Source of the DNA: Paracoccaceae bacterium
GTDB taxonomy: Bacteria; Pseudomonadota; Alphaproteobacteria; Rhodobacterales; Rhodobacteraceae
Assembly: GCA_018222585.1 (NCBI GenBank)
Contig: JAAFAB010000002.1
Location: 620,001-684,000, forward strand
DNA length: 64,000 nt
Direction: 5' to 3'
Shown: piece by piece, positions 1 through 64,000 of the stretch
Layout: each line of letters begins with the position of its first letter
Numbering within the stretch: position 1 is the stretch's first letter
The notes under the pieces: generated by a model
Database searches by the model: none
Told to the model about the DNA's origin: nothing
What the model saw: the letters and a program-made list of their open reading frames with translations, nothing else
Position numbers and translations under genes: made by a program

Positions 1-144
1 GGTCGTGGTTGGATTGGTGTGGGTTTTCTGGACTGACATCAATGCAACCGCGGCAGGTATCCGACAATCATGGATGAACTTGCGATGGCTGGACTAGTGA
101 TGCGGACTCTTTTTGCGGGCGGCGCTGGCAGCGACAAAGCCAAA

Positions 145-3100
145 ATGAACACCAGCACACGCAATGGCTGTCTCGGATACATTGCCCTTGTCTGCGCAGC
201 CCTCTTGGCCTTTGCAACGCCCGCAGCGGCCTTCGATGCGGCATCGCGTATCGATCAACGTTTGAGCCTGAATTCCCAATGCCAGCTACGCGTCTTCCTC
301 GAGAATTTGAATGGCGGCTTGGCAGCTGCACGCATTGAACCTGTGGGCACTGGTTCTGCACAAGTCCAAGTGGCAGGTGGGGCAGCTTATTTCAACGGAG
401 GTCTCAGCTCCACTTACTCGGCGATCACCTCTGCGAATTTGGAAGCGAACTGCGGTCTGGAAGATGTCGCAAACCTTGTTCAGCAAGGCGCCTCGGGGAC
501 CTATGCCGCCCAAGGCTATATGGGGGTTTCCTTTGAGGCAACACGGACCAGCGACGGTGCTCGCTATGCCTTCCTCGCCGAAATCAGCGGGGTAGCGGGA
601 ACCACGGCTTCAGTCGGTCAGACCCTTGTCAATACGGCACCGACGGTGTCACTCGGCAGCCTCAGCGGGCCGGACGGCAGCGGCAAGTATACCGTGGTCG
701 CCACGCTGTCTGAAAGCAGCTCTGATTTCACAGCCTCTAGCCTGACATTGACAAACGCGACCGCGACAGTGTCCGGCAGCGGCAGCAGCTACTCCATCGT
801 TCTGACCCCATTGATGGATGGGGACGTCAGTGTATCCGTCCCTAAGGAGGGTTTTACCGACAGCGGAGGGCTGGGAAACTGGGTCGCCTCGAATGAAGTG
901 ACATTTTCGGCTGACATCACCGCACCTACGGTCAGCATTGGCGCCTTCACCGGTCCGCTGAACGGGGCGCAGTCGGCGGTGATCACCCTCTCCGAGCCCA
1001 GCACCGACTTCACCCTTGCCGACCTCTCCCTGACCAATGCCAACGCCACGCTGACCGGGTCGGGCACCAGCTACACTGCCGTGCTGACGCCGCTGGCGGA
1101 TGGACCGGTGGCGCTGTCGGTGGCGGCGGGCACCTTCAGCGATGCGGCCGGGAACAAGAACGCCGCCGCGTCGAACGAAGCCACCACGACCTACGACGGC
1201 ACCGCGCCAGTCATACGCCCCGTGGCCAGTCTCTCCCTGGAAGCCGCGCCATCCGGAACCCGGCAGGTTGGCTTCTCTACAATCGTTGATGACAACGTCG
1301 ACAGCGGCATAGCCCCCATCTTTTCGCTGAATGGTGATGTGATCACCTCCCCCCACGACTTCCCGATCGGGGCGAATCTGGTCAAGATCAACGCGACGGA
1401 TTCGGCGGGAAATCAGGCTGTCGAGGAAGAGTTCACCATCACGATCACGCCGGGCGACGTGCCGGACAGCCCTGTCCTGACGACAACGGTGATCAATGCG
1501 AACCGCTCCATGACGATTGGTGGTACGGCTGAGGCGGACGGGAAGGTTCGCATCACATTCCCCGACGCAAGCGTGCAGACAGTCACGGCGACAGGCGGCA
1601 CATTCTCTGTCACCTCGGCAGCGGACATGACCGGCGGGACCGTATCTGTCACCGTCGAGGACAGCCTGGGCTATGTGTCACCGGCCGCAACGGTTGACTT
1701 GTTCCCGGATTATGAAGCGCCCACCGTCAGCATCGGCGCTTTCAGCGGCCCGCTGAACGGGGCGCAGTCGGCAGAGATCACCCTCTCGGAGGACAGCACC
1801 GACTTTACCCTCGACGACCTGACCCTGACCAATGCCAGTGCGACGCTCTTCGGGTCCGGCAGCACCTACACGGCGGTGCTGACGCCCCTTGCAGAGGGGC
1901 CAGTGGCCCTGTCGGTCGCGGCGGGTACCTTCAGCGACGCCGCGCGGAACATGAACGCAACGGCATCGAACGAGGTGACCACATCCTATGACGCCACTGC
2001 GCCATCGGTCAGCATCGCATCCTCCAGCACGACCTTTGCCGGAGCAGCCTCAATTGAAATTGCGATCACCTTTTCCGAAGACGTGATCGGTTTCGCCGCG
2101 AGCGACGTGTCCGTTGCCAATGGCACGGCTACGGGGTTTTCGGGAAGCGGTGCGGATTATCTCGTCACGGTCACGACGACCGGCAAAGGGGATACCCAGA
2201 TATCGATTCCCGCCGCCGTCGCAAAAGATGTGGCAGGCAATTCCAACACGGCGTCGAATACCCTGTCCATTTCCAACACCGTGGTCGAGCAAACGCAGAA
2301 GGCCATCGCGCAGTTCATTCAATCGCGGGCGACACAGCTGATCGCCAGCCAGCCGAACCTCACCGGGTTTCTCTCTGGCAGCAACACCGGCGCCATGAAC
2401 GTGGCCGTGACACCTGGCAGAGGTGACTTCGCGTTCGCCAGCGCGCCTGGCGCCGCCAACGGCATCTGGGCACGGTTGAACGGTTCCTGGACACATGAGG
2501 ACACGAGGAACACCCGCTATGCCTTCGGCGTCATCGGGAGCCACGTCAAACTGTCTCCCGATCTGCTGATTGGCGGCATGGTTGAATTCGATTCTCTGAG
2601 CCAGGAGGACGGCGCCAGCCGGATTGATGGCCATGGCTGGCTGATCGGTCCCTATTTCGTGGCGCGCAGCCCGGCCCATCCATTGTTCTTCGAGGGGATG
2701 CTTCTCTACGGGCAGACGAAGAACGATATCTCGCCCTTGGGAGCCGATGCAGACAGGTTCGAGACAGAACGGCTGCTTGCACAGCTCAAGGTGACCGGAG
2801 AGATCTACCAGGGTCGGACGACATGGATGCCTTCAGTTCAGCTGTCCTACACGACCGATACCCAGAAGGCTTACACCGATGGGTTTGGCAACCTCATTCC
2901 AGAGCAGGGTCTTGAACTGACCCAGGCCGAAATTGGCCTTGATGTCCGTCACAAGGTCCGCCTGCCAGGGCGCAGCGGCGCATGGGAGCTGACGGGCGGC
3001 CTGGTCTTTGTCGGCTCATCTGTCAAAGGGTCTGGGAACGCGGCTCTGGTCGTGCCGGAGTACGTGGGCGGGCGTGGCAAGCTGAAGGCGGGGGCGAGCT

Positions 3101-3210
3101 ATACACTCGCCAATGGAGCGATCTTGACGGTGGACGCCTTCCATGACGGAATCGGCACGGCCAATTATGAAAGCTCCGGGGTGCAGCTCGGGTTCAATCT
3201 GACGTTCTGA
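145..3210 (+). CDS. Autotransporter-like surface protein with Ig-like repeats
   Basis: Predicted secreted, outer-membrane-anchored protein of 1021 residues. The ATG at 145 is preferred over the in-frame ATG at 70 because it puts a classical signal peptide at the N-terminus: a charged start, a hydrophobic stretch, then an A-A-A cleavage site before FDAAS near residue 30. The middle holds about four bacterial Ig-like units of roughly 95 residues (sharing the pattern APTVSIG...FTLxDLxLTNA...VTTSYD.TAP) and one HYR-type domain between them (about residues 355-440). The last 250 residues or so alternate polar and hydrophobic residues and end in a phenylalanine (NLTF), as expected for an autotransporter beta-barrel. 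Adhesion is a family-level inference. It has no operon partner. The open reading frame looks somewhat lower in G+C than the metabolic genes that follow. The ligand is unknown. Confidence 0.72.
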   Translation: MNTSTRNGCLGYIALVCAALLAFATPAAAFDAASRIDQRLSLNSQCQLRVFLENLNGGLAAARIEPVGTGSAQVQVAGGAAYFNGGLSSTYSAITSANLEANCGLEDVANLVQQGASGTYAAQGYMGVSFEATRTSDGARYAFLAEISGVAGTTASVGQTLVNTAPTVSLGSLSGPDGSGKYTVVATLSESSSDFTASSLTLTNATATVSGSGSSYSIVLTPLMDGDVSVSVPKEGFTDSGGLGNWVASNEVTFSADITAPTVSIGAFTGPLNGAQSAVITLSEPSTDFTLADLSLTNANATLTGSGTSYTAVLTPLADGPVALSVAAGTFSDAAGNKNAAASNEATTTYDGTAPVIRPVASLSLEAAPSGTRQVGFSTIVDDNVDSGIAPIFSLNGDVITSPHDFPIGANLVKINATDSAGNQAVEEEFTITITPGDVPDSPVLTTTVINANRSMTIGGTAEADGKVRITFPDASVQTVTATGGTFSVTSAADMTGGTVSVTVEDSLGYVSPAATVDLFPDYEAPTVSIGAFSGPLNGAQSAEITLSEDSTDFTLDDLTLTNASATLFGSGSTYTAVLTPLAEGPVALSVAAGTFSDAARNMNATASNEVTTSYDATAPSVSIASSSTTFAGAASIEIAITFSEDVIGFAASDVSVANGTATGFSGSGADYLVTVTTTGKGDTQISIPAAVAKDVAGNSNTASNTLSISNTVVEQTQKAIAQFIQSRATQLIASQPNLTGFLSGSNTGAMNVAVTPGRGDFAFASAPGAANGIWARLNGSWTHEDTRNTRYAFGVIGSHVKLSPDLLIGGMVEFDSLSQEDGASRIDGHGWLIGPYFVARSPAHPLFFEGMLLYGQTKNDISPLGADADRFETERLLAQLKVTGEIYQGRTTWMPSVQLSYTTDTQKAYTDGFGNLIPEQGLELTQAEIGLDVRHKVRLPGRSGAWELTGGLVFVGSSVKGSGNAALVVPEYVGGRGKLKAGASYTLANGAILTVDAFHDGIGTANYESSGVQLGFNLTF
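922..1209 (+). repeat. Ig-like domain repeat, copy A (288 bp)
   Basis: In-frame 96-codon unit of the autotransporter-like gene, closely similar at both DNA and protein level to the 288-bp unit at 1717-2004. Both start at an A-P-T codon triplet and end at T-A-P. The exact equality of length and the long shared DNA stretches (for example the segment coding for GPLNGAQSA) indicate an internal duplication. Confidence 0.85.
1717..2004 (+). repeat. Ig-like domain repeat, copy B (288 bp)
   Basis: Second copy of the 96-codon unit at 922-1209, in the same frame. It is separated from copy A by the HYR-type domain and a short linker domain. More divergent Ig-like units flank the pair, at about 640-921 and 2005-2285. 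Confidence 0.85.
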
Positions 3211-3829
3211 ACGACCACGTCCCACAGGGCGCCGAGGGCTGGCTGACTTTCAGAATTCGGCACCTCGGAAACGCGCGGAGAAGCGTCTGTTGTTGGGAGA
3301 AACTGACACGGGTATCCGCCGACGCTCAAGCCGCTTTGGGCTGGCTCGAGCCGATCATTGCTGACCTGGGACGGTTGGCGCTGGTGTCTCGGTACTGTGC
3401 CGCCGCATGGCGGCAGTGAGCCCTTTTGACTGCGATCCAGCAGCGGCTGCACTCAGATCAATGAGAATGCATTTGACGGGCGATAGAGGCTTGTCTGTTG
3501 AGACGCGTGTGACTGACTGACGATCTGATCGCCGGAGAACGCCTTTGGGGCCCAAAACAGTCATTCGCCGCTTCTGGCGTAAATGGCGGCTAGTGAGCCT
3601 TCGCTGCACTGTGTCTAAATGTCCGCTCCCGCGCACCTCCCCCCCCTTGGGGGGACCCTGAAAATCTGGACAAAACTCTCCTGACCGGTGAGCGGACCGA
3701 CGTTTTCATGCCCGGCCAATTGGAAAAAGCCCACTCTGAAGTGTTCAAATTGGGCCTTTGAGGTCCTCAAGCAGAGCATCAGCCGCGTGCCAGTCACATC
3801 TCCATGCCGCTGCCTTGCGTCGGCAGGCT
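3211..3829. other. Gene-free region, probably decayed DNA
   Basis: These 619 bases lie between the autotransporter-like gene and the 3' end of the LysR gene. The reading frames here are short, mutually incompatible and resemble no family I recognise. The composition is more A+T-rich than the neighbouring genes, and the run CCCCCCCTTGGGGGG occurs near 3640. The 12-base string GTCATTCGCCGC near 3561 has a one-mismatch match in the other gene-free patch, near 13968. No terminator, tRNA or intact mobile element was seen. Confidence 0.4.
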
Positions 3830-4750
3830 CTACTCTACCTGGTCAACATCATACCGCTTGAGATGGTCGCGTAGGACCTCGACCACTCGCTCGGTGGCTT
3901 GCGAAGGCGGGCGCGAGGCGGGCAGCAGGATCCAGACATTCATCGTCGTCAGCGGTACCACCGGGCGGCGCACCAGCTTGTCCTCCCCATAGCCCAGCCC
4001 GACGAAGGGAGGGAGGATCGACACGCCGGCTCCCCCGGCGACGAAGTCGCAGGCGGTTTCCGACATGGGCACCTCGACGATCGACCGCTTCTGTACGCCG
4101 CGCAACTGGAAAGCGCGGTCGATGGTCATGATCGAACAGTCATCCCGCGCCAGGCCGATGAAGGGCTCATCCTTCAGGTCTTCCACCCGGATCAGTCGTT
4201 TCTCTGCCAGCGGGTGCCCCGCCGGCAGGGCGCAGACCATGGCGAAGCGCATCGCCAGCTCCGACGTAACGTTCGGATGCTCGAAAGGCTGCACCGACAG
4301 GCCGATGTCGATCTGCTGCCCCTCGACCAGTTCCGCGACCCTGGGACTGGAGTGGCTGGCGATCGAGATGTGCATTTTCGACTGTTTCGCCATCAGCGGG
4401 CCCAAGGCATGCGCCAGAAAACGGGCAGAGAGGGCGGGGGGCGCGGCAATCGTCACCTCCCCCCACTCCCGATCGCGCACCGCGCGGGCAAGCTTCTGGA
4501 TGCGGTCCGTCCCGGAGAAAAGCCTCGACACCTCGGAGGCCAAAAGCTGCGCGTCCGACGTCGGCAGCATCCGCCCACCACTGCGCGTGAACAACCGAAA
4601 GCCGCAGCTTTCTGAGAATGATTTCAATAGTTTGCTGACGGCGGGCTGGGAGATGCCCAGACGTTCGCCTGCCAGGGTTACGGAGCCCGTCTCCATGACC
4701 GCGTGGAAGGCTTCGAGCTGTCTGATGTTCACGGAAGGGGGCTCCGGCAA
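3830..4750 (-). CDS. LysR-family transcriptional regulator
   Basis: A 306-residue protein with the LysR layout. The winged helix-turn-helix is at about residues 8-66 (INIRQLEAF-like start, then GERLGISQPAVSKLLKSFE-like recognition helices), followed by a linker helix and a periplasmic-binding-like effector domain from about 90 to 300. It is divergent from the ABC-transporter/oxidase operon that starts at 4896, with about 145 bp between the two starts. This is the usual arrangement for a LysR protein that activates its neighbour in response to the transported compound. The inducer is not predictable from sequence. The HTH resembles regulators of amino-acid and opine uptake operons, but that is only a family impression. 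Confidence 0.9.
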   Translation of the reverse strand: MPEPPSVNIRQLEAFHAVMETGSVTLAGERLGISQPAVSKLLKSFSESCGFRLFTRSGGRMLPTSDAQLLASEVSRLFSGTDRIQKLARAVRDREWGEVTIAAPPALSARFLAHALGPLMAKQSKMHISIASHSSPRVAELVEGQQIDIGLSVQPFEHPNVTSELAMRFAMVCALPAGHPLAEKRLIRVEDLKDEPFIGLARDDCSIMTIDRAFQLRGVQKRSIVEVPMSETACDFVAGGAGVSILPPFVGLGYGEDKLVRRPVVPLTTMNVWILLPASRPPSQATERVVEVLRDHLKRYDVDQVE

Positions 4751-4796
4751 TGATTGCAGTATGAGGTTTAGTTATGATGTGACGACAAATAGGGAT

Positions 4797-4826
4797 TTGA
4801 CAATCATGTTGTGCGTCGGCTCGCAT
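4797..4826 (+). promoter_or_regulatory. Candidate promoter of the ABC/oxidase operon
   Basis: A perfect -35 hexamer TTGACA at 4797-4802 is followed 18 bp later by a poor -10 (TCGCAT at 4821-4826). It lies in the divergent gap between the LysR gene and the binding-protein gene. A strong -35 with a weak -10 would suit activator dependence, but no LysR site was assigned. Confidence 0.3.
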
Positions 4827-4895
4827 GGAGTCATCCGGAAATCTCTCCACAGCAAGCCAAGGCTGCCCGAAAAAGCCACACAGGAAGGTACTGAA

Positions 4896-6506
4896 ATGAA
4901 TAAATTCGCATATCTCTGCGGGGCGGCAGCGCTGGCGCTGTCGGCGCCCGCCGCCCAGGCTCAGGTCCTGACCGTCTGTCTGGAAGGCGCGCCCGAGACC
5001 TTCAACCCAGAGCTGACCAGCAACGGCACCACCGCCTATGTGCTTGGCCAGATCTACGACGGTCTGGTGTCGGTCGAAAGGGGCGGTTCGGAGATCGAGC
5101 CCGCCCTGGCCGAAAGCTGGGAGGTCTCCGAAGACGGGCTGACCTACACCTTTGCCCTGCGGCAGGGCGTAGCCTGGCAGTCCAACGATTCCTTCACGCC
5201 CTCGCGCCCCTTCAATGCCGATGATGTCGTTTTCACCTTCCACCGGATGATGGACAGCGAAGACCCTTTCTATGAAGTCTCGGGCGGCAACTACCCGACC
5301 TTCAACGCGAAACTGGCGGACAACCTGGCCTCGGTCGAAAAGGTGGATGACTACACCGTCGCCTTCACCCTGACCAAGCCGATGGCGGCTTTCATCGGCA
5401 CGATGGCGCACGGATCGCTTGGCGTGACCTCGGCGGAATATGCCCAGGCGATGATGGATGCCGGCACGCCCGAACAACTGGACTTGGCGCCCATCGGGAC
5501 CGGCCCGTTCCAGCTTCAGGCCTATCAGACCGATGCCATGGTGCGCCTGCTGCCCTTCGCGGGCACCTGGGGCGCGGAAATGGGCGACGACCTGCGCACG
5601 CCGATGGTCGATGCGGTGGTCATGGCGATCTCGGGTGACGCCACCGTGCGCCTGCAACGGGCGCTGGCCGGTGAATGCCTGATCGGCCTCTACCCGAACC
5701 TGGCCGACAAGGAGACGATCGAGGCCTCCGACACGGTAGAGGCCGTGCAGACGCCGGTGCCCTCGACCGGGATGCTGCACTTCAACTTCGCCGAAGAACC
5801 CTTCCAGGATCAGCGGGTGCGCCAGGCCCTGGCCCAGGCCATCGACATGGAGAACTTCGTCGAGGTGATCTATTCCGGCATGGGCCATCTGACCGGTGCC
5901 GTGGTGCCGCCCGCGCTGTGGGGCACCGCCTCGGATATCGGCCCCTGGGAGTATGATCCCGAAGAGGCGAAGCGCCTGCTGGCCGAGGCTGGCTACGAGG
6001 ACGGGTTCGAGACCGAGGTCTGGGCAATTCCAGTGTCGCGTCCCTACATGCCCAACGGACGCCGCGCGGCAGAGATCATTCAGGCCGACTGGGCCGAGGT
6101 CGGCGTCGACGTGTCCATCGTGACCTACGAATGGGCCGAATACATCCAGCGCGCCCGCGCCGGCGAGGCCAAGGTGGGCATGTTCGGCGGCATCTACGAC
6201 TTCCCTGATCCCAGCCAGATCCCCAACAACTACCTGACCTGCCAGCCCGACGGCTCCACCGCGCCTTCCAACATTGGGGACTGGTGCGACGACCGCTTCA
6301 ATGAGGTGATGACCGAAGCCGGATCCATCACCGACCAGGATGAGCGGATCGCGCTTTACCATGAGGCGCAGCAGATCGTGCATGACGAGGTGCCGGTCAT
6401 CGTGCTGGGCGGGGCCGATACGATCACCGCGGTCAATACCTCGGTGCAGGGCTATGTGCCCGCCGTCTTCGGCTCGTCCCGTCTGTCGGGGGTGACCGTC
6501 GAATGA
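4896..6506 (+). CDS. ABC transporter substrate-binding protein, peptide/opine family 5
   Basis: A periplasmic binding protein of 536 residues (SBP family 5, DppA/OppA-like). The ATG at 4896 follows a good ribosome site (AGGAAGG) and gives a clear Sec signal peptide with an A-A-Q-A cleavage region near residue 23. Family landmarks include the early 'TFNPELTSNGTT' ligand-lobe segment, LAESWEVSEDGLTYTF, and a distal 'GTGPFQL' loop. Frames upstream of 4896 overlap the LysR gene and are not used. It is the first gene of an operon with two permeases and two ATPases downstream. Because the catabolic genes next to it are amine/amino-acid oxidases, the cargo is more likely a modified amino acid, opine or small peptide than a large peptide. 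That is inference. Confidence 0.9.
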   Translation: MNKFAYLCGAAALALSAPAAQAQVLTVCLEGAPETFNPELTSNGTTAYVLGQIYDGLVSVERGGSEIEPALAESWEVSEDGLTYTFALRQGVAWQSNDSFTPSRPFNADDVVFTFHRMMDSEDPFYEVSGGNYPTFNAKLADNLASVEKVDDYTVAFTLTKPMAAFIGTMAHGSLGVTSAEYAQAMMDAGTPEQLDLAPIGTGPFQLQAYQTDAMVRLLPFAGTWGAEMGDDLRTPMVDAVVMAISGDATVRLQRALAGECLIGLYPNLADKETIEASDTVEAVQTPVPSTGMLHFNFAEEPFQDQRVRQALAQAIDMENFVEVIYSGMGHLTGAVVPPALWGTASDIGPWEYDPEEAKRLLAEAGYEDGFETEVWAIPVSRPYMPNGRRAAEIIQADWAEVGVDVSIVTYEWAEYIQRARAGEAKVGMFGGIYDFPDPSQIPNNYLTCQPDGSTAPSNIGDWCDDRFNEVMTEAGSITDQDERIALYHEAQQIVHDEVPVIVLGGADTITAVNTSVQGYVPAVFGSSRLSGVTVE

Positions 6507-7606
6507 AAGTGACAGTGATTGGCGCCGGGATCCTCGGCGCCAGCACGGCTTACCACCTGGCCCTTTCGGGCCACGAGGTGACCGTGATCGACCAGGAACA
6601 CCAGGGCAAGGCGACTCTGGCCGGGGCAGGCATCGTCTGCCCCTGGGCCACCAAGGCGGATGAGCCGGAGTGGTACAAGATGTATGCCGCAGGTGCGGCC
6701 TACTATGATGCGCTGGTCAGCGACCTGGCGGCGCGCGGCGAAAGCGATGTGGGCTACCGCAAGGTGGGCGCGCTGGTGACCGCCGAGGATCCAGCGGAGT
6801 ACGACGCCGCCGGTGAACGGCTGGCGCTGCGCACCGCCGAAGCCCCCGAAAGCGGTGGCTTCGAGGAAATCAGTCCGGCTGAGGCGCAGCAGAAGTTCCC
6901 GCCGATCAACCCCGCATACAAGGCCTTCTGGGTGCCCGGTGGCGCGCGGGTGAATGCCCGCCAACTGGCGCCCGCCATGGTCCGCGCGGCGGTGGCGCTT
7001 GGCGCCACCTTCCGGAGCGACCTCGCCACGCTGGAGCTGGAGGGTGCCAAGGCCCGCGTGCTGGACGGGCAGGGGCGGGAGATCCCCTCGGACCAGATCG
7101 TCGTCACCGCCGGGGCCTGGGCGAGCCAGATCCTGGCGCCCCTGGGCCTGTCGCATCCGGTGAAACCGCAGCGCGGCCAGATCCTGCACTTCGGCATGAA
7201 GGGTGCGGATACCTCGCGCTGGTCGGTGCTGCTGCCCATGGCAAGCCACTACCTGCTGGCCTTCGACGACAGTCGGGTCGTGGTCGGCGCCACCCGCGAG
7301 GACGGCAAGGGGTTCGACTACCGCGTGACCTGCGAGGGCCAGCACGAGGTGCTCAGCGCCGCGCTGCGCTATGCCCCCGGCCTTGCGGATTCAACCCTGC
7401 TGGAAACCCGCATCGGCTTCCGCCCCGCCCCGCCCGAGTTCCGCCCCATCCTTGGCCCCGTGCCGGGTATCGAGGGGCTGATCCTCGGCAACGGCCTTGG
7501 TGCTGCAGGGCTGACCATCGGTCCGTTTGCGGGTCGCCAGCTGGCGCGCGTCGCCACCGGCGAGGCCCCCGAAGTGACCCTTGCCCCCTACGCCCCCGCC
7601 GCCTGA
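6503..7606 (+). CDS. DAO-type FAD-dependent oxidoreductase (first)
   Basis: A 367-residue flavoenzyme of the D-amino-acid oxidase/glycine oxidase/DadA superfamily. The Rossmann dinucleotide motif GAGILG is at residues 7-12, with an acidic end to the second strand (VTVIDQE). The C-terminus has the family's ILGNGLGAAGLTIGP flavin-contact region. Such enzymes oxidise a C-N bond of an amino acid or N-alkyl amino acid to an imine. The start overlaps the binding-protein stop by 4 bp (ATGA), so translation is probably coupled. The RidA-family gene immediately downstream fits an imine-releasing enzyme. Substrate unknown. Confidence 0.87.
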   Translation: MKVTVIGAGILGASTAYHLALSGHEVTVIDQEHQGKATLAGAGIVCPWATKADEPEWYKMYAAGAAYYDALVSDLAARGESDVGYRKVGALVTAEDPAEYDAAGERLALRTAEAPESGGFEEISPAEAQQKFPPINPAYKAFWVPGGARVNARQLAPAMVRAAVALGATFRSDLATLELEGAKARVLDGQGREIPSDQIVVTAGAWASQILAPLGLSHPVKPQRGQILHFGMKGADTSRWSVLLPMASHYLLAFDDSRVVVGATREDGKGFDYRVTCEGQHEVLSAALRYAPGLADSTLLETRIGFRPAPPEFRPILGPVPGIEGLILGNGLGAAGLTIGPFAGRQLARVATGEAPEVTLAPYAPAA

Positions 7607-7627
7607 GCGGGGGAGCAAAACCAATAC

Positions 7628-8002
7628 ATGACCAACGAACGGACAGACCAAATGATCCAACGCCACAACGCCCGCCCGCATCTGCACGGCGCCTCCGTCC
7701 ACAACGGGGTGATCTATTGCTCGGGCCATGCCGCCACCAACCTTGACCTCGACATGAAGGGCCAGACGGAGGAGATCTGCGCCAAGCTGGACGCCCTGCT
7801 GTCCGAGCTGGGCTCGGACAAGTCGAAGATCCTTCAGGCCCGCGTCTACCTTTCGGACATGACTGCCAAGGCCCAGATGAACGAGGCCTGGATGGCATGG
7901 ATCGACGCCGCCGACATGCCCTCGCGCGCCGCAATCGGTGGCTGCGACCTGGGCGACCCCAAGCGCCTGGTCGAGATCGTGGTGACCGCTGCGGTCGGCT
8001 GA
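7628..8002 (+). CDS. RidA/YjgF-family protein, probable enamine/imine deaminase
   Basis: A 124-residue single-domain Rid protein with the family Arg retained in a P-S-R motif near residue 98 and the usual C-terminal 'VEIVVTAAV' strand. It resembles the Rid branch that starts with IxRH. Rid proteins hydrolyse reactive enamine/imine intermediates released by amino-acid-degrading enzymes. Placement between a DAO-type oxidase and the permeases suggests it clears the imine made by that oxidase (inference). An internal ATG at 7652 (M-I-Q-R-H) matches the family start more closely. The 7628 start is kept because GGGGGAG precedes it, but either is possible. Confidence 0.85.
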   Translation: MTNERTDQMIQRHNARPHLHGASVHNGVIYCSGHAATNLDLDMKGQTEEICAKLDALLSELGSDKSKILQARVYLSDMTAKAQMNEAWMAWIDAADMPSRAAIGGCDLGDPKRLVEIVVTAAVG

Positions 8003-8126
8003 CGCCCGCCCGACAGCGATCCCGCGCGGCCCATCTCCCCAAGTTGCCGCGCTGACTTCCGGGCCGCTTCGCCCCTCGTGGCGGCCCGGATTTGCCCCCC
8101 TTACGCCTTGCCCGAAAGGACGCCCC

Positions 8127-9134
8127 TTGTTCCGTTACCTCCTCGGAAAGCTCGCGGTTCTGATCCCGACCTTCTTCGGGATCACCATCGTCGCTTTCGG
8201 GTTCGTCCGTGTCCTGCCCGGCGATCCGATCATGCTGATGGCCGGTGAACGCGGCCTGACGCCGGAACGCCACGCGCAGCTGATGGCGCAATACGGCTTC
8301 GACCGCCCGCTCTGGCAACAGTACCTGTCCTACCTCGGCGACCTCTTCCAGGGCGACCTTGGCACCTCGCTGGTGACGCACCGCCCCGTGGCCGAGGATT
8401 TCCTGACCTTCTTTCCGGCCACGATGGAACTGGGTCTTTGCACCATGATCCTGGCGATCTGCATCGGCCTGCCCCTGGGGGTGCTGGCGGCAGTGAAACG
8501 CGGCAGCTGGTTCGAGCAGATCTCGATGTCGGCGGCCCTGGTGGGCTATTCGATGCCGATCTTCTGGTGGGGCCTGCTGATGATCATCCTCTTCTCAGGC
8601 ACCCTGGGGTGGACGCCGGTTTCGGGGCGGATCTCGCTGATGTACTATTTCCCGCAGGTCACCGGCTTCATGCTGATCGACAGCCTGCTGTCGGGGCAGG
8701 CGGGGGCCTTCCGCTCGGCCGTGCTGCACCTGATCCTGCCCTCGGTGGTACTGGCCACCATCCCTGCGGCGGTCATTGCGCGCCAGTCGCGCTCGGCCAT
8801 GCTGGAGGTGCTGTCGGAGGATTTCGTGCGCACCGCCAAGGCCAAGGGCCTGGGGCCCGCGCTGGTGGTGGGGCGTCACGCGCTGCGCAATGCGCTGATC
8901 CCCGTGGTCACCGTGATCGGCCTTCAGGTCGGATCGCTCATGGCCGGGGCCATCCTGACCGAGACGATCTTTTCCTGGCCGGGCATCGGCAAGTGGATCG
9001 TCGATTCCATCTCGAAACGCGACTACCCGGTGGTGCAGGGCGGCCTGCTGGTCATCGCCGCCGTGGTGATGATCGTGAACCTGATCGTGGACCTGCTTTA
9101 TGCCGTCATCAACCCGAGGATCCGACATGGCTGA
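8127..9134 (+). CDS. ABC transporter permease, DppB-like
   Basis: A 335-residue inner-membrane permease of the dipeptide/nickel family. It starts at TTG (8127) behind a GAAAGGA ribosome site. The first transmembrane helix is typical (LAVLIPTFFGITIVAFGFVR), followed by the DppB 'LPGDP' motif. Later helices and the cytoplasmic EAA-type loop (FVRTAKAKGLGP...LRNALIP) that docks on the ATPase are present. It overlaps the next gene by 8 bp. It works with the downstream permease and the two ATPases to import the ligand of the binding protein at 4896. Confidence 0.92.
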   Translation: MFRYLLGKLAVLIPTFFGITIVAFGFVRVLPGDPIMLMAGERGLTPERHAQLMAQYGFDRPLWQQYLSYLGDLFQGDLGTSLVTHRPVAEDFLTFFPATMELGLCTMILAICIGLPLGVLAAVKRGSWFEQISMSAALVGYSMPIFWWGLLMIILFSGTLGWTPVSGRISLMYYFPQVTGFMLIDSLLSGQAGAFRSAVLHLILPSVVLATIPAAVIARQSRSAMLEVLSEDFVRTAKAKGLGPALVVGRHALRNALIPVVTVIGLQVGSLMAGAILTETIFSWPGIGKWIVDSISKRDYPVVQGGLLVIAAVVMIVNLIVDLLYAVINPRIRHG

Positions 9135-10041
9135 TCCCGCGACCCTGACCCCCGCAGCCGAGCCCGAGCGCGGCACCGCCCGCGACGCCCTGCGCGCCTT
9201 CTGGGCCGACTTCCGCCGCAACCGCGGCGCCGTGATCGGCCTGGCGGTGATCGCCTTGCTGGTGCTGGTGGCCCTGCTGGCCCCGCTGCTGGCGCCCCAT
9301 GATCCGACGCAACAATTCCGCGACGCCCTGCTGGTGCCGCCCGCCTGGCAGCCCGAGGGGCAGGGGGCCTATCTGCTGGGCACCGACGCCCTGGGTCGCG
9401 ACATCCTTTCGCGGCTGATCTTTGGCGCCCGCTATTCACTGCTGATCGGGTTGATGGTGGTGACCATCGCCCTGACCGGTGGGATCACCATCGGCGTTGT
9501 CTCGGGCTATTTCGGTGGCTGGGTGGATACGGTCATCATGCGGATTATGGACGTGATCCTGGCCTTCCCCTCGCTGTTGCTGGCGCTGGTGCTGGTGGCG
9601 ATCCTGGGGCCGGGGCTGACCAATGCGATGGTGGCCATCGCGTTGGTGCTCCAGCCGCATTTCGCCCGCCTGGCCCGGGCCAGCGTGATGAACGAGAAGA
9701 CCCGCGAATACGTGGTGGCCGCCCGCATCGCCGGGGCCTCGAACCTGCGGTTGATGCTGCGCACCATCCTTCCCAACTGCCTGGCGCCGCTGATCGTGCA
9801 GGGCACTCTGTCCTTCTCGACCGCGATCCTGGATGCCGCCGCCCTTGGCTTCCTTGGCCTTGGCGCGCAGCCGCCAACGCCCGAGTGGGGCACCATGCTG
9901 GCCGATGCGCGCGAGTTCATCCTGCGCGCGCCCTGGGTGGTGACCTTTCCGGGGCTGGCGATCCTGACCACCGTGCTGGCGATCAACCTGTGTGGCGACG
10001 GGCTCCGGGATGCGCTCGACCCGCGACTGAAAAGGGGCTGA
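9127..10041 (+). CDS. ABC transporter permease, DppC-like
   Basis: A 304-residue permease, partner of the DppB-like protein. The ATG at 9127 is chosen because it follows GAGGATCC and yields the family N-terminus. It contains an N-terminal transmembrane helix, the DppC motif LLGTDALGRDILSRLI, and an EAA loop (YVVAARIAGASNLRLMLRTILPN). It ends 5 bp before the first ATPase gene. It forms the translocation pore with the preceding protein. Confidence 0.92.
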   Translation: MADPATLTPAAEPERGTARDALRAFWADFRRNRGAVIGLAVIALLVLVALLAPLLAPHDPTQQFRDALLVPPAWQPEGQGAYLLGTDALGRDILSRLIFGARYSLLIGLMVVTIALTGGITIGVVSGYFGGWVDTVIMRIMDVILAFPSLLLALVLVAILGPGLTNAMVAIALVLQPHFARLARASVMNEKTREYVVAARIAGASNLRLMLRTILPNCLAPLIVQGTLSFSTAILDAAALGFLGLGAQPPTPEWGTMLADAREFILRAPWVVTFPGLAILTTVLAINLCGDGLRDALDPRLKRG

Positions 10042-10046
10042 GAGAG

Positions 10047-10868
10047 ATGACGACGCTACTCGAAATTCGCAATCTCACCGTCACTTTCGCGACATCCAGC
10101 GGACCGCTGATTGCGGTCTCGGGGATCGACCTGCACGTGGATGCGGGCGAGGTGCTGGCCATCGTAGGCGAAAGCGGCTCTGGCAAATCCGTGGCCATGC
10201 TTGCGGTGATGGGCCTCCTGCCCGACACCGCCACGGTCACCGCCGACATGATCCGCTTCGACGGCACCGATCTGCTGGCCCTGTCGCCGAAGGAGCGGCG
10301 CCGCATCATCGGGCGCGATATCGCCATGATCTTTCAGGAACCCATTGCCTCGCTCAACCCGGCCTTCACCGTGGGCCTGCAGATCGGCGAGGTCTTGAAA
10401 AAGCATCAGGGCATGAACCGCGCCGCGCGCCGGGCCCGCACCCTGACCCTGCTTGAGGCCGTGGGCCTGCCCGACCCGGTGGGCAAGCTGCGCGCCTATC
10501 CGCACCAGATGTCGGGCGGCCAGTGCCAGCGGGTCATGATCGCCATGGCCATCGCCTGTGCGCCGAAATTGCTGATCGCGGATGAGCCAACGACCGCGCT
10601 CGACGTGACGATCCAGAAACAGATCCTCGATCTGCTGGTCGAGTTGCAGGAGGCCTCCGGAATGGGGCTGATCATGATCACCCACGACATGGGCGTGGTG
10701 GCCGAAACCGCCGATCGGGTCATCGTCCAGTACCAGGGGGTGAAGCGGGAAGAGGCCGACGTGCTGTCGCTATTTGAGACGCCGCGGGACAGCTACACCC
10801 GCGCGCTGCTGTCGGCGCTGCCCGACCGGGCGGCGGGCGGCCCGTTGTCGGGGGTGGTGGTCTCATGA
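10047..10868 (+). CDS. ABC transporter ATP-binding protein, DppD-like
   Basis: A 273-residue ATPase. The ATG at 10047 follows AGAGAG and restores the normal N-terminus ([11 protein letters not shown]). Walker A is GESGSGKS near residue 41, the signature is MSGGQCQRV, and Walker B is [12 protein letters not shown], followed by the ITHDMGVV switch. It is shorter than typical DppD proteins (about 320 residues) because little remains after the [10 protein letters not shown] segment, so the usual C-terminal oligopeptide extension is largely missing. It overlaps the next ATPase by 4 bp. Confidence 0.9.
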
Positions 10869-11713
10869 GCCGTTTCGTGCTGGAGGCCAAGGGCCTCATC
10901 CGTGATTATCCGGGGCGCGGCGGGCTGCTGCGCAAGGCAGACCCCGTGCGGGCGCTGAAGGGGGTCGATCTGGAGTTGGAGCAGGGCACCACCCTGTCGG
11001 TGGTGGGCGAGTCGGGCTGCGGCAAGTCCACACTTGCGCGGATCCTGACCCTGATCGACCCGGCCACGGGGGGCGAACTGCTCATCGACGGCCAGGCGGT
11101 GGACATCGCCCGCCACCGCCCCTCGGCAGAAGTGCGGCGCAAGGTGCGCATCGTCTTTCAGAACCCCTATGGCTCGCTCAACCCGCGCCAGAAGGTGGGC
11201 GATGCCCTGGGGGAGGAGCTGCTGCTGAACACCGGGCTGTCGGCGCAGGACCGACGCCGCAAGGTGGGCGACATGCTGGAACGGGTCGGCCTCCAACGGG
11301 CTCATGCGGGGCGCTACCCGCATATGTTCTCGGGCGGACAGCGCCAGCGGATCGCCATCGCGCGCGCCCTGATGGTCAACCCGCGCATCCTGATCCTAGA
11401 TGAACCCGTCTCGGCGCTGGACTTGTCGGTGCAGGCCAAGGTGCTGAACCTGCTTGCTGATCTGCAGCGCGAGTTTGCGCTGTCCTACATCTTCATCAGC
11501 CATGACCTGTCGGTCGTTCGGCGGATCTCAGACAAGGTGATGGTGATGCAGGCGGGCGAGGTGGTGGAGCGCGGCACCCGGGACGCGGTCTTCGGCGCGC
11601 CCTCGCACCCCTATACGCGTCAACTGCTGGCCGCGACGCCCTCCACCGATACCGAGGCCATCCGTGCCCGGCTCGCACGCCGCGCCGCCCTGCGCGCAGA
11701 ACAGACCCTCTGA
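10865..11713 (+). CDS. ABC transporter ATP-binding protein, DppF-like
   Basis: A 282-residue ATPase, second nucleotide-binding subunit of the importer. Walker A is GESGCGKS, the Q loop lies in VFQNPYGSLNPR (typical of DppF/OppF), the signature is FSGGQRQRI, Walker B is ILILDEPVSALD, and a switch histidine is in FISHDLSV. The C-terminus stops soon after the PYTRQLLAATP segment, again shorter than most family members. Translation is probably coupled to the previous gene by the ATGA overlap. Confidence 0.92.
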   Translation: MSRFVLEAKGLIRDYPGRGGLLRKADPVRALKGVDLELEQGTTLSVVGESGCGKSTLARILTLIDPATGGELLIDGQAVDIARHRPSAEVRRKVRIVFQNPYGSLNPRQKVGDALGEELLLNTGLSAQDRRRKVGDMLERVGLQRAHAGRYPHMFSGGQRQRIAIARALMVNPRILILDEPVSALDLSVQAKVLNLLADLQREFALSYIFISHDLSVVRRISDKVMVMQAGEVVERGTRDAVFGAPSHPYTRQLLAATPSTDTEAIRARLARRAALRAEQTL

Positions 11714-11726
11714 AAAGGAGCCCCAG

Positions 11727-12833
11727 ATGCTGGACGACGACAAGGACGTGCGCCGCGATGACCGCTACGCCACGACACAGAAATATGCCTCCCTACGGGG
11801 GATCCGGGCGGCGGCGCGGAAGAACCTGTCGGACATGGTGTGGAACTACATGCACTGCGGCACCGGCGACGAGGTGACGGCGCGGGCCAATGTGGCGGCC
11901 TTCGACGACTACCTTTTCGAGGCGCCGCTGTTTGCCGGTGTGGCGAACCCCGACACCTCGACACGGGTGCTGGGCCATGACCTGACCTTTCCCGCCTTCA
12001 CCGCGCCTTTCGGCGGCGGCGAGACGCTGTTCCACCCCGAAGGTATGTGTGCCGTGGGCCGCGCCGCCCATGCGGCCGGCATAAAGCAGTTCGTACCCGT
12101 GGCGGCTGGCCATTCGCTGGAAGAGGTGCGCGCGGCCTCTCCCGCAGCGCTGGTGTTCCAGCTGACCTTCGTGGGCGAAGAGGCCCAGGTGATCGACATG
12201 ATGCACCGCGCCAAGGACGCCGGGTACGAGTACATCTGCGTCACCTATTCCCCGATCCGTCAGTGGCGCGAGCGGATGATGGAGGATCGCTTCTCTATGC
12301 CCGGCGCGGGCAAGCCCGCGAACTTCGGCCCGGACACCTCTGACCCGGCGATGTTGCAGGAGCTGCTGGATTTCACCCGGCCGCGCTGGAGCTGGGACCA
12401 GGCGGCGCGGGTCATCGCGGCCTCGCCGCTGCCCTGCATCGTCAAGGGCGTGACCAGCCGGGCCGATGCCACCGCGGCGCTGAAGGCCGGCGCGCAGGGC
12501 CTTTACGTGTCGAACTACGGTGGCCGTACGATCGACCGGGAACCGGCCTCGATCTCCACCCTGGCCGATGTCCGGGATGAGGCGGGTCCCGATGTGACTG
12601 TAGTCTTTGATAGCGGTATCCGTCGCGGGTCCGACATTGCCACGGCGCTGGCCCTTGGCGCCGATGCGGTGCTGCTGGGAAGGGCCTGTGCCCTGGGGCT
12701 GGCAGCCGATGGCGAGGCGGGGGTGAAGCGCGTCCTCGACCTTCTGCGGGACGAGTTCTGGACGACCTTGGGCCATCTGGGATGCTCCTCGGTCGCTGAT
12801 CTGTCGCCCGCCGTCTTCCGGTCGCGCCTATGA
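11727..12833 (+). CDS. FMN alpha-hydroxyacid oxidase family protein lacking catalytic residues
   Basis: A 368-residue TIM-barrel protein of the glycolate/lactate oxidase family. The ATG at 11727 follows AAGGAG. The fold landmarks are present: the N-terminal MVWNY segment (tyrosine aligned with glycolate-oxidase Tyr24), IVKGV (FMN lysine), GGR (substrate arginine), and phosphate-binding DSGIRRG and LGADAVLLGR loops. However, the nearly invariant motif SNHGGR reads SNYGGR here, so the catalytic histidine is Tyr264. The usual TVDTP motif reads VTYSP, so the partner aspartate is Tyr174. Normal 2-hydroxyacid oxidation by the known mechanism is therefore doubtful. FMN binding and another flavin chemistry remain possible. 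It sits between the ABC transporter and the second DAO-type enzyme, overlapping the latter by 4 bp. Confidence 0.85.
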   Translation: MLDDDKDVRRDDRYATTQKYASLRGIRAAARKNLSDMVWNYMHCGTGDEVTARANVAAFDDYLFEAPLFAGVANPDTSTRVLGHDLTFPAFTAPFGGGETLFHPEGMCAVGRAAHAAGIKQFVPVAAGHSLEEVRAASPAALVFQLTFVGEEAQVIDMMHRAKDAGYEYICVTYSPIRQWRERMMEDRFSMPGAGKPANFGPDTSDPAMLQELLDFTRPRWSWDQAARVIAASPLPCIVKGVTSRADATAALKAGAQGLYVSNYGGRTIDREPASISTLADVRDEAGPDVTVVFDSGIRRGSDIATALALGADAVLLGRACALGLAADGEAGVKRVLDLLRDEFWTTLGHLGCSSVADLSPAVFRSRL

Positions 12834-13930
12834 AGATCGCAGTTCTGGGCGCCGGTGCCATCGGCGCCAATATCGCTCATCGTCTGGCGGTACGTGGCGC
12901 CGAGGTGGTGCTGATCGACGGGCAGGCCCCGGCGGCGGGCACCAGTGGTGCTTCCTTTTCCTGGCTGTCGTCCTTTCCTCAGCTCTCTTGGGCCGAGGAT
13001 CCCGGACGCCGCGCGCTGCGCCTTTCGGTCAACCCCCATTTCGACCGCCTGGCGGAGGAACTGGGGGGCGACTGGCTTGACTGGTGCGGCACGCTGACGG
13101 TCGAAAGCGCGGTGCCTGCCTTCGACGGGGCGGTGGAGCGCTCGACCGAGGCCGGGGCACAGATCGAGGTCCTCGACGCCGGGGACTTGGCGCGGATCGA
13201 GCCGCATCTGAGGCTGGCAGAGGGAGAGAGGGTGGCCTTCGAGCTGCGCTCGGGCTGGGTGGATGCGCCCGCTATGATCGAGCAGCTGATCCGGGTCTTC
13301 CGCCTGTCGGGCGGCACCTTGCAGATAGGCCAGCCGGTGACCGCGCTACGCCGTGTGGGCGCCCGCGTTATCGGAGTCACCCTGGGAGACGGCACGCAGA
13401 TCGACGCGGACCTGGTGGTCAATGCCGCCGGCGCCTCCGCAACACATATCGCTGCCATGGCAGAGCTGTCGATCCCGATGGAGTTGGTGCCAGGCATGAT
13501 GCTCTATGCTGGAGCCGGAGCGACGGCCCTGCCGCGCCACGTCATCAACGGCGACCGTTGGCTACTGCGCCCGGACCGGCGCGAGGGCGTGGCGATCCAC
13601 TGGCGCGGAGAGGGGCTAACGGCCGTTCATGGCAACAACGGCGCCGATGGTCCCGCGATGCTAGCCGACGTGGCCCACTCGGTCCCAGCTCTTGTAGGAC
13701 AGCAATTAATGCGGGAACGGATCGGCATCCGAGCCATCCCCTTCGGCGGGCCAGTGATCGGCTCGCTGCCGTGGATCTCGGGGTACTACAGCGCGGTCTC
13801 CCACGGGGGGATCGGCTGGGGACCGATTTGGGCCGACCTGGCGGCACGGGAGATCCTTGACGGGACACTCGCGTCGGAGTTGTCAGGCCTGAGGCCGACG
13901 CGTTTCTACATGGATGTGCCCGAGCGGTAA
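12830..13930 (+). CDS. DAO-type FAD-dependent oxidoreductase (second)
   Basis: A 366-residue flavoenzyme of the D-amino-acid oxidase/DadA superfamily. The dinucleotide motif GAGAIG is at residues 7-12. A second glycine/serine-rich FAD segment (GTSGASFSWLSS) follows near residue 40, and a conserved VVNAAGASA segment is in the middle. It differs clearly in sequence from the first DAO-type enzyme of the operon (6503-7606), so the pair is unlikely to be a recent duplication and may act on successive intermediates. It is the last gene of the operon and overlaps the previous gene by 4 bp. The gene-free patch with a transposase remnant starts right after it. Confidence 0.86.
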   Translation: MKIAVLGAGAIGANIAHRLAVRGAEVVLIDGQAPAAGTSGASFSWLSSFPQLSWAEDPGRRALRLSVNPHFDRLAEELGGDWLDWCGTLTVESAVPAFDGAVERSTEAGAQIEVLDAGDLARIEPHLRLAEGERVAFELRSGWVDAPAMIEQLIRVFRLSGGTLQIGQPVTALRRVGARVIGVTLGDGTQIDADLVVNAAGASATHIAAMAELSIPMELVPGMMLYAGAGATALPRHVINGDRWLLRPDRREGVAIHWRGEGLTAVHGNNGADGPAMLADVAHSVPALVGQQLMRERIGIRAIPFGGPVIGSLPWISGYYSAVSHGGIGWGPIWADLAAREILDGTLASELSGLRPTRFYMDVPER

Positions 13931-14138
13931 ATGTGCGACATGAGCCTGTATCTCCGGGTTGCAAGCTGTCATTCGCTGCAGCCTGAACGAACGGTAGTGA
14001 AGCGCAGGTAGCGAACGCCGCATCGGGGTTAGGCAGGCCCGCTGGAGCGGTCGCTATCGGCTTGTTCCGTTGAAAAACTCGGCTCGGGGAGCGTGTTGAC
14101 CCTCGACCATGATTTGCGGTGCCTGCGCCTATCCTTCG
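13931..14138. other. Gene-free spacer next to an IS remnant
   Basis: No coding frame, terminator or RNA gene is recognisable. The string GTCATTCGCTGC near 13968 resembles one at about 3561 in the earlier gene-free patch, which may reflect an old dispersed repeat. That is weak evidence. Confidence 0.3.
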
Positions 14139-14330
14139 TCAACAGGCAACCTGTGGGATCGGAATGAGCTTTGCGGGCTTCCGGAGGTTCTGCGCGGTGG
14201 CTGCGAGGTGAAGTTCATCTCGTGCGCCGCTCGGTCCTCGCAATCGGAGACGATCGAGGCCCGGAATGCGCTTCAACTGCGCGAAGAGCATCTCCACCTT
14301 TTTCCGGAGCTTGCAGGAGATCGCGTCGTC
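14139..14330 (-). pseudogene. C-terminal remnant of an IS1182-type transposase
   Basis: On the minus strand a frame ending at 14139 reads KLRKKVEMLFAQLKRIPGL, then DRLRLRGPSGARDEL and LAATAQNLRKPAKLIP. From family knowledge this is the C-terminal end of the transposase of IS1182-like elements (the KKVEMLFAxLKR...LRGPxGAxDEFxLAATAQNLRKLAK pattern). Only about 60 residues are left. The upstream part of the frame is not transposase-like, and no partner terminal repeat was found. It is a dead fragment, useful as evidence of past insertion between the oxidase operon and the OpgC-like gene. Confidence 0.75.
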
Positions 14331-14536
14331 GGGCGCCTGGCGCAGCGACAGGTCCCGTCCTATCAGGCGCTGGCAGGGGAGCGCTAGACCGGACCATTCT
14401 AAGGCACTAAGGTCGACGTCTCCTTCATCGAGCAGCTCGTGCTCCTCAGCCATGACCCCGGGACGCTGTGCCCATCGACCCAGACGAAAGCCTGCCTCCC
14501 TCTTCTGAGGCAGGCGGCACTGCCAGGACAAGTGAC

Positions 14537-15709
14537 ATGAAACGTCTCGACTTTCTTGACGGGATGCGGGGGTTCTTCCTGCTGACCATGGCCCTCTCCC
14601 ACCTCGTCCTGCAGGGCGGCGTATGGCTCACGGAGTTGCATTTCCGTCAACTGATGTTCGTCGAGAGTGCGCAGGGCTTCGTCTTTCTCTCGGGCCTCAT
14701 GGTCGGTCTGGTCCAGGGCAGGCGCCTGTTGCGCGACGGTCGCACCGCGATGCGAAAGTCCATCCTGTCCAGAATGGCAGAGCTCTGGCTCTGGACGGTC
14801 GGGCTGATCTTCCTGGCCCTGGTGGTCCGGGACCTCGCCCCCGGGGGCTACCTTGCCTGGCGCAACTGGCTCGGCACCGCACCGATCGGCGATCCGATGC
14901 GGATCTTCGGGATCCTGACGCTCACCTTCCAGCCGACCTTCATGGACATCCTGCCCATGTACATCTTCTTCATGGGCGCCTCGATCGTGGTCATCCGCTG
15001 GGTCGGCGAGGGGCGCTGGTGGCTCGCGGCAGGCCTGTCGGCGCTCAGCTGGATCGTATGCCAGCTGGAGGTGGCGCGGATCTGGTCCGGACCGCTGAAC
15101 GAGGCCCTGAAGGCGTCGGACACGCAGGGGCTGCGCATGGCCTTCGATCCGATGGGCTGGCAGGTCCTGTTCATCGCCGGGGTCATCCTGGGCGCCCTCT
15201 GGGCGCGCGGTCGCATCAGTTGGGACACCGTCTTCGGCCCGAAAACGCGCGGCGTGGCGTTCTGCGCCTTCGTGGTCATGCTGCTCTTCGCCCCGCTGCG
15301 CTTCGCCACCGCGCACGGGATGATGCCGCAGGAGATGCTCGAACTGTTCTGGCCGTTCGATCAGCGCTCGAATTTCAGCGTGATCTACCTGGCGAACTTC
15401 CTGGCCGCGGCCGTCCTGTTCAGCTGGCTGGTGATCGCCGGCCGCCAGGACCGGCTGGCCTCCGTCCGGATGATCTCGGGCGGTCTGCGCTGGGTCTTCA
15501 CGCAGCCCGCGCTCTGCCTGCTCGGGCGGCATTCGCTGCATGTCTATGCCTGGCATGTCGTGCTGGTCTATGCGGTGCGATATTACGACAGCGCCTGGGG
15601 GCCGAGCGGAGGAGTGACCAATACGTTCCTCGGTCTCTACGTGATCGCGTTGATGTGGGTGCCGCCTCTGATCCGAGAGCGCGCATGGCATCGCCGGATC
15701 GCAGCCTGA
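14537..15709 (+). CDS. OpgC-family membrane protein (acyltransferase-like)
   Basis: A 390-residue polytopic membrane protein with about ten hydrophobic segments. The start is at ATG 14537 (M-K-R-L-D-F-L-D-G-M-R-G), which is the signature N-terminus of the OpgC_C family. GxGFVFLSG-like and HSLHVYAWHVVLVY segments also fit. The family includes OpgC, which succinylates osmoregulated periplasmic glucans, and related acyltransferase-3-like proteins. The glucan substrate is inferred from the family only, and no opgG/opgH gene is nearby. The gene lies directly after a transposase remnant, so its present neighbourhood may be recent. Confidence 0.82.
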   Translation: MKRLDFLDGMRGFFLLTMALSHLVLQGGVWLTELHFRQLMFVESAQGFVFLSGLMVGLVQGRRLLRDGRTAMRKSILSRMAELWLWTVGLIFLALVVRDLAPGGYLAWRNWLGTAPIGDPMRIFGILTLTFQPTFMDILPMYIFFMGASIVVIRWVGEGRWWLAAGLSALSWIVCQLEVARIWSGPLNEALKASDTQGLRMAFDPMGWQVLFIAGVILGALWARGRISWDTVFGPKTRGVAFCAFVVMLLFAPLRFATAHGMMPQEMLELFWPFDQRSNFSVIYLANFLAAAVLFSWLVIAGRQDRLASVRMISGGLRWVFTQPALCLLGRHSLHVYAWHVVLVYAVRYYDSAWGPSGGVTNTFLGLYVIALMWVPPLIRERAWHRRIAA

Positions 15710-16136
15710 TCCGGAGCTCTTGAGCCAAGGCCAGTGTTGGTCATGGCGTCAAAGCCGGAACTCGGCGGCCACCGGCCACCCGGTTTCGTTTCAAGGCGAA
15801 TGGGGTCCACCCTGTGCATTCCGCGCCCTTCCTGCGCTGCCATCGCCAGGGGCGGCATCGAAGCCTGCGGGAAAGCATCTGCAGTCCGGTCGCCATGTTC
15901 CGCCGTCATCGGGCGTGTCCGATGACGGCGATCTTCAAGCCCGCCTGGTTGAGCGTCGAGGGAAGCGGCATCGGGCGGAGGTTCCGGCCACTCTCCCTTT
16001 CGCGAGCGTCCGTCAGGCGGACAGCTGAGGGTTGGGTGTCCAAGGCCCCCGTCTTCGCCGGCACACTCACGGCGCGTCTAAGTCTCGCGGTCGGGTACTG
16101 GCCGAGGGGCTCGACCTGTTGCGCTGGAGGACCGCG
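15710..16136. other. Gene-free region before the GST gene
   Basis: 427 bases without a convincing gene. All frames are short, rich in Arg/Pro/Ala and unlike known families. No strong promoter, terminator or repeat was recognised. The ribosome site of the next gene (GGAGG near 16127) is at its end. Confidence 0.35.
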
Positions 16137-16763
16137 ATGCTGGATTTTTATCACTCGCCAGGAAGCTGCTCGAACGGAATCGGCCTGTTGCTGCATGAAC
16201 TGCAGGCCGAATTCACGCTCCATCTGGTCAATGTCCGGCAGGGGGAACAGAAAAGCCCGGCCTACCGGCAGGCCAACCCCAAGGGCAAGGTTCCGGCGCT
16301 TGGCCTGCCCGGGGGGGGCGTGCTGACCGAGTTCCCGGCGATTGCCGTCTGGCTGGCCGCGCATCACCCGGCGGCCGGCCTCTGGCCAGAAACGTCGCTT
16401 GCGCAGGCGCGGATCCTCGAGGCGCTCGACTTCATGATCGGCTCGGTGCACATGCGGGGGTTCACCTTCGTGAAGATGCCGCAAAAGTTCCTCTCGGACC
16501 CCGAGGGTCAGGCGGCCCTGCGCGCCCATGGGCGCGACGAGGTCGCGCGCGGGTTGGACCTGCTGTCCGGGCAAATGGGGCAGGGGGACTACCTTCTCGG
16601 CGATTTCTCCATCGCCGATGCGGCGCTGTTCTTTCTGCTGACCTGGGCCGAGGAGGAGGGGGTCGCGCTGCCGCCGAACCTCGCCGACTGCCTGGCGCGC
16701 ATCCGGGCGCGCCCCGCCTGCCAGGCCGCCGCCCCGTTGCTGCGGCGCCAGGTCACCGCATGA
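16137..16763 (+). CDS. Glutathione S-transferase family protein
   Basis: A 208-residue GST. The ATG at 16137 follows GGAGG. The N-terminal thioredoxin fold begins with DFYHSPGSCSN, placing Ser/Cys at the usual catalytic position. The cis-proline motif is GKVPAL and the glutathione-contact motif is TEFPAIAVWL. The all-alpha domain has the GDFSIADAALF helix-capping box. In catabolic clusters such enzymes often act as glutathione-dependent isomerases (maleylpyruvate or maleylacetoacetate type) or dehalogenases. Its 4-bp overlap with the sulfatase gene and the ring-cleavage genes downstream make an isomerase role plausible but unproven. Confidence 0.85.
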   Translation: MLDFYHSPGSCSNGIGLLLHELQAEFTLHLVNVRQGEQKSPAYRQANPKGKVPALGLPGGGVLTEFPAIAVWLAAHHPAAGLWPETSLAQARILEALDFMIGSVHMRGFTFVKMPQKFLSDPEGQAALRAHGRDEVARGLDLLSGQMGQGDYLLGDFSIADAALFFLLTWAEEEGVALPPNLADCLARIRARPACQAAAPLLRRQVTA

Positions 16764-18418
16764 GCAAGGCGCGCAATATCCTCTTCGTTATGTTCGACCA
16801 GCTGCGCTGGGATTACCTCTCCTGCTATGGCCATCCGACCCTCAAGACGCCACATATCGACCGGCTGGCGGCGCGGGGTCTGCGTTTCACCCGCGCCTAT
16901 GTGCAGGCGCCGCTGTGTGGCCCGTCGCGGATGTCGACCTACACGGGTCGTTACGTGCACAGTCACGGCGCCAGTTGGAACGCCACGCCGCTGAAGGTCG
17001 GCGAACAGACCATGGGCGACCATCTGCGCCGGGCGGGCATGGAGTGCTGGCTGGTCGGAAAGACCCACATGGCTGCCGATGCCGAGGGCATGGCCCGGCT
17101 GGGGCTGGACCCCGACAGCGTGATTGGTGCCCGCGTCGCCGAATGCGGTTTCGATATCTACGAGCGCGACGACGGGATGCGTGCCGTCGGCCCCGATGGC
17201 CCGCTGAAGGAACCGGGCGGCACTGCCTATGACGCCTATCTCGCCGCGCGCGGCTATGCGGGTGACAACCCCTGGCACGACCATGCCAATTCCGGCGTGG
17301 ATGCGGCCGGAAACGTGCTCTCGGGCTGGTTCATGCAGAACGCCGGCGAGGCGGCGAATATCGAGGAACCCGACAGCGAGACCCCCTACCTGACCCGCCG
17401 CGGCATGGAGTTCATCGACAGCCGGGGCACCTCCCCATGGCTCTGCCATCTCAGCTATATCAAGCCGCATTGGCCCTATATCGTGCCCGCGCCCTACAAT
17501 GACATGTATGGGCCCGCCGACGTGCTGCCGCCCAATCGCAGCGCCGCCGAATACGACAACGCCCACCCGGTTCTGAAGGCCTTCATGACCACCCCCGTCG
17601 GCCAGGCCTTTGCCCGCGACGACGTGCGCGAGGCGGTGATCCCCGCCTACATGGGGCTGATCAAGCAATGCGACGACCAGATGGGCTTGCTGCTGGACTG
17701 GCTGGAGGACACGGGGCGGATGGAAGACACGATGATCGTGCTGACCTCCGACCACGGCGACTTCCTCGGCGATCACTGGATGGGCGAGAAGACCTTTTTC
17801 CAGGATGCCGCCGTCAAGGTGCCGCTGATCATCTACGATCCCTCGCCCGAGGCCGATGCAACGCGCGGCACCACCTGCGACGAGCTGGTCGAGGCCATCG
17901 ACCTGGCGCCGACCTTCATCGACGTGGCGGGGGGCTCGGTGCCCGACCATGTGCTCGAGGGGCACTCTCTGCTGCCGCTGCTGCGCGGGGAAGGGGGATG
18001 GGATCGCGACCGGGTGATCTGCGAATACGATTTCGCTGCCACGCCGTTGGCGGACCGCCTCGGGCTTTCGGTGCGTGAAGCGGTGTTGTTCATGGTCGCC
18101 GACAAGCGTTGGAAGCTGATCCACTGCGAGGGGGACTTTCCGCCGATCCTCTTCGACCTGCAAGATGACCCGGACGAGCTGATAGATCTGGGGCGCGACC
18201 CTGCCCATGCCGAGGTGATCGCGCAGATGTACGCCAAGCTGCACGCATGGACCCGCCGCGTGGCGCAACGCACCACCCGTACCGAGGAACAGCTGGTCGA
18301 ACTGCGCAAGACCCTGCGGCGGCGCGGCGTGGTGCTGGGCGTCTATGACGAGAACGACGTGCCGCTGGAGCTGACCGTGGCCTATCGCGACCGCAAGGCA
18401 CCCGACAGGCGGGGCTGA
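16760..18418 (+). CDS. Sulfatase / phosphonate monoester hydrolase-like enzyme
   Basis: A 552-residue enzyme of the alkaline-phosphatase superfamily. The formylglycine motif C-x-P-x-R is present as LCGPSR with Cys53. Metal ligands fit Asp13-Gln14 at the N-terminus and the TSDHGD motif in the middle. The Asp-Gln pair and overall length are closer to phosphonate monoester hydrolases and choline-sulfatase-like enzymes than to large arylsulfatases. There is no signal peptide, so it is probably cytoplasmic. Activity needs conversion of Cys53 to formylglycine, and no maturase gene is in the window. It would release an alcohol or phenol from a sulfate, phosphate or phosphonate ester, which could then feed the flavin hydroxylase downstream (inference). 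Confidence 0.88.
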   Translation: MSKARNILFVMFDQLRWDYLSCYGHPTLKTPHIDRLAARGLRFTRAYVQAPLCGPSRMSTYTGRYVHSHGASWNATPLKVGEQTMGDHLRRAGMECWLVGKTHMAADAEGMARLGLDPDSVIGARVAECGFDIYERDDGMRAVGPDGPLKEPGGTAYDAYLAARGYAGDNPWHDHANSGVDAAGNVLSGWFMQNAGEAANIEEPDSETPYLTRRGMEFIDSRGTSPWLCHLSYIKPHWPYIVPAPYNDMYGPADVLPPNRSAAEYDNAHPVLKAFMTTPVGQAFARDDVREAVIPAYMGLIKQCDDQMGLLLDWLEDTGRMEDTMIVLTSDHGDFLGDHWMGEKTFFQDAAVKVPLIIYDPSPEADATRGTTCDELVEAIDLAPTFIDVAGGSVPDHVLEGHSLLPLLRGEGGWDRDRVICEYDFAATPLADRLGLSVREAVLFMVADKRWKLIHCEGDFPPILFDLQDDPDELIDLGRDPAHAEVIAQMYAKLHAWTRRVAQRTTRTEEQLVELRKTLRRRGVVLGVYDENDVPLELTVAYRDRKAPDRRG

Positions 18419-18571
18419 GCCTGCGCGGGGCGCTCAGGGCGGCGTCCACTCTGCGAACAGCCTGCCCCCGCCGATGGTCCCTGAAGGGGTGGCGGGGGAG
18501 AAGGGGAAAACCTCCCGGCGATGCCTCACGGGCCTGCGGGGAGCGAGAGCCGACAGCGAAAGGTAGAAGCG

Positions 18572-20173
18572 ATGTCCCCATTTCCGACCGAGGTGCCCGT
18601 GGTGATCGTGGGCGCAGGCCCGACCGGGCTGACCACGGCCAACCTGCTGGCCCGCTATGGCGTCGACTGCCTGCTGCTGGAACGCGATGCCGGCCCGATG
18701 AACCTGCCGCGCGCGATCGTCATCGACGACGAGGGCGCGCGGGTGCTGCAGGTCTTCGGGCTGGACCGGACCTACCTGAAGGACACGATGGAGGGGGTCG
18801 GGTCCCGCTACTTCGACGACGCGGGCACCTGCTTTGCCGAGACCGGGCGCGGCCCGCGCAACTTCGGCTTTGCCAAGCGCCAGTTCATCTTCCAGCCCGA
18901 GCTGGAAGCGGCCTTGCGCGACCGGCTGGAGGAGCAGGCCCCCGGCACGCTGCGCTTTGCGGCCGAGGTGACGGAGATCCGGCAGGAGGGCGACATCGCG
19001 CTGGTCACCGTCACTGATCCTGATGGCCACCAGCACCGGATCCGCACCGGCTGGGTGCTGGCCTGCGACGGCGGCCGCAGCCCGATCCGCGAGAGCCTCG
19101 GCATCCCGATGTCCGGCAATACCTACGAGGAGGACTGGATCGTCGTCGATACCCGCAACGATCCCGATGACTCGCTCTTTTCCAAGTTCTTCTGTTCCGA
19201 CGTGCGGCCGACCGTCTCGGTTCCCGCGCCCAATGGCGGGCGGCGCTACGAATTCATGCTGCTGCCGGGAGAGACCCGCGAGCAGGCGATGAGCGACGAG
19301 ATGCTCTCGGGCCTGATGGCGCCGCTGCGGCCCTGGCGCCCCGAGGATATCATTCGCCGCACGGTCTATACCTTCCATGCCCGCATGGCAGAGCAGTTCC
19401 GCGCCGGACGCATCCTGCTGATGGGGGACGCCGCGCACCTGACGCCGCCCTTCGCCGGGCAGGGGATGAACGCGGGCCTGCGCGATGCCCAGAACGTCGC
19501 CTGGAAGGTCGCGGCCCATGTCCTCGGCGGGGCGGGTGACCGGCTGGACAGCTACGAGGCCGAGCGCCGCGCGCCGGCCTGGGACATGATCCAGCTGGCG
19601 GTGGCCATGGGCTCGATCGTGATGCCGGCGGGGCGCGACCAGATCGTCTTCCGCGACCTGCTGCTGAAGGCGCTGCAGCCCTTCCCCAATGTCCGCGACT
19701 ACCTGATCCAGATGCGCTTCAAGCCGAAACCGCGCTACGCGGCGGGGCTGTTCCTTGGCCTCGATGCGCCCGAGCTGGAGGCCTCGCTGGTCGGCGAGAT
19801 GATTCCCCAGCCCGAGCTTTCGGGCGCGGTGCCCGGCCTGCTGGACGAGGCGCTTGGCCCGGGCTTCGCGCTGATCGCGCAGGATGCAGCGGGCGCGGCG
19901 GCGCTGGAGGCGCTGGAACAGACCAGCCTGATGGGGCTGCCGCTGGCGAAGGTGGTGCTGGACACCGCAGGGCGCGGCGTGGGGCTTGCGCCTGCCGATG
20001 CCACCGTGGCGCGGCCCTTCCGCACCCACCGGGATCAGATCCTGCTGATCCGCCCGGACCGCTACTGCGCCGCCGCCACGGCGCCCGGGGCGCTCGGTCG
20101 GATGCTGAAGGACTACGCCGCCGCGCTTGGCGAAACGACGACGGGGCGGCAGGCGGAAAGCCTGTCCGCCTGA
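18572..20173 (+). CDS. Class A flavin monooxygenase (aromatic hydroxylase)
   Basis: A 533-residue FAD-dependent hydroxylase of the PheA/MhpA type. The ATG at 18572 follows AAAGGTAG. It has GAGPTG (residues 14-19) for FAD binding, the DG motif in DGGRSPIRESLGI, and the GD motif in GDAAHLTPPFAGQGMNAGLRD, which together define group A aromatic hydroxylases. A C-terminal thioredoxin-like region (FRTHRDQILLIRPD) is typical of 3-(3-hydroxyphenyl)propionate and phenol hydroxylase relatives. Expected reaction: NAD(P)H- and O2-dependent ortho-hydroxylation of a phenol to a catechol. The extradiol dioxygenase at 24816 would then open the ring. The exact phenol is unknown. Confidence 0.9.
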   Translation: MSPFPTEVPVVIVGAGPTGLTTANLLARYGVDCLLLERDAGPMNLPRAIVIDDEGARVLQVFGLDRTYLKDTMEGVGSRYFDDAGTCFAETGRGPRNFGFAKRQFIFQPELEAALRDRLEEQAPGTLRFAAEVTEIRQEGDIALVTVTDPDGHQHRIRTGWVLACDGGRSPIRESLGIPMSGNTYEEDWIVVDTRNDPDDSLFSKFFCSDVRPTVSVPAPNGGRRYEFMLLPGETREQAMSDEMLSGLMAPLRPWRPEDIIRRTVYTFHARMAEQFRAGRILLMGDAAHLTPPFAGQGMNAGLRDAQNVAWKVAAHVLGGAGDRLDSYEAERRAPAWDMIQLAVAMGSIVMPAGRDQIVFRDLLLKALQPFPNVRDYLIQMRFKPKPRYAAGLFLGLDAPELEASLVGEMIPQPELSGAVPGLLDEALGPGFALIAQDAAGAAALEALEQTSLMGLPLAKVVLDTAGRGVGLAPADATVARPFRTHRDQILLIRPDRYCAAATAPGALGRMLKDYAAALGETTTGRQAESLSA

Positions 20174-20221
20174 GATCCGCGCGGCAGGGAGGCCGCGCGG
20201 CACAACGAGGGAGGAGAGACG

Positions 20222-20755
20222 ATGAACATGGTCTGGAACAGATCCATGTCCCTGGCCCGGGGGCTGGCCCTGCTGGGCTTCGTGGGCTTGTTGGTGCTGG
20301 CGCTGATGACCACGCTCGACGTGGGCCTGCGCTGGCTCTTCAAGGCGCCGATCCAGGGGGTGAACGATGTCAGCTCGGTGGTCATGGCCGTGGTGATCTC
20401 GGCTTGCATTCCGGCGAACCTCGCCATGAAGCAGAACATCCGGGTCGAGGTCTTCGGCGCGCTCGGCGGGCTCTGGCTGCACCGGTTGCTGGAGGCGCTC
20501 TCCAGCCTGCTGACCATGATCTTCATCCTGCTCATGGCCTGGCAGTTCGTGCCCTATGCGCTTTCGCTGTACGAGAACGGCGACCGCACCTGGGTGCTGG
20601 GCTGGCCGGTCTGGCCCTGGTGGAGCGTTGCCACGGTGATGGTCTGCCTCGCCGCCTTGGTGCAGGCCATGGTGCTGCTGCTGGACCTGCTGGCGCTGCT
20701 CGGCGGGCACGGGCCGCAGCCGCCAGAGACCCCCGAAGTCGACACCGCCCTCTGA
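20222..20755 (+). CDS. TRAP transporter small permease, DctQ-like
   Basis: A 177-residue integral membrane protein with four hydrophobic helices. It carries the DctQ hallmark of an early R-x-x-F near LRWLFKAPIQGVNDVSS followed by 'CIPANLAMKQNIRVEVF'. It follows a good ribosome site (GAGGGAGGAGAG). Together with the large permease and binding protein downstream it makes a complete TRAP importer for an organic acid. The TRAP genes sit inside the catabolic cluster, so the cargo is probably its substrate, an aromatic or other carboxylate. Confidence 0.9.
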   Translation: MNMVWNRSMSLARGLALLGFVGLLVLALMTTLDVGLRWLFKAPIQGVNDVSSVVMAVVISACIPANLAMKQNIRVEVFGALGGLWLHRLLEALSSLLTMIFILLMAWQFVPYALSLYENGDRTWVLGWPVWPWWSVATVMVCLAALVQAMVLLLDLLALLGGHGPQPPETPEVDTAL

Positions 20756-20785
20756 CCCAGCCCGTAAAGCCAAGGACTAGACCCA

Positions 20786-22087
20786 ATGGATCCCCTCATC
20801 CTCGCCCTTCTGGGCTGCGCGGCCATGATGTTGCTCATCGTGCTGCATGTGCCGATCGGCATTTCCATGGCCCTCGTCGGCGCCACGGGCTTTGCCCAGG
20901 TCGTCGGCTGGGGCCCAGCCCTGTCGCTGATGGCGACCGAACCCGCCTCGGCGATGAGTTCCCTCGACCTTGCCGTCATCCCGCTGTTCATGCTGATGGG
21001 CAGCCTTGCCGCCGCCGGAGGGCTGGCCACCGATGTCTATGACATGGCCGGTGCGCTGCTGGGTCATCGGCGTGGCGGGCTGGCGACCACCACCGTCGTG
21101 GCCAGTGCCGGCTTCGGCGCGATCTGCGGCTCGGGCGTGGCGACCACCGCCACCTTCGGGCGTGTCGCCATGCCCGAGATGCTGGCCCGCAACTATGCCC
21201 CCGGTGTCGCCACGGGCGCCATCGCGGCGGGCGGCACGCTGGGCATCATCGTGCCGCCCTCGGCGATGATGATCCTCTATGCCGTGCTGACCGAGCAATC
21301 GGTGCTGGAGCTTTTCACTGCCGCCATCATCCCCGCCTTCCTTGCCGTCGCCTTCTATGCCGCCGCGGTGCAGGTCATGGTCTGGCGCAACCCGGACGCG
21401 GCGCCGAGATCCCCCCGCCTGCCCCCGCGCGAGCGCCTGGCCGCCGTCGGACGCGCCTGGGGCGTGATCCTGCTGGCGGTGGTGGTGCTGGGGGGAATCT
21501 ACTCGGGCATCTTCACGGTGAACGAGGCCGCCGCCATCGGCGTGGTGATCTCGCTCCTCTTCGCGCTGCTGCGTCGCCGCCTGGACCGGCGCACCTTCCT
21601 GCGGGTCATGGCCGAGGCCAGCGGCTCGACCGCGATGATCTACATCATGGTCTTCGGCGCGACCATCTTCTCGTATTTCATTTCGGTCACCGGAGGGGCG
21701 GCCTATCTCGTCGACCTGATCTCCTCGGCCTCGGTGCACCCGCTGTCGGTGATCTTCGGCATCCTGCTGCTGTACATCTTCCTCGGCGCGTTCTTCGACG
21801 AGGTGGCAGCCATGGTGATCACGCTGCCCTTCGTGATCCCGGTGATCCAGGGGCTTGGCTATGACCTTGTCTGGTGGGGGATCATCAACGTGGTGGTGAT
21901 CGGCATCGGCATGATCACCCCGCCGATCGGCATCAACGTGATGCTGCTGAACTCGATGTACCGCGACATCCGTATCACCACGATCTACCGCGGCATCGTG
22001 CCCTTCCTCTGTGCCGACCTGCTGCGGCTGACGGTGCTGGTGCTCTTCCCGCCGCTGACTCTGTGGTTGCCCTCGGTGCTGGGATGA
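20786..22087 (+). CDS. TRAP transporter large permease, DctM-like
   Basis: A 433-residue protein with about 12 transmembrane helices and DctM signatures: GVATTATFGRVAMPEM, then GTLGIIVPPSAMMILYA, and a C-terminal GMITPPIGINVML. It is the sodium-coupled transport subunit that partners with the small permease 30 bp upstream. The length is normal for the family. Confidence 0.94.
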   Translation: MDPLILALLGCAAMMLLIVLHVPIGISMALVGATGFAQVVGWGPALSLMATEPASAMSSLDLAVIPLFMLMGSLAAAGGLATDVYDMAGALLGHRRGGLATTTVVASAGFGAICGSGVATTATFGRVAMPEMLARNYAPGVATGAIAAGGTLGIIVPPSAMMILYAVLTEQSVLELFTAAIIPAFLAVAFYAAAVQVMVWRNPDAAPRSPRLPPRERLAAVGRAWGVILLAVVVLGGIYSGIFTVNEAAAIGVVISLLFALLRRRLDRRTFLRVMAEASGSTAMIYIMVFGATIFSYFISVTGGAAYLVDLISSASVHPLSVIFGILLLYIFLGAFFDEVAAMVITLPFVIPVIQGLGYDLVWWGIINVVVIGIGMITPPIGINVMLLNSMYRDIRITTIYRGIVPFLCADLLRLTVLVLFPPLTLWLPSVLG

Positions 22088-22193
22088 GAGCCCGGACACC
22101 TGTCTGTCAGGCGGACATTTCCCTCTGGCCGGTCGAGTACGGGCCGGCCAGGGGGCAGGATTTCAGCTGCAAACACGCGAATGGGAGGAAACC

Positions 22194-23201
22194 ATGAAAC
22201 TTATCAAGATCACCCTGGCGGCGCTGCTGGCCAGCGGGCTGACGGGGGCGGCGCAGGCCGAGGTCCTGCGCTTTTCCAGCTTCGAGCCGCCGGTGGCCCA
22301 TGTCACCAAGAACATCCTCACCCCCTGGGCGGCGGACGTGAACGCCGCCTCGGACGGAGAGCTGGACATCCAGATCTTCCCGGGCGGCACCCTGGGCCGC
22401 AATCCGGCGCAGCAGCTGAAGCTGGTCGAGGACGGCGTGGCGGATATCGCCTGGGTGATCCCCGGCTACACCCCGGGCCGCTTCAACGAGGGCACGGTCA
22501 GCGAACTGCCCTTCCTGGTGCCCAATGCCGAGGTCGGCTCGGCCGCCATGTGGTCGCTCTACGAGGACGGGCTGTTCAAGGGGGACTACGAGAGCTTCAA
22601 GCTGATCGGTATCATGGTGTCCTATCCCAACGGGCTGGCCAGTACCGTCGAGGTGACCGAGCCTGCGGATCTGAAGGGGCGGAACCTGCGCGCGCCGGGA
22701 CCGACCATGCTCTCGGCGATCAAGTCGCTTGAGGCGGTGCCGGTCGGCGGCATCACCGGCCCGACCCTGGCCGAAAGCGTCAGTCGGGGCCTGATCGCGG
22801 GCACCTTCACCCAGTTCGGCGCGATCGAGACCTTCCGTCTGGGCGACGTGATCTCGCATTACGTCGACCTGCCGCTTGGCGCCACGCCGATGCTGATCGT
22901 GATGAACAAGGCCAGGTATGATGGCCTCTCTGACAAGGCCAAGGCCGCCATCGACCAGTATTCCGGCGCCGCCTTCTCGGCCCGGTTCGGGGTCTCCTTC
23001 GATGCCAATGTCGCCGAGGCACGCGCGCGTATCCTGGGCGAGAACGAGATCACGGTGCTGCAGCCGGACGAGGCCCTGACCGCCAGGTGGGAAGAGGCGA
23101 TGGCCATTGCCAGCGCCGACTGGATCGCCGGCACCGAGAACGGTCAGGCCATCTACGACGCCTTCAAGGCCGAGATTGCCGCGGCGTCGTCAGCCAACTG
23201 A
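22194..23201 (+). CDS. TRAP transporter substrate-binding protein, DctP-like
   Basis: A 335-residue periplasmic protein. The start ATG at 22194 follows GGGAGGAAACC. The signal peptide is cleaved around A-Q-A/E near residue 22. DctP features are present: the N-terminal LRFSSFEPP strand, GGTLGRNPAQQLKLVEDGVADIAW, and the conserved carboxylate-binding arginine region near LKGRNLRAPGPTM. It delivers the ligand to the DctQM permease. The order here is Q-M-P, with the binding protein last. Confidence 0.92.
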   Translation: MKLIKITLAALLASGLTGAAQAEVLRFSSFEPPVAHVTKNILTPWAADVNAASDGELDIQIFPGGTLGRNPAQQLKLVEDGVADIAWVIPGYTPGRFNEGTVSELPFLVPNAEVGSAAMWSLYEDGLFKGDYESFKLIGIMVSYPNGLASTVEVTEPADLKGRNLRAPGPTMLSAIKSLEAVPVGGITGPTLAESVSRGLIAGTFTQFGAIETFRLGDVISHYVDLPLGATPMLIVMNKARYDGLSDKAKAAIDQYSGAAFSARFGVSFDANVAEARARILGENEITVLQPDEALTARWEEAMAIASADWIAGTENGQAIYDAFKAEIAAASSAN

Positions 23202-23266
23202 TCTTCCGGAAGACCCTTCCGGCGGTGCGGATCCCGCGCCGCCGGTCCGCCATTTGCGAGGACGAC

Positions 23267-23866
23267 ATGCAGCGCACGACGGATATCATCGAGATCACCC
23301 AGCTGATCCAGGCCTGGGGCCATTGCCGCGATCAGGGTCGCTGGGATGAGCTGGCCGAAATCTTCACCGAGGACGGCACGATCAGCATCACCTGGTTCTC
23401 GGGGCCCTTTCGTGACTTCGTCGCCGCCTCGCGCCGGATGCATCAGCCGCGCGGTCCCCGGGTCAAGCACCTCATCGGCCAGCCTGTCGTGCAGCTGAAC
23501 GGTCCTCGCGCGCTGGCCGAGACCAATGTCCAGATCCTTGGCCGTTTCGAGATCGCAGGCACGCCGGTCGACTACACCAGCTACGCGCGTTTCCTCGATC
23601 GGCTGGAACAGGTCCCAGCGGGCTGGCAGATCCGCCACCGCGAAGCCGTCTACGAAAAGGACCGGCTGGATCCGGTGGTCCCCGGCGCCGCCTTCATGCA
23701 GTTCATGAACGAGACCGACTTCTCGGACCTGCCCGAACCGTTCCGCTTTCTCGGCTACCGCCTGCGGCACTCCGGGCGGGCGTTGCACCCGGGGATCCTG
23801 TGCGACGGCGCGCCCGAGGCCGAGGCGGCACTGGCCGGTGCGCGGGACTGGCTGGCGGCGGGCTAA
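23267..23866 (+). CDS. SnoaL-like / NTF2-fold protein
   Basis: A 199-residue cytoplasmic protein. The ATG at 23267 follows GCGAGGACG. The first 130 residues have the NTF2-like pattern of polyketide-cyclase/SnoaL proteins and ring-hydroxylating dioxygenase small subunits: IxQLIQAWGHCRDQGRWDEL, then EIFTEDGTISITWFSG, then later VKHLIGQPVVQLNGPRALAETNVQI. The C-terminal 60 residues (YEKDRLDPV..., FRFLGYRLRHSGRAL) are an extension I do not recognise from typical SnoaL proteins. It is probably a dehydratase, isomerase or non-catalytic partner in the catabolic cluster. The reaction is unknown. Confidence 0.75.
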   Translation: MQRTTDIIEITQLIQAWGHCRDQGRWDELAEIFTEDGTISITWFSGPFRDFVAASRRMHQPRGPRVKHLIGQPVVQLNGPRALAETNVQILGRFEIAGTPVDYTSYARFLDRLEQVPAGWQIRHREAVYEKDRLDPVVPGAAFMQFMNETDFSDLPEPFRFLGYRLRHSGRALHPGILCDGAPEAEAALAGARDWLAAG

Positions 23867-24660
23867 CCCAGTTCCTTCAGCCCGTCGGAGATCCGCCCGG
23901 CGCTGTCCAGCAGCTTGTCGCGGTACATCGCAAGGGCGGTATCGAAGGTCAGGGCGCTGGCGGTCCAGATGATCGTCAGGCAGGCGATCACCCGCTCGCC
24001 GCGCCGGATCGGTGCCGAGATGCTCTGCGTGGCCAGGCGGTAGCCTTCCTTGCGGTAGCCGACACCGAGGCGCCGGGTCTCATCAAGGATCCGTTCCAGC
24101 GGGCCGTCGTGTTGGACGTAGGGCGGGGCGATGCCCAGCTGGGCGCGCATCCCGGCAAGGGTCTGGCGGCGCTCTTCCTCGGGCGAGAAGGCCAGGTAGG
24201 CGCGCCCGCCCGCCGTCTCCAGCACCGGCAGCTTCAGCCCCACCATGCCGTGATCGATGGAATAGGGGCTGATGTTGTGGGTCGACTCGCGGATCTCCAT
24301 CTGGTGATCGTTGAAGACCACCAGATCGAGCGGCCAGAGGATGTCGCGCCCCAGGCGGACCATCTCGGGCACGGCGGTCTGGGTCACCCAGTCCTCGTCC
24401 CGGTAGCCGGAGCTCAGCGACTTGGCCTGCAGCGTCAGCCGCCACTTGTCAGAGGAATGATCGCGGATGACGAAGCCCAGACCTTCCAGCGTTTCCAGCA
24501 GGCGGTAGACCGTGGGGCGCGGGATCTCGGTCGCGGCCGCGATCTCGGCGGCCTTCAACCCGTTGCGCTGGTTGATCACCTGCAACACGCGCAAGCCGCG
24601 CTCAAGTGATCTGACTGACCCGAACCCTGAAATCGCCCTGCCTCCCCGTTGCGTCCTCAA
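23863..24660 (-). CDS. IclR-family transcriptional regulator
   Basis: About 265 residues. The N-terminal winged HTH (SVRSLERGLRVLQVI, then LKAAEIAAATEIPRPTVYRLLETLEGLGF) and the C-terminal effector-binding domain (ETAGGRAYLAFSPEEERR..., VGYRKEGYR, SISAPIRRGERVIACLTIIW) are classical IclR. The start is uncertain. The only upstream in-frame ATG, at 24828, would run into the divergent dioxygenase gene and add about 56 unrelated residues, so the TTG at 24660 is given. An ATT a few codons later lies behind GGGGAGG. It is divergent from the extradiol dioxygenase gene and convergent with the SnoaL-like gene (4-bp overlap), and is the likely local regulator of the aromatic cluster. Confidence 0.85.
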   Translation of the reverse strand: MRTQRGGRAISGFGSVRSLERGLRVLQVINQRNGLKAAEIAAATEIPRPTVYRLLETLEGLGFVIRDHSSDKWRLTLQAKSLSSGYRDEDWVTQTAVPEMVRLGRDILWPLDLVVFNDHQMEIRESTHNISPYSIDHGMVGLKLPVLETAGGRAYLAFSPEEERRQTLAGMRAQLGIAPPYVQHDGPLERILDETRRLGVGYRKEGYRLATQSISAPIRRGERVIACLTIIWTASALTFDTALAMYRDKLLDSAGRISDGLKELG

Positions 24661-24815
24661 GCGTATTGTCGATGGCGCGACCGGGCAAGCGCTCCGGGCG
24701 GGATCTGTCCACGGGCCGGACAGCGGCGAGGCCGCCCGGGTATTGGTCCGGGGCAGGACATAGCCTTGGGATAAAGGGGGCGCATGTCGCCCAGGGGCTT
24801 GCAGGGAGAGAGCAG

Positions 24816-25796
24816 ATGGCACTGACATCGCTGGGATATATAGGGATCCGGTCCGCCCGGACCGAGGACTGGAGCGGCTTTGCCACGGGCCTGCTGGGGA
24901 TGCAGCAGGTGGATCGCGGTGGCAGCGGCCGGGCTTTCCGCATGGACGACCGCAAGCAGCGCCTGCTGGTGACCGGCGACGGCGAGGAGGGGCTGGATTT
25001 CCTCGGCTGGGAGGTCGAGAGCCCCGAGGAACTGGATCGCCTCGCCAGCCGCCTGGAAAACGCGGGCCACGCGGTGACGCTGGAAGGTGCCGCGCTGGCC
25101 GATCAGCGTCTGGTCAGCCAGCTGATTTCTTTCAAGGACCCCGACGGCAACCATATCGAGGTCTTCTGCAAGCCGCAGATCGCCAGTGATCCCTTCCAGC
25201 CCGGCCGCCCGATCTCGGGCTTCAAGACCGGCACGCTGGGGATGGGCCACGCGGTGCTGCATGTGGCCGATATCGAGGTGTTGCTGCCCTTCTACCGCGA
25301 CCTGCTGGGCTTCAATGTCACGGACTACGGGCGCACGCCCTTTCCGCTGTACTTCTTCCACCTGAACGGGCGCCATCACAGCTTCGCCATGGTCGGCTCG
25401 GGCCGCAAGGGATTGCATCATTTCATGGTCGAACTGCAGTCGATGGACGACGTCGGCCAGGGCTACGATCTGGCCGCGACCGAGGAAGGGCGTCTGGCCT
25501 ATACTCTCGGCCGGCACTCCAATGATCACATGATGAGCTTCTATGCCAACAGCCCCTCGGGCTTCTTCGTCGAATACGGCTGGGGCGCGCGGGTGATCGA
25601 ACCCGAGACCTGGGAGGCGCACGAGACCACCGACGGCCCAAGCTACTGGGGCCACGAGCGGGTGCATTTGCCCGAAGGCGATCCGGGCCGCGCGCGGCTG
25701 CGCGAGATGCGCATGGATGCTGCCCGGCGCGGCGTGCGGGCGCCTGATCCGGTGCCGAACTGTGCCTGGCTCGATGCCGTGGTGCGGCAGGAATAA
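24816..25796 (+). CDS. Extradiol ring-cleavage dioxygenase (VOC, BphC-like)
   Basis: A 326-residue type I extradiol dioxygenase with two vicinal-oxygen-chelate modules. The ATG at 24816 follows GGGAGAG. The likely Fe(II) triad is His145 (GMGHAVLHV), His201 or His202 (LHHFMVEL) and Glu253 (FFVEYGW), with spacing very close to BphC (146/210/260). The catalytic second-shell His is in the TLGRHSNDHMMSFY segment. Expected reaction: meta-cleavage of a catechol with O2 to a semialdehyde or keto-acid. It begins the plus-strand half of the cluster, divergent from the IclR gene, and is followed by a dehydrogenase and an FAH-family hydrolase. Confidence 0.9.
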   Translation: MALTSLGYIGIRSARTEDWSGFATGLLGMQQVDRGGSGRAFRMDDRKQRLLVTGDGEEGLDFLGWEVESPEELDRLASRLENAGHAVTLEGAALADQRLVSQLISFKDPDGNHIEVFCKPQIASDPFQPGRPISGFKTGTLGMGHAVLHVADIEVLLPFYRDLLGFNVTDYGRTPFPLYFFHLNGRHHSFAMVGSGRKGLHHFMVELQSMDDVGQGYDLAATEEGRLAYTLGRHSNDHMMSFYANSPSGFFVEYGWGARVIEPETWEAHETTDGPSYWGHERVHLPEGDPGRARLREMRMDAARRGVRAPDPVPNCAWLDAVVRQE

Positions 25797-25857
25797 CCTG
25801 CGGCTGCGGCCGTCCAGAACGATCCAAAGGAGGCGCGGGCCAGCCCGCGTGAGTCCC

Positions 25858-26844
25858 ATGAACACTCCCATGAAGCAAACCGCCGTCGTGATCTCGCAGC
25901 CCGGCGGCCCCGAGGTCCTGCTGCCCGCGCAGGTGCTTGTGCCAGAGCCGGGCCCCGGTCAGCTGCTGATCCGCGTCGCCGCCGCCGGGGTGAACCGGCA
26001 TGATTGCCTGCAACGGGCGGCGGGCATCCATCATGACGGTTCTCCCGTGCCCGGGCTCGAAGCCGCCGGAGAAGTGGTCGCCCGGGGCCCCGGCGTCACC
26101 GGTTTCGCCCCCGGCGACCGGGTGATGGCCCTGCTGCAAGGCGGCGGCTACGCGCAATATGCGCTGGCCGAGGCCGCCGTCACCATGCCCGTCCCCGAGG
26201 GGATGGAGATGGTCGAGGCGGCGGCGCTGCCCGAGGCGCTCTTTACCGCCTGGTGGAACTTCTTCTTCCTGATGAACCTCGCCCCCGAGGACTTCGCCCT
26301 GATCCATGGCGGCACCAGCGGTGTCGGCCACCTGGCGCTGCAGGCCATGTCGGCCCTCGGCTACCGGGTGCTGGCCACCGCCGGAAGCACGGCCAAGGTC
26401 GAGGCGGCGCGCGGCTTCGGCGCCTTTGCCGCCTTCAGCTACCGCGAGGAGGCGCTGGCAGAGGCGGTGCTTGCGGCGACGGGCGGGCAGGGGATCGGTG
26501 CGTTGCTGGATGTCTCGGCAGGCGCGCATCTGGCGCAGGACCTGGCGATGATGGCGCCCGAGGGGACGATTGCCCATCTCTCGGCCGGGGGCGGGGCGGC
26601 GCTGTCGGTGCCGCTGCGGCCCCTGATGGCCAAACGCGTGCGAATCACCGGCTCGTTGCTGCGGCCGCTGGAAACCGCCCGCAAGGCCGAGGTGGCGCAG
26701 CTGCTGCGCCGCGATGTCTGGCCATTGCTGGGGGACAAGGTGCGACCGACCATCGCCGCCAGCTACCCCCTGGCCGAGGCTGCCGAAGCGCATCGCGACA
26801 TGGAGAAGGGCAGCCATATCGGCAAGTTCGTCCTCGTGACCTGA
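25858..26844 (+). CDS. Quinone oxidoreductase-like MDR dehydrogenase
   Basis: A 328-residue medium-chain dehydrogenase/reductase of the NADPH:quinone oxidoreductase (QOR/PIG3) branch. It has the GroES-like N-terminal domain with AAGVNRHDCLQR and PGLEAAGEV, no catalytic zinc cysteines, and the cofactor motif HGGTSGVGHLALQ (a G-x-G-x-x-G variant). The start could be GTG 25849, ATG 25858 or ATG 25870. 25858 is taken as a compromise, because the AAAGGAGG site near 25827 fits none of them perfectly. Such enzymes reduce quinones or alpha,beta-unsaturated ketones. A role in processing ring-cleavage products is inferred from position only. Confidence 0.85.
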   Translation: MNTPMKQTAVVISQPGGPEVLLPAQVLVPEPGPGQLLIRVAAAGVNRHDCLQRAAGIHHDGSPVPGLEAAGEVVARGPGVTGFAPGDRVMALLQGGGYAQYALAEAAVTMPVPEGMEMVEAAALPEALFTAWWNFFFLMNLAPEDFALIHGGTSGVGHLALQAMSALGYRVLATAGSTAKVEAARGFGAFAAFSYREEALAEAVLAATGGQGIGALLDVSAGAHLAQDLAMMAPEGTIAHLSAGGGAALSVPLRPLMAKRVRITGSLLRPLETARKAEVAQLLRRDVWPLLGDKVRPTIAASYPLAEAAEAHRDMEKGSHIGKFVLVT

Positions 26845-26953
26845 GGGCCTGCCCAAACCCCATGTCCGCAGGGCGGACAGCTCTGATCCGGGCCCGGCAG
26901 AGATCCGGGCCCCGCGCTATCACCGACCGAAAGAGTAAACCCGGAGCCGACAC

Positions 26954-27799
26954 ATGCGTATCACTTCCTATCTCCTGGCCGATGGCACGGCCTCCTACGG
27001 CCTTGTCGAGGGCGACCGCCTGCGCGACGCGGGCCCCGCCCTGCGTGCCCGCCACGCCGACCTGCGGGCGCTGATTGCCGCCGGGGCGACCGGGGAACTG
27101 GCCCGGGCCGAGGGCCCCGAGCTGGCGCTGTCGGAGGTCACGCTGGTCTCGCCGCTGCCCAACCCGGACAAGATCATCTGTATCGGTCTGAACTACATGA
27201 CCCATATCCGGGAAACCGGCCGCGACAAGCCCGCAAAGCCTTCGATCTTCACCCGATACCCGTCTTCCATCGTCGGCCACGCCCAGCCGTTGATCCGCCC
27301 GCGCGCCTCGGACTGGTTCGACTACGAAGGTGAGCTGGCGGTGATCATCGGCAAGCCCGGCCGCAACATATCCGAAGAGCAGGCACTGGCCCACGTGGCG
27401 GGCTATTCATGCTTCAACGACGGCTCGATCCGCGACTACCAGCGCCATACCTCGCAGTTCTGGGCCGGAAAGAACTTCACCGACAGCGGCGCCATGGGCC
27501 CCTGGATGGTCACGGCCGACGAACTGACCGACCCCGCTGCGCAGACCATGGAGACCCGGCTGAACGGCGAGGTCGTGCAGTCGACACCGATCAGCGACCT
27601 GGCCTTCGGCATCCCCGAACTCATCGCCTATCTCTCGATCGTGACCGAGCTGCTGCCCGGCGACATCATTGCCACCGGTACCCCGAGCGGGGTCGGGCTG
27701 TTCCGCGAGCCGAAGCTGTTCATGAAGGACGGTGACCGGATCGAGGTCGAGATCTCGGGCATCGGCACCCTGGCGAACCCAGTTCTGGATGAGGTCTGA
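26954..27799 (+). CDS. Fumarylacetoacetate hydrolase family protein
   Basis: A 281-residue FAH-fold enzyme. Metal ligands fit Glu-x-Glu in DYEGELAVIIGK and a downstream aspartate. Other family motifs are ICIGLNYMTHIRETG, a P-x-x-F-x-(R/K) region in KPSIFTRYPSS, and the C-terminal DIIATGTPSGVG. Members act as C-C bond hydrolases, acylpyruvate hydrolases or decarboxylases/isomerases in meta-cleavage pathways, which agrees with the extradiol dioxygenase two genes upstream. It is the last gene of the catabolic cluster. Confidence 0.9.
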   Translation: MRITSYLLADGTASYGLVEGDRLRDAGPALRARHADLRALIAAGATGELARAEGPELALSEVTLVSPLPNPDKIICIGLNYMTHIRETGRDKPAKPSIFTRYPSSIVGHAQPLIRPRASDWFDYEGELAVIIGKPGRNISEEQALAHVAGYSCFNDGSIRDYQRHTSQFWAGKNFTDSGAMGPWMVTADELTDPAAQTMETRLNGEVVQSTPISDLAFGIPELIAYLSIVTELLPGDIIATGTPSGVGLFREPKLFMKDGDRIEVEISGIGTLANPVLDEV

Positions 27800-28216
27800 T
27801 CCGGGCGCTCCGCATGACGGTCCGTCCGGAAATGGCGCGCGGCATCTCAGGCCCGCTCGGGCAAAGGGCGTCGCGCGCCGGGTCGCTCACATCACGTGGG
27901 CTTGCGGTCCCTCGGCGTCACGGCCGTGACGAACCGGACATCGGCAAGAACTGGGCGCCCGCAACCTGTGAAAGTCTCGGGGGGCATTGACGCTCTGCGC
28001 CTGCAGTGTCCAGCGCGCTGTCTCTGCGAATGACAGCGCACACCCGGGGCATGGCGGACGGTCTGCAAGGTCTCTTCCCCGGTGTGTGCTTCTGCCGCTC
28101 GGCCGACCTCCGGCGCCTCGGTGCGACAGTGCTCTGGGCAGTCGGTTGCGGTTCGCTCGCATCCCGTGGCGGGAGAGGGACTGGCATGGTGCCCTAGGGC
28201 ACGCGCCGCCGCCGTG
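27800..28216. other. Gene-free region between FAH gene and sdaA
   Basis: 417 bases between two convergent genes. The small frames here have Arg/Ser/Pro-rich composition without family resemblance. No obvious T-rich hairpin terminator was found. Confidence 0.35.
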
Positions 28217-29587
28217 TCAGCAATTCGGCACGTTTACCGCCAGCCCGCCCAGCGAAGTTTCCTTGTAGTGCTCATGCATGTCCCGCCCCGTCTGACGCAT
28301 GGTCTCGATGCAGGCGTCGAGGGGGACGAAGTGACGGCCGTCTCCGCGCAGCGCCAGGGACGCGGCAGAGACCGCCTTGATCGCGCCGAGGCCGTTGCGC
28401 TCGATGCAGGGGACTTGCACGAGGCCCGCGACCGGATCGCAGGTCATGCCCAGGTGATGCTCCAGCGCGATCTCGGCGGCGTTCTCGATCTGCTCGGGCG
28501 TGCCGCCCATGACGGCGCAGAGACCGGCGGCTGCCATGGCGGCGGCGCTGCCCACTTCCGCCTGACACCCGGCTTCGGCGCCCGAGATCGAGGCGTTGTA
28601 CTTGACCAGCCCGCCGATGGCCGAGGCGGTCAGGAAGAATTCGGTCACGCGCTGCGGTGTTGCCGTCGGCACATGGGTCAGCCAGTATTTCACCACCGCC
28701 GGCATCACGCCCGCGGCGCCGTTGGTCGGTGCCGTCACCACCTGGCCCCCGGCGGCGTTTTCCTCATTCACCGCCATCGCGTAGCAGGAGATCCAGTCGT
28801 TGACGACATGGGGCGGGGCGAGATTCTTGCCCGCTTCCTGCTTCAGCGCCTCATGGATGGCGCGGGCGCGGCGGCGCACGGCGAGGCCGCCGGGCAGCAG
28901 CCCCTCGTTGGACAGGCCCCGGTCGATGCAATCCGACATCACCTGCCAGATCCGTCCGACGCCCTGCGACAGGTCGGGGCGGCCGCGGGCGGTCTCGTTC
29001 GCGGCCTTCATCTGGGCGATGGTCAGGCCCGAGGCGCGGGCCATGTCCAGCATCTCGGCGGCGGATTTGAACGGATAGGGGACGGGGGTGCCCTCGGCCT
29101 TGTCCTCTCCCGAGGCAAGCTCGGCCTCGGTCAGGACGAAGCCGCCGCCAACCGAGTAATAGACCTCTGACAGGATCACGTCGCCCTGGGCGTCGAGCGC
29201 CATCAGCTTCATGCCGTTGGGGTGGCCGGGCAGGGGGGTGTCGTAGTCGAAGATCAGGTCGGTGTCGGGGGCGAAGGCGAGGGGGCCGAGGCCCGGGGGC
29301 GTGACCTTGCCGGTCTCGGTGATCGCGGCCAGCGCGGCGTCGGCCTTTTCGCCGTCGTAGCTGTCTGGCAGGAAGCCGGCGAGGCCGAGGATGGTGGCGC
29401 GGTCGGTGGCGTGGCCCTTGCCGGTGAAGGCCAGCGAGCCATGCAGCGAGGCGCGCAGCCCCTTTGCCTCGAACGGGGCGGCGCGCAGCCGGTCCAGGAA
29501 GCGGCCCCCCGCCACCATGGGGCCCATGGTATGAGAGGAGGACGGGCCGACACCGATCTTGAAGATCTCGAAAACGGAAAGAAACAT
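28217..29587 (-). CDS. sdaA: L-serine dehydratase (L-serine ammonia-lyase), iron-sulfur type
   Basis: A 456-residue single-chain enzyme that converts L-serine to pyruvate and ammonia. The N-terminal beta-domain has the diagnostic [17 protein letters not shown] segment. The C-terminal alpha-domain has the [4Fe-4S] cysteines in [28 protein letters not shown] and following residues. The length matches single-chain bacterial SdaA. It is transcribed alone on the minus strand, divergent from rpiA with 231 bp between starts. No glycine- or serine-responsive element was recognised upstream. Confidence 0.94.
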
Positions 29588-29818
29588 GCAGTACCCCTGT
29601 TTGGCGACAGCCTAGCGGAAGGCCGGGGGGAAGCACCACCACCGAAAGCGACAGGGGGGGATGCGCGCGCGGCATGGGGACGGAATGGCCGCTGGCCGAA
29701 GCGATGCCGGTATGCGCCACCTGCGTGATTTCACGGGTCCATGGGGTGCCGCGTCAATTCCGCACTCGCTTCCGATCTCTCAACTTCCTATAACCCGGAC
29801 AAACAAGGGAGACCGAAG

Positions 29819-30607
29819 ATGAGCGGAGAACTTTCCCCCATCGACAAGGCCAAGTTCCTCGCCGCGAAGCGGGCGGTGGATTTCGTCGAGGACGGTATGC
29901 GCGTGGGCCTCGGGACGGGCAGCACGGCGGCCTGGATGGTGCGCCTGCTGGGTGAGCGGGTGCGCGAGGAAGGCCTGAAGATTTCCGGCGTACCGACCTC
30001 GACCCGGACCGCCGAACTGGCGCGCGATATGGGGATCAGGGTGCTCTCGCTCGACGAGGCCAAGTGGCTGGACCTGACCATCGACGGCGCCGACGAGGTG
30101 GATGGCGACCTGAACCTGATCAAGGGCGGCGGCGGCGCCCTGCTGCAGGAGAAGATCGTCGCCACCGCAAGTGACCGGATGGTGGTGATCGCCGATGCCG
30201 CGAAGGAGGTCGAGGCCCTCGGGGCCTTCCCGCTGCCGATCGAGGTGATCCCCTTCGGCTGGCAGACCACGCAGGCGCTGGTGGAGGAGATGCTGATCTC
30301 GATGGACGTGCTGGGACGGGACACCACGCTGCGGATGAACGGCGGCGCGGCCTATGTCACGGACGAGGGCAATCACATCCTGGACCTGCATCTGAACCGC
30401 ATCGGCAATGCCCGCGAACTGGCGCTGGTGCTGAACCAGATCCCGGGCGTGGTTGAAAACGGGCTGTTCATAGATATCTGCGACACGCTGGTCATCGGCC
30501 ACGGCTCGGGCCGGATCGAGACCCGCGACATCAACGATGGCACGGTCGAGGACATGCGGCTGGACATCGTCGAAGACGACAACCTGTTCCGCGATCTCTC
30601 GGACTGA
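29819..30607 (+). CDS. rpiA: Ribose-5-phosphate isomerase A
   Basis: A 262-residue enzyme interconverting ribose 5-phosphate and ribulose 5-phosphate in the pentose phosphate pathway. The ATG at 29819 follows AAGGGAGA. Family motifs: GLGTGSTAAWMV (phosphate loop), TIDGADEVD (catalytic Asp) and KGGGGALLQEKI (catalytic Glu/Lys). It is about 40 residues longer than E. coli RpiA, mainly at the C-terminus (IETRDINDGTVEDMRLD), as is common in alphaproteobacteria. It is followed 65 bp later by gor, and both make sense in NADPH/redox metabolism. Confidence 0.95.
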   Translation: MSGELSPIDKAKFLAAKRAVDFVEDGMRVGLGTGSTAAWMVRLLGERVREEGLKISGVPTSTRTAELARDMGIRVLSLDEAKWLDLTIDGADEVDGDLNLIKGGGGALLQEKIVATASDRMVVIADAAKEVEALGAFPLPIEVIPFGWQTTQALVEEMLISMDVLGRDTTLRMNGGAAYVTDEGNHILDLHLNRIGNARELALVLNQIPGVVENGLFIDICDTLVIGHGSGRIETRDINDGTVEDMRLDIVEDDNLFRDLSD

Positions 30608-30672
30608 CCCCATATCGCCGTGCGCATCCTCCCCCCGGCGCGCGGCCCCAGCAAGACCCCGAAGGAGCCTTC

Positions 30673-32055
30673 ATGAGCGCCGACACCCCTTTCGACTATG
30701 ATCTCTTCGTCATCGGCGCCGGTTCCGGCGGCGTGCGCGCGGCCCGGGTGGCCGCCGGAGAGACCGGCGCCAAGGTCGCCATCGCCGAGGAAAGCCGCTA
30801 CGGCGGCACCTGCGTGATCCGGGGCTGCGTGCCCAAGAAGCTGATGGTCTTCGCCTCCGGCTACGGTCGCGTCGCGGACGAGGGCCGCGCCTATGGCTGG
30901 GACATCGAGGAGAAGGGCTTTTCCTGGGACGCTTTCAAGCCCAGGCTCGAAGCCGAGCTGGATCGTCTGGAAGGCATCTACCAGCGCCTGCTGGACGGTT
31001 CGGGGGTCGAGAAGTTCGACCAGCGCGCCACGGTCGCCGATGCCCATACGGTGCGCCTGGCCGATGGCACCAAGAAGACCGCGAAGCACATCCTGGTGGC
31101 CACCGGCGGGCGTCCGGTGAAGCCGGACCTGCCCGGCGCCGAGCTGGGCATCACCTCGAACGAGATCTTCCACGTCGCCGAATTGCCCAAGCGCATCCTG
31201 ATCGTTGGCGGCGGCTATATCGGGTGTGAATTCGCCTGCATCCTCAACGGCTTGGGCTGCGAGGTGACGCAGTATTACCGCGGCGCCCAGGTGCTGCGCG
31301 GCTTCGATGACGAGGCTCGCCACCTGATCGCCGAAGAAATGCGCGCGGGCGGGATCGACCTGCAGGTCGAGACCGACGTGGTCAAGCTGGAAAAGGACGC
31401 GGACGGCATCCGGGTGTTCGATACCAAGGGCGGCGAGGCGGTCTTCGACCAGGTGCTCTTTGCCACCGGCCGCGCGCCCAACACCGAGGGCATGGGCCTG
31501 GCCGAGGCCGGCGTGGGCCTGGGCGACAAGGGCGAGATCGTGGTCGATGACTTCAGCCAGACCGCCGTGCCCTCGATCTGGGCCATCGGCGACGTGACCG
31601 ACCGGGTGCAGCTGACTCCGGTGGCGATCCGCGAGGGCATGGCCTTCGTCGAAACCGTCTTCAAGTCCAACCCCACCAAGCCGGATCACGAGTTGATCCC
31701 GACGGCGATCTTCACCCAGCCCGAAATGGGCACCGTCGGCCTGTCCGAGGGGGAGGCCCAGGCGCGGGCGAACGAGCCGCTGGAAATCTACACCACCTCG
31801 TTCAAGCCGATGCAGCAGGCGTTTGCCGGCACGGCGGCGCAGAAGATCCTGATGAAGCTGGTCGTCGGCAAGGACAGCCGCAAGGTGCTGGGCTGCCACA
31901 TCGTCGGCCCCTCGGCCGGCGAGATGATCCAGCTTGCCGGCATCGCCGTAAAGATGGGGGCGACGAAAGAGGATTTCGACCGTACGGTGGCGGTACACCC
32001 GACTGCGGCGGAAGAGATCGTGACCATGCGCAACCCGACGCGGACCCTGGGCTGA
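30673..32055 (+). CDS. gor: Glutathione-disulfide reductase
   Basis: A 460-residue NADPH-dependent flavoprotein. FAD motif GAGSGG is at residues 15-20. The redox-active disulfide is Cys47/Cys52 in GGTCVIRGCVPKK. The NADPH-binding GGGYIGCEFA segment lies near residue 178, and the C-terminal active-site HPTAAEE is present. The GCVPKK form and the IRG between the cysteines distinguish it from dihydrolipoamide dehydrogenase. It keeps glutathione reduced for the two GSTs encoded elsewhere in the window and for general redox control. Confidence 0.93.
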   Translation: MSADTPFDYDLFVIGAGSGGVRAARVAAGETGAKVAIAEESRYGGTCVIRGCVPKKLMVFASGYGRVADEGRAYGWDIEEKGFSWDAFKPRLEAELDRLEGIYQRLLDGSGVEKFDQRATVADAHTVRLADGTKKTAKHILVATGGRPVKPDLPGAELGITSNEIFHVAELPKRILIVGGGYIGCEFACILNGLGCEVTQYYRGAQVLRGFDDEARHLIAEEMRAGGIDLQVETDVVKLEKDADGIRVFDTKGGEAVFDQVLFATGRAPNTEGMGLAEAGVGLGDKGEIVVDDFSQTAVPSIWAIGDVTDRVQLTPVAIREGMAFVETVFKSNPTKPDHELIPTAIFTQPEMGTVGLSEGEAQARANEPLEIYTTSFKPMQQAFAGTAAQKILMKLVVGKDSRKVLGCHIVGPSAGEMIQLAGIAVKMGATKEDFDRTVAVHPTAAEEIVTMRNPTRTLG

Positions 32056-32166
32056 GGCCCGGCTGTCCCGGACGCGATCGTGACCCGATCGCGAGGGAGC
32101 AAAACTTGAAAATTGCCCTCCGGCTGCACAGCTAAGGGGCGAGTATGTTCGACAGAAAGGCAGACA

Positions 32167-33327
32167 ATGGCTGGACAGAATGGCGGCCCCTGGGGAGGAG
32201 GCGGCGGCTCGGGCGGGCGTCCGACACCGCCCCCGGGTGGCAATGGCGGAGGCCGCGGCACCGGAAGTGGCAACAATAACGGTGGTCGCGACGACAAGCC
32301 TTCCATTCCCGATCTCGACGAACTGGTGCGCAAGGGCCAGGATCATCTGCGCGTCCTGATGGGCGGCGGCGGAGGCGGCCAGAACTCCGGCGGCGGTGCC
32401 CCCGGTGGTGGTGGCCCGCTGGTCAGCCGCTCGATGGTCGGGCTGGGGCTGATCGCGGCGGTCATCGGCTGGCTTTTCGCCAGTGTCTACACCGTGCGGC
32501 CCGACGAGCAGTCGGTCGAGCTGTTGCTCGGACAGTACTCCTCGACCGGGCAGCCGGGTCTGAACTTCGCCCCCTGGCCCTTCGTCACCCATGAGGTGAT
32601 CGCCGTGACGCGCGAGCGTACGGTAGAGGTGGGAGTCGGCGGCCGTGGCTCGGATGCCGGGCTGATGCTGACCGGTGACGAGAACATTGTGGATATCGAC
32701 TTCCAGGTGGTCTGGAACATCACCGATCCGGCGCAGTTCCTGTTCAACCTGCGCGATCCGCAGATGACCATCTCGGCCGTGTCGGAATCCGCCATGCGCG
32801 AAATCATCGCCCAGAGCGAGCTGTCGCCGATCCTCAACCGGGACCGTGGCGCCATCTCGCAGCGTCTGCGCGACCTGATCCAGTCCACCCTGGACAGCTA
32901 CGGGGCCGGCATGTCGGTGATCCGTGTCAACTTCGACAAGGCCGACCCGCCCGCCGAGGTGATCGGGGCCTTCCGGGAAGTGCAGGCCGCCGAACAGCAG
33001 CGCGAACGCCTCACCAACGAGGCCGACGCCTATGCCAACCGCGTCACCGCCGAGGCCCGTGGCCAGGCCGCCCAGTTGCGCCAGGAGGCCGAGGGCTACC
33101 GCGCCCAGGTGGTCAACCAGGCCGAGGGTGAAGCCAGCCGCTTCTCTGCCGTTCTGGGAGAGTACCAGAAGTCCCCCGAGGTGACCCGCAAGCGTCTCTA
33201 CATCGAAGCGATGGAAGAGGTCCTGGGCGGCGTCAACAAGGTGGTGGTCGATGGCGAGGCCGGATCGGGCGTGCTGCCCTACCTGCCGCTCAACCAACTC
33301 GCGCCCTCCGGCGCGGCCAACCAGTAA
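32167..33327 (+). CDS. hflK: HflK, FtsH protease modulator subunit
   Basis: A 386-residue SPFH-domain membrane protein. The ATG at 32167 gives the typical Gly-rich, Pro/Asn-containing N-terminus (GGPWGGGGGSGG). One transmembrane helix follows (MVGLGLIAAVIGWLFASVY), then the prohibitin-homology domain and a coiled-coil rich in Ala/Glu/Arg (QAAEQQRERLTNEADAYAN). With HflC it forms a large cage that regulates the FtsH protease. hflC starts 12 bp downstream. Confidence 0.95.
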   Translation: MAGQNGGPWGGGGGSGGRPTPPPGGNGGGRGTGSGNNNGGRDDKPSIPDLDELVRKGQDHLRVLMGGGGGGQNSGGGAPGGGGPLVSRSMVGLGLIAAVIGWLFASVYTVRPDEQSVELLLGQYSSTGQPGLNFAPWPFVTHEVIAVTRERTVEVGVGGRGSDAGLMLTGDENIVDIDFQVVWNITDPAQFLFNLRDPQMTISAVSESAMREIIAQSELSPILNRDRGAISQRLRDLIQSTLDSYGAGMSVIRVNFDKADPPAEVIGAFREVQAAEQQRERLTNEADAYANRVTAEARGQAAQLRQEAEGYRAQVVNQAEGEASRFSAVLGEYQKSPEVTRKRLYIEAMEEVLGGVNKVVVDGEAGSGVLPYLPLNQLAPSGAANQ

Positions 33328-33339
33328 GGGAGAGAGATC

Positions 33340-34428
33340 ATGAAGAAGACAACGATCCTTCTGCCCCTGGTCGCCGTGGTGGCCTTCGTCGGCTTCTCTT
33401 CGTTCTTCATCGTGGACGAGCGCGAAAAGGCACTCGTGCTGCAGTTCGGTCGCGTGATCGACGTGAAGGAAGAGCCGGGCCTGGCCTTCAAGATCCCGCT
33501 GATCCAGGAGGTCGTCACCTATGACGACCGTATCCTCAGCCGCGATATCGACCCGCTGGAGATCACCCCGCTGGACGACCGCCGCCTGGTGGTCGACGCC
33601 TTCGCCCGCTACCGGATCACCGATGTGCGCCAGTTCCGCCAGGCCAACGGCGTCGGCGGCATCATGGCCGCCGAGACCCGGATCGACTCGATCCTGCGCT
33701 CGCAGACCCGGGAAGTGCTGGGCTCGGTCCGCTCGGACGAGATCCTCTCGGCCGACCGTGCCGCGCTGATGGTGCGGATCCGCGATGGTGCCTTCGACGA
33801 GGCGCAGTCGCTGGGCCTCGAGATCATCGACGTGCGTCTGAAGCGCACCGACCTGCCGGCCGAGAACCTCGACGCGACCTTCGCCCGGATGCGGGCCGAA
33901 CGGGAACGCGAGGCGGCCGACCAGATCGCCCGTGGTAACGAACGCGCCCAGGAGATCCGGGCCGAGGCCGACCGCAAGCGGGTCGAGACCGTTTCGGAAG
34001 CGCAGCGGGAAGCGGATATCATCCGGGGTGAGGCCGATGCCCGCCGCAACTCGGTCTTCGCCGAGGCCTATGGCGCGGATCCGGAGTTCTTCGACTTCTA
34101 CCGGTCGCTCACCGCCTATCGGACGGCCTTGAGGGGGGAGACCTCCACCATGGTGATTTCGCCTGACAGCGAGTTCTTCAACTACCTCAAGTCCAACAAC
34201 CCGAGCGGCGCGTCGCTCGATCCGCTGGCCGCGGCGGAAGAGCCCGCGGCGCAGGATGAGGCGCCCGACGCCGAGCCTGCAGACGCCGAGCCCGCCGACA
34301 CCGAGCCTGCCGGGGACGCTCCCGTCGTGGTCGCACCTTCTGATGCTGCCCCGACCGATACCGCCCCGACCGACGCGGCTCCCGAGGAGGGCGCGACCGA
34401 GGGTGAGGCCGGAACGGTGACCGAATGA
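33340..34428 (+). CDS. hflC: HflC, FtsH protease modulator subunit, with long acidic tail
   Basis: A 362-residue SPFH protein, partner of HflK. N-terminal transmembrane helix (residues about 5-24), SPFH domain to about 200, a coiled-coil (EREREAADQIARGNERAQEIRAEADRKR), then the conserved FFDFYRSLTAYRTAL end. After about residue 289 comes an unusual low-complexity tail of about 70 residues made of Ala, Glu, Asp, Pro and Thr with repeated DAEPAD/TEPA units. E. coli HflC lacks such a tail. The stop overlaps the next start by 4 bp. Confidence 0.95.
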   Translation: MKKTTILLPLVAVVAFVGFSSFFIVDEREKALVLQFGRVIDVKEEPGLAFKIPLIQEVVTYDDRILSRDIDPLEITPLDDRRLVVDAFARYRITDVRQFRQANGVGGIMAAETRIDSILRSQTREVLGSVRSDEILSADRAALMVRIRDGAFDEAQSLGLEIIDVRLKRTDLPAENLDATFARMRAEREREAADQIARGNERAQEIRAEADRKRVETVSEAQREADIIRGEADARRNSVFAEAYGADPEFFDFYRSLTAYRTALRGETSTMVISPDSEFFNYLKSNNPSGASLDPLAAAEEPAAQDEAPDAEPADAEPADTEPAGDAPVVVAPSDAAPTDTAPTDAAPEEGATEGEAGTVTE

Positions 34429-34634
34429 TCCAGCAGGCGCTTGCCACGGGCCTTCTGGTCCTTGGCATCGTCTGTCTTGTAGAGGGGCTGGCCTGGGGGC
34501 TGGCCCCTTCTTTCGTCGAGCGTCTGATGGCCGCCCTGGCCGCACTGGACGAGGGCGACCGGCGCAGGATCGGGCTTCTGGCCATGCTGGCGGGGCTGTT
34601 GCTGCTGTGGTGCGCGAAAGCCCTGGGCGCGTGA
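34425..34634 (+). CDS. DUF2065 small membrane protein
   Basis: A 69-residue protein with two hydrophobic helices separated by a short polar loop (ALDEGDRRRIG). This is the DUF2065/YjeT arrangement, found next to hflC in many proteobacteria. It is coupled to hflC by an ATGA overlap. The function is unknown. The conserved neighbourhood suggests a link to HflKC/FtsH membrane quality control. Confidence 0.85.
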   Translation: MIQQALATGLLVLGIVCLVEGLAWGLAPSFVERLMAALAALDEGDRRRIGLLAMLAGLLLLWCAKALGA

Positions 34635-34807
34635 CGTGATTTGTCATTTCAAGAAAACCCACCCCGGGATCCCTCTCGGCAAAATGGCAAAAGTTTACGA
34701 AAAATAAGGGAGATCCGCGGAATGCTCAGGCCCCGGCACAGGTCGGCTTTTCGGCAGGAACTCTCTCACCCGGGCCTCACATCCTGTTGACGCGCCGCGA
34801 CGGGCCT

Positions 34808-34835
34808 TTGTGTTGCGTCCCGAACGGCCTAGATT
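34808..34835 (+). promoter_or_regulatory. Candidate promoter of the Do-family protease gene
   Basis: TTGTGT (34808-34813) and TAGATT (34830-34835) are separated by 16 bp, in the 280-bp gap upstream of the protease gene. The match is moderate. Do-family proteases are often stress-regulated, but I cannot assign a sigma factor from this sequence. Confidence 0.33.
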
Positions 34836-34914
34836 AGAAACGATGACAGGCCCGGTCCTCGGGATACCCCTCGGGGGCGGACCAGGGTTTCTTCAGGAAG
34901 AAGGAGATTTGGGA

Positions 34915-36441
34915 ATGATGAGACAGGCATTGGCCCTGCGATCCCCGGCGGACCGCGAGATGATCGGGCAGGGGTCCGACGTAGCGGTGAAAGACCGTGC
35001 GGGGCAGTCCATGCGGGGGCTCTGGCTGGGCCTGATGGCGGTCATGCTGCTGCTGGCGCAGGCGATCTCGGCCCGAGCGCTGCCCGACAGCTTCGCCGAC
35101 CTGGCAGACAAGATCAGCCCCTCGGTGGTCAATATCACCACCTCCACCACGGTCACCGCACGGGAAGGCGGCCCCTCGCCGATCGTGCCCGAGGGCTCTC
35201 CGTTCGAGGATTTCTTCCGCGAGTTCCAGGACCGCAACGGCGGTGGCGGCGAAGCCCGTCCGCGTCGCAGCCAGGCCCTCGGCTCGGGCTTCGTGATCTC
35301 GGAAGACGGCTATATCGTGACCAACAACCACGTCATCGAGAACGCCGACGAGATCCAGGTGGAATTCTTCAACGGTGATCTTCTGGATGCCGAAGTGGTC
35401 GGCACCGACCCCAACACGGATATCGCGCTGCTCAAGGTCTCGGCCGACAAGCCGCTGCCCTACGTGTCCTTCGGCGACAGCGACATTGCCCGGGTGGGCG
35501 AATGGGTCGTCGCCATGGGCAACCCGCTGGGCCAGGGCTTCTCGGTTTCCGCCGGCATCGTCTCGGCGCGCAACCGGGCGCTTTCGGGCACCTATGACGA
35601 CTACATCCAGACCGATGCGGCGATCAACCGCGGCAACTCGGGCGGGCCGCTGTTCAACATGAACGGCGAGGTGATCGGCGTGAACACCGCGATCCTGTCG
35701 CCCAATGGCGGCTCGATCGGCATCGGCTTCTCGATGGCCTCGAACGTGGTCAAGCGCGTGGTCGCGCAGCTTGAGGAATACGGCGAGACGCGGCGCGGCT
35801 GGCTGGGTGTGCGCATCCAGGATGTCACCCCCGACATGGCCGAAGCGATGGGTCTGCAGGAGGCCGCCGGGGCCATGGTCACCGACGTGCCCGAAGGTCC
35901 GGCGATGGAGGCCGGCATGGAGGCCGGTGACGTGATCGTCAGCTTCGACGGGGTCGAGGTGGCCGACACCCGCGGCCTGGTCCGCCAGGTCGGCAACAGC
36001 GAGGTCGGCAAGACGGTCCGCGTGACGGTCTGGCGCAACGGCGAGACGGAGACGCTGCGCGTCACCCTCGGCCGCCGCGAGACCTCGGAAGCCGCCGTGC
36101 CCGCCGCGCAGACGCTGGAAGACCAGGCCGAACCGCAGGTGCTGGACCTGATGGGCATGTCCCTGTCCGAGTTGACGCCGGACCTGCGCGAGCAGCTGGA
36201 ACTGGGCCAGGACATCGAGGGCCTTGTGGTCACCGACGTCGACCAGATGGCCGAAGCCTACGAGAAGGGCGTGCGGGCCGGTGACCTGATCACCGACGCG
36301 GGCCAGCAGAAGGTCGCGACCACCGCCGATCTCGAAGAGCAGATCGCCGTGGCCCGGGATGCCGGACGCAAGTCGATCCTGCTGCTGATCCGCCGCGAGG
36401 GGGATCCCCGCTTCGTGGCGCTGCCCCTGGAAGAAAACTGA
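34915..36441 (+). CDS. degP: Do-family periplasmic serine protease (DegP/DegQ-like)
   Basis: A 508-residue secreted trypsin-like protease/chaperone. From ATG 34915 (after AAGGAGATTT) the catalytic triad is His139 (NNHVIEN), Asp169 (DPNTDIALLKV) and Ser242 (RGNSGGPLFN). Two PDZ domains follow (about 300-390 and 415-500). The hydrophobic signal core (GLWLGLMAVMLLLAQAI) begins only near residue 35. An internal ATG at 35011 would give a normal-length signal peptide but has a poorer ribosome site. It lies directly downstream of hflKC-DUF2065, a common alphaproteobacterial protease neighbourhood, and ends at a good intrinsic terminator. Confidence 0.93.
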   Translation: MMRQALALRSPADREMIGQGSDVAVKDRAGQSMRGLWLGLMAVMLLLAQAISARALPDSFADLADKISPSVVNITTSTTVTAREGGPSPIVPEGSPFEDFFREFQDRNGGGGEARPRRSQALGSGFVISEDGYIVTNNHVIENADEIQVEFFNGDLLDAEVVGTDPNTDIALLKVSADKPLPYVSFGDSDIARVGEWVVAMGNPLGQGFSVSAGIVSARNRALSGTYDDYIQTDAAINRGNSGGPLFNMNGEVIGVNTAILSPNGGSIGIGFSMASNVVKRVVAQLEEYGETRRGWLGVRIQDVTPDMAEAMGLQEAAGAMVTDVPEGPAMEAGMEAGDVIVSFDGVEVADTRGLVRQVGNSEVGKTVRVTVWRNGETETLRVTLGRRETSEAAVPAAQTLEDQAEPQVLDLMGMSLSELTPDLREQLELGQDIEGLVVTDVDQMAEAYEKGVRAGDLITDAGQQKVATTADLEEQIAVARDAGRKSILLLIRREGDPRFVALPLEEN

Positions 36442-36467
36442 GCCGTCGGTTCTGCCGACCGATCATC

Positions 36468-36493
36468 AAAGGGCGCCTCCGGGCGCCCTTTTT
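36468..36493 (+). terminator. Rho-independent terminator after the Do-family protease gene
   Basis: A perfect inverted repeat, AAAGGGCGCC / GGCGCCCTTT, with a 4-base TCCG loop and a run of T (TTTTT) on its 3' side, 27 bp after the protease stop codon. Confidence 0.85.
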
Positions 36494-36653
36494 CGTGCCG
36501 CCTCGCCGCCGGACGTGGGGCGGAGGGGCAACGGCACCTTGCACGGTCGGGGACGACGGACGGCGATGCGGGGCGGACCGACGGGCCGGACAGGAAGACC
36601 GGACAGGCGTGTCGGCATGTCCTATACCGGACGCGACAACCCCGAGGCGCCCG

Positions 36654-37292
36654 ATGCACAGCCACTTCCCCGACCCAGACCTTGCCGCCGCCCTGCTGCC
36701 CCATGCCTTCGATATCCGCGATGGCGCCCATGACGAGGCGCATCTGCTGCGGGTCTGGCGCAACGTCTGCCGGATCGTGGCGGAAGAGGGGGGCAACCTG
36801 CGCCTGCTGCAGGCGGCGACGCTGCTGCATGACTGCATCTGGGTCGACAAGGCCGCACCGGAGCGGCCCCTGGCCTCGCGCATGGCAGCCGCGAAGGCGC
36901 GCGACGTGCTCTCGGCCCTCGGTTGGAGCGGGGCGGACACCGACCGTGTGGCCCATGCCATCGAGGCGCACAGCTTCTCGGCCGGGATCGCTCCGCAGAC
37001 GCTGGAGGCGCGGATCCTGCAGGATGCCGACCGGCTGGACGCCATGGGCGCCATCGGCGTGGCGCGCTGCCTCTGGCTGGCCGGGGCGCGGGGCGCGGCG
37101 ATCTGCGACGCCACGGATCCGGCCGCCACTGCCCGCCCGCTCGACGATGCCGCTTTTGCGCTGGATCATTTCCAGACCAAGCTGCTGCACCTCGGGGAGA
37201 CCCTGACCACCGCCAAGGGCCGGGCCCTGGCTGAGGCCCGCGCCGCCCGGCTGCGCGCCTTCTACGAGGGCCTGCTCGACGAGGTCGGCTGA
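36654..37292 (+). CDS. HD-domain phosphohydrolase
   Basis: A 212-residue cytoplasmic protein of the HD superfamily (YedJ-like). The ATG at 36654 follows CCGAGGCG. Metal-binding residues are His30 region (AHDEAHLLRV), His59-Asp60 (LLHDC) and Asp in DADRLDAMGAIG. The remaining sequence is helical. Such proteins are broad phosphohydrolases, often of nucleotides. The substrate is not predictable here. It stands alone after the protease gene's terminator. Confidence 0.88.
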   Translation: MHSHFPDPDLAAALLPHAFDIRDGAHDEAHLLRVWRNVCRIVAEEGGNLRLLQAATLLHDCIWVDKAAPERPLASRMAAAKARDVLSALGWSGADTDRVAHAIEAHSFSAGIAPQTLEARILQDADRLDAMGAIGVARCLWLAGARGAAICDATDPAATARPLDDAAFALDHFQTKLLHLGETLTTAKGRALAEARAARLRAFYEGLLDEVG

Positions 37293-37460
37293 GCGCCTCA
37301 TGCAGCCCGTCACCTGCCGGCCCGGGCTCCACCCCGCAGCAGCTTCCCGTCGGCAATTCCGCACCGCCCCCGGCCGGCATCGCCATGAAGCAGCCGAACC
37401 AGCCGTCACCCGTTCCAGTCAGACGGGATCCCGTCGTCCAACCACACACCACGCCTTAGT

Positions 37461-37520
37461 CTATCCAATGGCTGAAAACACTGCGGGGGAGCCCGCGCAA
37501 CGAGTGGGGGCAGAGCCCCC
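37461..37520 (-). repeat. Dispersed GC-palindrome repeat, copy 1
   Basis: Read on the minus strand this begins with the hairpin GGGGGC-TCT-GCCCCC (37520-37506), continues through a GC-rich segment containing CTCCCCC, and ends with AGTGTTTTCAGCC. The same order of blocks occurs on the plus strand at 41781-41840. It lies in the convergent gap (37293-37635) between the HD gene and the lipoprotein gene. No coding gene is seen in the rest of that 343-bp gap. Confidence 0.65.
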
Positions 37521-37635
37521 GACGTCCTTTCCCAAGAGCATCCCGTCGACCTGCCGGACCTGCGCCCGCCCCGCAGGGCGAGGGCGCCTGATCCGTCCCG
37601 GCGCGCCACGCGCACCACGGCAGCCAGACCCCGCC

Positions 37636-38205
37636 CTAGCCCTCAGGCGCGATGTCCAGTTCGGCCAGCCCCAGTTGCCGCGCCGCCGCCAGCGAGAGGA
37701 TACCGCTGTCCAGCCCCTGCGGTGCCTGGTAGGCGCGCACGGCGCGGCGGGTGCGGGCACTCATCTCTCCGCTGATGCTGCCGGAGTAGAGCCCGCGCGC
37801 CGCCAGCGCCCGCTGCAGGGACGCGATGAAGGCCGGGGTCATCTCCTCGGCGCAGGGCACCCGGAACCAGAGTTCGCGGCGTTCGCGGATGATCTTCTGC
37901 CGGGTCTCGGTCTTGTAGATCGCGGGCTGGGTGACGCGGCCGTCGGTATGGACTTCGGCGGGCTGCATGAGGATCTGCGCGGTGACCGTCTCGACCACCG
38001 CCGGCTGCACCTCCTTGCCCCAGCACTGCGAGGGGTCCGAGCCGGGCGGGGGACGCGAGTAGATGCGGGTGATCTCGGGGGTGCCGAGGGCGGGAAAGTC
38101 GGGGAGGACCGGGGCGCAGCCGGCCAGCAGGCCGCACAGCACGACCCCGCGTGCGATCCGCGATCCCGCGCGCCGCCTGCCGATGCCGGGGCTGTCTGCT
38201 GCCAT
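37636..38205 (-). CDS. Peptidoglycan-binding lipoprotein
   Basis: A 189-residue predicted lipoprotein. The lipobox is LLAGC with Cys30, after a charged N-terminus and hydrophobic core. The C-terminal part (about residues 120-180: FIASLQRALAARGLYSG, then GEMSARTRRAVRAYQ) is a peptidoglycan-binding type 1 repeat. The central region (SQCWGKEVQPAVVETVTAQ, ETRQKIIRERRELWFRVPC) is conserved-looking but I cannot name it. It is likely anchored in a membrane and contacts the cell wall. It is divergent from the ferredoxin gene. Confidence 0.85.
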   Translation of the reverse strand: MAADSPGIGRRRAGSRIARGVVLCGLLAGCAPVLPDFPALGTPEITRIYSRPPPGSDPSQCWGKEVQPAVVETVTAQILMQPAEVHTDGRVTQPAIYKTETRQKIIRERRELWFRVPCAEEMTPAFIASLQRALAARGLYSGSISGEMSARTRRAVRAYQAPQGLDSGILSLAAARQLGLAELDIAPEG

Positions 38206-38360
38206 GGTCCGTCCTCTGCCTCGGGCGCTACCCTAGTCGCTTTGGCCCGCCCCCGGAAGCGCCTTTGGCGCGGGCATTCCCGCCCGCCGCCGCCCGACCG
38301 GCCCCCGGTTGACGGCGCTGTGACGGAAAGGGACTGGAATGGCGGCAACGGCGCGGCTAG

Positions 38361-38740
<380 letters not shown>

Positions 38741-38741
<1 letters not shown>

Positions 38742-39541
38742 TGTCGCGGCGCGGCGGTGCCTTTCGGTGGGGGCCGGTCGCGCCCCGTTCCGTCTGTGCC
38801 GGTCGCCCGACCAGGGCCCCGATTGCCCTGGCCCTGCTCATTCTGGGCGTCGCCGCGCTCTGCCTGCCGACGCAGACACGGGCTGAAACGATCCGCACCG
38901 CCCGCTACGTCGAGCCGACAACCCGCTACGCACATGGTGTGCTGGGGGATGCGGTGGAATATGGTGCGCTGGAGCTGACCATCGCGGGCGGTGCCACGCG
39001 CCTGTTCCGACTGCCCGAGGTGCTGGTCTTCGAGGATCTCGCGCCGCGCCTGGCCGACCTCGACGGCGATGGCGCCCCCGAGGTGATCGTGGTCGAGAGC
39101 CATGCCGCCCGGGGCGCGCGCCTCGCGGTCTGGGGACCAGGGGGCCGGATCACCGCCACCCCCCATATCGGCCAGTCCCATCGCTGGCTGGCGCCGCTCG
39201 GCGCTGCCGACCTGGACGGCGATGGACGGATCGAACTGGCCTATGTCGACCGCCCCCACCTGGCGCGGACCCTGCGCATCTGGCGCTACGAGGCGGGCGG
39301 TCTGACCGAGATCGCCAGTGCCGAGGGCGTGAGCAATCACCAGATCGGCTGGTCGCGGATCCCCGGCGGTATCCGCGACTGTGCCGGCCCCGACAGCGGG
39401 GCCGAGATGATCCTGGCCGATGCGGCCTGGCAGCAGGTGCTGGCGCTGCGGCTGACGCCGGAGGGGCAGCTGCAACGGCGCGTGGTGGCGCCCTATGCCG
39501 GCCCCGACAGCCTGGATGCCGCTCTGGTCTGCGGGCCCTAG
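38741..39541 (+). CDS. Secreted VCBS/FG-GAP repeat protein
   Basis: A 266-residue protein. The N-terminus contains a long basic segment before a hydrophobic signal core (IALALLILGVAALCLP) ending at T-R-A. Two calcium-loop-like DLDGDG motifs (LADLDGDGAPEV and AADLDGDGRIEL) identify FG-GAP/VCBS beta-propeller blades, so a small periplasmic propeller is expected. The function is unknown. It starts inside the ferredoxin stop codon (TGATG) and its end overlaps the convergent membrane-protein gene by 4 bp. Confidence 0.82.
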
Positions 39542-40227
39542 CGCAGCCCGTAGAGTGTTTCCCCGGTGAGCGGGGTCTCGGGCAGCCCCTCGGGTCGCGG
39601 CCCGCCCATGGTCCACAGGACGAAGGGCAGGGTCGCCAGCGGATATTCCTCGGGACGCCGGAAGGGCCAGAACCGGCAGGCGACCAGGCCCCCGGTTAGC
39701 ATCATGAGCACCAGCGCGGGCAGCAGGGTCAGGAATCTGCGGGCCTGGTCCTGGAAGGCGATCCCGGCCAGCAGGCAGAGCAGCAGACCGACCAGCAGCA
39801 GCGCCGCACCGATCATGAAGATCGCCAGCCGGGCGCGTCCGGTATCTTCCATCTGGTAGGTCATCCCGGGGCGGACCTGCCCCAGCCGGGTCGAGACCAG
39901 CGAGATCAGCGCGAGGTACTCCGACAGGTCGGTGTCCGCGTCACGGCGTCGCGCAGTGGTCGAGATATGGATCCGCGCCACCTGGTTCGCGGTCTCCAGA
40001 TCGAAGCGCATGGTCCGCGTGGCGCCCGAGCGCATCTGCGTCAGCGAGGCCCGCTGGACGCTGCGCAGCGCGACGGTGCCGCCTGGTCCGGTCAGGCGAT
40101 CGGCCTTGAACGACCATGTCTGCGGCCGCCGCAGCTTCGCCGGGCGGAAGGTAAAGCTCTGATCTTCGCGGGGCGCGGCCTGGGCAATCATGGCGCCGGA
40201 GAGTACGCGAATGGTTGAATCCTGCAA
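39538..40227 (-). CDS. Unrecognised membrane protein
   Basis: A 229-residue protein that I cannot assign to a named family. The N-terminal 120 residues are soluble and beta-rich (LRRPQTWSFKADRL..., GGTVALRSVQRASLTQM). Two strongly hydrophobic helices follow (FMIGAALLLVGLLLCLLAGIAF and TLLPALVLMMLTGGLVACRFW), leaving a polar C-terminus. Its start is probably the ATG at 40227, though an internal ATG follows 12 codons later. It is convergent with the VCBS gene. Confidence 0.65.
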   Translation of the reverse strand: MQDSTIRVLSGAMIAQAAPREDQSFTFRPAKLRRPQTWSFKADRLTGPGGTVALRSVQRASLTQMRSGATRTMRFDLETANQVARIHISTTARRRDADTDLSEYLALISLVSTRLGQVRPGMTYQMEDTGRARLAIFMIGAALLLVGLLLCLLAGIAFQDQARRFLTLLPALVLMMLTGGLVACRFWPFRRPEEYPLATLPFVLWTMGGPRPEGLPETPLTGETLYGLR

Positions 40228-40450
40228 GCTCTGTTGACCGCCCGGACAGCAACCGCCGGAAAAACTGGTGACCTTGCGTCAGGGCGTGCGATTTCGCGGC
40301 CCAGGCCGGCGATGGCCTTGAATGCAAGGCGATGCGGTCGGGGAACCGGGGAGGTGCGCGCCCAATGCCAGGCGGCGGAGCCTTCGGGGTGCGCCAGCGG
40401 GACGCACCCTAAAGGCGAGTGCCGCCCTCCGCGCGGCCCCGGTCCCTGCC

Positions 40451-41716
40451 TCAGCCGAGGATGCGCCAGCCGATATCGCGGCGCAGGAAGCCCTCGGGCC
40501 AGTCCAGCGTGTCGGCCATGGCGTAGGCGCGGTCACGGGCCTCGGCCAGGGTGGCGCCGCGTGCGGTCAGGTTCAGCACTCGCCCGCCATTGGCCAGCAC
40601 CTTGCCCTCGGCGGCGCGGGTTCCGGCGTGGAAGCACATCTGCGCGGCGGTCTCGGGCAGGGCGTCGAGACCCCTGATCTGGGTGCCCTTGCGGTAGCTG
40701 CCGGGATAGCCCTCGGCGGCCATGACCACGGTCATCGCGTGATCGTCGGCCCAGTTGACCCGGGCCTCGGCCAGGCGGTGCTCGGCGGCGGCCTGCATCA
40801 GGTCAAGCGCCTGGCCGCCGAGGCGCATCATCAGCACCTGGCACTCGGGATCGCCGAAACGGCAGTTGTATTCGACCAGCCGCGCCTGTCCGTCCTTGAT
40901 CATGAAGCCGGCGTAGAGGACGCCCTCGTAGGGGGTGCCGCGCTTCGCCATCTCGGCCAGGGTCGGGCGGATGATCTCCGCCATGGCGCGCTCGGCGATG
41001 GCATCCGACAGGACGGGTGCGGGCGAATAGGCGCCCATGCCGCCGGTGTTCGGGCCCTCGTCGCCCTCGCCGACGCGCTTGTGGTCCTGGGCCGTGCCGA
41101 TCGGCAGGGCGGTCTCGCCATCGCAGAGGACGAAGAAGCTGGCCTCTTCGCCTTCCATGAATTCCTCGATCACCACCTCGGCGCCGGCCGCGCCGAATTC
41201 ACCGCCGAACATGTCGTCGATGGCCTCCAGCGCCTCGGCCTCGGTCATCGCGACGATCACACCCTTGCCGGCGGCGAGGCCATCGGCCTTGACCACGATC
41301 GGCGCGCCCTGCTGGCGGATGTAGTCCTTCGCGGGAGCGACGTCGGTGAAGCGGGCGTAGGCGGCGGTCGGCGCGCCGGCGGCGTCGCAGATCTCCTTGG
41401 TGAAGCTCTTGGAGGCTTCCAGCCGGGCCGCCGCCTGGCTGGGGCCGAAGACCAGCAGGCCCGCCTCGCGCAGGCGGTCGGCCACCCCGGCGGCCAGCGG
41501 CGCCTCCGGGCCGATGATGATGAAATCCACGGCGTTTTCCTGGGCGAACTCGGCCACCGCGCCGCCGTCAAGGATATCGATATCGGCGCATTCGGCGATC
41601 CTGGCGATCCCGGCATTGCCCGGCGCGACGATCAGCTTGTCGCACTTGGGGTTCTGCAGAACGGCCCAGGCCAGCGCATGTTCGCGACCGCCGCCGCCGA
41701 GGATGAGAATGTTCAT
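40451..41716 (-). CDS. purD: Phosphoribosylamine-glycine ligase
   Basis: A 421-residue ATP-grasp enzyme, second step of de novo purine synthesis. It begins MNILILGGGGREHALAW, the diagnostic PurD N-terminus, and contains GPEAPLAAGVADRL, the ATP-grasp lysine region (PIVVKADGLAAGKGVIVA), and the family signature RFGDPECQVLM. Length is normal. It is divergent from xseA, with a palindromic repeat region between the starts. The 223 bp after its stop (40228-40450) contain nothing I can identify. Confidence 0.96.
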   Translation of the reverse strand: MNILILGGGGREHALAWAVLQNPKCDKLIVAPGNAGIARIAECADIDILDGGAVAEFAQENAVDFIIIGPEAPLAAGVADRLREAGLLVFGPSQAAARLEASKSFTKEICDAAGAPTAAYARFTDVAPAKDYIRQQGAPIVVKADGLAAGKGVIVAMTEAEALEAIDDMFGGEFGAAGAEVVIEEFMEGEEASFFVLCDGETALPIGTAQDHKRVGEGDEGPNTGGMGAYSPAPVLSDAIAERAMAEIIRPTLAEMAKRGTPYEGVLYAGFMIKDGQARLVEYNCRFGDPECQVLMMRLGGQALDLMQAAAEHRLAEARVNWADDHAMTVVMAAEGYPGSYRKGTQIRGLDALPETAAQMCFHAGTRAAEGKVLANGGRVLNLTARGATLAEARDRAYAMADTLDWPEGFLRRDIGWRILG

Positions 41717-41780
41717 GGATCATGGCCTCCGAAGCTATGGCCGGGGTTTAGCCGTCGCCCGGCCCCGGGGCAAGCAGGCA

Positions 41781-41891
41781 GGGGGCTCCGCCCCCCGCGC
41801 GTACCGCGCTCCCCCCGGAGTATTTTCAGCCTGGTGATGGGCAAAAGAGCGCCTTGTTCCATCACCAGGCTGAAAATACTCCCGCCGGAGG
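41781..41891. repeat. Dispersed GC-palindrome repeat, copy 2, with a 24-bp inverted repeat
   Basis: The plus strand carries the hairpin GGGGGC-TCC-GCCCCC (41781-41795), a GC-rich spacer, and a 24-base arm from 41817 (GGAGTATTTTCAGCC...) to 41840. After 18 bases the arm is repeated exactly in inverse at 41859-41882. The first 60 bases match the element at 37461-37520 on the opposite strand. It lies in the divergent purD-xseA gap, so it cannot be a simple terminator of either gene. A REP-like dispersed element is the best description. Confidence 0.75.
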
Positions 41892-41978
41892 CGTCCGACA
41901 TCCGCTGCAAGCGCCAAGGCCGGGTCTTTCAACCCTCCGGCGGCAGCGTTAAACTGCTCCGAAACGAGGGGCAGCTTC

Positions 41979-43595
41979 ATGGACATGTTCGAGGACGACA
42001 CCCCCGGCAATGCGCCGGAGTTTACGGTTTCCGAGATCTCGGGGGCGGTAAAGCGCGTGATCGAGGGCGAGTTTGCCCATGTCCGTATCCGAGGTGAGAT
42101 CGGGCGGGTCAGCTTTCCGCGCTCGGGCCATGTCTACCTCGACCTGAAGGATGACCGCTCGGTGATCTCGGGGGTGATCTGGAAAGGCGTCGCCAGCCGG
42201 CTGGAGACCCGCCCAGAGGAGGGGCTGGAGGTTGTCGCGACGGGGCGGCTGACCACCTTCCCGGGCCAGTCGAAATACCAGCTGGTGATCGAGGACCTGG
42301 CGCCGGCGGGCATGGGCGCGCTGATGGCGATGCTGGAAAAGCGCAAGCAGATGCTGGCGGCCGAGGGGCTTTTCGCCGAAGAGCGCAAGAAGCCGCTGCC
42401 CTTCCTGCCCGAGGTGATCGGGGTGGTGACATCGCCCTCGGGGGCGGTGATCCGCGACATCCTGCATCGCCTGCGGGATCGCTTCCCGCGCAAGGTGCTG
42501 ATCTGGCCGGTCGCCGTGCAGGGCAAGAATTGCGCGCCCGAGGTGGCGCGCGGGATCGCCGGGTTCAACGCCATGACGCCCGGCGGCGCGCTGCCCCGGC
42601 CCGATCTGATCATCGTGGCACGGGGCGGGGGCAGCCTGGAAGACCTCTGGGGCTTCAACGAGGAGATCGTCGCCCGCGCCGCCGCCGCCAGTGAGATCCC
42701 GCTGATTTCCGCCGTCGGGCATGAGACCGACACCACGCTGATCGACTTCGTCTCGGACCGCCGTGCCCCGACCCCGACCGCCGCCGCCGAGCTGGCCGTG
42801 CCGGTGCGCGGCGAGCTGTTGGCCTGGGTGGCCGAGCAGGGCGCGCGGCTGACTCGCGCCCAGACCCAGGCGGTCGAGACGCGCGGGCGCTGGCTGCGCG
42901 ACCTGTCGCGTGCCCTGCCGCGCCCCGAGACCCTGACCGAGGGGTCGAGGCAGCGACTCGATTATCTCTCTGACCGGCTGCCCAATGCCCTGCGCGGCCT
43001 GGCGCAGCGGCGCCGGGTCACCCTGTCCGAGCGCGGCGCCCTGCGGCCGGCCCTGCTGCGCGGGCGGCTGGCCGAGGATGGCCGGCGGCTCGAAGCGCTT
43101 TCGGCGCGGCTGCGTCCGGCGCTGGACCGTGCGGTCACCGCCAAGCGCGAGGCACTGGGCTACCGGGCGGACCGGCTCAGCCTGCGGCCGATCTCGCGCG
43201 ATCTGGCGCGCCAGAAGGGCGACCTGGCCGAAACCCTTGCCCGCCTGTCCCGCACCGCAGAGGCCGATCTGCGCCGCCGCCGTGACCGGCTGTCGGCCGC
43301 CGAGCGGATGCGTGAGACCCTGGGCTACAAGGCCACCCTGCGACGCGGCTACGTGCTGGTGCATGACGGCGAGGGGCAGCTGCTGCGCTCGCGGGATGCG
43401 GCGGCGGCGGCCTCCGGCCTGCGCCTGGAATTCGCCGATGGGGATCTGGAACTGGGCGAGATGCCTGTGCGACCGGCCACGGCGGCGGATGCACCTGCCG
43501 CATCGGGGACAACCGCGCCGCAGAAGCCCGCCGCGAAAGCCCCACGCAAGCCGGCGAAGGACGACCCGCCCTCGGGGCAGGGCTCGCTGTTCTAG
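41979..43595 (+). CDS. xseA: Exodeoxyribonuclease VII large subunit
   Basis: A 538-residue subunit of the single-strand DNA exonuclease. N-terminal OB fold (VSEISGAVKRVIEGEF, VRIRGEIGRVSFPRSGHVYLDLKDD), then the catalytic domain with GVVTSPSGAVIRDI, RGGGSLEDLWGFNEE and VGHETDTTLIDFVSD, all diagnostic for XseA. A long coiled-coil rich in Arg/Leu follows and the protein ends in an Ala/Pro/Lys tail. The small subunit gene xseB is not adjacent. Confidence 0.95.
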   Translation: MDMFEDDTPGNAPEFTVSEISGAVKRVIEGEFAHVRIRGEIGRVSFPRSGHVYLDLKDDRSVISGVIWKGVASRLETRPEEGLEVVATGRLTTFPGQSKYQLVIEDLAPAGMGALMAMLEKRKQMLAAEGLFAEERKKPLPFLPEVIGVVTSPSGAVIRDILHRLRDRFPRKVLIWPVAVQGKNCAPEVARGIAGFNAMTPGGALPRPDLIIVARGGGSLEDLWGFNEEIVARAAAASEIPLISAVGHETDTTLIDFVSDRRAPTPTAAAELAVPVRGELLAWVAEQGARLTRAQTQAVETRGRWLRDLSRALPRPETLTEGSRQRLDYLSDRLPNALRGLAQRRRVTLSERGALRPALLRGRLAEDGRRLEALSARLRPALDRAVTAKREALGYRADRLSLRPISRDLARQKGDLAETLARLSRTAEADLRRRRDRLSAAERMRETLGYKATLRRGYVLVHDGEGQLLRSRDAAAAASGLRLEFADGDLELGEMPVRPATAADAPAASGTTAPQKPAAKAPRKPAKDDPPSGQGSLF

Positions 43596-43628
43596 GGGCG
43601 GGGTCCGGGGAGGGGGATCAGGGGCGGC

Positions 43629-44090
43629 TCAGACGCCGACCTCGGGCCCCTTGCACTGCATGGGGTCGCTGCTGGACTGCATTTCATAGAGCACCGTGCC
43701 CTCGCCGCCCTGGAAATAGGCAGTCAGGCCACTGCCGCCCTGCACGAAGCTCCAGCACTGCGGATCGGGCTGGTCCTCGTAGACGAAGCAGATGTTGCCC
43801 GCCTCCTCGTACCAGTGGCCTTCCTTGCAGTCGCCGTCGAGGAAGGACCAGCGGACACGGCGCCCGGGCAGGTATTCCTCGACCCCGTATGCCTCGCCCT
43901 CGGCGCCGTAATAGAACGTCTTTCCAAGGGAGTAGGCATCGAACTCCTGCGCCGACATGGCGCCGGGCATGGCCTGCGACGGGCTGCCCGGCGGGGGCCC
44001 GGATGGCGGGCTGTCCTGGGCCGGAGCGGCCAGGGGCAGGCCGAGAAGGAGGCCGATCAGGGGCGTGGTGAGGAGGGCGCGCGATCTCAT
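43629..44090 (-). CDS. Secreted protein of unknown function
   Basis: A 153-residue protein. The ATG at 44090 gives a clear signal peptide (RALLTTPLIGLLLGLPLAAPAQ). The mature part starts with a Pro/Ser/Gly-rich linker and has four cysteines in a compact domain (LDGDCKEGHWYEE, NICFVYED, PQCWSF, MQCKGPEVGV), which probably form disulfides in the periplasm. Similar small periplasmic proteins occur widely in Rhodobacterales, but I know of no function. It is convergent with xseA. Confidence 0.72.
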   Translation of the reverse strand: MRSRALLTTPLIGLLLGLPLAAPAQDSPPSGPPPGSPSQAMPGAMSAQEFDAYSLGKTFYYGAEGEAYGVEEYLPGRRVRWSFLDGDCKEGHWYEEAGNICFVYEDQPDPQCWSFVQGGSGLTAYFQGGEGTVLYEMQSSSDPMQCKGPEVGV

Positions 44091-44219
44091 GGGGGCAGTC
44101 TGGCAGAGACGGGGCGGGGTGCAACAGCGAACTGCGCAGCCGGGCGCCACGCGCGGCGGTTCGCCCCGGAAACTGCTCCGGAAACTGGCCCGGAACATGG
44201 CCAAGGGTCACTGCCCGCT

Positions 44220-45317
44220 TCACTCGGCGGTGCCGGCCCCTGGCGCGCGTCCGTCCGTCCGGGCGCGGGCCGCATCGCGCAGCCGGGTCGTCCTGGCCGT
44301 TTCAAGTGCGCCGACGCGGGGATCCATGACCCGCCGCCACCAGCCGGGAAACAGCGCCACCGTCGCCATCACCGGCAGCGAGCGGGGCAGGATCGGCATC
44401 AGGTCGCGATCCAGTTGCAGGCCGGGGTAGATCCGCCCGGGGTGCAGGTGGTGGTCCGAGTGGCGCGGGGCATTCAGCATCATCGCCTGGGTGGCGGCAT
44501 GGGGCGCGTTCCAGGAATGCTCGGGGCCGACGGGGGCCAGCTTGCCGTGTCCGCGCTCGTCGCGCTCCAGCCCGTAGTGCTGGACGTAGTCCGACAGCAG
44601 GATCTGGATCTGGGCGAAGACGCAGATGCCGGTGTAGATCGCCAGGCCCGGCAGGCCGCCGAAGCCGAGCGCAAGCGCGGCGCAGATCGCGGCGGTGGCG
44701 ATATAGCCAAGATAGGGGTGGCGGAGGCGAGCCTTGCCGGCGCGCTTCAGGTCGTAGCTTTCGATCTTGTAGCCTTCGATGAAGGACCCGCGCCAGGCCC
44801 GGCCGAAATAGGCCCAGAAGCCTTCCCCCAGCATGGCGGTGTTGGGATCGTAGGGCGAAGCGACCCAGACGTGGTGCACCTTGGGGTGCGCACTGGCGTG
44901 ATGGCCGAAGAGCAAGGTGGCATAGATCATCCGGCCGAGGCGGCGCAGGGGGCGCTTCGGGCGGTGGATCAGCTCATGCGCATTGGGGTGCGAGACCTGG
45001 CCGAAGTAGACACCGAAGGCGATGGCGGCGGGCAGCACCTCGTCCCAGGTCTCGGCGCCGCCGGGGCCGCCGAGGAAACGCATCGCGATCAGCACCAGCC
45101 ACAGGTGGGCAACGCCGAGGCCGACCTGCAGGCTGACCCCGCCGGGCACCGCATCGTCGAGCGGAGCGTTCTGCCAGTTCTTCGGCAGCAGCGCGTCCAG
45201 CAGCGCGGTGAAGCCGGTGAGATAGAAGAGCGCCACCCAGCCCCAGGCCCCGCCGGCAAGCGCGGCCAGCAGCAGCAGGGGGACCGGCACCAGGGTGGCG
45301 ATCAGGAAAGCGGGCAT
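44220..45317 (-). CDS. alkB: AlkB-type membrane di-iron monooxygenase
   Basis: A 365-residue integral membrane protein of the alkane 1-monooxygenase/xylene monooxygenase group. All histidine boxes for the di-iron centre are present: HELIH (114-118), HHASAHPKVHH (139-149), and NAPRHSDHH near residue 283, plus LSDYVQHYGLER, the typical AlkB linker. About six membrane helices. It would hydroxylate a terminal methyl group of an alkane or similar molecule using electrons from rubredoxin or ferredoxin. No rubredoxin or AlkB regulator is adjacent, and the [2Fe-2S] ferredoxin is 6 kb away. It is divergent from ftsY. The substrate is unknown. Confidence 0.9.
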   Translation of the reverse strand: MPAFLIATLVPVPLLLLAALAGGAWGWVALFYLTGFTALLDALLPKNWQNAPLDDAVPGGVSLQVGLGVAHLWLVLIAMRFLGGPGGAETWDEVLPAAIAFGVYFGQVSHPNAHELIHRPKRPLRRLGRMIYATLLFGHHASAHPKVHHVWVASPYDPNTAMLGEGFWAYFGRAWRGSFIEGYKIESYDLKRAGKARLRHPYLGYIATAAICAALALGFGGLPGLAIYTGICVFAQIQILLSDYVQHYGLERDERGHGKLAPVGPEHSWNAPHAATQAMMLNAPRHSDHHLHPGRIYPGLQLDRDLMPILPRSLPVMATVALFPGWWRRVMDPRVGALETARTTRLRDAARARTDGRAPGAGTAE

Positions 45318-45503
45318 GTCGGTCTACCTCTTGGGACCGGGCGGGCCCGGTCGGTCGTCGGGCCAGACTAGCGATGTTTGCGGTCTCTTTCAGGCAGAAT
45401 GTCAGCCCTTTCGGGGCAGGCGGGCCGACCTGCGCTGCCCGGGGGCCTTCCATCGCGGCGGCTTTGGCATTACCTCGTGGGGGGAGCAAGGAAGGAAGGC
45501 CCC

Positions 45504-46700
45504 ATGGCGCTGTTTTCGAAACTGAAGGACCGGCTGTTCAAATCCTCCTCGCGGCTCGAGGCGGGGCTGGATGCCATCGTCGAGGACGGCGCGGGCGCCG
45601 CGACGGCCACGCCGGGCCCCCGCGAGGTGCCGCGCCCGGCGCCCGAGGAAGTGCCCGATACCCCCGCGCCGGACCTGCCCGAGCGCCCGGTGCCTGACAC
45701 GCCGGCGCCGGATGTGCCGCAGCCGGAATTGCCCAGCCCCGGCCCGGACGAGGTGCCCGCGCCCGGCCCCGAGCTGGCGCAGCAGGGCCTGCTCGACAGG
45801 GAACCGGCACGCGGCGGCGGCGGGCTGGTCTCTCGCCTGTTCGGGCGGGGGGGCGACAGCGCCCCGCGCCGGGTGCTGGACGATGACATGCTGGAAAGCC
45901 TCGAAGAGCTGCTGATCGCCTCGGACATGGGGGTGGACACGGCGCTGCGGGTCACCGCCAACATGGCCGCCGGGCGCATGGGGCAGAAGCTTTCGGCCGA
46001 GGAGATCAAGCGCCTGCTGGCCGAGGAGGTCACCCGGGTGATGGAGCCCGTCGCGCGTCCGCTGCCGATCTACCAGAAGACGCCGCAGGTGGTGCTGGTG
46101 GTCGGGGTCAACGGCTCGGGCAAGACGACGACCATCGGCAAGCTGGCCTCGCAGTTCCGCGCCGCAGGCAAGTCGGTGGTGATCGCCGCAGGGGATACCT
46201 TCCGCGCCGCGGCGGTCGAGCAGCTGGAGGTCTGGGGTCAGCGCGCCGGGGTGCCGGTGCTGAAGGCCGCGACCGGCAGCGATCCGGCCAGCCTGGCCTT
46301 CGACGCCATGACCCGGGCCGAGGAAGAGGGCGCCGACCTGCTGATGATCGACACCGCCGGCCGGTTGCAGAACCGCCAGGATCTCATGGAGGAACTGGCC
46401 AAGATCGTCCGGGTGATCCGCAAGAAGGATCCCACGGCGCCGCACAACACGTTGCTGGTGCTGGACGCGACGACAGGCCAGAACGCCCTCAGCCAGGTCG
46501 AGACCTTCCGCAAGCTGGCCGATGTCTCTGGCCTCGTGATGACCAAGCTGGACGGCACCGCCAAGGGCGGCGTGCTGGTGGCGCTGGCCGACAGGTTCGG
46601 CCTGCCGATCCATGCCATCGGCGTCGGCGAGCAGATCGACGACCTCGCCCCCTTCGATCCCGAGGATTTCGCCCGGGCCCTCACGGGGCTGGACAGCTAG
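45504..46700 (+). CDS. ftsY: Signal recognition particle receptor FtsY
   Basis: A 398-residue GTPase that docks SRP-ribosome complexes at the membrane. The ATG at 45504 follows GGAAGGAAGG. The N-terminal region after an amphipathic start (MALFSKLKDRLFKSSS) is about 70 residues of Pro/Glu/Asp with repeated VPxP and DTPAPD units. The N domain follows, then the G domain: GVNGSGKTTTIGKLA (P loop), DTFRAAAVEQL, DTAGRLQNR and TKLDGTAKGG. Length and motifs are normal apart from the proline-rich linker. Confidence 0.95.
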   Translation: MALFSKLKDRLFKSSSRLEAGLDAIVEDGAGAATATPGPREVPRPAPEEVPDTPAPDLPERPVPDTPAPDVPQPELPSPGPDEVPAPGPELAQQGLLDREPARGGGGLVSRLFGRGGDSAPRRVLDDDMLESLEELLIASDMGVDTALRVTANMAAGRMGQKLSAEEIKRLLAEEVTRVMEPVARPLPIYQKTPQVVLVVGVNGSGKTTTIGKLASQFRAAGKSVVIAAGDTFRAAAVEQLEVWGQRAGVPVLKAATGSDPASLAFDAMTRAEEEGADLLMIDTAGRLQNRQDLMEELAKIVRVIRKKDPTAPHNTLLVLDATTGQNALSQVETFRKLADVSGLVMTKLDGTAKGGVLVALADRFGLPIHAIGVGEQIDDLAPFDPEDFARALTGLDS

Positions 46701-46755
46701 GACCGCAGCCCCTGTCGCAGACAACGTCTCTCCGGGCGGGCCGTGATCCGGTCCG

Positions 46756-47223
46756 TCACTCCAGCACGCGCTTCATCAGCCAGAGCACCGTGACGGCCAT
46801 CACCGAGGTGAGCGCCGCCAGCGCCAGGTTGCCCATGCCCGCCGAGAGGCCGACCGCCCCGGCCAGCCAGAGCCCGGCGCCGGTGGTGATGCCCCGCACC
46901 TTGTCGTCGGCGGTGAAGATCGCGCCCCCGGCGAGGAAGGCGACACCGGCGGTGACCGCCTCGATCACGCGGATCGGGTCCTTACGGATCGAGTCATCGT
47001 CGGTCAGCGGGCTCATCAGGATGCCGAGCATGATCAGCGTGAACAGGCAGGCCGCCAGCGACACCAGCATATGCGTGCGCAGACCTGCCGACTTTTCCTG
47101 CCGCTCGCGTTCCCAGCCGATGACCCCGCCGAGGATCAGCGCCCCGACCAGGCGCAACAGGATGGCGGGCCAGCCGAGACCGGGGACCGGAGAGGCGAAA
47201 TGCGTGTCGAGTAAGCTTTCCAT
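46756..47223 (-). CDS. MgtC-family membrane protein
   Basis: A 155-residue inner-membrane protein. The ATG at 47223 gives the family start. It carries MgtC hallmarks: LVGALILGGVIGWERERQEKSAGLRTHMLV, then FLAGGAIF and the ITTGAGLWLAGAVGL helix. MgtC proteins in other bacteria influence Mg2+ adaptation and F-ATPase. Here the role is unknown. It is convergent with ftsY and divergent from the DMT permease gene. Confidence 0.9.
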   Translation of the reverse strand: MESLLDTHFASPVPGLGWPAILLRLVGALILGGVIGWERERQEKSAGLRTHMLVSLAACLFTLIMLGILMSPLTDDDSIRKDPIRVIEAVTAGVAFLAGGAIFTADDKVRGITTGAGLWLAGAVGLSAGMGNLALAALTSVMAVTVLWLMKRVLE

Positions 47224-47280
47224 CGCTGGGTCAACGTCGCCGGGTCCCCGTCGGTTCATTTTCGGAGAGGCGCCCGGCGC

Positions 47281-48195
47281 ATGAGCAACTGGATCACCTC
47301 CATCGAAGGCACGGAGGCCGGGCACGAGGCGGCGCTGGTGCTGGCGCTGACGGCGGCCTTCCTGCACGCGCTCTTCGGCTCGTTGCAGAAGGGGCGGCTG
47401 GATCCCTGGACCTCGCGCGGGATCATGGATGTCTTCATGGTGCTGCTGGCCATTCCGGCCGTGCTCTTCCTGGTGCCGCCGCCCGAGGGGGCGCACCAGT
47501 GGGCGCTGGTGCTGGGGGCGATCCCGATCCACATGGCCTACAAGATCGGCATGGCCATGGCCTATTCGCGCGGCGCCTACACCGTGGTCTACCCGGTGGT
47601 GCGCGGCACCGGGCCGGTGTTCACCGTTCTCGGCGCCTGGGTGATCTTCGGCGAGACCTTCGCGCCGCTGCAGTGGCTGGGCGTGGCGGTGCTGTTGTCG
47701 GGGATCTTCGGCCTGGCGCTCTACAACCTGCGCACCATCACCGTGGCGCGCGACACGCTGGTCGCCGCCATGGGACTGGCTCTGGCGACCGGCTCGCTGG
47801 TGGCGGCCTATACGACCTACGATGCCTATGCGATCCGCGCCCTGCCGGATCCCTTCAGCTTCCTGGCCTGGTTCTTCCTGGTCACCAACCTGGACTTTCC
47901 GTTGCTGCTGGCCTGGCGCTGGCGCGGGCTGTCGCCCGAGCAGCGCCCGACCCGGCGCAACTGGCTGCGCGGCGGCCTGCTGGGGGCGATCGTGGCCTAT
48001 GGCTCGTTCGGGTCGGTGATGCTGGCGACGCGGCTGGACAAGGTCGGTGAGGCCGCCGTCCTGCGCGAGACCTCGACGGTCTTCGCCGCGCTGATCGGCT
48101 GGCTCGTGCTGAAGGAGACGGTGGGACCCCGCCGGATCTTCCTGATGACGTTGATTGCGGCAGGGGCCGTGATAGTAGAGATGGGTGGACGATGA
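47281..48195 (+). CDS. EamA/DMT-family permease
   Basis: A 304-residue membrane protein with about ten helices forming two EamA halves. The first half contains YPVVRGTGPVFTVLGAWVIFGE, a typical EamA helix pair; the second ends in FAALIGWLVLKETVGPRRI. It is probably an exporter of a metabolite or amino acid, of unknown specificity. The stop overlaps the ispZ start by 4 bp, and the order ftsY, DMT, ispZ is one I associate with Rhodobacterales. Confidence 0.9.
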   Translation: MSNWITSIEGTEAGHEAALVLALTAAFLHALFGSLQKGRLDPWTSRGIMDVFMVLLAIPAVLFLVPPPEGAHQWALVLGAIPIHMAYKIGMAMAYSRGAYTVVYPVVRGTGPVFTVLGAWVIFGETFAPLQWLGVAVLLSGIFGLALYNLRTITVARDTLVAAMGLALATGSLVAAYTTYDAYAIRALPDPFSFLAWFFLVTNLDFPLLLAWRWRGLSPEQRPTRRNWLRGGLLGAIVAYGSFGSVMLATRLDKVGEAAVLRETSTVFAALIGWLVLKETVGPRRIFLMTLIAAGAVIVEMGGR

Positions 48196-48821
48196 AGGAG
48201 AGCCCCGTGGCCGAGACCAGAAAGATTTCCCCCGCCCTGAAGCTGTCGCTGGAACTGGGGCCGGTGCTGCTGTTCTTCGTGGCCTATTTCGTGCTGAAGG
48301 ATCGGGTCTTCACCCTTGGCGGGCGCGAGTACGAAAGCTTCATCCTGATCACCGCGGGCTTCATCCCGCTGATCATCGCCTCGACCCTGGCGCTGTGGAA
48401 GCTGACCGGCAAGCTGTCCAAGATGCAGGTGATGACGGCGGTGCTGGTGGTCGTCTTCGGCGGGCTCTCGGTCTATTTCAACGATGAACGCTTCTTCAAG
48501 ATGAAGCCGACGATGATCTACCTGCTGTTCGGCGGCGCCCTCGGCATCGGCTTGCTGCGCGGCGAAAGCTGGCTGCAGCTGGTGATGGAGGAGGCCATGC
48601 CGCTGAAGCGCGAGGGCTGGATGATCCTGACCCGTCGCCTCTGCTATTTCTTCCTGGCACTGGCGGTGCTGAACGAGATCATCTGGCGCGGCTTCAGCAC
48701 CGAGACCTGGGTCGCCTTCAAGACCTTCGGCCTCTCGGCGGCGGTCTTCGGCTTCTTCATCACCCAGGCGAAGCTGTTCGAGACCTATGCCATCGAGCAG
48801 GACAAGACGCCCGAAGCCTGA
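48192..48821 (+). CDS. ispZ: Inner membrane septation protein A (IspZ/YciB)
   Basis: A 209-residue protein with five or six membrane helices. Family motifs are LELGPVLLFFVAYF near the N-terminus, LTGKLSKMQVMTAVLVVVFGGLSVYFND (the family DERFFKMKPT continuation is intact) and WRGFSTETWVAFKTFG. Members are implicated in cell-envelope integrity and septation. The start ATG at 48192 lies in the upstream stop (ATGA); a GTG eight codons later is an alternative. A strong hairpin follows the gene. Confidence 0.9.
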   Translation: MKESPVAETRKISPALKLSLELGPVLLFFVAYFVLKDRVFTLGGREYESFILITAGFIPLIIASTLALWKLTGKLSKMQVMTAVLVVVFGGLSVYFNDERFFKMKPTMIYLLFGGALGIGLLRGESWLQLVMEEAMPLKREGWMILTRRLCYFFLALAVLNEIIWRGFSTETWVAFKTFGLSAAVFGFFITQAKLFETYAIEQDKTPEA

Positions 48822-48848
48822 CCGCTGACTTAAGGCGGAGGGACCTGA

Positions 48849-48876
48849 AAGGCCCTGACGGCAGCGTCAGGGCCTT
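48849..48876. terminator. Bidirectional hairpin, probable terminator
   Basis: A perfect 12-bp stem, AAGGCCCTGACG / CGTCAGGGCCTT, with a GCAG loop, between the convergent ispZ and secreted-protein genes. There is only a short T run on either side, so termination strength is uncertain, but position and symmetry fit a shared terminator. Confidence 0.7.
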
Positions 48877-48895
48877 CGTCGTCGCGGTGAGGGGG

Positions 48896-49702
48896 TCAGA
48901 GTTGCAGCTGGCTCCGGGCGTAGGTCAGCATCTCGGGGGTGACATCGGCGGTGGTGATCGGCGCATTGCCGGTGGCGTTATGCGCGGCCACGAGGGCCTC
49001 GCGCAGGGCCTCGTCGCTGATCGCCGCCTCGGCCTCGGCAGAGGTGATCTCGGCCTGGTCCAGCACGGCCTTGTCCGCCAGCGCGTCCTGCAATGCCGCC
49101 TCGGCCTCGGCCAGATCGGAGAGCTGGGCCTGGTAGGCGTCGTAGCCCGCTTCTCCCTCGGCGACGGGGTTGGCGTCGAGGGTGCTGCGCATCTCTGCAA
49201 TCTCGGCGGCCCAGGTCTCGGGCGTGTCCGACAGGCCCAGGGACTCGGCCTCGTCGGCCAGGTCGGCGTAGCTTCCGGCGTAGGCGGCGCGGGCAGCATC
49301 CAGCGCATCGGCGGCCTCTTCCGCCTCGGCCACGGCACCGAGGTAGGCTTTCACCGGCACCATCTTGGGATCCGAGGAATTCATGATCCCGTTCATGTTG
49401 CGCTTGAGCGAGTTCAGCGACTTCAGCGAGGCCGCGAGGGGCCGTTCGCCACCGTTGCCGCGGGCACTGTCGCTCTTGCCGTTGGAGCCGGAGTTGCCGC
49501 GGTCACCGGAGTTGCCCCGGTCGCCCGAATTGCCCCGGTCGCCCGAGTTGCCGTTGCCGCCTGAGTTGCCGCCCGAATTGCCGCCGTTGGCGTTGTCGCT
49601 CTTGGCATGGGCGGCGCCGGTGCCGGCCAGATCCGCCACCACGACAGGTGCGGCGAGGGCCAGCATGGCCGTGGTCAGGACGAGTTGGGTGGTCATCTTC
49701 AT
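48896..49702 (-). CDS. Secreted Asn/Gly/Ser repeat protein with helical C-terminus
   Basis: A 268-residue exported protein. The signal peptide ends around A-H-A/K (residue 33). A low-complexity region of about 50 residues follows, dominated by Gly, Asn and Ser with three tandem GNSGDR hexapeptides. The rest (about 95-268) is strongly helical and rich in Ala and Glu (AVAEAEEAADALDAARAAYAG and AEAEAALQDALADKAVL), suggesting a coiled-coil. I do not recognise a named family. A surface or periplasmic structural role is only a guess. It is convergent with ispZ. Confidence 0.7.
   Translation of the reverse strand: MKMTTQLVLTTAMLALAAPVVVADLAGTGAAHAKSDNANGGNSGGNSGGNGNSGDRGNSGDRGNSGDRGNSGSNGKSDSARGNGGERPLAASLKSLNSLKRNMNGIMNSSDPKMVPVKAYLGAVAEAEEAADALDAARAAYAGSYADLADEAESLGLSDTPETWAAEIAEMRSTLDANPVAEGEAGYDAYQAQLSDLAEAEAALQDALADKAVLDQAEITSAEAEAAISDEALREALVAAHNATGNAPITTADVTPEMLTYARSQLQL
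49493..49546 (-). repeat. Three tandem 18-bp units coding GNSGDR
   Basis: Units at 49493-49510, 49511-49528 and 49529-49546 differ by only a few bases; degenerate units continue to about 49580. They lie in frame inside the secreted-protein gene, so copy-number change would lengthen or shorten the protein by six residues without a frameshift. Confidence 0.85.
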
Positions 49703-49865
49703 CGGATAACACTCCTACTGGTTATTGGAGTCTGAAGGTTGTGTTGGGCAAAGATGGCCTGAATGTGTCGCAAGTTCTGTTGAATCGGCGGTAACCTGCC
49801 AGAGAACCGGGATGCAGGCCCTAGCGGAGACTTGCCGCAGCGGGGGCGGGGCGCCACTCTGGGGA

Positions 49866-50612
49866 ATGCGTTTCGCGATCCTGGCAGATATCCACGGCAA
49901 TTCGGACGCCCTCGGCGCGGTCCTGCGGGACATGCAGGCCGAGGGGGTGAGCGAGGCCGTCAACCTGGGGGATCACTTCAGCGGCCCTCTGGATGCGGCA
50001 GGCACGGCGCGGATGTTGGCGGCGCGGGCCTTCCCCTCGATCCTCGGCAACCACGACCGCTGGCTGATATCCTTGGATCCGGGCCGGATGGGCCCGTCGG
50101 ACCTGGCCGCCTTCCGCCAGCTCGACAGGGCGGCGCTGGACTGGCTGCGCGGCCTGCCGCCGGTGCGGCGGGTTTTCGGGGATGTCTTCCTCTGCCATGG
50201 CACGCCGGGCAGTGACCTGGCCTATTGGCTGGAGCGGATCGGAGAGGACGGCCAGCCCCGTGCCGCGACCCGCGCCGAGATCGAGCGCGAGGCCGAGGGG
50301 CTGGAGGCCGGCCTGATCCTCTGCGCCCATACCCATATCCCCCGGATCCGTCAGCTGGCGGACGGGCGGGTGGTGGTCAATCCCGGCAGCATCGGCTGCC
50401 CTGCCTATGACGACGATCACCCGGTGCCCCATGTGATGCAGACCGGCACCCCGAATGCCTCCTACGCGATTGCCGAGCGGCGCGCTGCGGGCTGGCAGGT
50501 CTGTTTCCGCTCGGTGCCCTATGACCCCAGCCGCATGGTGCAGCTGGCCGAGGCGGCGGGGCGGGCGGAATGGGCGCGGGCGCTGGCGACGGGCTGGATC
50601 AGCGACAGCTGA
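49866..50612 (+). CDS. Metallophosphoesterase
   Basis: A 248-residue calcineurin-like phosphoesterase of the YfcE/MJ0936 type. The ATG at 49866 starts directly with the first metal motif (FAILADIHGNSDAL). Next come NLGDHF, ILGNHDRW and the distal GTP...AHTHIPRIRQL and VNPGSIGCP, completing the two-metal site. Members hydrolyse phosphodiesters; the substrate is unknown. It ends 50 bp before the convergent LLM gene, with a GGCCC...GGGCC inverted repeat between them. Confidence 0.9.
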   Translation: MRFAILADIHGNSDALGAVLRDMQAEGVSEAVNLGDHFSGPLDAAGTARMLAARAFPSILGNHDRWLISLDPGRMGPSDLAAFRQLDRAALDWLRGLPPVRRVFGDVFLCHGTPGSDLAYWLERIGEDGQPRAATRAEIEREAEGLEAGLILCAHTHIPRIRQLADGRVVVNPGSIGCPAYDDDHPVPHVMQTGTPNASYAIAERRAAGWQVCFRSVPYDPSRMVQLAEAAGRAEWARALATGWISDS

Positions 50613-50662
50613 AAGGCCCCCGCCGTGTCCGGTGAGGGCCCCTCGGATCCGTGAGCGGATTT

Positions 50663-51682
50663 TCAGCGCCAGCCGAGGGCCGGGGCGACGTGGGTCAGGA
50701 CGCTTTCGATCACATGGGCGTTGTAATCGACCCCCAGCGAGTTCGGCACGGTCAGCAGCAGGGTGTCGGCCTCGGCGATCGCCTCGTCCTTCTTCAGCTG
50801 CTCGATCAGGCGGTCGGGTTCATCGGCGTAGGAGCGTCCGAAGATCGCCCGCTGGCTCTCGATATAGCCGATGCTGTCGTCCTCCTTGCCGCCGCGCCCG
50901 AAGTAGGCCCGGTCCATGTCATTGGTCAGCGCGAAAATCGAGCGGCTGACCGATACGCGGGGCTTGCGGGAATGGCCGGCGGCCTTCCAGGCCTCGCGGT
51001 AGGCGCGGATCTGCGCCGCCTGCTGGACGTGGAACGGCTCGCCCGTCTCGTCGTCCTTCAGGGTGCTGCTCTGCAGGTTCATGCCCAGCATGGCGGCCCA
51101 TTCGGCGGTCTTGTTCGACCCGGCCCCCCACCAGATGCGATCCTTCAGCCCCTCCGAATGCGGCTCGATCCGCAGCTTGCCCGGAGGGTTGGGGAACATC
51201 GGGCGCGGGTTCGGCTCGGCGAAGCCATGGCCGTCGAGCATCTGCAGGAAGACCTGCGCGTGGCGGCGGCCCATGTCGGCATCGGTTTCATCCTCGGCCG
51301 GCTCGTAGCCGAAGTAGCGCCAGCCGTCGATCACCTGCTCGGGACTGCCGCGCGAGATCCCGAGCTGCAGGCGCCCCTCCGAGATCAGGTCGGCGGCCCC
51401 GGCATCCTCGGCCATGTAGAGCGGGTTCTCGTAGCGCATGTCGATGACGCCGGTGCCGATCTCGATCTTGCTGGTCTTCGCGCCGATGGCGGCCAGCAGC
51501 GGGAAGGGCGAGGCATGTTGCCGGGCAAAGTGGTGGACGCGGAAATAGGCGCCGTCCAGCCCCAGCTCTTCGGCGGCGACCGAGAGGTCGATGGCCTGCA
51601 GCAGGGCGTCCGAGGCGGTGCGGGTGGCCGAGCCCCGTTGCGGGGACCAGTGGCCGAAGGACAGGAAACCGATGGATTTCAT
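50663..51682 (-). CDS. LLM-class flavin-dependent oxidoreductase
   Basis: A 339-residue luciferase-like monooxygenase. The ATG at 51682 is chosen because AAGGAG precedes it by seven bases; an ATG six codons upstream lacks this. TIM-barrel landmarks: GFLSFGHW, AAEELGLDGAYFRVHHFA, IEIGTGVIDMRYENPLYMAEDA and the RLQLGISRGSPE loop. These enzymes use FMNH2 and O2. The substrate is unknown. It forms a minus-strand group with the GST and hydrolase genes, but the spacing (over 150 bp) argues against tight coupling. Confidence 0.9.
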   Translation of the reverse strand: MKSIGFLSFGHWSPQRGSATRTASDALLQAIDLSVAAEELGLDGAYFRVHHFARQHASPFPLLAAIGAKTSKIEIGTGVIDMRYENPLYMAEDAGAADLISEGRLQLGISRGSPEQVIDGWRYFGYEPAEDETDADMGRRHAQVFLQMLDGHGFAEPNPRPMFPNPPGKLRIEPHSEGLKDRIWWGAGSNKTAEWAAMLGMNLQSSTLKDDETGEPFHVQQAAQIRAYREAWKAAGHSRKPRVSVSRSIFALTNDMDRAYFGRGGKEDDSIGYIESQRAIFGRSYADEPDRLIEQLKKDEAIAEADTLLLTVPNSLGVDYNAHVIESVLTHVAPALGWR

Positions 51683-51845
51683 GACATCACTCCTTGGCAT
51701 GGGCGGCGCGGCGGGGGCCGCGCCCGGCCCTGCCGGTTTGATGCCTAGCTAGGGTGCCGACCCCCGGTCACGCAATGGGGTACGCTGTTCGCAAATGCGC
51801 AGTCCATGTGCGGTGCCGGGGGCGTTCGTGCGCCCGGGCAGAGGC

Positions 51846-52547
51846 TCACTTCTGGCCGAACAGCACCTTCTGCTCTTCCTTGGTGCGGATGCCGCCGCGG
51901 TTCTCGGCGGCCAGCGCCTTGCCCTTCTGCACGGCGGGACGCTCGCCCACCAGGTCCAGCCAGCGTTGCAGGTTCGGCTTGTCCGAAATGTCCTGCTGCT
52001 GGCCTTCCCAGAGGATCGCCCAGGGCCAGATCGCCATGTCGGCGATCGAGTAGAAATCACCGGCCACGTATTCGGTCTTGCCGAGCTGGGTGTCGAGCAC
52101 CCGGTGCAGTCTGCCGACCTCGTTGCGATAGCGGTCCTGGGCATAGGGCAGATCCTGCGGCGGATCCATCTGCGGGGCGTACTTCAGGAAGTGATGCGCC
52201 TGGCCAGCCATCGGGCCAAGGCCGCCCATCTGCCACATCAGCCATTGGTCCACGGCGATGCGATCCCGCTGGGTCGGTCCGCAGAAGGTGCCGGTCTTGC
52301 GGGCGAGGTATTGCAGGATGGCACCCGACTCGAAGATCGAGATCGGCGCGCCGTCCGGGCCGTCCGGGTCGACGATCGCGGGCATCCGGTTGTTGGGCGA
52401 GATCTTCAGGAAATCCGGCTCGAACTGCTCGCCCTTGCCGATGTTCACCAGGTTGAGGTTGTAGGGCAGGTCCATCTCTTCCAGCGCGATGGAGATCTTC
52501 CATCCGTTCGGGGTGGGCCAGTAATAGAGCTCGATGGGTGCGGTCAT
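51846..52547 (-). CDS. Glutathione S-transferase, YfcG/nu-class-like
   Basis: A 233-residue GST. It starts IELYYWPTPNGWKISIALEE, characteristic of the YfcG/YghU branch in which a Thr/Asn near the N-terminus contacts glutathione. SPNNRMPAIVDPDG carries the cis-proline, and FESGAILQYLA the gamma-glutamyl contact. The alpha-domain has YSIADMAIWPW. Family members have disulfide-bond reductase activity toward small disulfides. It is distinct from the GST at 16137. Confidence 0.92.
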   Translation of the reverse strand: MTAPIELYYWPTPNGWKISIALEEMDLPYNLNLVNIGKGEQFEPDFLKISPNNRMPAIVDPDGPDGAPISIFESGAILQYLARKTGTFCGPTQRDRIAVDQWLMWQMGGLGPMAGQAHHFLKYAPQMDPPQDLPYAQDRYRNEVGRLHRVLDTQLGKTEYVAGDFYSIADMAIWPWAILWEGQQQDISDKPNLQRWLDLVGERPAVQKGKALAAENRGGIRTKEEQKVLFGQK

Positions 52548-52568
52548 GATGTCCTCCGTGTTCGGGGC

Positions 52569-53480
52569 TCATGATGACGCATTCGCCCCCCATGGCAAGG
52601 GTAGCGACCAGGCCCCGGTCAGCGCGGCGGGACGACGGGCGGCGATCCGGGTCACTTCGGCGTGAAGCGCCGCGCCGCGCGGCCCGGTCAGCGCGCGGTA
52701 GAGCGGGAAGGCCCCGGGGCGCAGGTAGGTGGACCAGTGGCAGATGCGCCGCTGGCGCCCGGCCAGGGGAAAGCCGAGGGCGGCGAGGCCGGCGAGATGC
52801 TGCGGATCGTCCAGGCGCAGCTCGGGCAGATCGGGGTGGCTGGCCTGGCCCAGCACGCGATCCCCGAGGGTGTCCGAGGTGACCAGCCCGCCCAGCAAGA
52901 GATCGAAGAGCCGGTTCTCGGCGCTGGTCACGTGAAGCAGGCGGGCGCGGCGCCCGGCGGGGCTGGCAAGGGCGCGTTCCAGGTGGCTGGCATGATCCGC
53001 CCCGGCCAGCAGCAGCACCCGGCCAAGCGCCGGGCGCTCAAGCGCCGCCAGGGCGGACAGCAGCACCCGCGCCCCGAGGGAATGGCCGAGCGCGTGGATC
53101 TCGCGCGCCGGATCGAGGCGGCGGATCTCGGCGATCACCCGGGCAAGGACCAGCCCGGCCCCTTCGGCGCGGGCATATGCCTGCCAGATGGATCCACGCG
53201 CGGGCCAGCCGAAGGCCAGGCCCAGGCAGTCCTCTCCCACGCCCATGCCGCGCGGCCAGCTTGCGGCCTTGTGGCAACTGTGGGCCGCGTGATCCGAAAG
53301 GATGTGACGATGCGGGCAGTGCAGCGGATCGCCGGGCAGGAACCGGTATCCATGCACCATCAGAACGACGGGACCGGCGGGGCTTCGGGCCAGCGCCCGC
53401 TCCAGCTCTGCCCCGACGGGCGTGGCCATTCCATGCGCGACCGGCCTGTCGCCGGCAGCGTCGATCCTTATCAAGGCCAT
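52569..53480 (-). CDS. Alpha/beta hydrolase
   Basis: A 303-residue predicted serine hydrolase. The first strand and oxyanion region is VVLMVHGYRF, and the nucleophile elbow is GHSLGA with the serine near residue 134. Between them is a short Cys/His-rich insert (LHCPHRHILSDHAAHSCHKA). An acid and a base in the C-terminal half (GADHASHLERAL, CHWSTYLRPGAFPLYRAL) would complete the triad. No signal peptide is visible. The substrate is unknown. It is divergent from the metZ leader. Confidence 0.82.
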   Translation of the reverse strand: MALIRIDAAGDRPVAHGMATPVGAELERALARSPAGPVVLMVHGYRFLPGDPLHCPHRHILSDHAAHSCHKAASWPRGMGVGEDCLGLAFGWPARGSIWQAYARAEGAGLVLARVIAEIRRLDPAREIHALGHSLGARVLLSALAALERPALGRVLLLAGADHASHLERALASPAGRRARLLHVTSAENRLFDLLLGGLVTSDTLGDRVLGQASHPDLPELRLDDPQHLAGLAALGFPLAGRQRRICHWSTYLRPGAFPLYRALTGPRGAALHAEVTRIAARRPAALTGAWSLPLPWGANASS

Positions 53481-53587
53481 CGTGACAGCCCTCTGCTCGC
53501 CTCTGCGCCAGCCTTAGCGCGAACGTGCAAAAGACCCGTGAACAGGCCGTGACGCGGCCATGACAGGGCGGTGACGTGAACACAACC

Positions 53588-53616
53588 TTGACCGCCCGCA
53601 CATCCGGGCGTAATGC
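53588..53616 (+). promoter_or_regulatory. Sigma-70-type promoter of metZ
   Basis: TTGACC (53588-53593) and TAATGC (53611-53616) are separated by exactly 17 bp. A start about seven bases downstream would place the first transcribed base at the beginning of the SAM-II aptamer. Confidence 0.65.
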
Positions 53617-53620
53617 GGAG

Positions 53621-53675
53621 GCGTGGCGCTTTGTAACCGGATTGCGGGCCACGTTAAACAAACCGCTAAAGAGGT
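53621..53675 (+). promoter_or_regulatory. SAM-II (SAM-alpha) riboswitch aptamer
   Basis: The leader reads GTGGC...TTTGTAACCGG, ATTGC, GGGCCACG, TTAAACAA and CCGCTAAAGAGG. These are the conserved blocks of the SAM-II class in order: the P1 stem is GTGGC/GCCAC, and the 3' GCTAAA-AGG strand forms the pseudoknot with the loop. SAM-II aptamers precede methionine-synthesis genes in alphaproteobacteria and repress them when S-adenosylmethionine is abundant. The downstream gene is metZ, which agrees fully. Confidence 0.88.
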
Positions 53676-53685
53676 CGAGTTAGGG

Positions 53686-53721
53686 AAGCCCCTTTCGCTT
53701 GACCGCGTCTGGGGCTTTTTT
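53686..53721 (+). terminator. Intrinsic terminator in the metZ leader (riboswitch expression platform)
   Basis: AAGCCCC (53686-53692) pairs with GGGGCTT (53711-53717) and is followed by a run of T to 53721. It sits 11 bases after the SAM-II aptamer and 37 bases before the metZ start codon, so it can work as a SAM-controlled attenuator. Confidence 0.65.
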
Positions 53722-53757
53722 GTTGGCCGCGTCGCCCCCGTGGCCGGGAGATGGAAG

Positions 53758-54939
53758 ATGACCGAAGAATTCAAGCCCCGTACCAAGCTGGTCCATGGCG
53801 GTACCCGCCGCTCGCAGTACAACGAAGTGTCCGAAGCGATCTTCATGACCCAGGGCTTCGTCTACGAGAGCGCCGAGCAGGCCCAGGCCCGCTTCGAGGA
53901 GACCGGCCCGGACGAATTCATCTACGCCCGTTACGGCAATCCCACCGTGGCGATGTTCGAGGATCGCATCGCCCAGCTGGAGGGCGCCGAGGCAGCCTTT
54001 GCCACGGCCTCGGGCATGGCGGCGGTCAACAATGCGCTGATGGCCTCGCTGAAGGCCGGCGACCATGTCGTCGCGGCCCGGGCGCTGTTCGGCTCCTGCC
54101 TCTTCATCCTTGAAAAGGTGCTGGTGCGCTATGGCGTCGAGCTGACGCTGGTCGACGGCACCGACCTGGACCAGTGGAAGGCGGCGATCCGTCCCGACAC
54201 GGCGCTGGTCTTCTTCGAGACCACCTCGAACCCGACGCTGGAGGTGATCGACATCGCCGCCGTGGCCGAACTGGCCCATGCGGTCGGCGCGCTGGTCGTC
54301 GTCGACAACGTCTTCGCCACCCCGGTCTACTCCCGCGCCATCGAGCTGGGCGCCGATGTGGTGATCTACTCGGCGACCAAGCATATCGACGGGCAGGGCC
54401 GGGCGCTTGGTGGCGTGGTGCTGGGCAGCGAAGCGTTCATCAAGGGCGATTTCTTCGCCTATTCCAAGCACACCGGCGCGGCGCTGTCGCCGTTCAACGC
54501 CTGGCTGATGCTGAAGGGACTGGAAACCATCGACCTGCGCGTCCGCGCCCAGACCGAAAGCTCGGAAAAGATCGCCGAGGCGCTGCATGGGCACGAGAAG
54601 CTGGCGCGGATGATCTACCCGGGCCATGCCTCACACGCGCAGTACGACCTGGTGCAGCGCCAGACCGGCAAGGGCGGCACCGTAATCTCGATCGATCTTG
54701 CGGGCGGCCAGGAGGCGGCGTTCAACTTCCTCAACGCGGTCAGGGTTGGCGTGATCTCGAACAACCTCGGCGACGCCAAGTCGATCCTGACCCATCCGGC
54801 AACCACCACCCATTCCAGCCTCAGCGAAGAGCAGCGGCAGGCCCTGGGGATCACCCGTGGTCTTGTGCGGATCTCGGTCGGACTGGAAGACAGCGAGGAC
54901 CTGATCGCCGACTGGACGAGGGCCCTGGCCAGCGCCTGA
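53758..54939 (+). CDS. metZ: O-succinylhomoserine sulfhydrylase
   Basis: A 393-residue PLP enzyme of the Cys/Met-metabolism family that makes homocysteine from O-succinyl- (or O-acetyl-) homoserine and sulfide. The ATG at 53758 is used; the leader upstream is a riboswitch, not coding. PLP lysine is Lys208 (YSATKHIDGQGRALGG), the PLP-pyridine aspartate is Asp183 (VVVDNVF), and the Y-A-R-Y-G-N-P-T motif is at 56-63. The GQGRALGG and SLKGLETI-like pattern fits MetZ rather than MetY or MetB. Regulated by the SAM-II riboswitch. A GC-rich inverted repeat lies at 54949-54977 after the stop. Confidence 0.93.
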   Translation: MTEEFKPRTKLVHGGTRRSQYNEVSEAIFMTQGFVYESAEQAQARFEETGPDEFIYARYGNPTVAMFEDRIAQLEGAEAAFATASGMAAVNNALMASLKAGDHVVAARALFGSCLFILEKVLVRYGVELTLVDGTDLDQWKAAIRPDTALVFFETTSNPTLEVIDIAAVAELAHAVGALVVVDNVFATPVYSRAIELGADVVIYSATKHIDGQGRALGGVVLGSEAFIKGDFFAYSKHTGAALSPFNAWLMLKGLETIDLRVRAQTESSEKIAEALHGHEKLARMIYPGHASHAQYDLVQRQTGKGGTVISIDLAGGQEAAFNFLNAVRVGVISNNLGDAKSILTHPATTTHSSLSEEQRQALGITRGLVRISVGLEDSEDLIADWTRALASA

Positions 54940-54948
54940 GCCCGGAAC

Positions 54949-54977
54949 CCGGGCGGCCCCGGCCCCGGGCCGTCCGG
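54949..54977 (+). terminator. Possible hairpin after metZ
   Basis: CCGGGCGGCC (54949-54958) can pair with GGCCGTCCGG (54968-54977) with one G-U pair. It has no T run, so it may be only a GC-rich structure. Confidence 0.3.
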
Positions 54978-55117
54978 AACCGACTGTGGCAACTTGGTCG
55001 AAAGATTTAATGATCTGTTACCATTAGCGGTGCGTAGTGCTCCTGTTGCTGGATTTTTGCGCTATGGGCACCTAGGTGTTGGGACGTCCATGGCGGGCGA
55101 AGTGGAAAGGGGCTGTA

Positions 55118-56206
55118 ATGAATGTCCACTCGAATGACCTGAAAGCGGAAACCAAGGAAGCGCGCGCAGCGCTGGAATTGCTGCGCGACTGGGTGGCGAA
55201 AGCTTCTGATGCAGAGATCAACGCCCTCGACCCGGCGGTGGCACGCCTGTTGCCGGGCAGCAATGGATATCCGCTGCTGTCACGGGACTACCAGACCCAG
55301 TTCAACGCCGATTCCGCCTATCGCGATACCCTGCCGGACCTGCAGAACGGGCCCTCAAGCCTGATCCGTGGGGCCCGCGCCCCGATCCAGCACGTCGGCA
55401 TCTCGAATTTCCGCCTTCCGGTGCGCGTGCGCAACCGCGCCGGGGGCGAGCACATGCTTGAAGCCTCGATCACCGGTACCGTCAGCCTTGAGGCCGACAA
55501 GAAGGGCATCAACATGTCGCGCATCATGCGCAGCTTCTACGGCCATGCCGAAAAGCTCTTTTCCTTCGAGGTGATCGAAGCGGCGCTGGATGACTACAAG
55601 TCCGACCTGGAAAGCCTCGATGCACGTATCATGATGCGCTTCTCCTACCCGGTGAAGCGTGCCAGCCTGCGCTCGGGCCTGATGGGCTACCAGTACTACG
55701 ACCTGGCCCTGGAAGTGGTGGACGAGGGCGAGCAGCGGAACCGCTTCCTGCATCTCGACTATGTCTATTCCTCGACCTGCCCCTGTTCGCTGGAATTGTC
55801 CGAACACGCTCGCCGCGAACGCGGCCAACTGGCCACGCCGCATTCGCAGCGCTCGGTCGCGCGTCTCTCGGTGCAGGTGGTGCCGGGCGAATGCCTGTGG
55901 TTCGAGGATCTGATCGACATGGCCCGCGCGGCCGTGCCGACCGAGACGCAGGTGATGGTCAAGCGCGAGGACGAACAGGCCTTCGCCGAGCTGAACGCTG
56001 CCAACCCGATCTTCGTCGAGGATGCGGCGCGGCTGTTCTGCGAGGAACTTCAGGCGGATGCGCGGATCGGAGACTTCCGTGTCGCGGCCAGCCACCAGGA
56101 AAGCCTGCATTCCCATGACGCGATCTCGGTGCTGACCGAGGGCGAGACCTTCCGCGGTCAGAGCCTGGATCCCCGCTTCTTCGCCACGCTGCACCACGCC
56201 GGCTGA
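55118..56206 (+). CDS. folE2: GTP cyclohydrolase I type IB (FolE2)
   Basis: A 362-residue enzyme making 7,8-dihydroneopterin triphosphate, the first step toward folate and queuosine. The ATG at 55118 follows AAAGGGG. The family's metal/active-site cysteine is in SSTCPCSLELSEHA. Other COG1469 segments are VGISNFRLPVRVRNR and GINMSRIMRSFYGHA. It is longer than many FolE2 proteins (about 260-310), mainly at the N-terminus (about 75 residues before VGISNF). Unlike FolE it tolerates zinc limitation, but no clear Zur box was seen upstream. Confidence 0.92.
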   Translation: MNVHSNDLKAETKEARAALELLRDWVAKASDAEINALDPAVARLLPGSNGYPLLSRDYQTQFNADSAYRDTLPDLQNGPSSLIRGARAPIQHVGISNFRLPVRVRNRAGGEHMLEASITGTVSLEADKKGINMSRIMRSFYGHAEKLFSFEVIEAALDDYKSDLESLDARIMMRFSYPVKRASLRSGLMGYQYYDLALEVVDEGEQRNRFLHLDYVYSSTCPCSLELSEHARRERGQLATPHSQRSVARLSVQVVPGECLWFEDLIDMARAAVPTETQVMVKREDEQAFAELNAANPIFVEDAARLFCEELQADARIGDFRVAASHQESLHSHDAISVLTEGETFRGQSLDPRFFATLHHAG

Positions 56207-56321
56207 TCGCGGCGGCCGAGGCCGGAGTCGCCCAGCGGGGTCTTGTGGCCATTCGCTCGCGGATGCCCACTCTTCGCGAATGCCCAATCGTTGTGCGCTT
56301 CGGCGCGGGATGCGGCAGGGT

Positions 56322-56351
56322 TTGGCCCGGTGTCCTGAATCGGCTTACACT
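56322..56351 (+). promoter_or_regulatory. Candidate promoter of the urease operon
   Basis: TTGGCC (56322-56327) and TACACT (56346-56351) are 18 bp apart, about 60 bp before the ureD start. No NtrC- or sigma-54-like element was recognised. Confidence 0.4.
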
Positions 56352-56408
56352 CCTGTCGCGGCTTGCTACTCTGCGCGGTGACAGGAGGGATGTGCCATCA
56401 ACGCCGAG

Positions 56409-57236
56409 GTGAAGGATCTGTGCCCGCAACAGGGGCCCGTGACGTCGCGCCAGCCGCGCTCGCGCGGGGTTTTGCGTGTGTCGGCGCGTCCTGGCGCGCG
56501 GATCGGGCGGCTGCATCAGGCCGGATCGCTGAAGGCGCTGTTTCCGGCCTCGCGGCATGGCATTCTCAACGCGGTTTTCCTCAATACTTCCGGCGGGGTG
56601 ACCGGCGGTGACCGTTTCCACATCGCCGCCGAAGCCGAGGACGGCGCGGCGCTGATGGTCACCTCGCAGGCCGCCGAACGCCTCTACCGTGCACAGCCGG
56701 ACGAAACCGGCCGGGTCGAGGTGGACCTGGCGGTGCGGGCCGGTGCCCGGCTGGACTGGCTGCCGCAGGAAACCCTCCTCTTCGACGGGGCCCGGGTGGC
56801 GCGCAAATTCCGCGTCGACCTGGCGCCCGACGCCCGTTTCCTGGCCGTCGAGCCGCTGGTCTCGGGCCGCCTTGCCATGGGTGAGCTTGTACATTCCGGT
56901 ACTCTGAGCGATATGTGGCGCGTTTCGCGCGCAGGTAAATTGACTTTCGCTGACAATTTCCGCCTTTCCGGTGACATCGACGCCCAGCTTGCCAGGCCGG
57001 GTGTGGCCGGCGGCTGCCGCGCCCTCGCGTCGGTGCTCTTCGCGGCGCCCGGTGCCGAGGCGCTGCTGGCGCCCCTGCGCGAGGCGCTCGGACCCCTCGG
57101 CGGGGCCAGCCTGGTTGCGGAAGATCTTCTCTTTGCCCGCATCCTGGCCGAGGATGGTTTCATGCTGCGGCGCCGACTCATCCCGGCGCTGGTGCAGCTG
57201 TCGGGCCAGGACATTCCAAGGACGTGGACGCTTTAA
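56409..57236 (+). CDS. ureD: Urease accessory protein UreD
   Basis: A 275-residue scaffold that, with UreF and UreG, loads nickel into apo-urease. Family segments: NAVFLNTSGGVTGGDRF, QAAERLYRAQPDE, LDWLPQETLLFDGARVAR and the ALVQLSGQDIPRTW end. The start is given as GTG 56409, the first canonical codon in frame. The best ribosome site (AGGAGGG, 56382-56388) instead points to an ATC at 56397, eight bases after it and in frame, so a rare start is possible. ureA begins 3 bp after the stop. Confidence 0.92.
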   Translation: MKDLCPQQGPVTSRQPRSRGVLRVSARPGARIGRLHQAGSLKALFPASRHGILNAVFLNTSGGVTGGDRFHIAAEAEDGAALMVTSQAAERLYRAQPDETGRVEVDLAVRAGARLDWLPQETLLFDGARVARKFRVDLAPDARFLAVEPLVSGRLAMGELVHSGTLSDMWRVSRAGKLTFADNFRLSGDIDAQLARPGVAGGCRALASVLFAAPGAEALLAPLREALGPLGGASLVAEDLLFARILAEDGFMLRRRLIPALVQLSGQDIPRTWTL

Positions 57237-57239
57237 GAC

Positions 57240-57542
57240 ATGCAGCTAACCCCTCGTGAAAAAGATAAACTGCTTATTTCCATGGCCGCCGAGGTGGCGC
57301 GGAAGCGGCTGGCGCGCGGCGTCAAGCTGAACCACCCCGAGGCGATCGCGCTGATCACCGACGCGGTGGTCGAGGGCGCCCGCGATGGCCGCACGGTGGC
57401 CGAGATGATGGAGGCCGGTGCCCAGGTCATCACCGCCGAACAATGCATGGAGGGCGTGCCCGGGATGATCCATGAGGTTCAGGTCGAAGCCACCTTCCCG
57501 GACGGCACCAAGCTGGTCACCGTCCATAATCCCATCCGTTAA
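57240..57542 (+). CDS. ureA: Urease gamma subunit
   Basis: A 100-residue structural subunit with the canonical start [23 protein letters not shown] and [11 protein letters not shown], ending VTVHNPIR. Length is exactly that of the family. Part of the (alpha-beta-gamma) urease; separate gamma and beta genes are the usual bacterial arrangement. Confidence 0.97.
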
Positions 57543-57572
57543 GGCATCACATCAGGAAAGGGACGCAAGCGA

Positions 57573-57683
57573 ATGAGCTTTCTCGAGAAACTGTTGGCAA
57601 TGCTCGCCCCCAAGACGGATCTCAAGCCGATCCCGGTGCGCCGTGATCCGCCGCGCCGTGCCCCCTGGGAGCCGCGGCAATGA
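57573..57683 (+). CDS. Small 36-residue ORF between ureA and ureB
   Basis: ATG at 57573 follows AGGAAAGGGA and reads 36 codons to a TGA that overlaps the ureB ATG (ATGA at 57680). The peptide starts [15 protein letters not shown], an amphipathic or short hydrophobic segment, and continues with a Pro/Arg-rich tail ([13 protein letters not shown]). The ribosome site, spacing and ATGA overlap are those of a real coupled cistron, and ureB has no other convincing ribosome site. I do not recognise the peptide. It may be a translational leader that couples ureA and ureB, or a small structural or accessory peptide. Confidence 0.6.
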
Positions 57684-57985
57684 TCCCCGGAGAGATCCTG
57701 CCCGCCGAGGGCACGCTGGAGCTGAACGCCGGCATCGAGGCGATCACCCTGATGGTGGCCAATACCGGCGACCGTCCGGTGCAGGTCGGCAGCCATTACC
57801 ATTTCGCCGAGGCCAACGGCGCGCTGGATTTCGACCGGGCGGCGGCGCGGGGCCTGCGCCTCGACATCGCGGCGGGCACCGCCGTGCGCTTCGAGCCGGG
57901 GCAGCGCCGCGAGGTGTCCCTGATCCCGATCGGTGGCGCGCGCGAGATCTATGGCTTCAATCAACAGGTCATGGGGGCCCTGTGA
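57680..57985 (+). CDS. ureB: Urease beta subunit
   Basis: A 101-residue structural subunit with [11 protein letters not shown], then [18 protein letters not shown] and [12 protein letters not shown], all standard UreB motifs. Normal length. The start overlaps the stop of the 36-residue ORF, so its translation is probably coupled to it. Confidence 0.97.
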
Positions 57986-58084
57986 ACTGACCCGACGAGG
58001 GCAGAGGGGCGCGCAGCCGCCCCCTGCAGGCAGCGACAGGCACGCCACGGGCGCATGAGACATGGACCGGAAAGGGAAGACCCG

Positions 58085-58639
58085 ATGATGGACGCGACCC
58101 AGATCATGATCCGCCAGGCCAGCTTCGTGCAGAGTCTGGCGCTTGGCACAGCGCGGCTGGCCGAATGGCAAATGCGTTTCGGACAGGCGATGATGCGCTC
58201 TCTGCTTGCGGAGACGCCCGCCGACGTGACGCCAGCGAAACCGGCCACGACAGCTTCGAAGCCCGCCGCAAGCACCGCCCCCGCAAGGCGCAAGGCGGCG
58301 AAGCCCAAGCCAGTGGCGCAGGCCACGGTGGCCCCCGCAGTGAAGGCGGCAGAACCGGCCCCCGCCGTGAAGGCGGAGACACCGGTCCCCGCCGCGACAA
58401 AGGCCGACGTTGCGCCGTCAGGTCCCGCCTCCAGCCCGGCCGCAGAGAAGACTGGCACGCCGAAACCTGCCGCACGCAAGAGCCGGCGCCCGGCGGCGCG
58501 CAAGGCCGCGAAGCCTGCCGCCGAAACCGCAGGCAAGCCCACGCCCGAGGCCCGCACCCGGCCCGCGTCGCGGCGCCCGCGCAAGCCCTCGCCGCCGCCC
58601 CCCATGCCCGACACCTCCACGCCCGACGGCGACAGCTGA
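58085..58639 (+). CDS. Lys/Ala/Pro-rich protein of unknown function
   Basis: A 184-residue protein between ureB and ureC. The first 40 residues are helical (ATQIMIRQASFVQSLALGTA, LAEWQMRFGQAMMRSLLAE) and faintly resemble phasin N-termini. The remaining 140 are low-complexity Ala/Pro/Lys/Arg/Thr (repeats such as KPAASTAPARRKAAKPKP), like the tails of histone-H1-like proteins, and very basic. The ATG at 58085 follows GGAAAGGGAAG. It does not belong to the known urease set, and nothing in it indicates a catalytic function. It could bind polyanions or PHB granules, or shield the nickel-loading complex, but this is speculation. Confidence 0.65.
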   Translation: MMDATQIMIRQASFVQSLALGTARLAEWQMRFGQAMMRSLLAETPADVTPAKPATTASKPAASTAPARRKAAKPKPVAQATVAPAVKAAEPAPAVKAETPVPAATKADVAPSGPASSPAAEKTGTPKPAARKSRRPAARKAAKPAAETAGKPTPEARTRPASRRPRKPSPPPPMPDTSTPDGDS

Positions 58640-58690
58640 CGGCGCAGGCCGACGGGCCCACGCCCTCTCCGACACATCCAGGAGTTCTCC

Positions 58691-60439
58691 ATGCCCACCC
58701 AGATTTCCCGCGCGGATTATGCCGCGATGTTCGGCCCCACCACCGGGGACCGTGTCCGCCTGGCCGACACGGATCTGATCATCGAGGTCGAACGCGACCT
58801 GACCGCCGAGCGCGCCGCGCTGGAGAGCGGCGGCAATGGCCCGCGCTACGGCGAAGAGGTCAAGTTCGGCGGCGGCAAGGTGATCCGCGACGGGATGGGG
58901 CAAAGCCAGGCGACCCGCGCGGCGGGGGCCGTCGACACCGTGATCACAAATGCGCTGATCGTCGACTGGACGGGCATCTACAAGGCGGACGTGGGGCTGA
59001 AGGACGGGCGGATCGCCAAGATCGGCAAGGCGGGCAACCCCGACACCCAGCCCGGCGTCGACATCATCGTCGGCCCCGGCACCGAGGCCATCGCGGGTGA
59101 GGGCAAGATCCTGACCGCCGGCGGTATCGACAGCCACATCCACTTCATCTGTCCGCAGCAGATCGAGGATGCGCTGCATTCCGGCCTGACCACGATGATC
59201 GGCGGCGGCACCGGCCCGGCCCATGGCACGCTGGCCACCACGGTCACCCCCGGCCCCTGGCACATGGGCCGGATGCTGCAGGCGGCCGAAGCCTTCCCGA
59301 TGAACCTGGCCTTTGCCGGCAAGGGCAATGCATCGCTTCCGGCTGCGCTGGAAGAGCAGGTGCGCGGCGGCGCCTCCTGCCTGAAGCTGCACGAGGACTG
59401 GGGCACGACCCCCGCCGCCATCGACTGCTGCCTCTCGGTGGCCGATGCGATGGACGTGCAGGTGATGATCCACACCGACACGCTGAATGAATCCGGCTTC
59501 GTCGAGAATACCGTGGCGGCGATGAAGGGCCGCACCATCCACGCCTTCCACACCGAGGGCGCCGGCGGTGGCCATGCGCCCGACATCATCAAGATCTGCG
59601 GCGAAGAACACGTGCTGCCCAGTTCGACCAACCCCACGCGCCCCTTCACCCGCAACACCATCGACGAGCATCTGGACATGCTGATGGTCTGCCACCACCT
59701 CGACAAGTCGATCCCCGAGGACGTGGCCTTCGCCGAAAGCCGCATCCGGCGCGAGACCATCGCGGCCGAGGATATCCTGCACGACATGGGGGCCTTCAGC
59801 ATCATCGCTTCGGACAGCCAGGCCATGGGCCGGGTGGGCGAGGTGCTGATCCGCACCTGGCAGACCGCCGACAAGATGAAGAAGCAGCGCGGGCGGCTGG
59901 CCGAGGAAACCGGCGACAACGACAACTTCCGCGTCCGCCGCTACATCGCCAAGTACACGATCAACCCGGCCATCGCCCATGGCCTGTCGCACCAGGTGGG
60001 CAGCATCGAAGAGGGCAAGCGCGCCGACCTGGTGCTGTGGAACACCGCCTTCTTCGGCGTGAAGCCCGAGATGGTGCTGATCGGCGGTTCGATTGTCGCG
60101 GCCCAGATGGGCGACCCCAATGCCTCGATCCCCACGCCGCAACCGGTCTACACCCGTCCGATGTTCGGCGCCTATGGCAAGGCGGTGACCAATTCCGCCG
60201 TCACCTTCGTCTCGGCCGCGGCCCAGGCCGAGGGCATCGCCGAGAGGCTGGGGCTGGAGAAGGAGACCATCGCTGTCCTGAACACCCGCCAGATCGGCAA
60301 GAAGGACCTGCGGCTGAACTCGGCCACGCCCCATGTCGAGGTGCATCCCGAGACCTACGAGGTGCGCGCCGACGGCGAACTGCTGACCTGCGAGCCGGCA
60401 GAGGTCCTGCCCATGGCGCAACGCTACTTCCTGTTCTGA
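58691..60439 (+). CDS. ureC: Urease alpha (catalytic) subunit
   Basis: A 582-residue nickel amidohydrolase that hydrolyses urea to ammonia and carbamate. Active-site residues are all present: HIH in DSHIHF, the carbamylated lysine in [10 protein letters not shown], the [12 protein letters not shown] histidines, the flap cysteine in MLMVCHHLD, and the metal aspartate in SDSQAMGR. The protein is longer than the usual 566-572 residues, because DLT and YGEEVKF, normally one residue apart, are separated here by a 14-residue insert (residues 39-52, [14 protein letters not shown]). The gene follows GGAG and overlaps the next start by one base. Confidence 0.97.
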
Positions 60440-61053
60440 TGCGTACCGCCCTGATCCTGGCGCTGCTGCTGCCCTCCTCGGCAGTGGCGCGCTGTCCCGT
60501 CTCCGACGATATCTCGCGCGGGATCGTCTATGCCTCGACCCTGGGCGAGAGCGAGTCGATCCATGTCGCCATGGGCACCTCGTCCTTCCTGGCCAGCTAC
60601 TACGAGCTGGGTGACTACGGGCTGACCAAGCAGTTCCTGCTGCTCAAGGGCGCCTATCCGCTGTCGCTGACCTCGGTTGTCGGCGATGAGGCGCTGACCA
60701 TCTCCTATCACTATCCGATCCCCCAGGCGGGGTTTCCCGAACCGGCGCCAGGCGTGAACTGGCAGGTCGAGGCGGTCGTGGCACAGGGCGAGGTCTCGTT
60801 GAGCGAGACCCACAGCTACACCTTCGGCAATGAGGTCGAGCGCAAGATCGGCAATTGCAGCTTCCTCGTGGTGCCCTATGACATCGAGACCCGGTCCGAG
60901 GTCTACGGGGCGCAGGTTCTGCCGATGTTCTATATACCGGTGCTGGGGGTCAGCTTCCCTGATTCTGCGCGTGAGGGATCGGCGGATGAGGACCCGGATT
61001 TCAGCGAGCGCATGACCACATACCCCGACCTGCTGGCGGAATGGGGGAACTGA
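60439..61053 (+). CDS. Secreted protein of unknown function in the urease operon
   Basis: A 204-residue exported protein with a short signal peptide ([17 protein letters not shown]). The mature part has two cysteines, one right after cleavage (RCPVSDD) and one in GNCSFLVVPYDIETRS, which may form a disulfide. Its pattern of alternating strands (YYELGDYGLTKQFLLLKG, SYHYPIPQAGFPEP) suggests a beta-rich domain. The ATG lies inside the ureC stop codon (TGATG), so the two genes are translationally coupled. It matches no urease accessory protein I know. Confidence 0.7.
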   Translation: MRTALILALLLPSSAVARCPVSDDISRGIVYASTLGESESIHVAMGTSSFLASYYELGDYGLTKQFLLLKGAYPLSLTSVVGDEALTISYHYPIPQAGFPEPAPGVNWQVEAVVAQGEVSLSETHSYTFGNEVERKIGNCSFLVVPYDIETRSEVYGAQVLPMFYIPVLGVSFPDSAREGSADEDPDFSERMTTYPDLLAEWGN

Positions 61054-61337
61054 AGCGATGTCTTTGACTAATCCTGTGATCACAAAATGCGACGCGGCAC
61101 GCACAGAGCCTTGCAGGGCAGGGGATTGGGGGCGTTTTGCCCTGCCGCACCGCAGCGAATTTCGGAGAAGAGCCATGCATGGTTTGCAACAGGGGTCTGC
61201 AAGGCCGTTGAAAATAACGGTTGCTGCATTGCAGCGGGCGCATGGCGGTAATGAGGGATTGAAAATGGTAAGGGCGCATCTGCTGACCTATTGTCGGTGT
61301 CAACTAAGGCACGCAACACATCAGTACGAGGTTTCCC
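61054..61337. other. Intergenic region before the DUF1127 gene
   Basis: 284 bases without a gene. It is locally more A+T-rich than its neighbours and contains GGATTGAAAATGGTAAG near 61257. It may hold a promoter for the DUF1127 gene, but no hexamer pair is convincing. No tRNA or clear terminator was seen. Confidence 0.3.
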
Positions 61338-61559
61338 ATGGCTTCCATTTCCAGCAACATTCCCGCCGCCGGCTTCTCCGCCAAGGTCTCGGCCCTGTTC
61401 GCTTCCATCTCTTCCGGCATGATCGCCTACATGGAACGCCGCGCACGCTCCGAGCAGATCGCCGCGCTGCAGGCCAAGTCGGACGACGAGCTGGCCAAGC
61501 TGGGCATCACCCGCGAACAGATCCCGGCCTACGTCTTCCGCGACCTCTTCTACGTCTGA
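61338..61559 (+). CDS. DUF1127 small protein
   Basis: A 73-residue protein. The C-terminal YMERRARSEQIAALQAKSDDELAKLGITREQIPAYVFRDLF is the DUF1127 helical module, present in small, often stress-induced and RNA-linked proteins of alphaproteobacteria. The N-terminus is short and Ser/Ala-rich. In Rhodobacter some DUF1127 genes are co-transcribed with small RNAs; here a long hairpin follows immediately (61560-61606), but it lacks obvious anti-Shine-Dalgarno loops. It is placed between ureC and ureE. Confidence 0.85.
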   Translation: MASISSNIPAAGFSAKVSALFASISSGMIAYMERRARSEQIAALQAKSDDELAKLGITREQIPAYVFRDLFYV

Positions 61560-61606
61560 TCCCCGCGCAGATACCGGGCGCCGTCACGGCGGCGCCGGTA
61601 CGGGGC
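61560..61606 (+). other. Hairpin between the DUF1127 gene and ureE
   Basis: CCCCG, TACCGG(G)CGCC and their complements GGCGCCGGTA and CGGGG form a long imperfect stem-loop just after the DUF1127 stop. It has no T run. It may act as an RNA processing or stabilising structure, as a weak terminator, or as a small RNA. Confidence 0.45.
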
Positions 61607-61649
61607 AGGGCGGCTGATCGGGAGTGGTCCAAGAGTGACGAGGTGCGCC

Positions 61650-62345
61650 ATGACTGAGCGTACCCCCGTGACGAGAGCCCTGTCAGCCCTCAGATCCGAC
61701 GCGCTGCGGGACGGCGAGATCGCCGACACCGTGACGCTGGACTACGACGCGCGTTTCTTCCGCCGCAAGGGTCTGATGACCGACGGCGGGATGCGCATTC
61801 TGGCCGATCTCGCGCAGACCATCTCGCTGGACGAGGGCGATGCCCTGCAGCTGGAGGATGGTCGCCTGATCGGCATCCGCGCGGCGCCCGAGCCGCTGCT
61901 GAAGGTGACGGGACCCGACCTGCCACGGCTTGCCTGGCATATCGGCAACCGTCACACTCCCTGCCAGATCGAGACCGGGGCGCTGTTCATCCGCGAGGAT
62001 CGGGTGATTGCCGAGATGCTGCGCCACCTCGGTGCGCGGGTAGAGGCCGATACCGCGCCCTTCCTTCCCGAAGGCGGCGCCTACGGCCACGGGCGCACCC
62101 ATTCCCACGAGCATGGCGCGACGCTGCATGATGGCTCCGGCCACTCGCACGGGCACTCCCATGACCATGATCATGACCACGGTCATTCCCACAGCCATGA
62201 TCATTCGCATGAGCACTCCCACGATCATGGTCACCACCATGATCATGTGCATCATCACTCTTCTCATGACGATACCACGGCCCGGGCCGAGGATATCCCG
62301 GATGGTGCCGCGGCGGTCCCGTCCGATGGGCGGCGCGATCCGTGA
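61650..62345 (+). CDS. ureE: Urease accessory protein UreE (nickel metallochaperone)
   Basis: A 231-residue nickel chaperone. The N-terminal peptide-binding domain (TVTLDYDARFFRRKGLMTDGG) is followed by the metal domain with GNRHTPCQIE and the conserved ALFIREDRVIAEMLRHLGARV. The C-terminus is an exceptional His/Asp/Ser tail of about 60 residues with dozens of histidines (GHSHDHDHDHGHSHS and similar), which would bind many Ni2+ ions. The start ATG 61650 follows ACGAGG. The stop overlaps the ureF start. Confidence 0.95.
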   Translation: MTERTPVTRALSALRSDALRDGEIADTVTLDYDARFFRRKGLMTDGGMRILADLAQTISLDEGDALQLEDGRLIGIRAAPEPLLKVTGPDLPRLAWHIGNRHTPCQIETGALFIREDRVIAEMLRHLGARVEADTAPFLPEGGAYGHGRTHSHEHGATLHDGSGHSHGHSHDHDHDHGHSHSHDHSHEHSHDHGHHHDHVHHHSSHDDTTARAEDIPDGAAAVPSDGRRDP

Positions 62346-62983
62346 GCACCGATCCGGCGCTGATCCTGCATCGCTGGCTGTCCCCGGCCTACCCGGTGGG
62401 CAGCTTCGCCTATTCCCACGGGATCGAGGCGGCGGTGGCCGAGGGGCGGCTGACCGGGCTGGCCCGGACGCGGGACTGGATCACCGACATCCTTGAACAT
62501 GGCGCCGGCCATAACGATGCGATCCTGCTGGCAGCGGCCTATCGCGCCGAAGCGCCGGAGGTGGCCGAGCTCGCCGAACTGGCCTCGGCACTTGCCCCTT
62601 CCGTGAACCGGCGGCTGGAAACCGAGGCCCAGGGCGCGGCCTTTGCCCGCACGACCGCCGAGGTCCACGGCCTTGACCTGCCCGCCATGCCCTACCCGGT
62701 GGCCCTGGGCCGCGCCGCGCGGCTGATGGAACTGCCGCTGGAGCTGACCCTGCGGCTCTATCTGATGGCCTTCGCCTCGGCGCTGACCTCGGCGGCGATC
62801 CGGCTGGTGCCGCTTGGCCAGACCGACGGGCAGCGCCTGCTTGCCGCGATGGAGCCGTTGGTCGAGAGGCTGGCGGCAGAGGCGCTGCCGGGTGATCTCG
62901 ACGCCCTTGGCTCTTGTGCTGTAATGTCCGACATTGCGGCGATGCGGCAGGAAGTCCTGCCGACCCGTCTTTTCCGCTCGTGA
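62342..62983 (+). CDS. ureF: Urease accessory protein UreF
   Basis: A 213-residue helical protein that links UreD and UreG during urease activation. GTG start at 62342, overlapping ureE by 4 bp. Family motifs: [40 protein letters not shown] and the C-terminal [17 protein letters not shown], which is the canonical UreF end. Confidence 0.95.
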
Positions 62984-63015
62984 GCGGGCGCGATACGACT
63001 GAGAAGGGACACCAG

Positions 63016-63642
63016 ATGAGCAGTTCTCCCCATGGCCCCCTGCGGATCGGCCTCGGTGGCCCGGTCGGCGCCGGCAAGACTTCCCTGACCGCGGCCCTCT
63101 GCCGGGCTCTGCGCGATCATCTCTCGGTCGCGGTGGTCACCAACGACATCTACACCCAGGAGGATGCCGAGGCGCTGGTGCGGATGCAGGCGCTGTCCTC
63201 TGACCGCATTCGCGGTGTCGAGACCGGCGGCTGTCCCCATACCGCGATCCGCGAGGATGCCTCGATCAATCTCGCCGCCATCGACGAGCTGAACCGGGCT
63301 TTCCCGGACCTTGATGTGGTGTTCATCGAATCGGGGGGCGACAACCTCTCGGCCACCTTCTCGCCGGAACTGGCGGACGTGACGATCTACGTGATCGACG
63401 TGGCCGCAGGCGAGGAGATCCCGAGAAAGGGCGGCCCCGCCGTTACCCGTTCGGACATCCTGGTGATCAACAAGACCGACCTGGCGCCCTATGTCGGCGC
63501 CGACCTGAAGGTGATGGAGCGTGACGCCACCGCGCAACGCGGCGGGCGGCCCTTCGTCTTCACCAACCTCAAGACCGGCGAGGGGCTTTCGCAGATCCTG
63601 ACCCTGCTGGAAGAGATCGGCGGCCTCGCCGTCCCCGCATGA
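63016..63642 (+). CDS. ureG: Urease accessory protein UreG (GTPase)
   Basis: A 208-residue SIMIBI GTPase that provides energy for nickel delivery. P loop [11 protein letters not shown], the nickel-binding Cys-Pro-His motif in [13 protein letters not shown], switch region [17 protein letters not shown], and guanine motif [16 protein letters not shown] 63016 follows GAGAAGGG. The stop overlaps the start of the TrkH-like gene by 4 bp. Confidence 0.97.
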
Positions 63643-64000
63643 GCATCTTTTCCGACCTGCCCCGGGGGCACAGCCTGACCCTGATCGACTTCCGCCCGAT
63701 CGGCTACGTGGTGGGGATGCTTGTGGCCGTGCTGGGGCTGACCATGCTGGTGCCGCTGGCGGTGGATATCGCCGACGGCAATGGTCACTGGCCGGTCTTC
63801 TTCGAAAGCTTCCTGGTCACCTTCGCCGTCGGCGGCCTGACCTCGCTGGCCTGCCAGAACGGCGCGCGCGAGGGGCTGACCCTGCAACAGACCTTCATCC
63901 TGACGGCCGCGCTCTGGGCCACGCTGCCGCTGTTCGGGGCGATCCCCTTCATCATGGGCGCCACCGATGCCAGCTTCACCGATGCCTATTTCGAGTCGAT
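63639..64000 (+). CDS. TrkH-family potassium uptake protein (3' truncated by window)
   Basis: About 120 residues are visible before the window ends; the frame is open. It starts [17 protein letters not shown] and has hydrophobic helices at about 19-43, 52-70 and 83-103. The region [18 protein letters not shown] and the [19 protein letters not shown] segment match the N-terminal part of TrkH/KtrB potassium transporters. The selectivity-filter motifs lie downstream, outside the window. It overlaps ureG by 4 bp, so it may be co-transcribed with the urease operon. Confidence 0.7.

Follow-up and report, generated by a model that had tools for sequence, protein, structure and literature searches.

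A Tyr-type variant of the FMN-dependent alpha-hydroxy acid oxidase fold, putatively shifted to amine chemistry, in an alphaproteobacterial operon

A protein with the fold of the FMN-dependent alpha-hydroxy acid oxidases, in which tyrosine stands in place of the catalytic histidine and serine in place of the catalytic aspartate, is encoded in a stretch of 64,000 nucleotides (the window; contig JAAFAB010000002.1, positions 620,001 to 684,000) from a marine Paracoccaceae bacterium. We refer to this protein and its orthologues as Tyr-type. Judged from its sequence, the protein combines a known fold with a putative new catalytic site and is under selection. The ordinary hydroxy-acid oxidase chemistry has very probably been lost, and the reaction probably differs from that of its relatives. 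Our preferred reading, to which we give a probability of about 0.45, is that the protein is a functional FMN flavoenzyme of a distinct Tyr-type subfamily that has moved to amine chemistry within an operon for N-carboxyalkyl amino acids. Its role appears amine-linked; both the reaction on an amine and the nature of the substrate are inferences.

The open reading frame at 11727-12833 of the forward strand is uninterrupted and encodes 368 residues. It starts 13 nt after the preceding ATPase gene and overlaps the next gene, FADox2, by 4 nt, in agreement with the initial annotation, which described an uninterrupted gene inside a coupled operon. The protein scored 322.8 bits with the FMN_dh profile (PF01070), whose curated cut-off is 24.9. 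Fold comparison placed it in the FMN-dependent alpha-hydroxy acid oxidase/dehydrogenase family with human glycolate oxidase nearest, and its best sequence matches were glycolate oxidases together with a construct that contains two copies of L-lactate oxidase; the predicted structure has low confidence at residues 1-13 and 184-213. MftD was the top NCBIfam match by E-value. Identity with MftD (TIGR03966, equivalog; 200.8 bits) and with L-lactate oxidase (TIGR02708, equivalog; 168.6 bits) was rejected, the scores being far under the cut-offs of 470.85 and 645.5, respectively.

Table 1. Features of the window discussed in the text (GOX, glycolate oxidase)
Feature	Position	Strand	Basis or remark
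LysR-type regulator, divergent from operon	3830..4750	-	Pfam LysR_substrate and HTH_1
Periplasmic binding protein, SBP_bac_5	4896..6506	+	Nearest solved relatives DppA-type (dipeptide-binding)
FADox1, DAO-family FAD oxidase	6503..7606	+	Nearest iminodiacetate oxidase IdaA of Chelativorans BNC1
Rid-family protein (imine/enamine hydrolase family)	7628..8002	+	Pfam; nearest solved relative PA5083
DppB-type permease	8127..9134	+	Profile match
OppC/DppC-type permease	9127..10041	+	Profile match
ABC ATPase 1	10047..10868	+	Profile match scanned from 10050; ATG at 10047 from ORF
ABC ATPase 2 with oligo_HPY domain	10865..11713	+	Profile match
Ribosome-binding sequence AAGGAG	11715..11720	+	6 nt before ATG of FMN gene, read directly
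Tyr-type FMN protein (alpha-hydroxy acid oxidase fold)	11727..12833	+	ORF, Pfam, alignment, fold comparison
Thr147 codon, Tyr129 of GOX	12165..12167	+	Alignment
Ser175 codon, Asp157 of GOX	12249..12251	+	Alignment; Tyr174 codon at 12246-12248
Arg178 codon, Leu161 of GOX, taken as pocket residue	12258..12260	+	Alignment
Tyr264 codon, catalytic His254 of GOX	12516..12518	+	Alignment
FADox2, DAO-family oxidase	12830..13930	+	Nearest 7fgp, flavin-containing opine dehydrogenase, 92.5 bits

The replacement of active-site residues was examined in an alignment of 33 full-length Tyr-type proteins (the window's, L035, L036, and L039-L068) with 36 other homologues (GOX, L037, L038, and 33 further loci); a fragment that has the histidine (L012) and a truncated Tyr-type copy (L069) were left out. 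The residue numbers of GOX (His254, Asp157, Tyr129, and so on) are those that we take to belong to the aligned positions. The initial annotation had noticed that the SNHGGR motif reads SNYGGR, and the alignment bore this out: Tyr264 fell on the histidine column in all three MAFFT modes and is found in 33/33 Tyr-type proteins, versus histidine in 36/36 others. Four further homologues, MftD included, all carry both histidine and aspartate, bringing histidine to 40 of the 40 non-Tyr-type proteins examined. At the position of Asp157, all 33 Tyr-type proteins have serine (Ser175), followed directly by a one-residue deletion relative to GOX, versus aspartate in all 36 others. Three MAFFT modes and a HMMER alignment with the glycolate oxidase of spinach gave this register, and its anchor is Thr173 (Thr155 of GOX; threonine in 36/36 other homologues, and threonine in 31 and serine in 2 of the Tyr-type proteins). 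Tyr174, which had been assigned to Asp157 (TVDTP to VTYSP) in the initial annotation, instead aligns with Val156 (tyrosine in 32 Tyr-type proteins and phenylalanine in one, L045). The assignment was therefore a register error; the catalytic aspartate is lost in either register, but the proposed pair of tyrosines at two catalytic positions does not stand. The alignment revealed no shifted residues supplying His254 or Asp157, and the gap near Asp157 lies after Ser175.

The third change, QLYVY to QLTFV at the Tyr129 position, was likewise read correctly from the outset: threonine (Thr147) is present in 32/33 Tyr-type proteins and serine in one. This position is variable within the family, since the other homologues are split between tyrosine (30) and histidine (6). 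Two residues close to Ser175 also distinguish the group, namely Arg178 (33/33 versus at most 2/36) and Gln179 (Gly162 of GOX; 33/33 versus 0/36). The earlier statement that the FMN lysine, the GGR arginine, and the phosphate loops are intact agrees with the invariance, in 33/33 Tyr-type proteins, of Lys240 and the phosphate-loop/flavin residues Asp295, Gly297, Arg299, and Arg319, and of the carboxylate-binding residues Tyr41 (Tyr24), Arg181 (Arg164), and Arg267 (Arg257). The predicted FMN site (Lys240, Asp295, Arg299, Arg319, and Gln145) and the putative carboxylate clamp (Tyr41, Arg181, and Arg267) are retained in the Tyr-type protein, and the set predicted to act on the hydroxyl group is lost (His254 to Tyr, Asp157 to Ser, Tyr129 to Thr); Arg178 was gained at a position that, like that of Ser175, the alignment places in the likely pocket. 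Tyr264 and Ser175 are not a matter of chance because they are fixed in 33/33 proteins down to 62% identity to the window's protein, while the codon of Tyr264 alternates between TAC (21 genes) and TAT (12 genes).

In a 49-row tree containing 12 representatives of the 33 Tyr-type proteins, the Tyr-type formed one clade (support 100/100, stem 0.88), whose sisters are two His-type proteins encoded on actinobacterial plasmids (L037 and L038). The dN/dS ratios were 0.045-0.10 in six pairs, and the group is under strong purifying selection; ratios for pairs with the window gene are left unquoted, as dS was at least 0.8 in eight of those nine pairs. The group is small and strongly conserved, and it is rare. 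A Tyr-type gene was found in 3 of 100 genomes, the window's own and 2 of 21 from the same genus, whose proteins are 98% identical to that of the window. Among 292 genomes of the order, seven matches were obtained at E <= 1e-60, and only the window's own was Tyr-type; among 385 genomes of the class, the sole match at E <= 1e-70 was again the window's own. Of five matches obtained at E <= 1e-45 among 398 genomes of the phylum, the window's own reached 694.4 bits and none of the others exceeded 194.8. Histidine and aspartate are present in three of the remaining four; the last (L086) coincides with locus L008, where both residues are found. No independent Tyr-type origin was seen in these sampled genomes of the order, class, and phylum. 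The contig scan for orthologues relied on a pair of peptide patterns characteristic of this clade, which distant Tyr-type members could escape. Our searches among openly licensed papers turned up none describing a Tyr-type protein of this kind.

The FMN gene is the eighth of nine genes of the same direction, encoding a binding protein, FADox1, a Rid protein, two permeases, two ATPases, the FMN protein, and FADox2, with a divergent LysR gene in front (Table 1). The genes for LysR, the binding protein, FADox1, RidA, and the FMN protein occur together in 31/33 loci. The LysR orthologue adjoins the operon in 31/33 loci as well, and in L068 it lies on the operon's own strand. FADox1 is 53% identical to IdaA over the full length. 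The best matches of the Rid protein were PA5083 (67.8 bits), 3gtz (63.1), and PSPTO_0102 (61.1), the first and last of which are labelled Rid2 (PMC5619798); Rid2 proteins hydrolyse imines made by amino-acid oxidases (PMC4433059, PMC5619798). No chain named EppA appeared among the best 60 of 90 matches to the binding protein. A DAO-type oxidase gene lies within 1.5 kb in 33/34 Tyr-type loci versus 0/36 His-type loci. The probes for this count were the oxidases and the Rid protein of the window itself, so that it is biased towards their kin and a more distant DAO gene near His-type genes may escape; some of the stretches were cut by contig ends (the shortest being 2635 bases for His-type and 3277 for Tyr-type). 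In the one Tyr-type locus outside this distance (L065), FADox1 stands farther off.

The arrangement varies. In Bosea robiniae (L061, 4244-13506), the FMN-FADox2 pair occurs without FADox1 and the usual module, amid genes for a PotD-type ABC transporter, an isochorismatase-family hydrolase, and an M24 prolidase-like protein. Plasmid pAMI4 of Paracoccus aminophilus (L080, 6223-10508) carries LysR-SBP-FADox1-RidA without an annotated FMN gene, followed by a Stf0 sulfotransferase gene.

FMN alpha-hydroxy acid oxidases such as glycolate oxidase, HAO1, lactate oxidase, and mandelate oxidase have His, Asp157, Tyr129, and Leu161 where the window protein has Tyr, Ser with a one-residue deletion, Thr, and Arg; unlike those PF01070 oxidases, the window protein belongs to an operon of amine-oxidation genes. 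MftD, which shares this fold and which we take to oxidise an amine with its FMN, retains SNHGG and the aspartate and has asparagine at the Arg257 position, where the window protein has Tyr264, Ser175, and Arg267. The dguRABC locus for D-glutamate utilization in Pseudomonas aeruginosa presumably unites LysR, an FAD oxidase, a Rid2 protein, and a binding protein, as the window does, and the window Rid protein is nearest to PA5083. In gene composition, the window's operon differs from dguRABC in its extra FMN protein, Dpp-type permeases, ATPases, and second FAD oxidase. The IdaA pathway of Chelativorans sp. BNC1 combines ABC import with oxidative N-C cleavage, in which IdaA cleaves N-carboxymethyl groups to glyoxylate (PMC7312458). 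The window resembles it in FADox1, a full-length relative of IdaA, and in its genes for ABC import, and differs in the binding protein, which is nearest to DppA-type chains; the words "hydroxy acid" are absent from that paper, and hence no such FMN protein is named in it. FADox2 is nearest to a chain titled as a flavin-containing opine dehydrogenase (Odh). In Odh, the FMN is thought to sit between the alpha and beta subunits (PMC4575208), whereas the FMN protein of the window has the glycolate-oxidase fold.

Under the preferred reading, the Dpp-type transporter would import a small N-carboxyalkyl amino acid (iminodiacetate, an opine, or a related dipeptide-sized compound) or a D-amino acid; C-N bonds would be oxidised by FADox1, FADox2, and the FMN protein alike, and hydrolysis of the imines so formed would fall to the Rid protein. 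The substrate of the FMN protein would carry a carboxylate, and the bond to be oxidised would require no base; a secondary amine of the IdaA type is the simplest candidate. A neutral amine is able to pass its hydride to the flavin with no general base involved, which would explain how the His/Asp pair could be lost and the clamp retained. Arg178 could hold a second carboxylate. A more specific and more tentative version is that a glycolate-oxidase-fold enzyme abandoned the His/Asp base of its family and now uses FMN to oxidise secondary amines such as iminodicarboxylates or opines. It would work alongside an IdaA-like FAD oxidase that differs from it in stereo- or regiospecificity, and Arg178 would anchor the second carboxylate. 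The Bosea gene counts for amine chemistry, as it again adjoins a DAO oxidase (FADox2), though the transporter differs. Against it, MftD keeps both His and Asp, so that loss of the two is not required for amine chemistry; the Paracoccus module suggests that the FMN protein is not needed in every such pathway; and IdaA is a relative of the neighbouring FADox1, not of the FMN protein.

Several other explanations were weighed. The enzyme may still use an alpha-hydroxy or alpha-keto acid, such as the glyoxylate that IdaA-like cleavage releases, by an altered chemistry, either with Tyr264 as the base or through oxidative decarboxylation or monooxygenation. The intact clamp is consistent with this, as is the availability of glyoxylate as a product of IdaA chemistry (PMC7312458), and in Hmo the Y128F mutation, at the counterpart of Tyr129/Thr147, converts the oxidase into an oxidative decarboxylase (PMC6677016). 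We nevertheless regard it as unlikely: the Hmo H252F mutant lost its activity (PMC6677016), histidine and its aspartate partner are both gone in 33/33 proteins, and the neighbouring genes point to amine oxidation. The result with H252F also makes ordinary hydroxy-acid oxidation unlikely without the histidine, and it seems quite improbable that Tyr264 simply stands in for it in a slower L-2-hydroxy acid oxidase. Such an enzyme would fit the intact FMN site, the nearness in fold to human glycolate oxidase, and the best sequence matches, but histidine is kept in every other homologue examined, and aspartate and Tyr129 were lost along with it.

The loss of three catalytic positions and the nearly constant proximity of a DAO-type oxidase gene would also suit a catalytically silent flavin-binding partner, acting as an electron-transfer or regulatory subunit of FADox1 or FADox2, and in some opine dehydrogenases FAD and FMN are both present, distributed over the subunits (PMC4575208). 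A silent partner would not need invariant substrate-clamp residues, however; the FADox1 relative of the Paracoccus module has no FMN protein beside it, and the partner varies, being FADox2 without FADox1 in Bosea. We consider this explanation improbable. The initial annotation had left the choice between a new activity and a non-catalytic role; the invariant flavin and carboxylate residues, together with the adjoining FAD amine oxidases (33/34 versus 0/36 loci), make a new activity more likely than a purely structural function. Its view that the gene is not decaying is upheld by the single clade, the synonymous-only change at Tyr264, the low dN/dS, and the conserved operon position. Decay, or a sequencing artefact of one genome, might be suspected from the missing catalytic residues and the one truncated copy (L069), but is refuted by the 33 full-length copies, the window's included, the dN/dS values, and the conserved operon.

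The debate on carbanion versus hydride transfer in alpha-hydroxy acid oxidases has centred on the histidine base (PMC10153336). A natural, selected lineage without this base, with its flavin and carboxylate sites intact, would offer a ready test case. The operon also points to an uncharacterised route for the uptake and oxidation of small N-carboxyalkyl compounds in marine and soil alphaproteobacteria.

The operon is plasmid-borne in Salipiger abyssi (L035) and Rhizobium sp. SSA_523 (L036), and the copies of Martelella (L067) and Chelativorans (L045) fall among the Rhodobacterales in the tree, which together suggest horizontal transfer. The truncated copy in Microvirga lupini (L069, 10001-10756) has a stop inside the match and is followed by an open reading frame that, read by eye, resembles an IS transposase. 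In L035, a second and distant alpha-hydroxy acid oxidase gene (2388-3566; 26%) lies near a gene for a thiamine-pyrophosphate enzyme, about 8 kb from the Tyr-type gene. Downstream of the operon, the window (14468-22087) encodes OpgC-like and GST-like proteins, a sulfatase, a FAD_binding_3 protein, and the DctQ/DctM components of a TRAP transporter.
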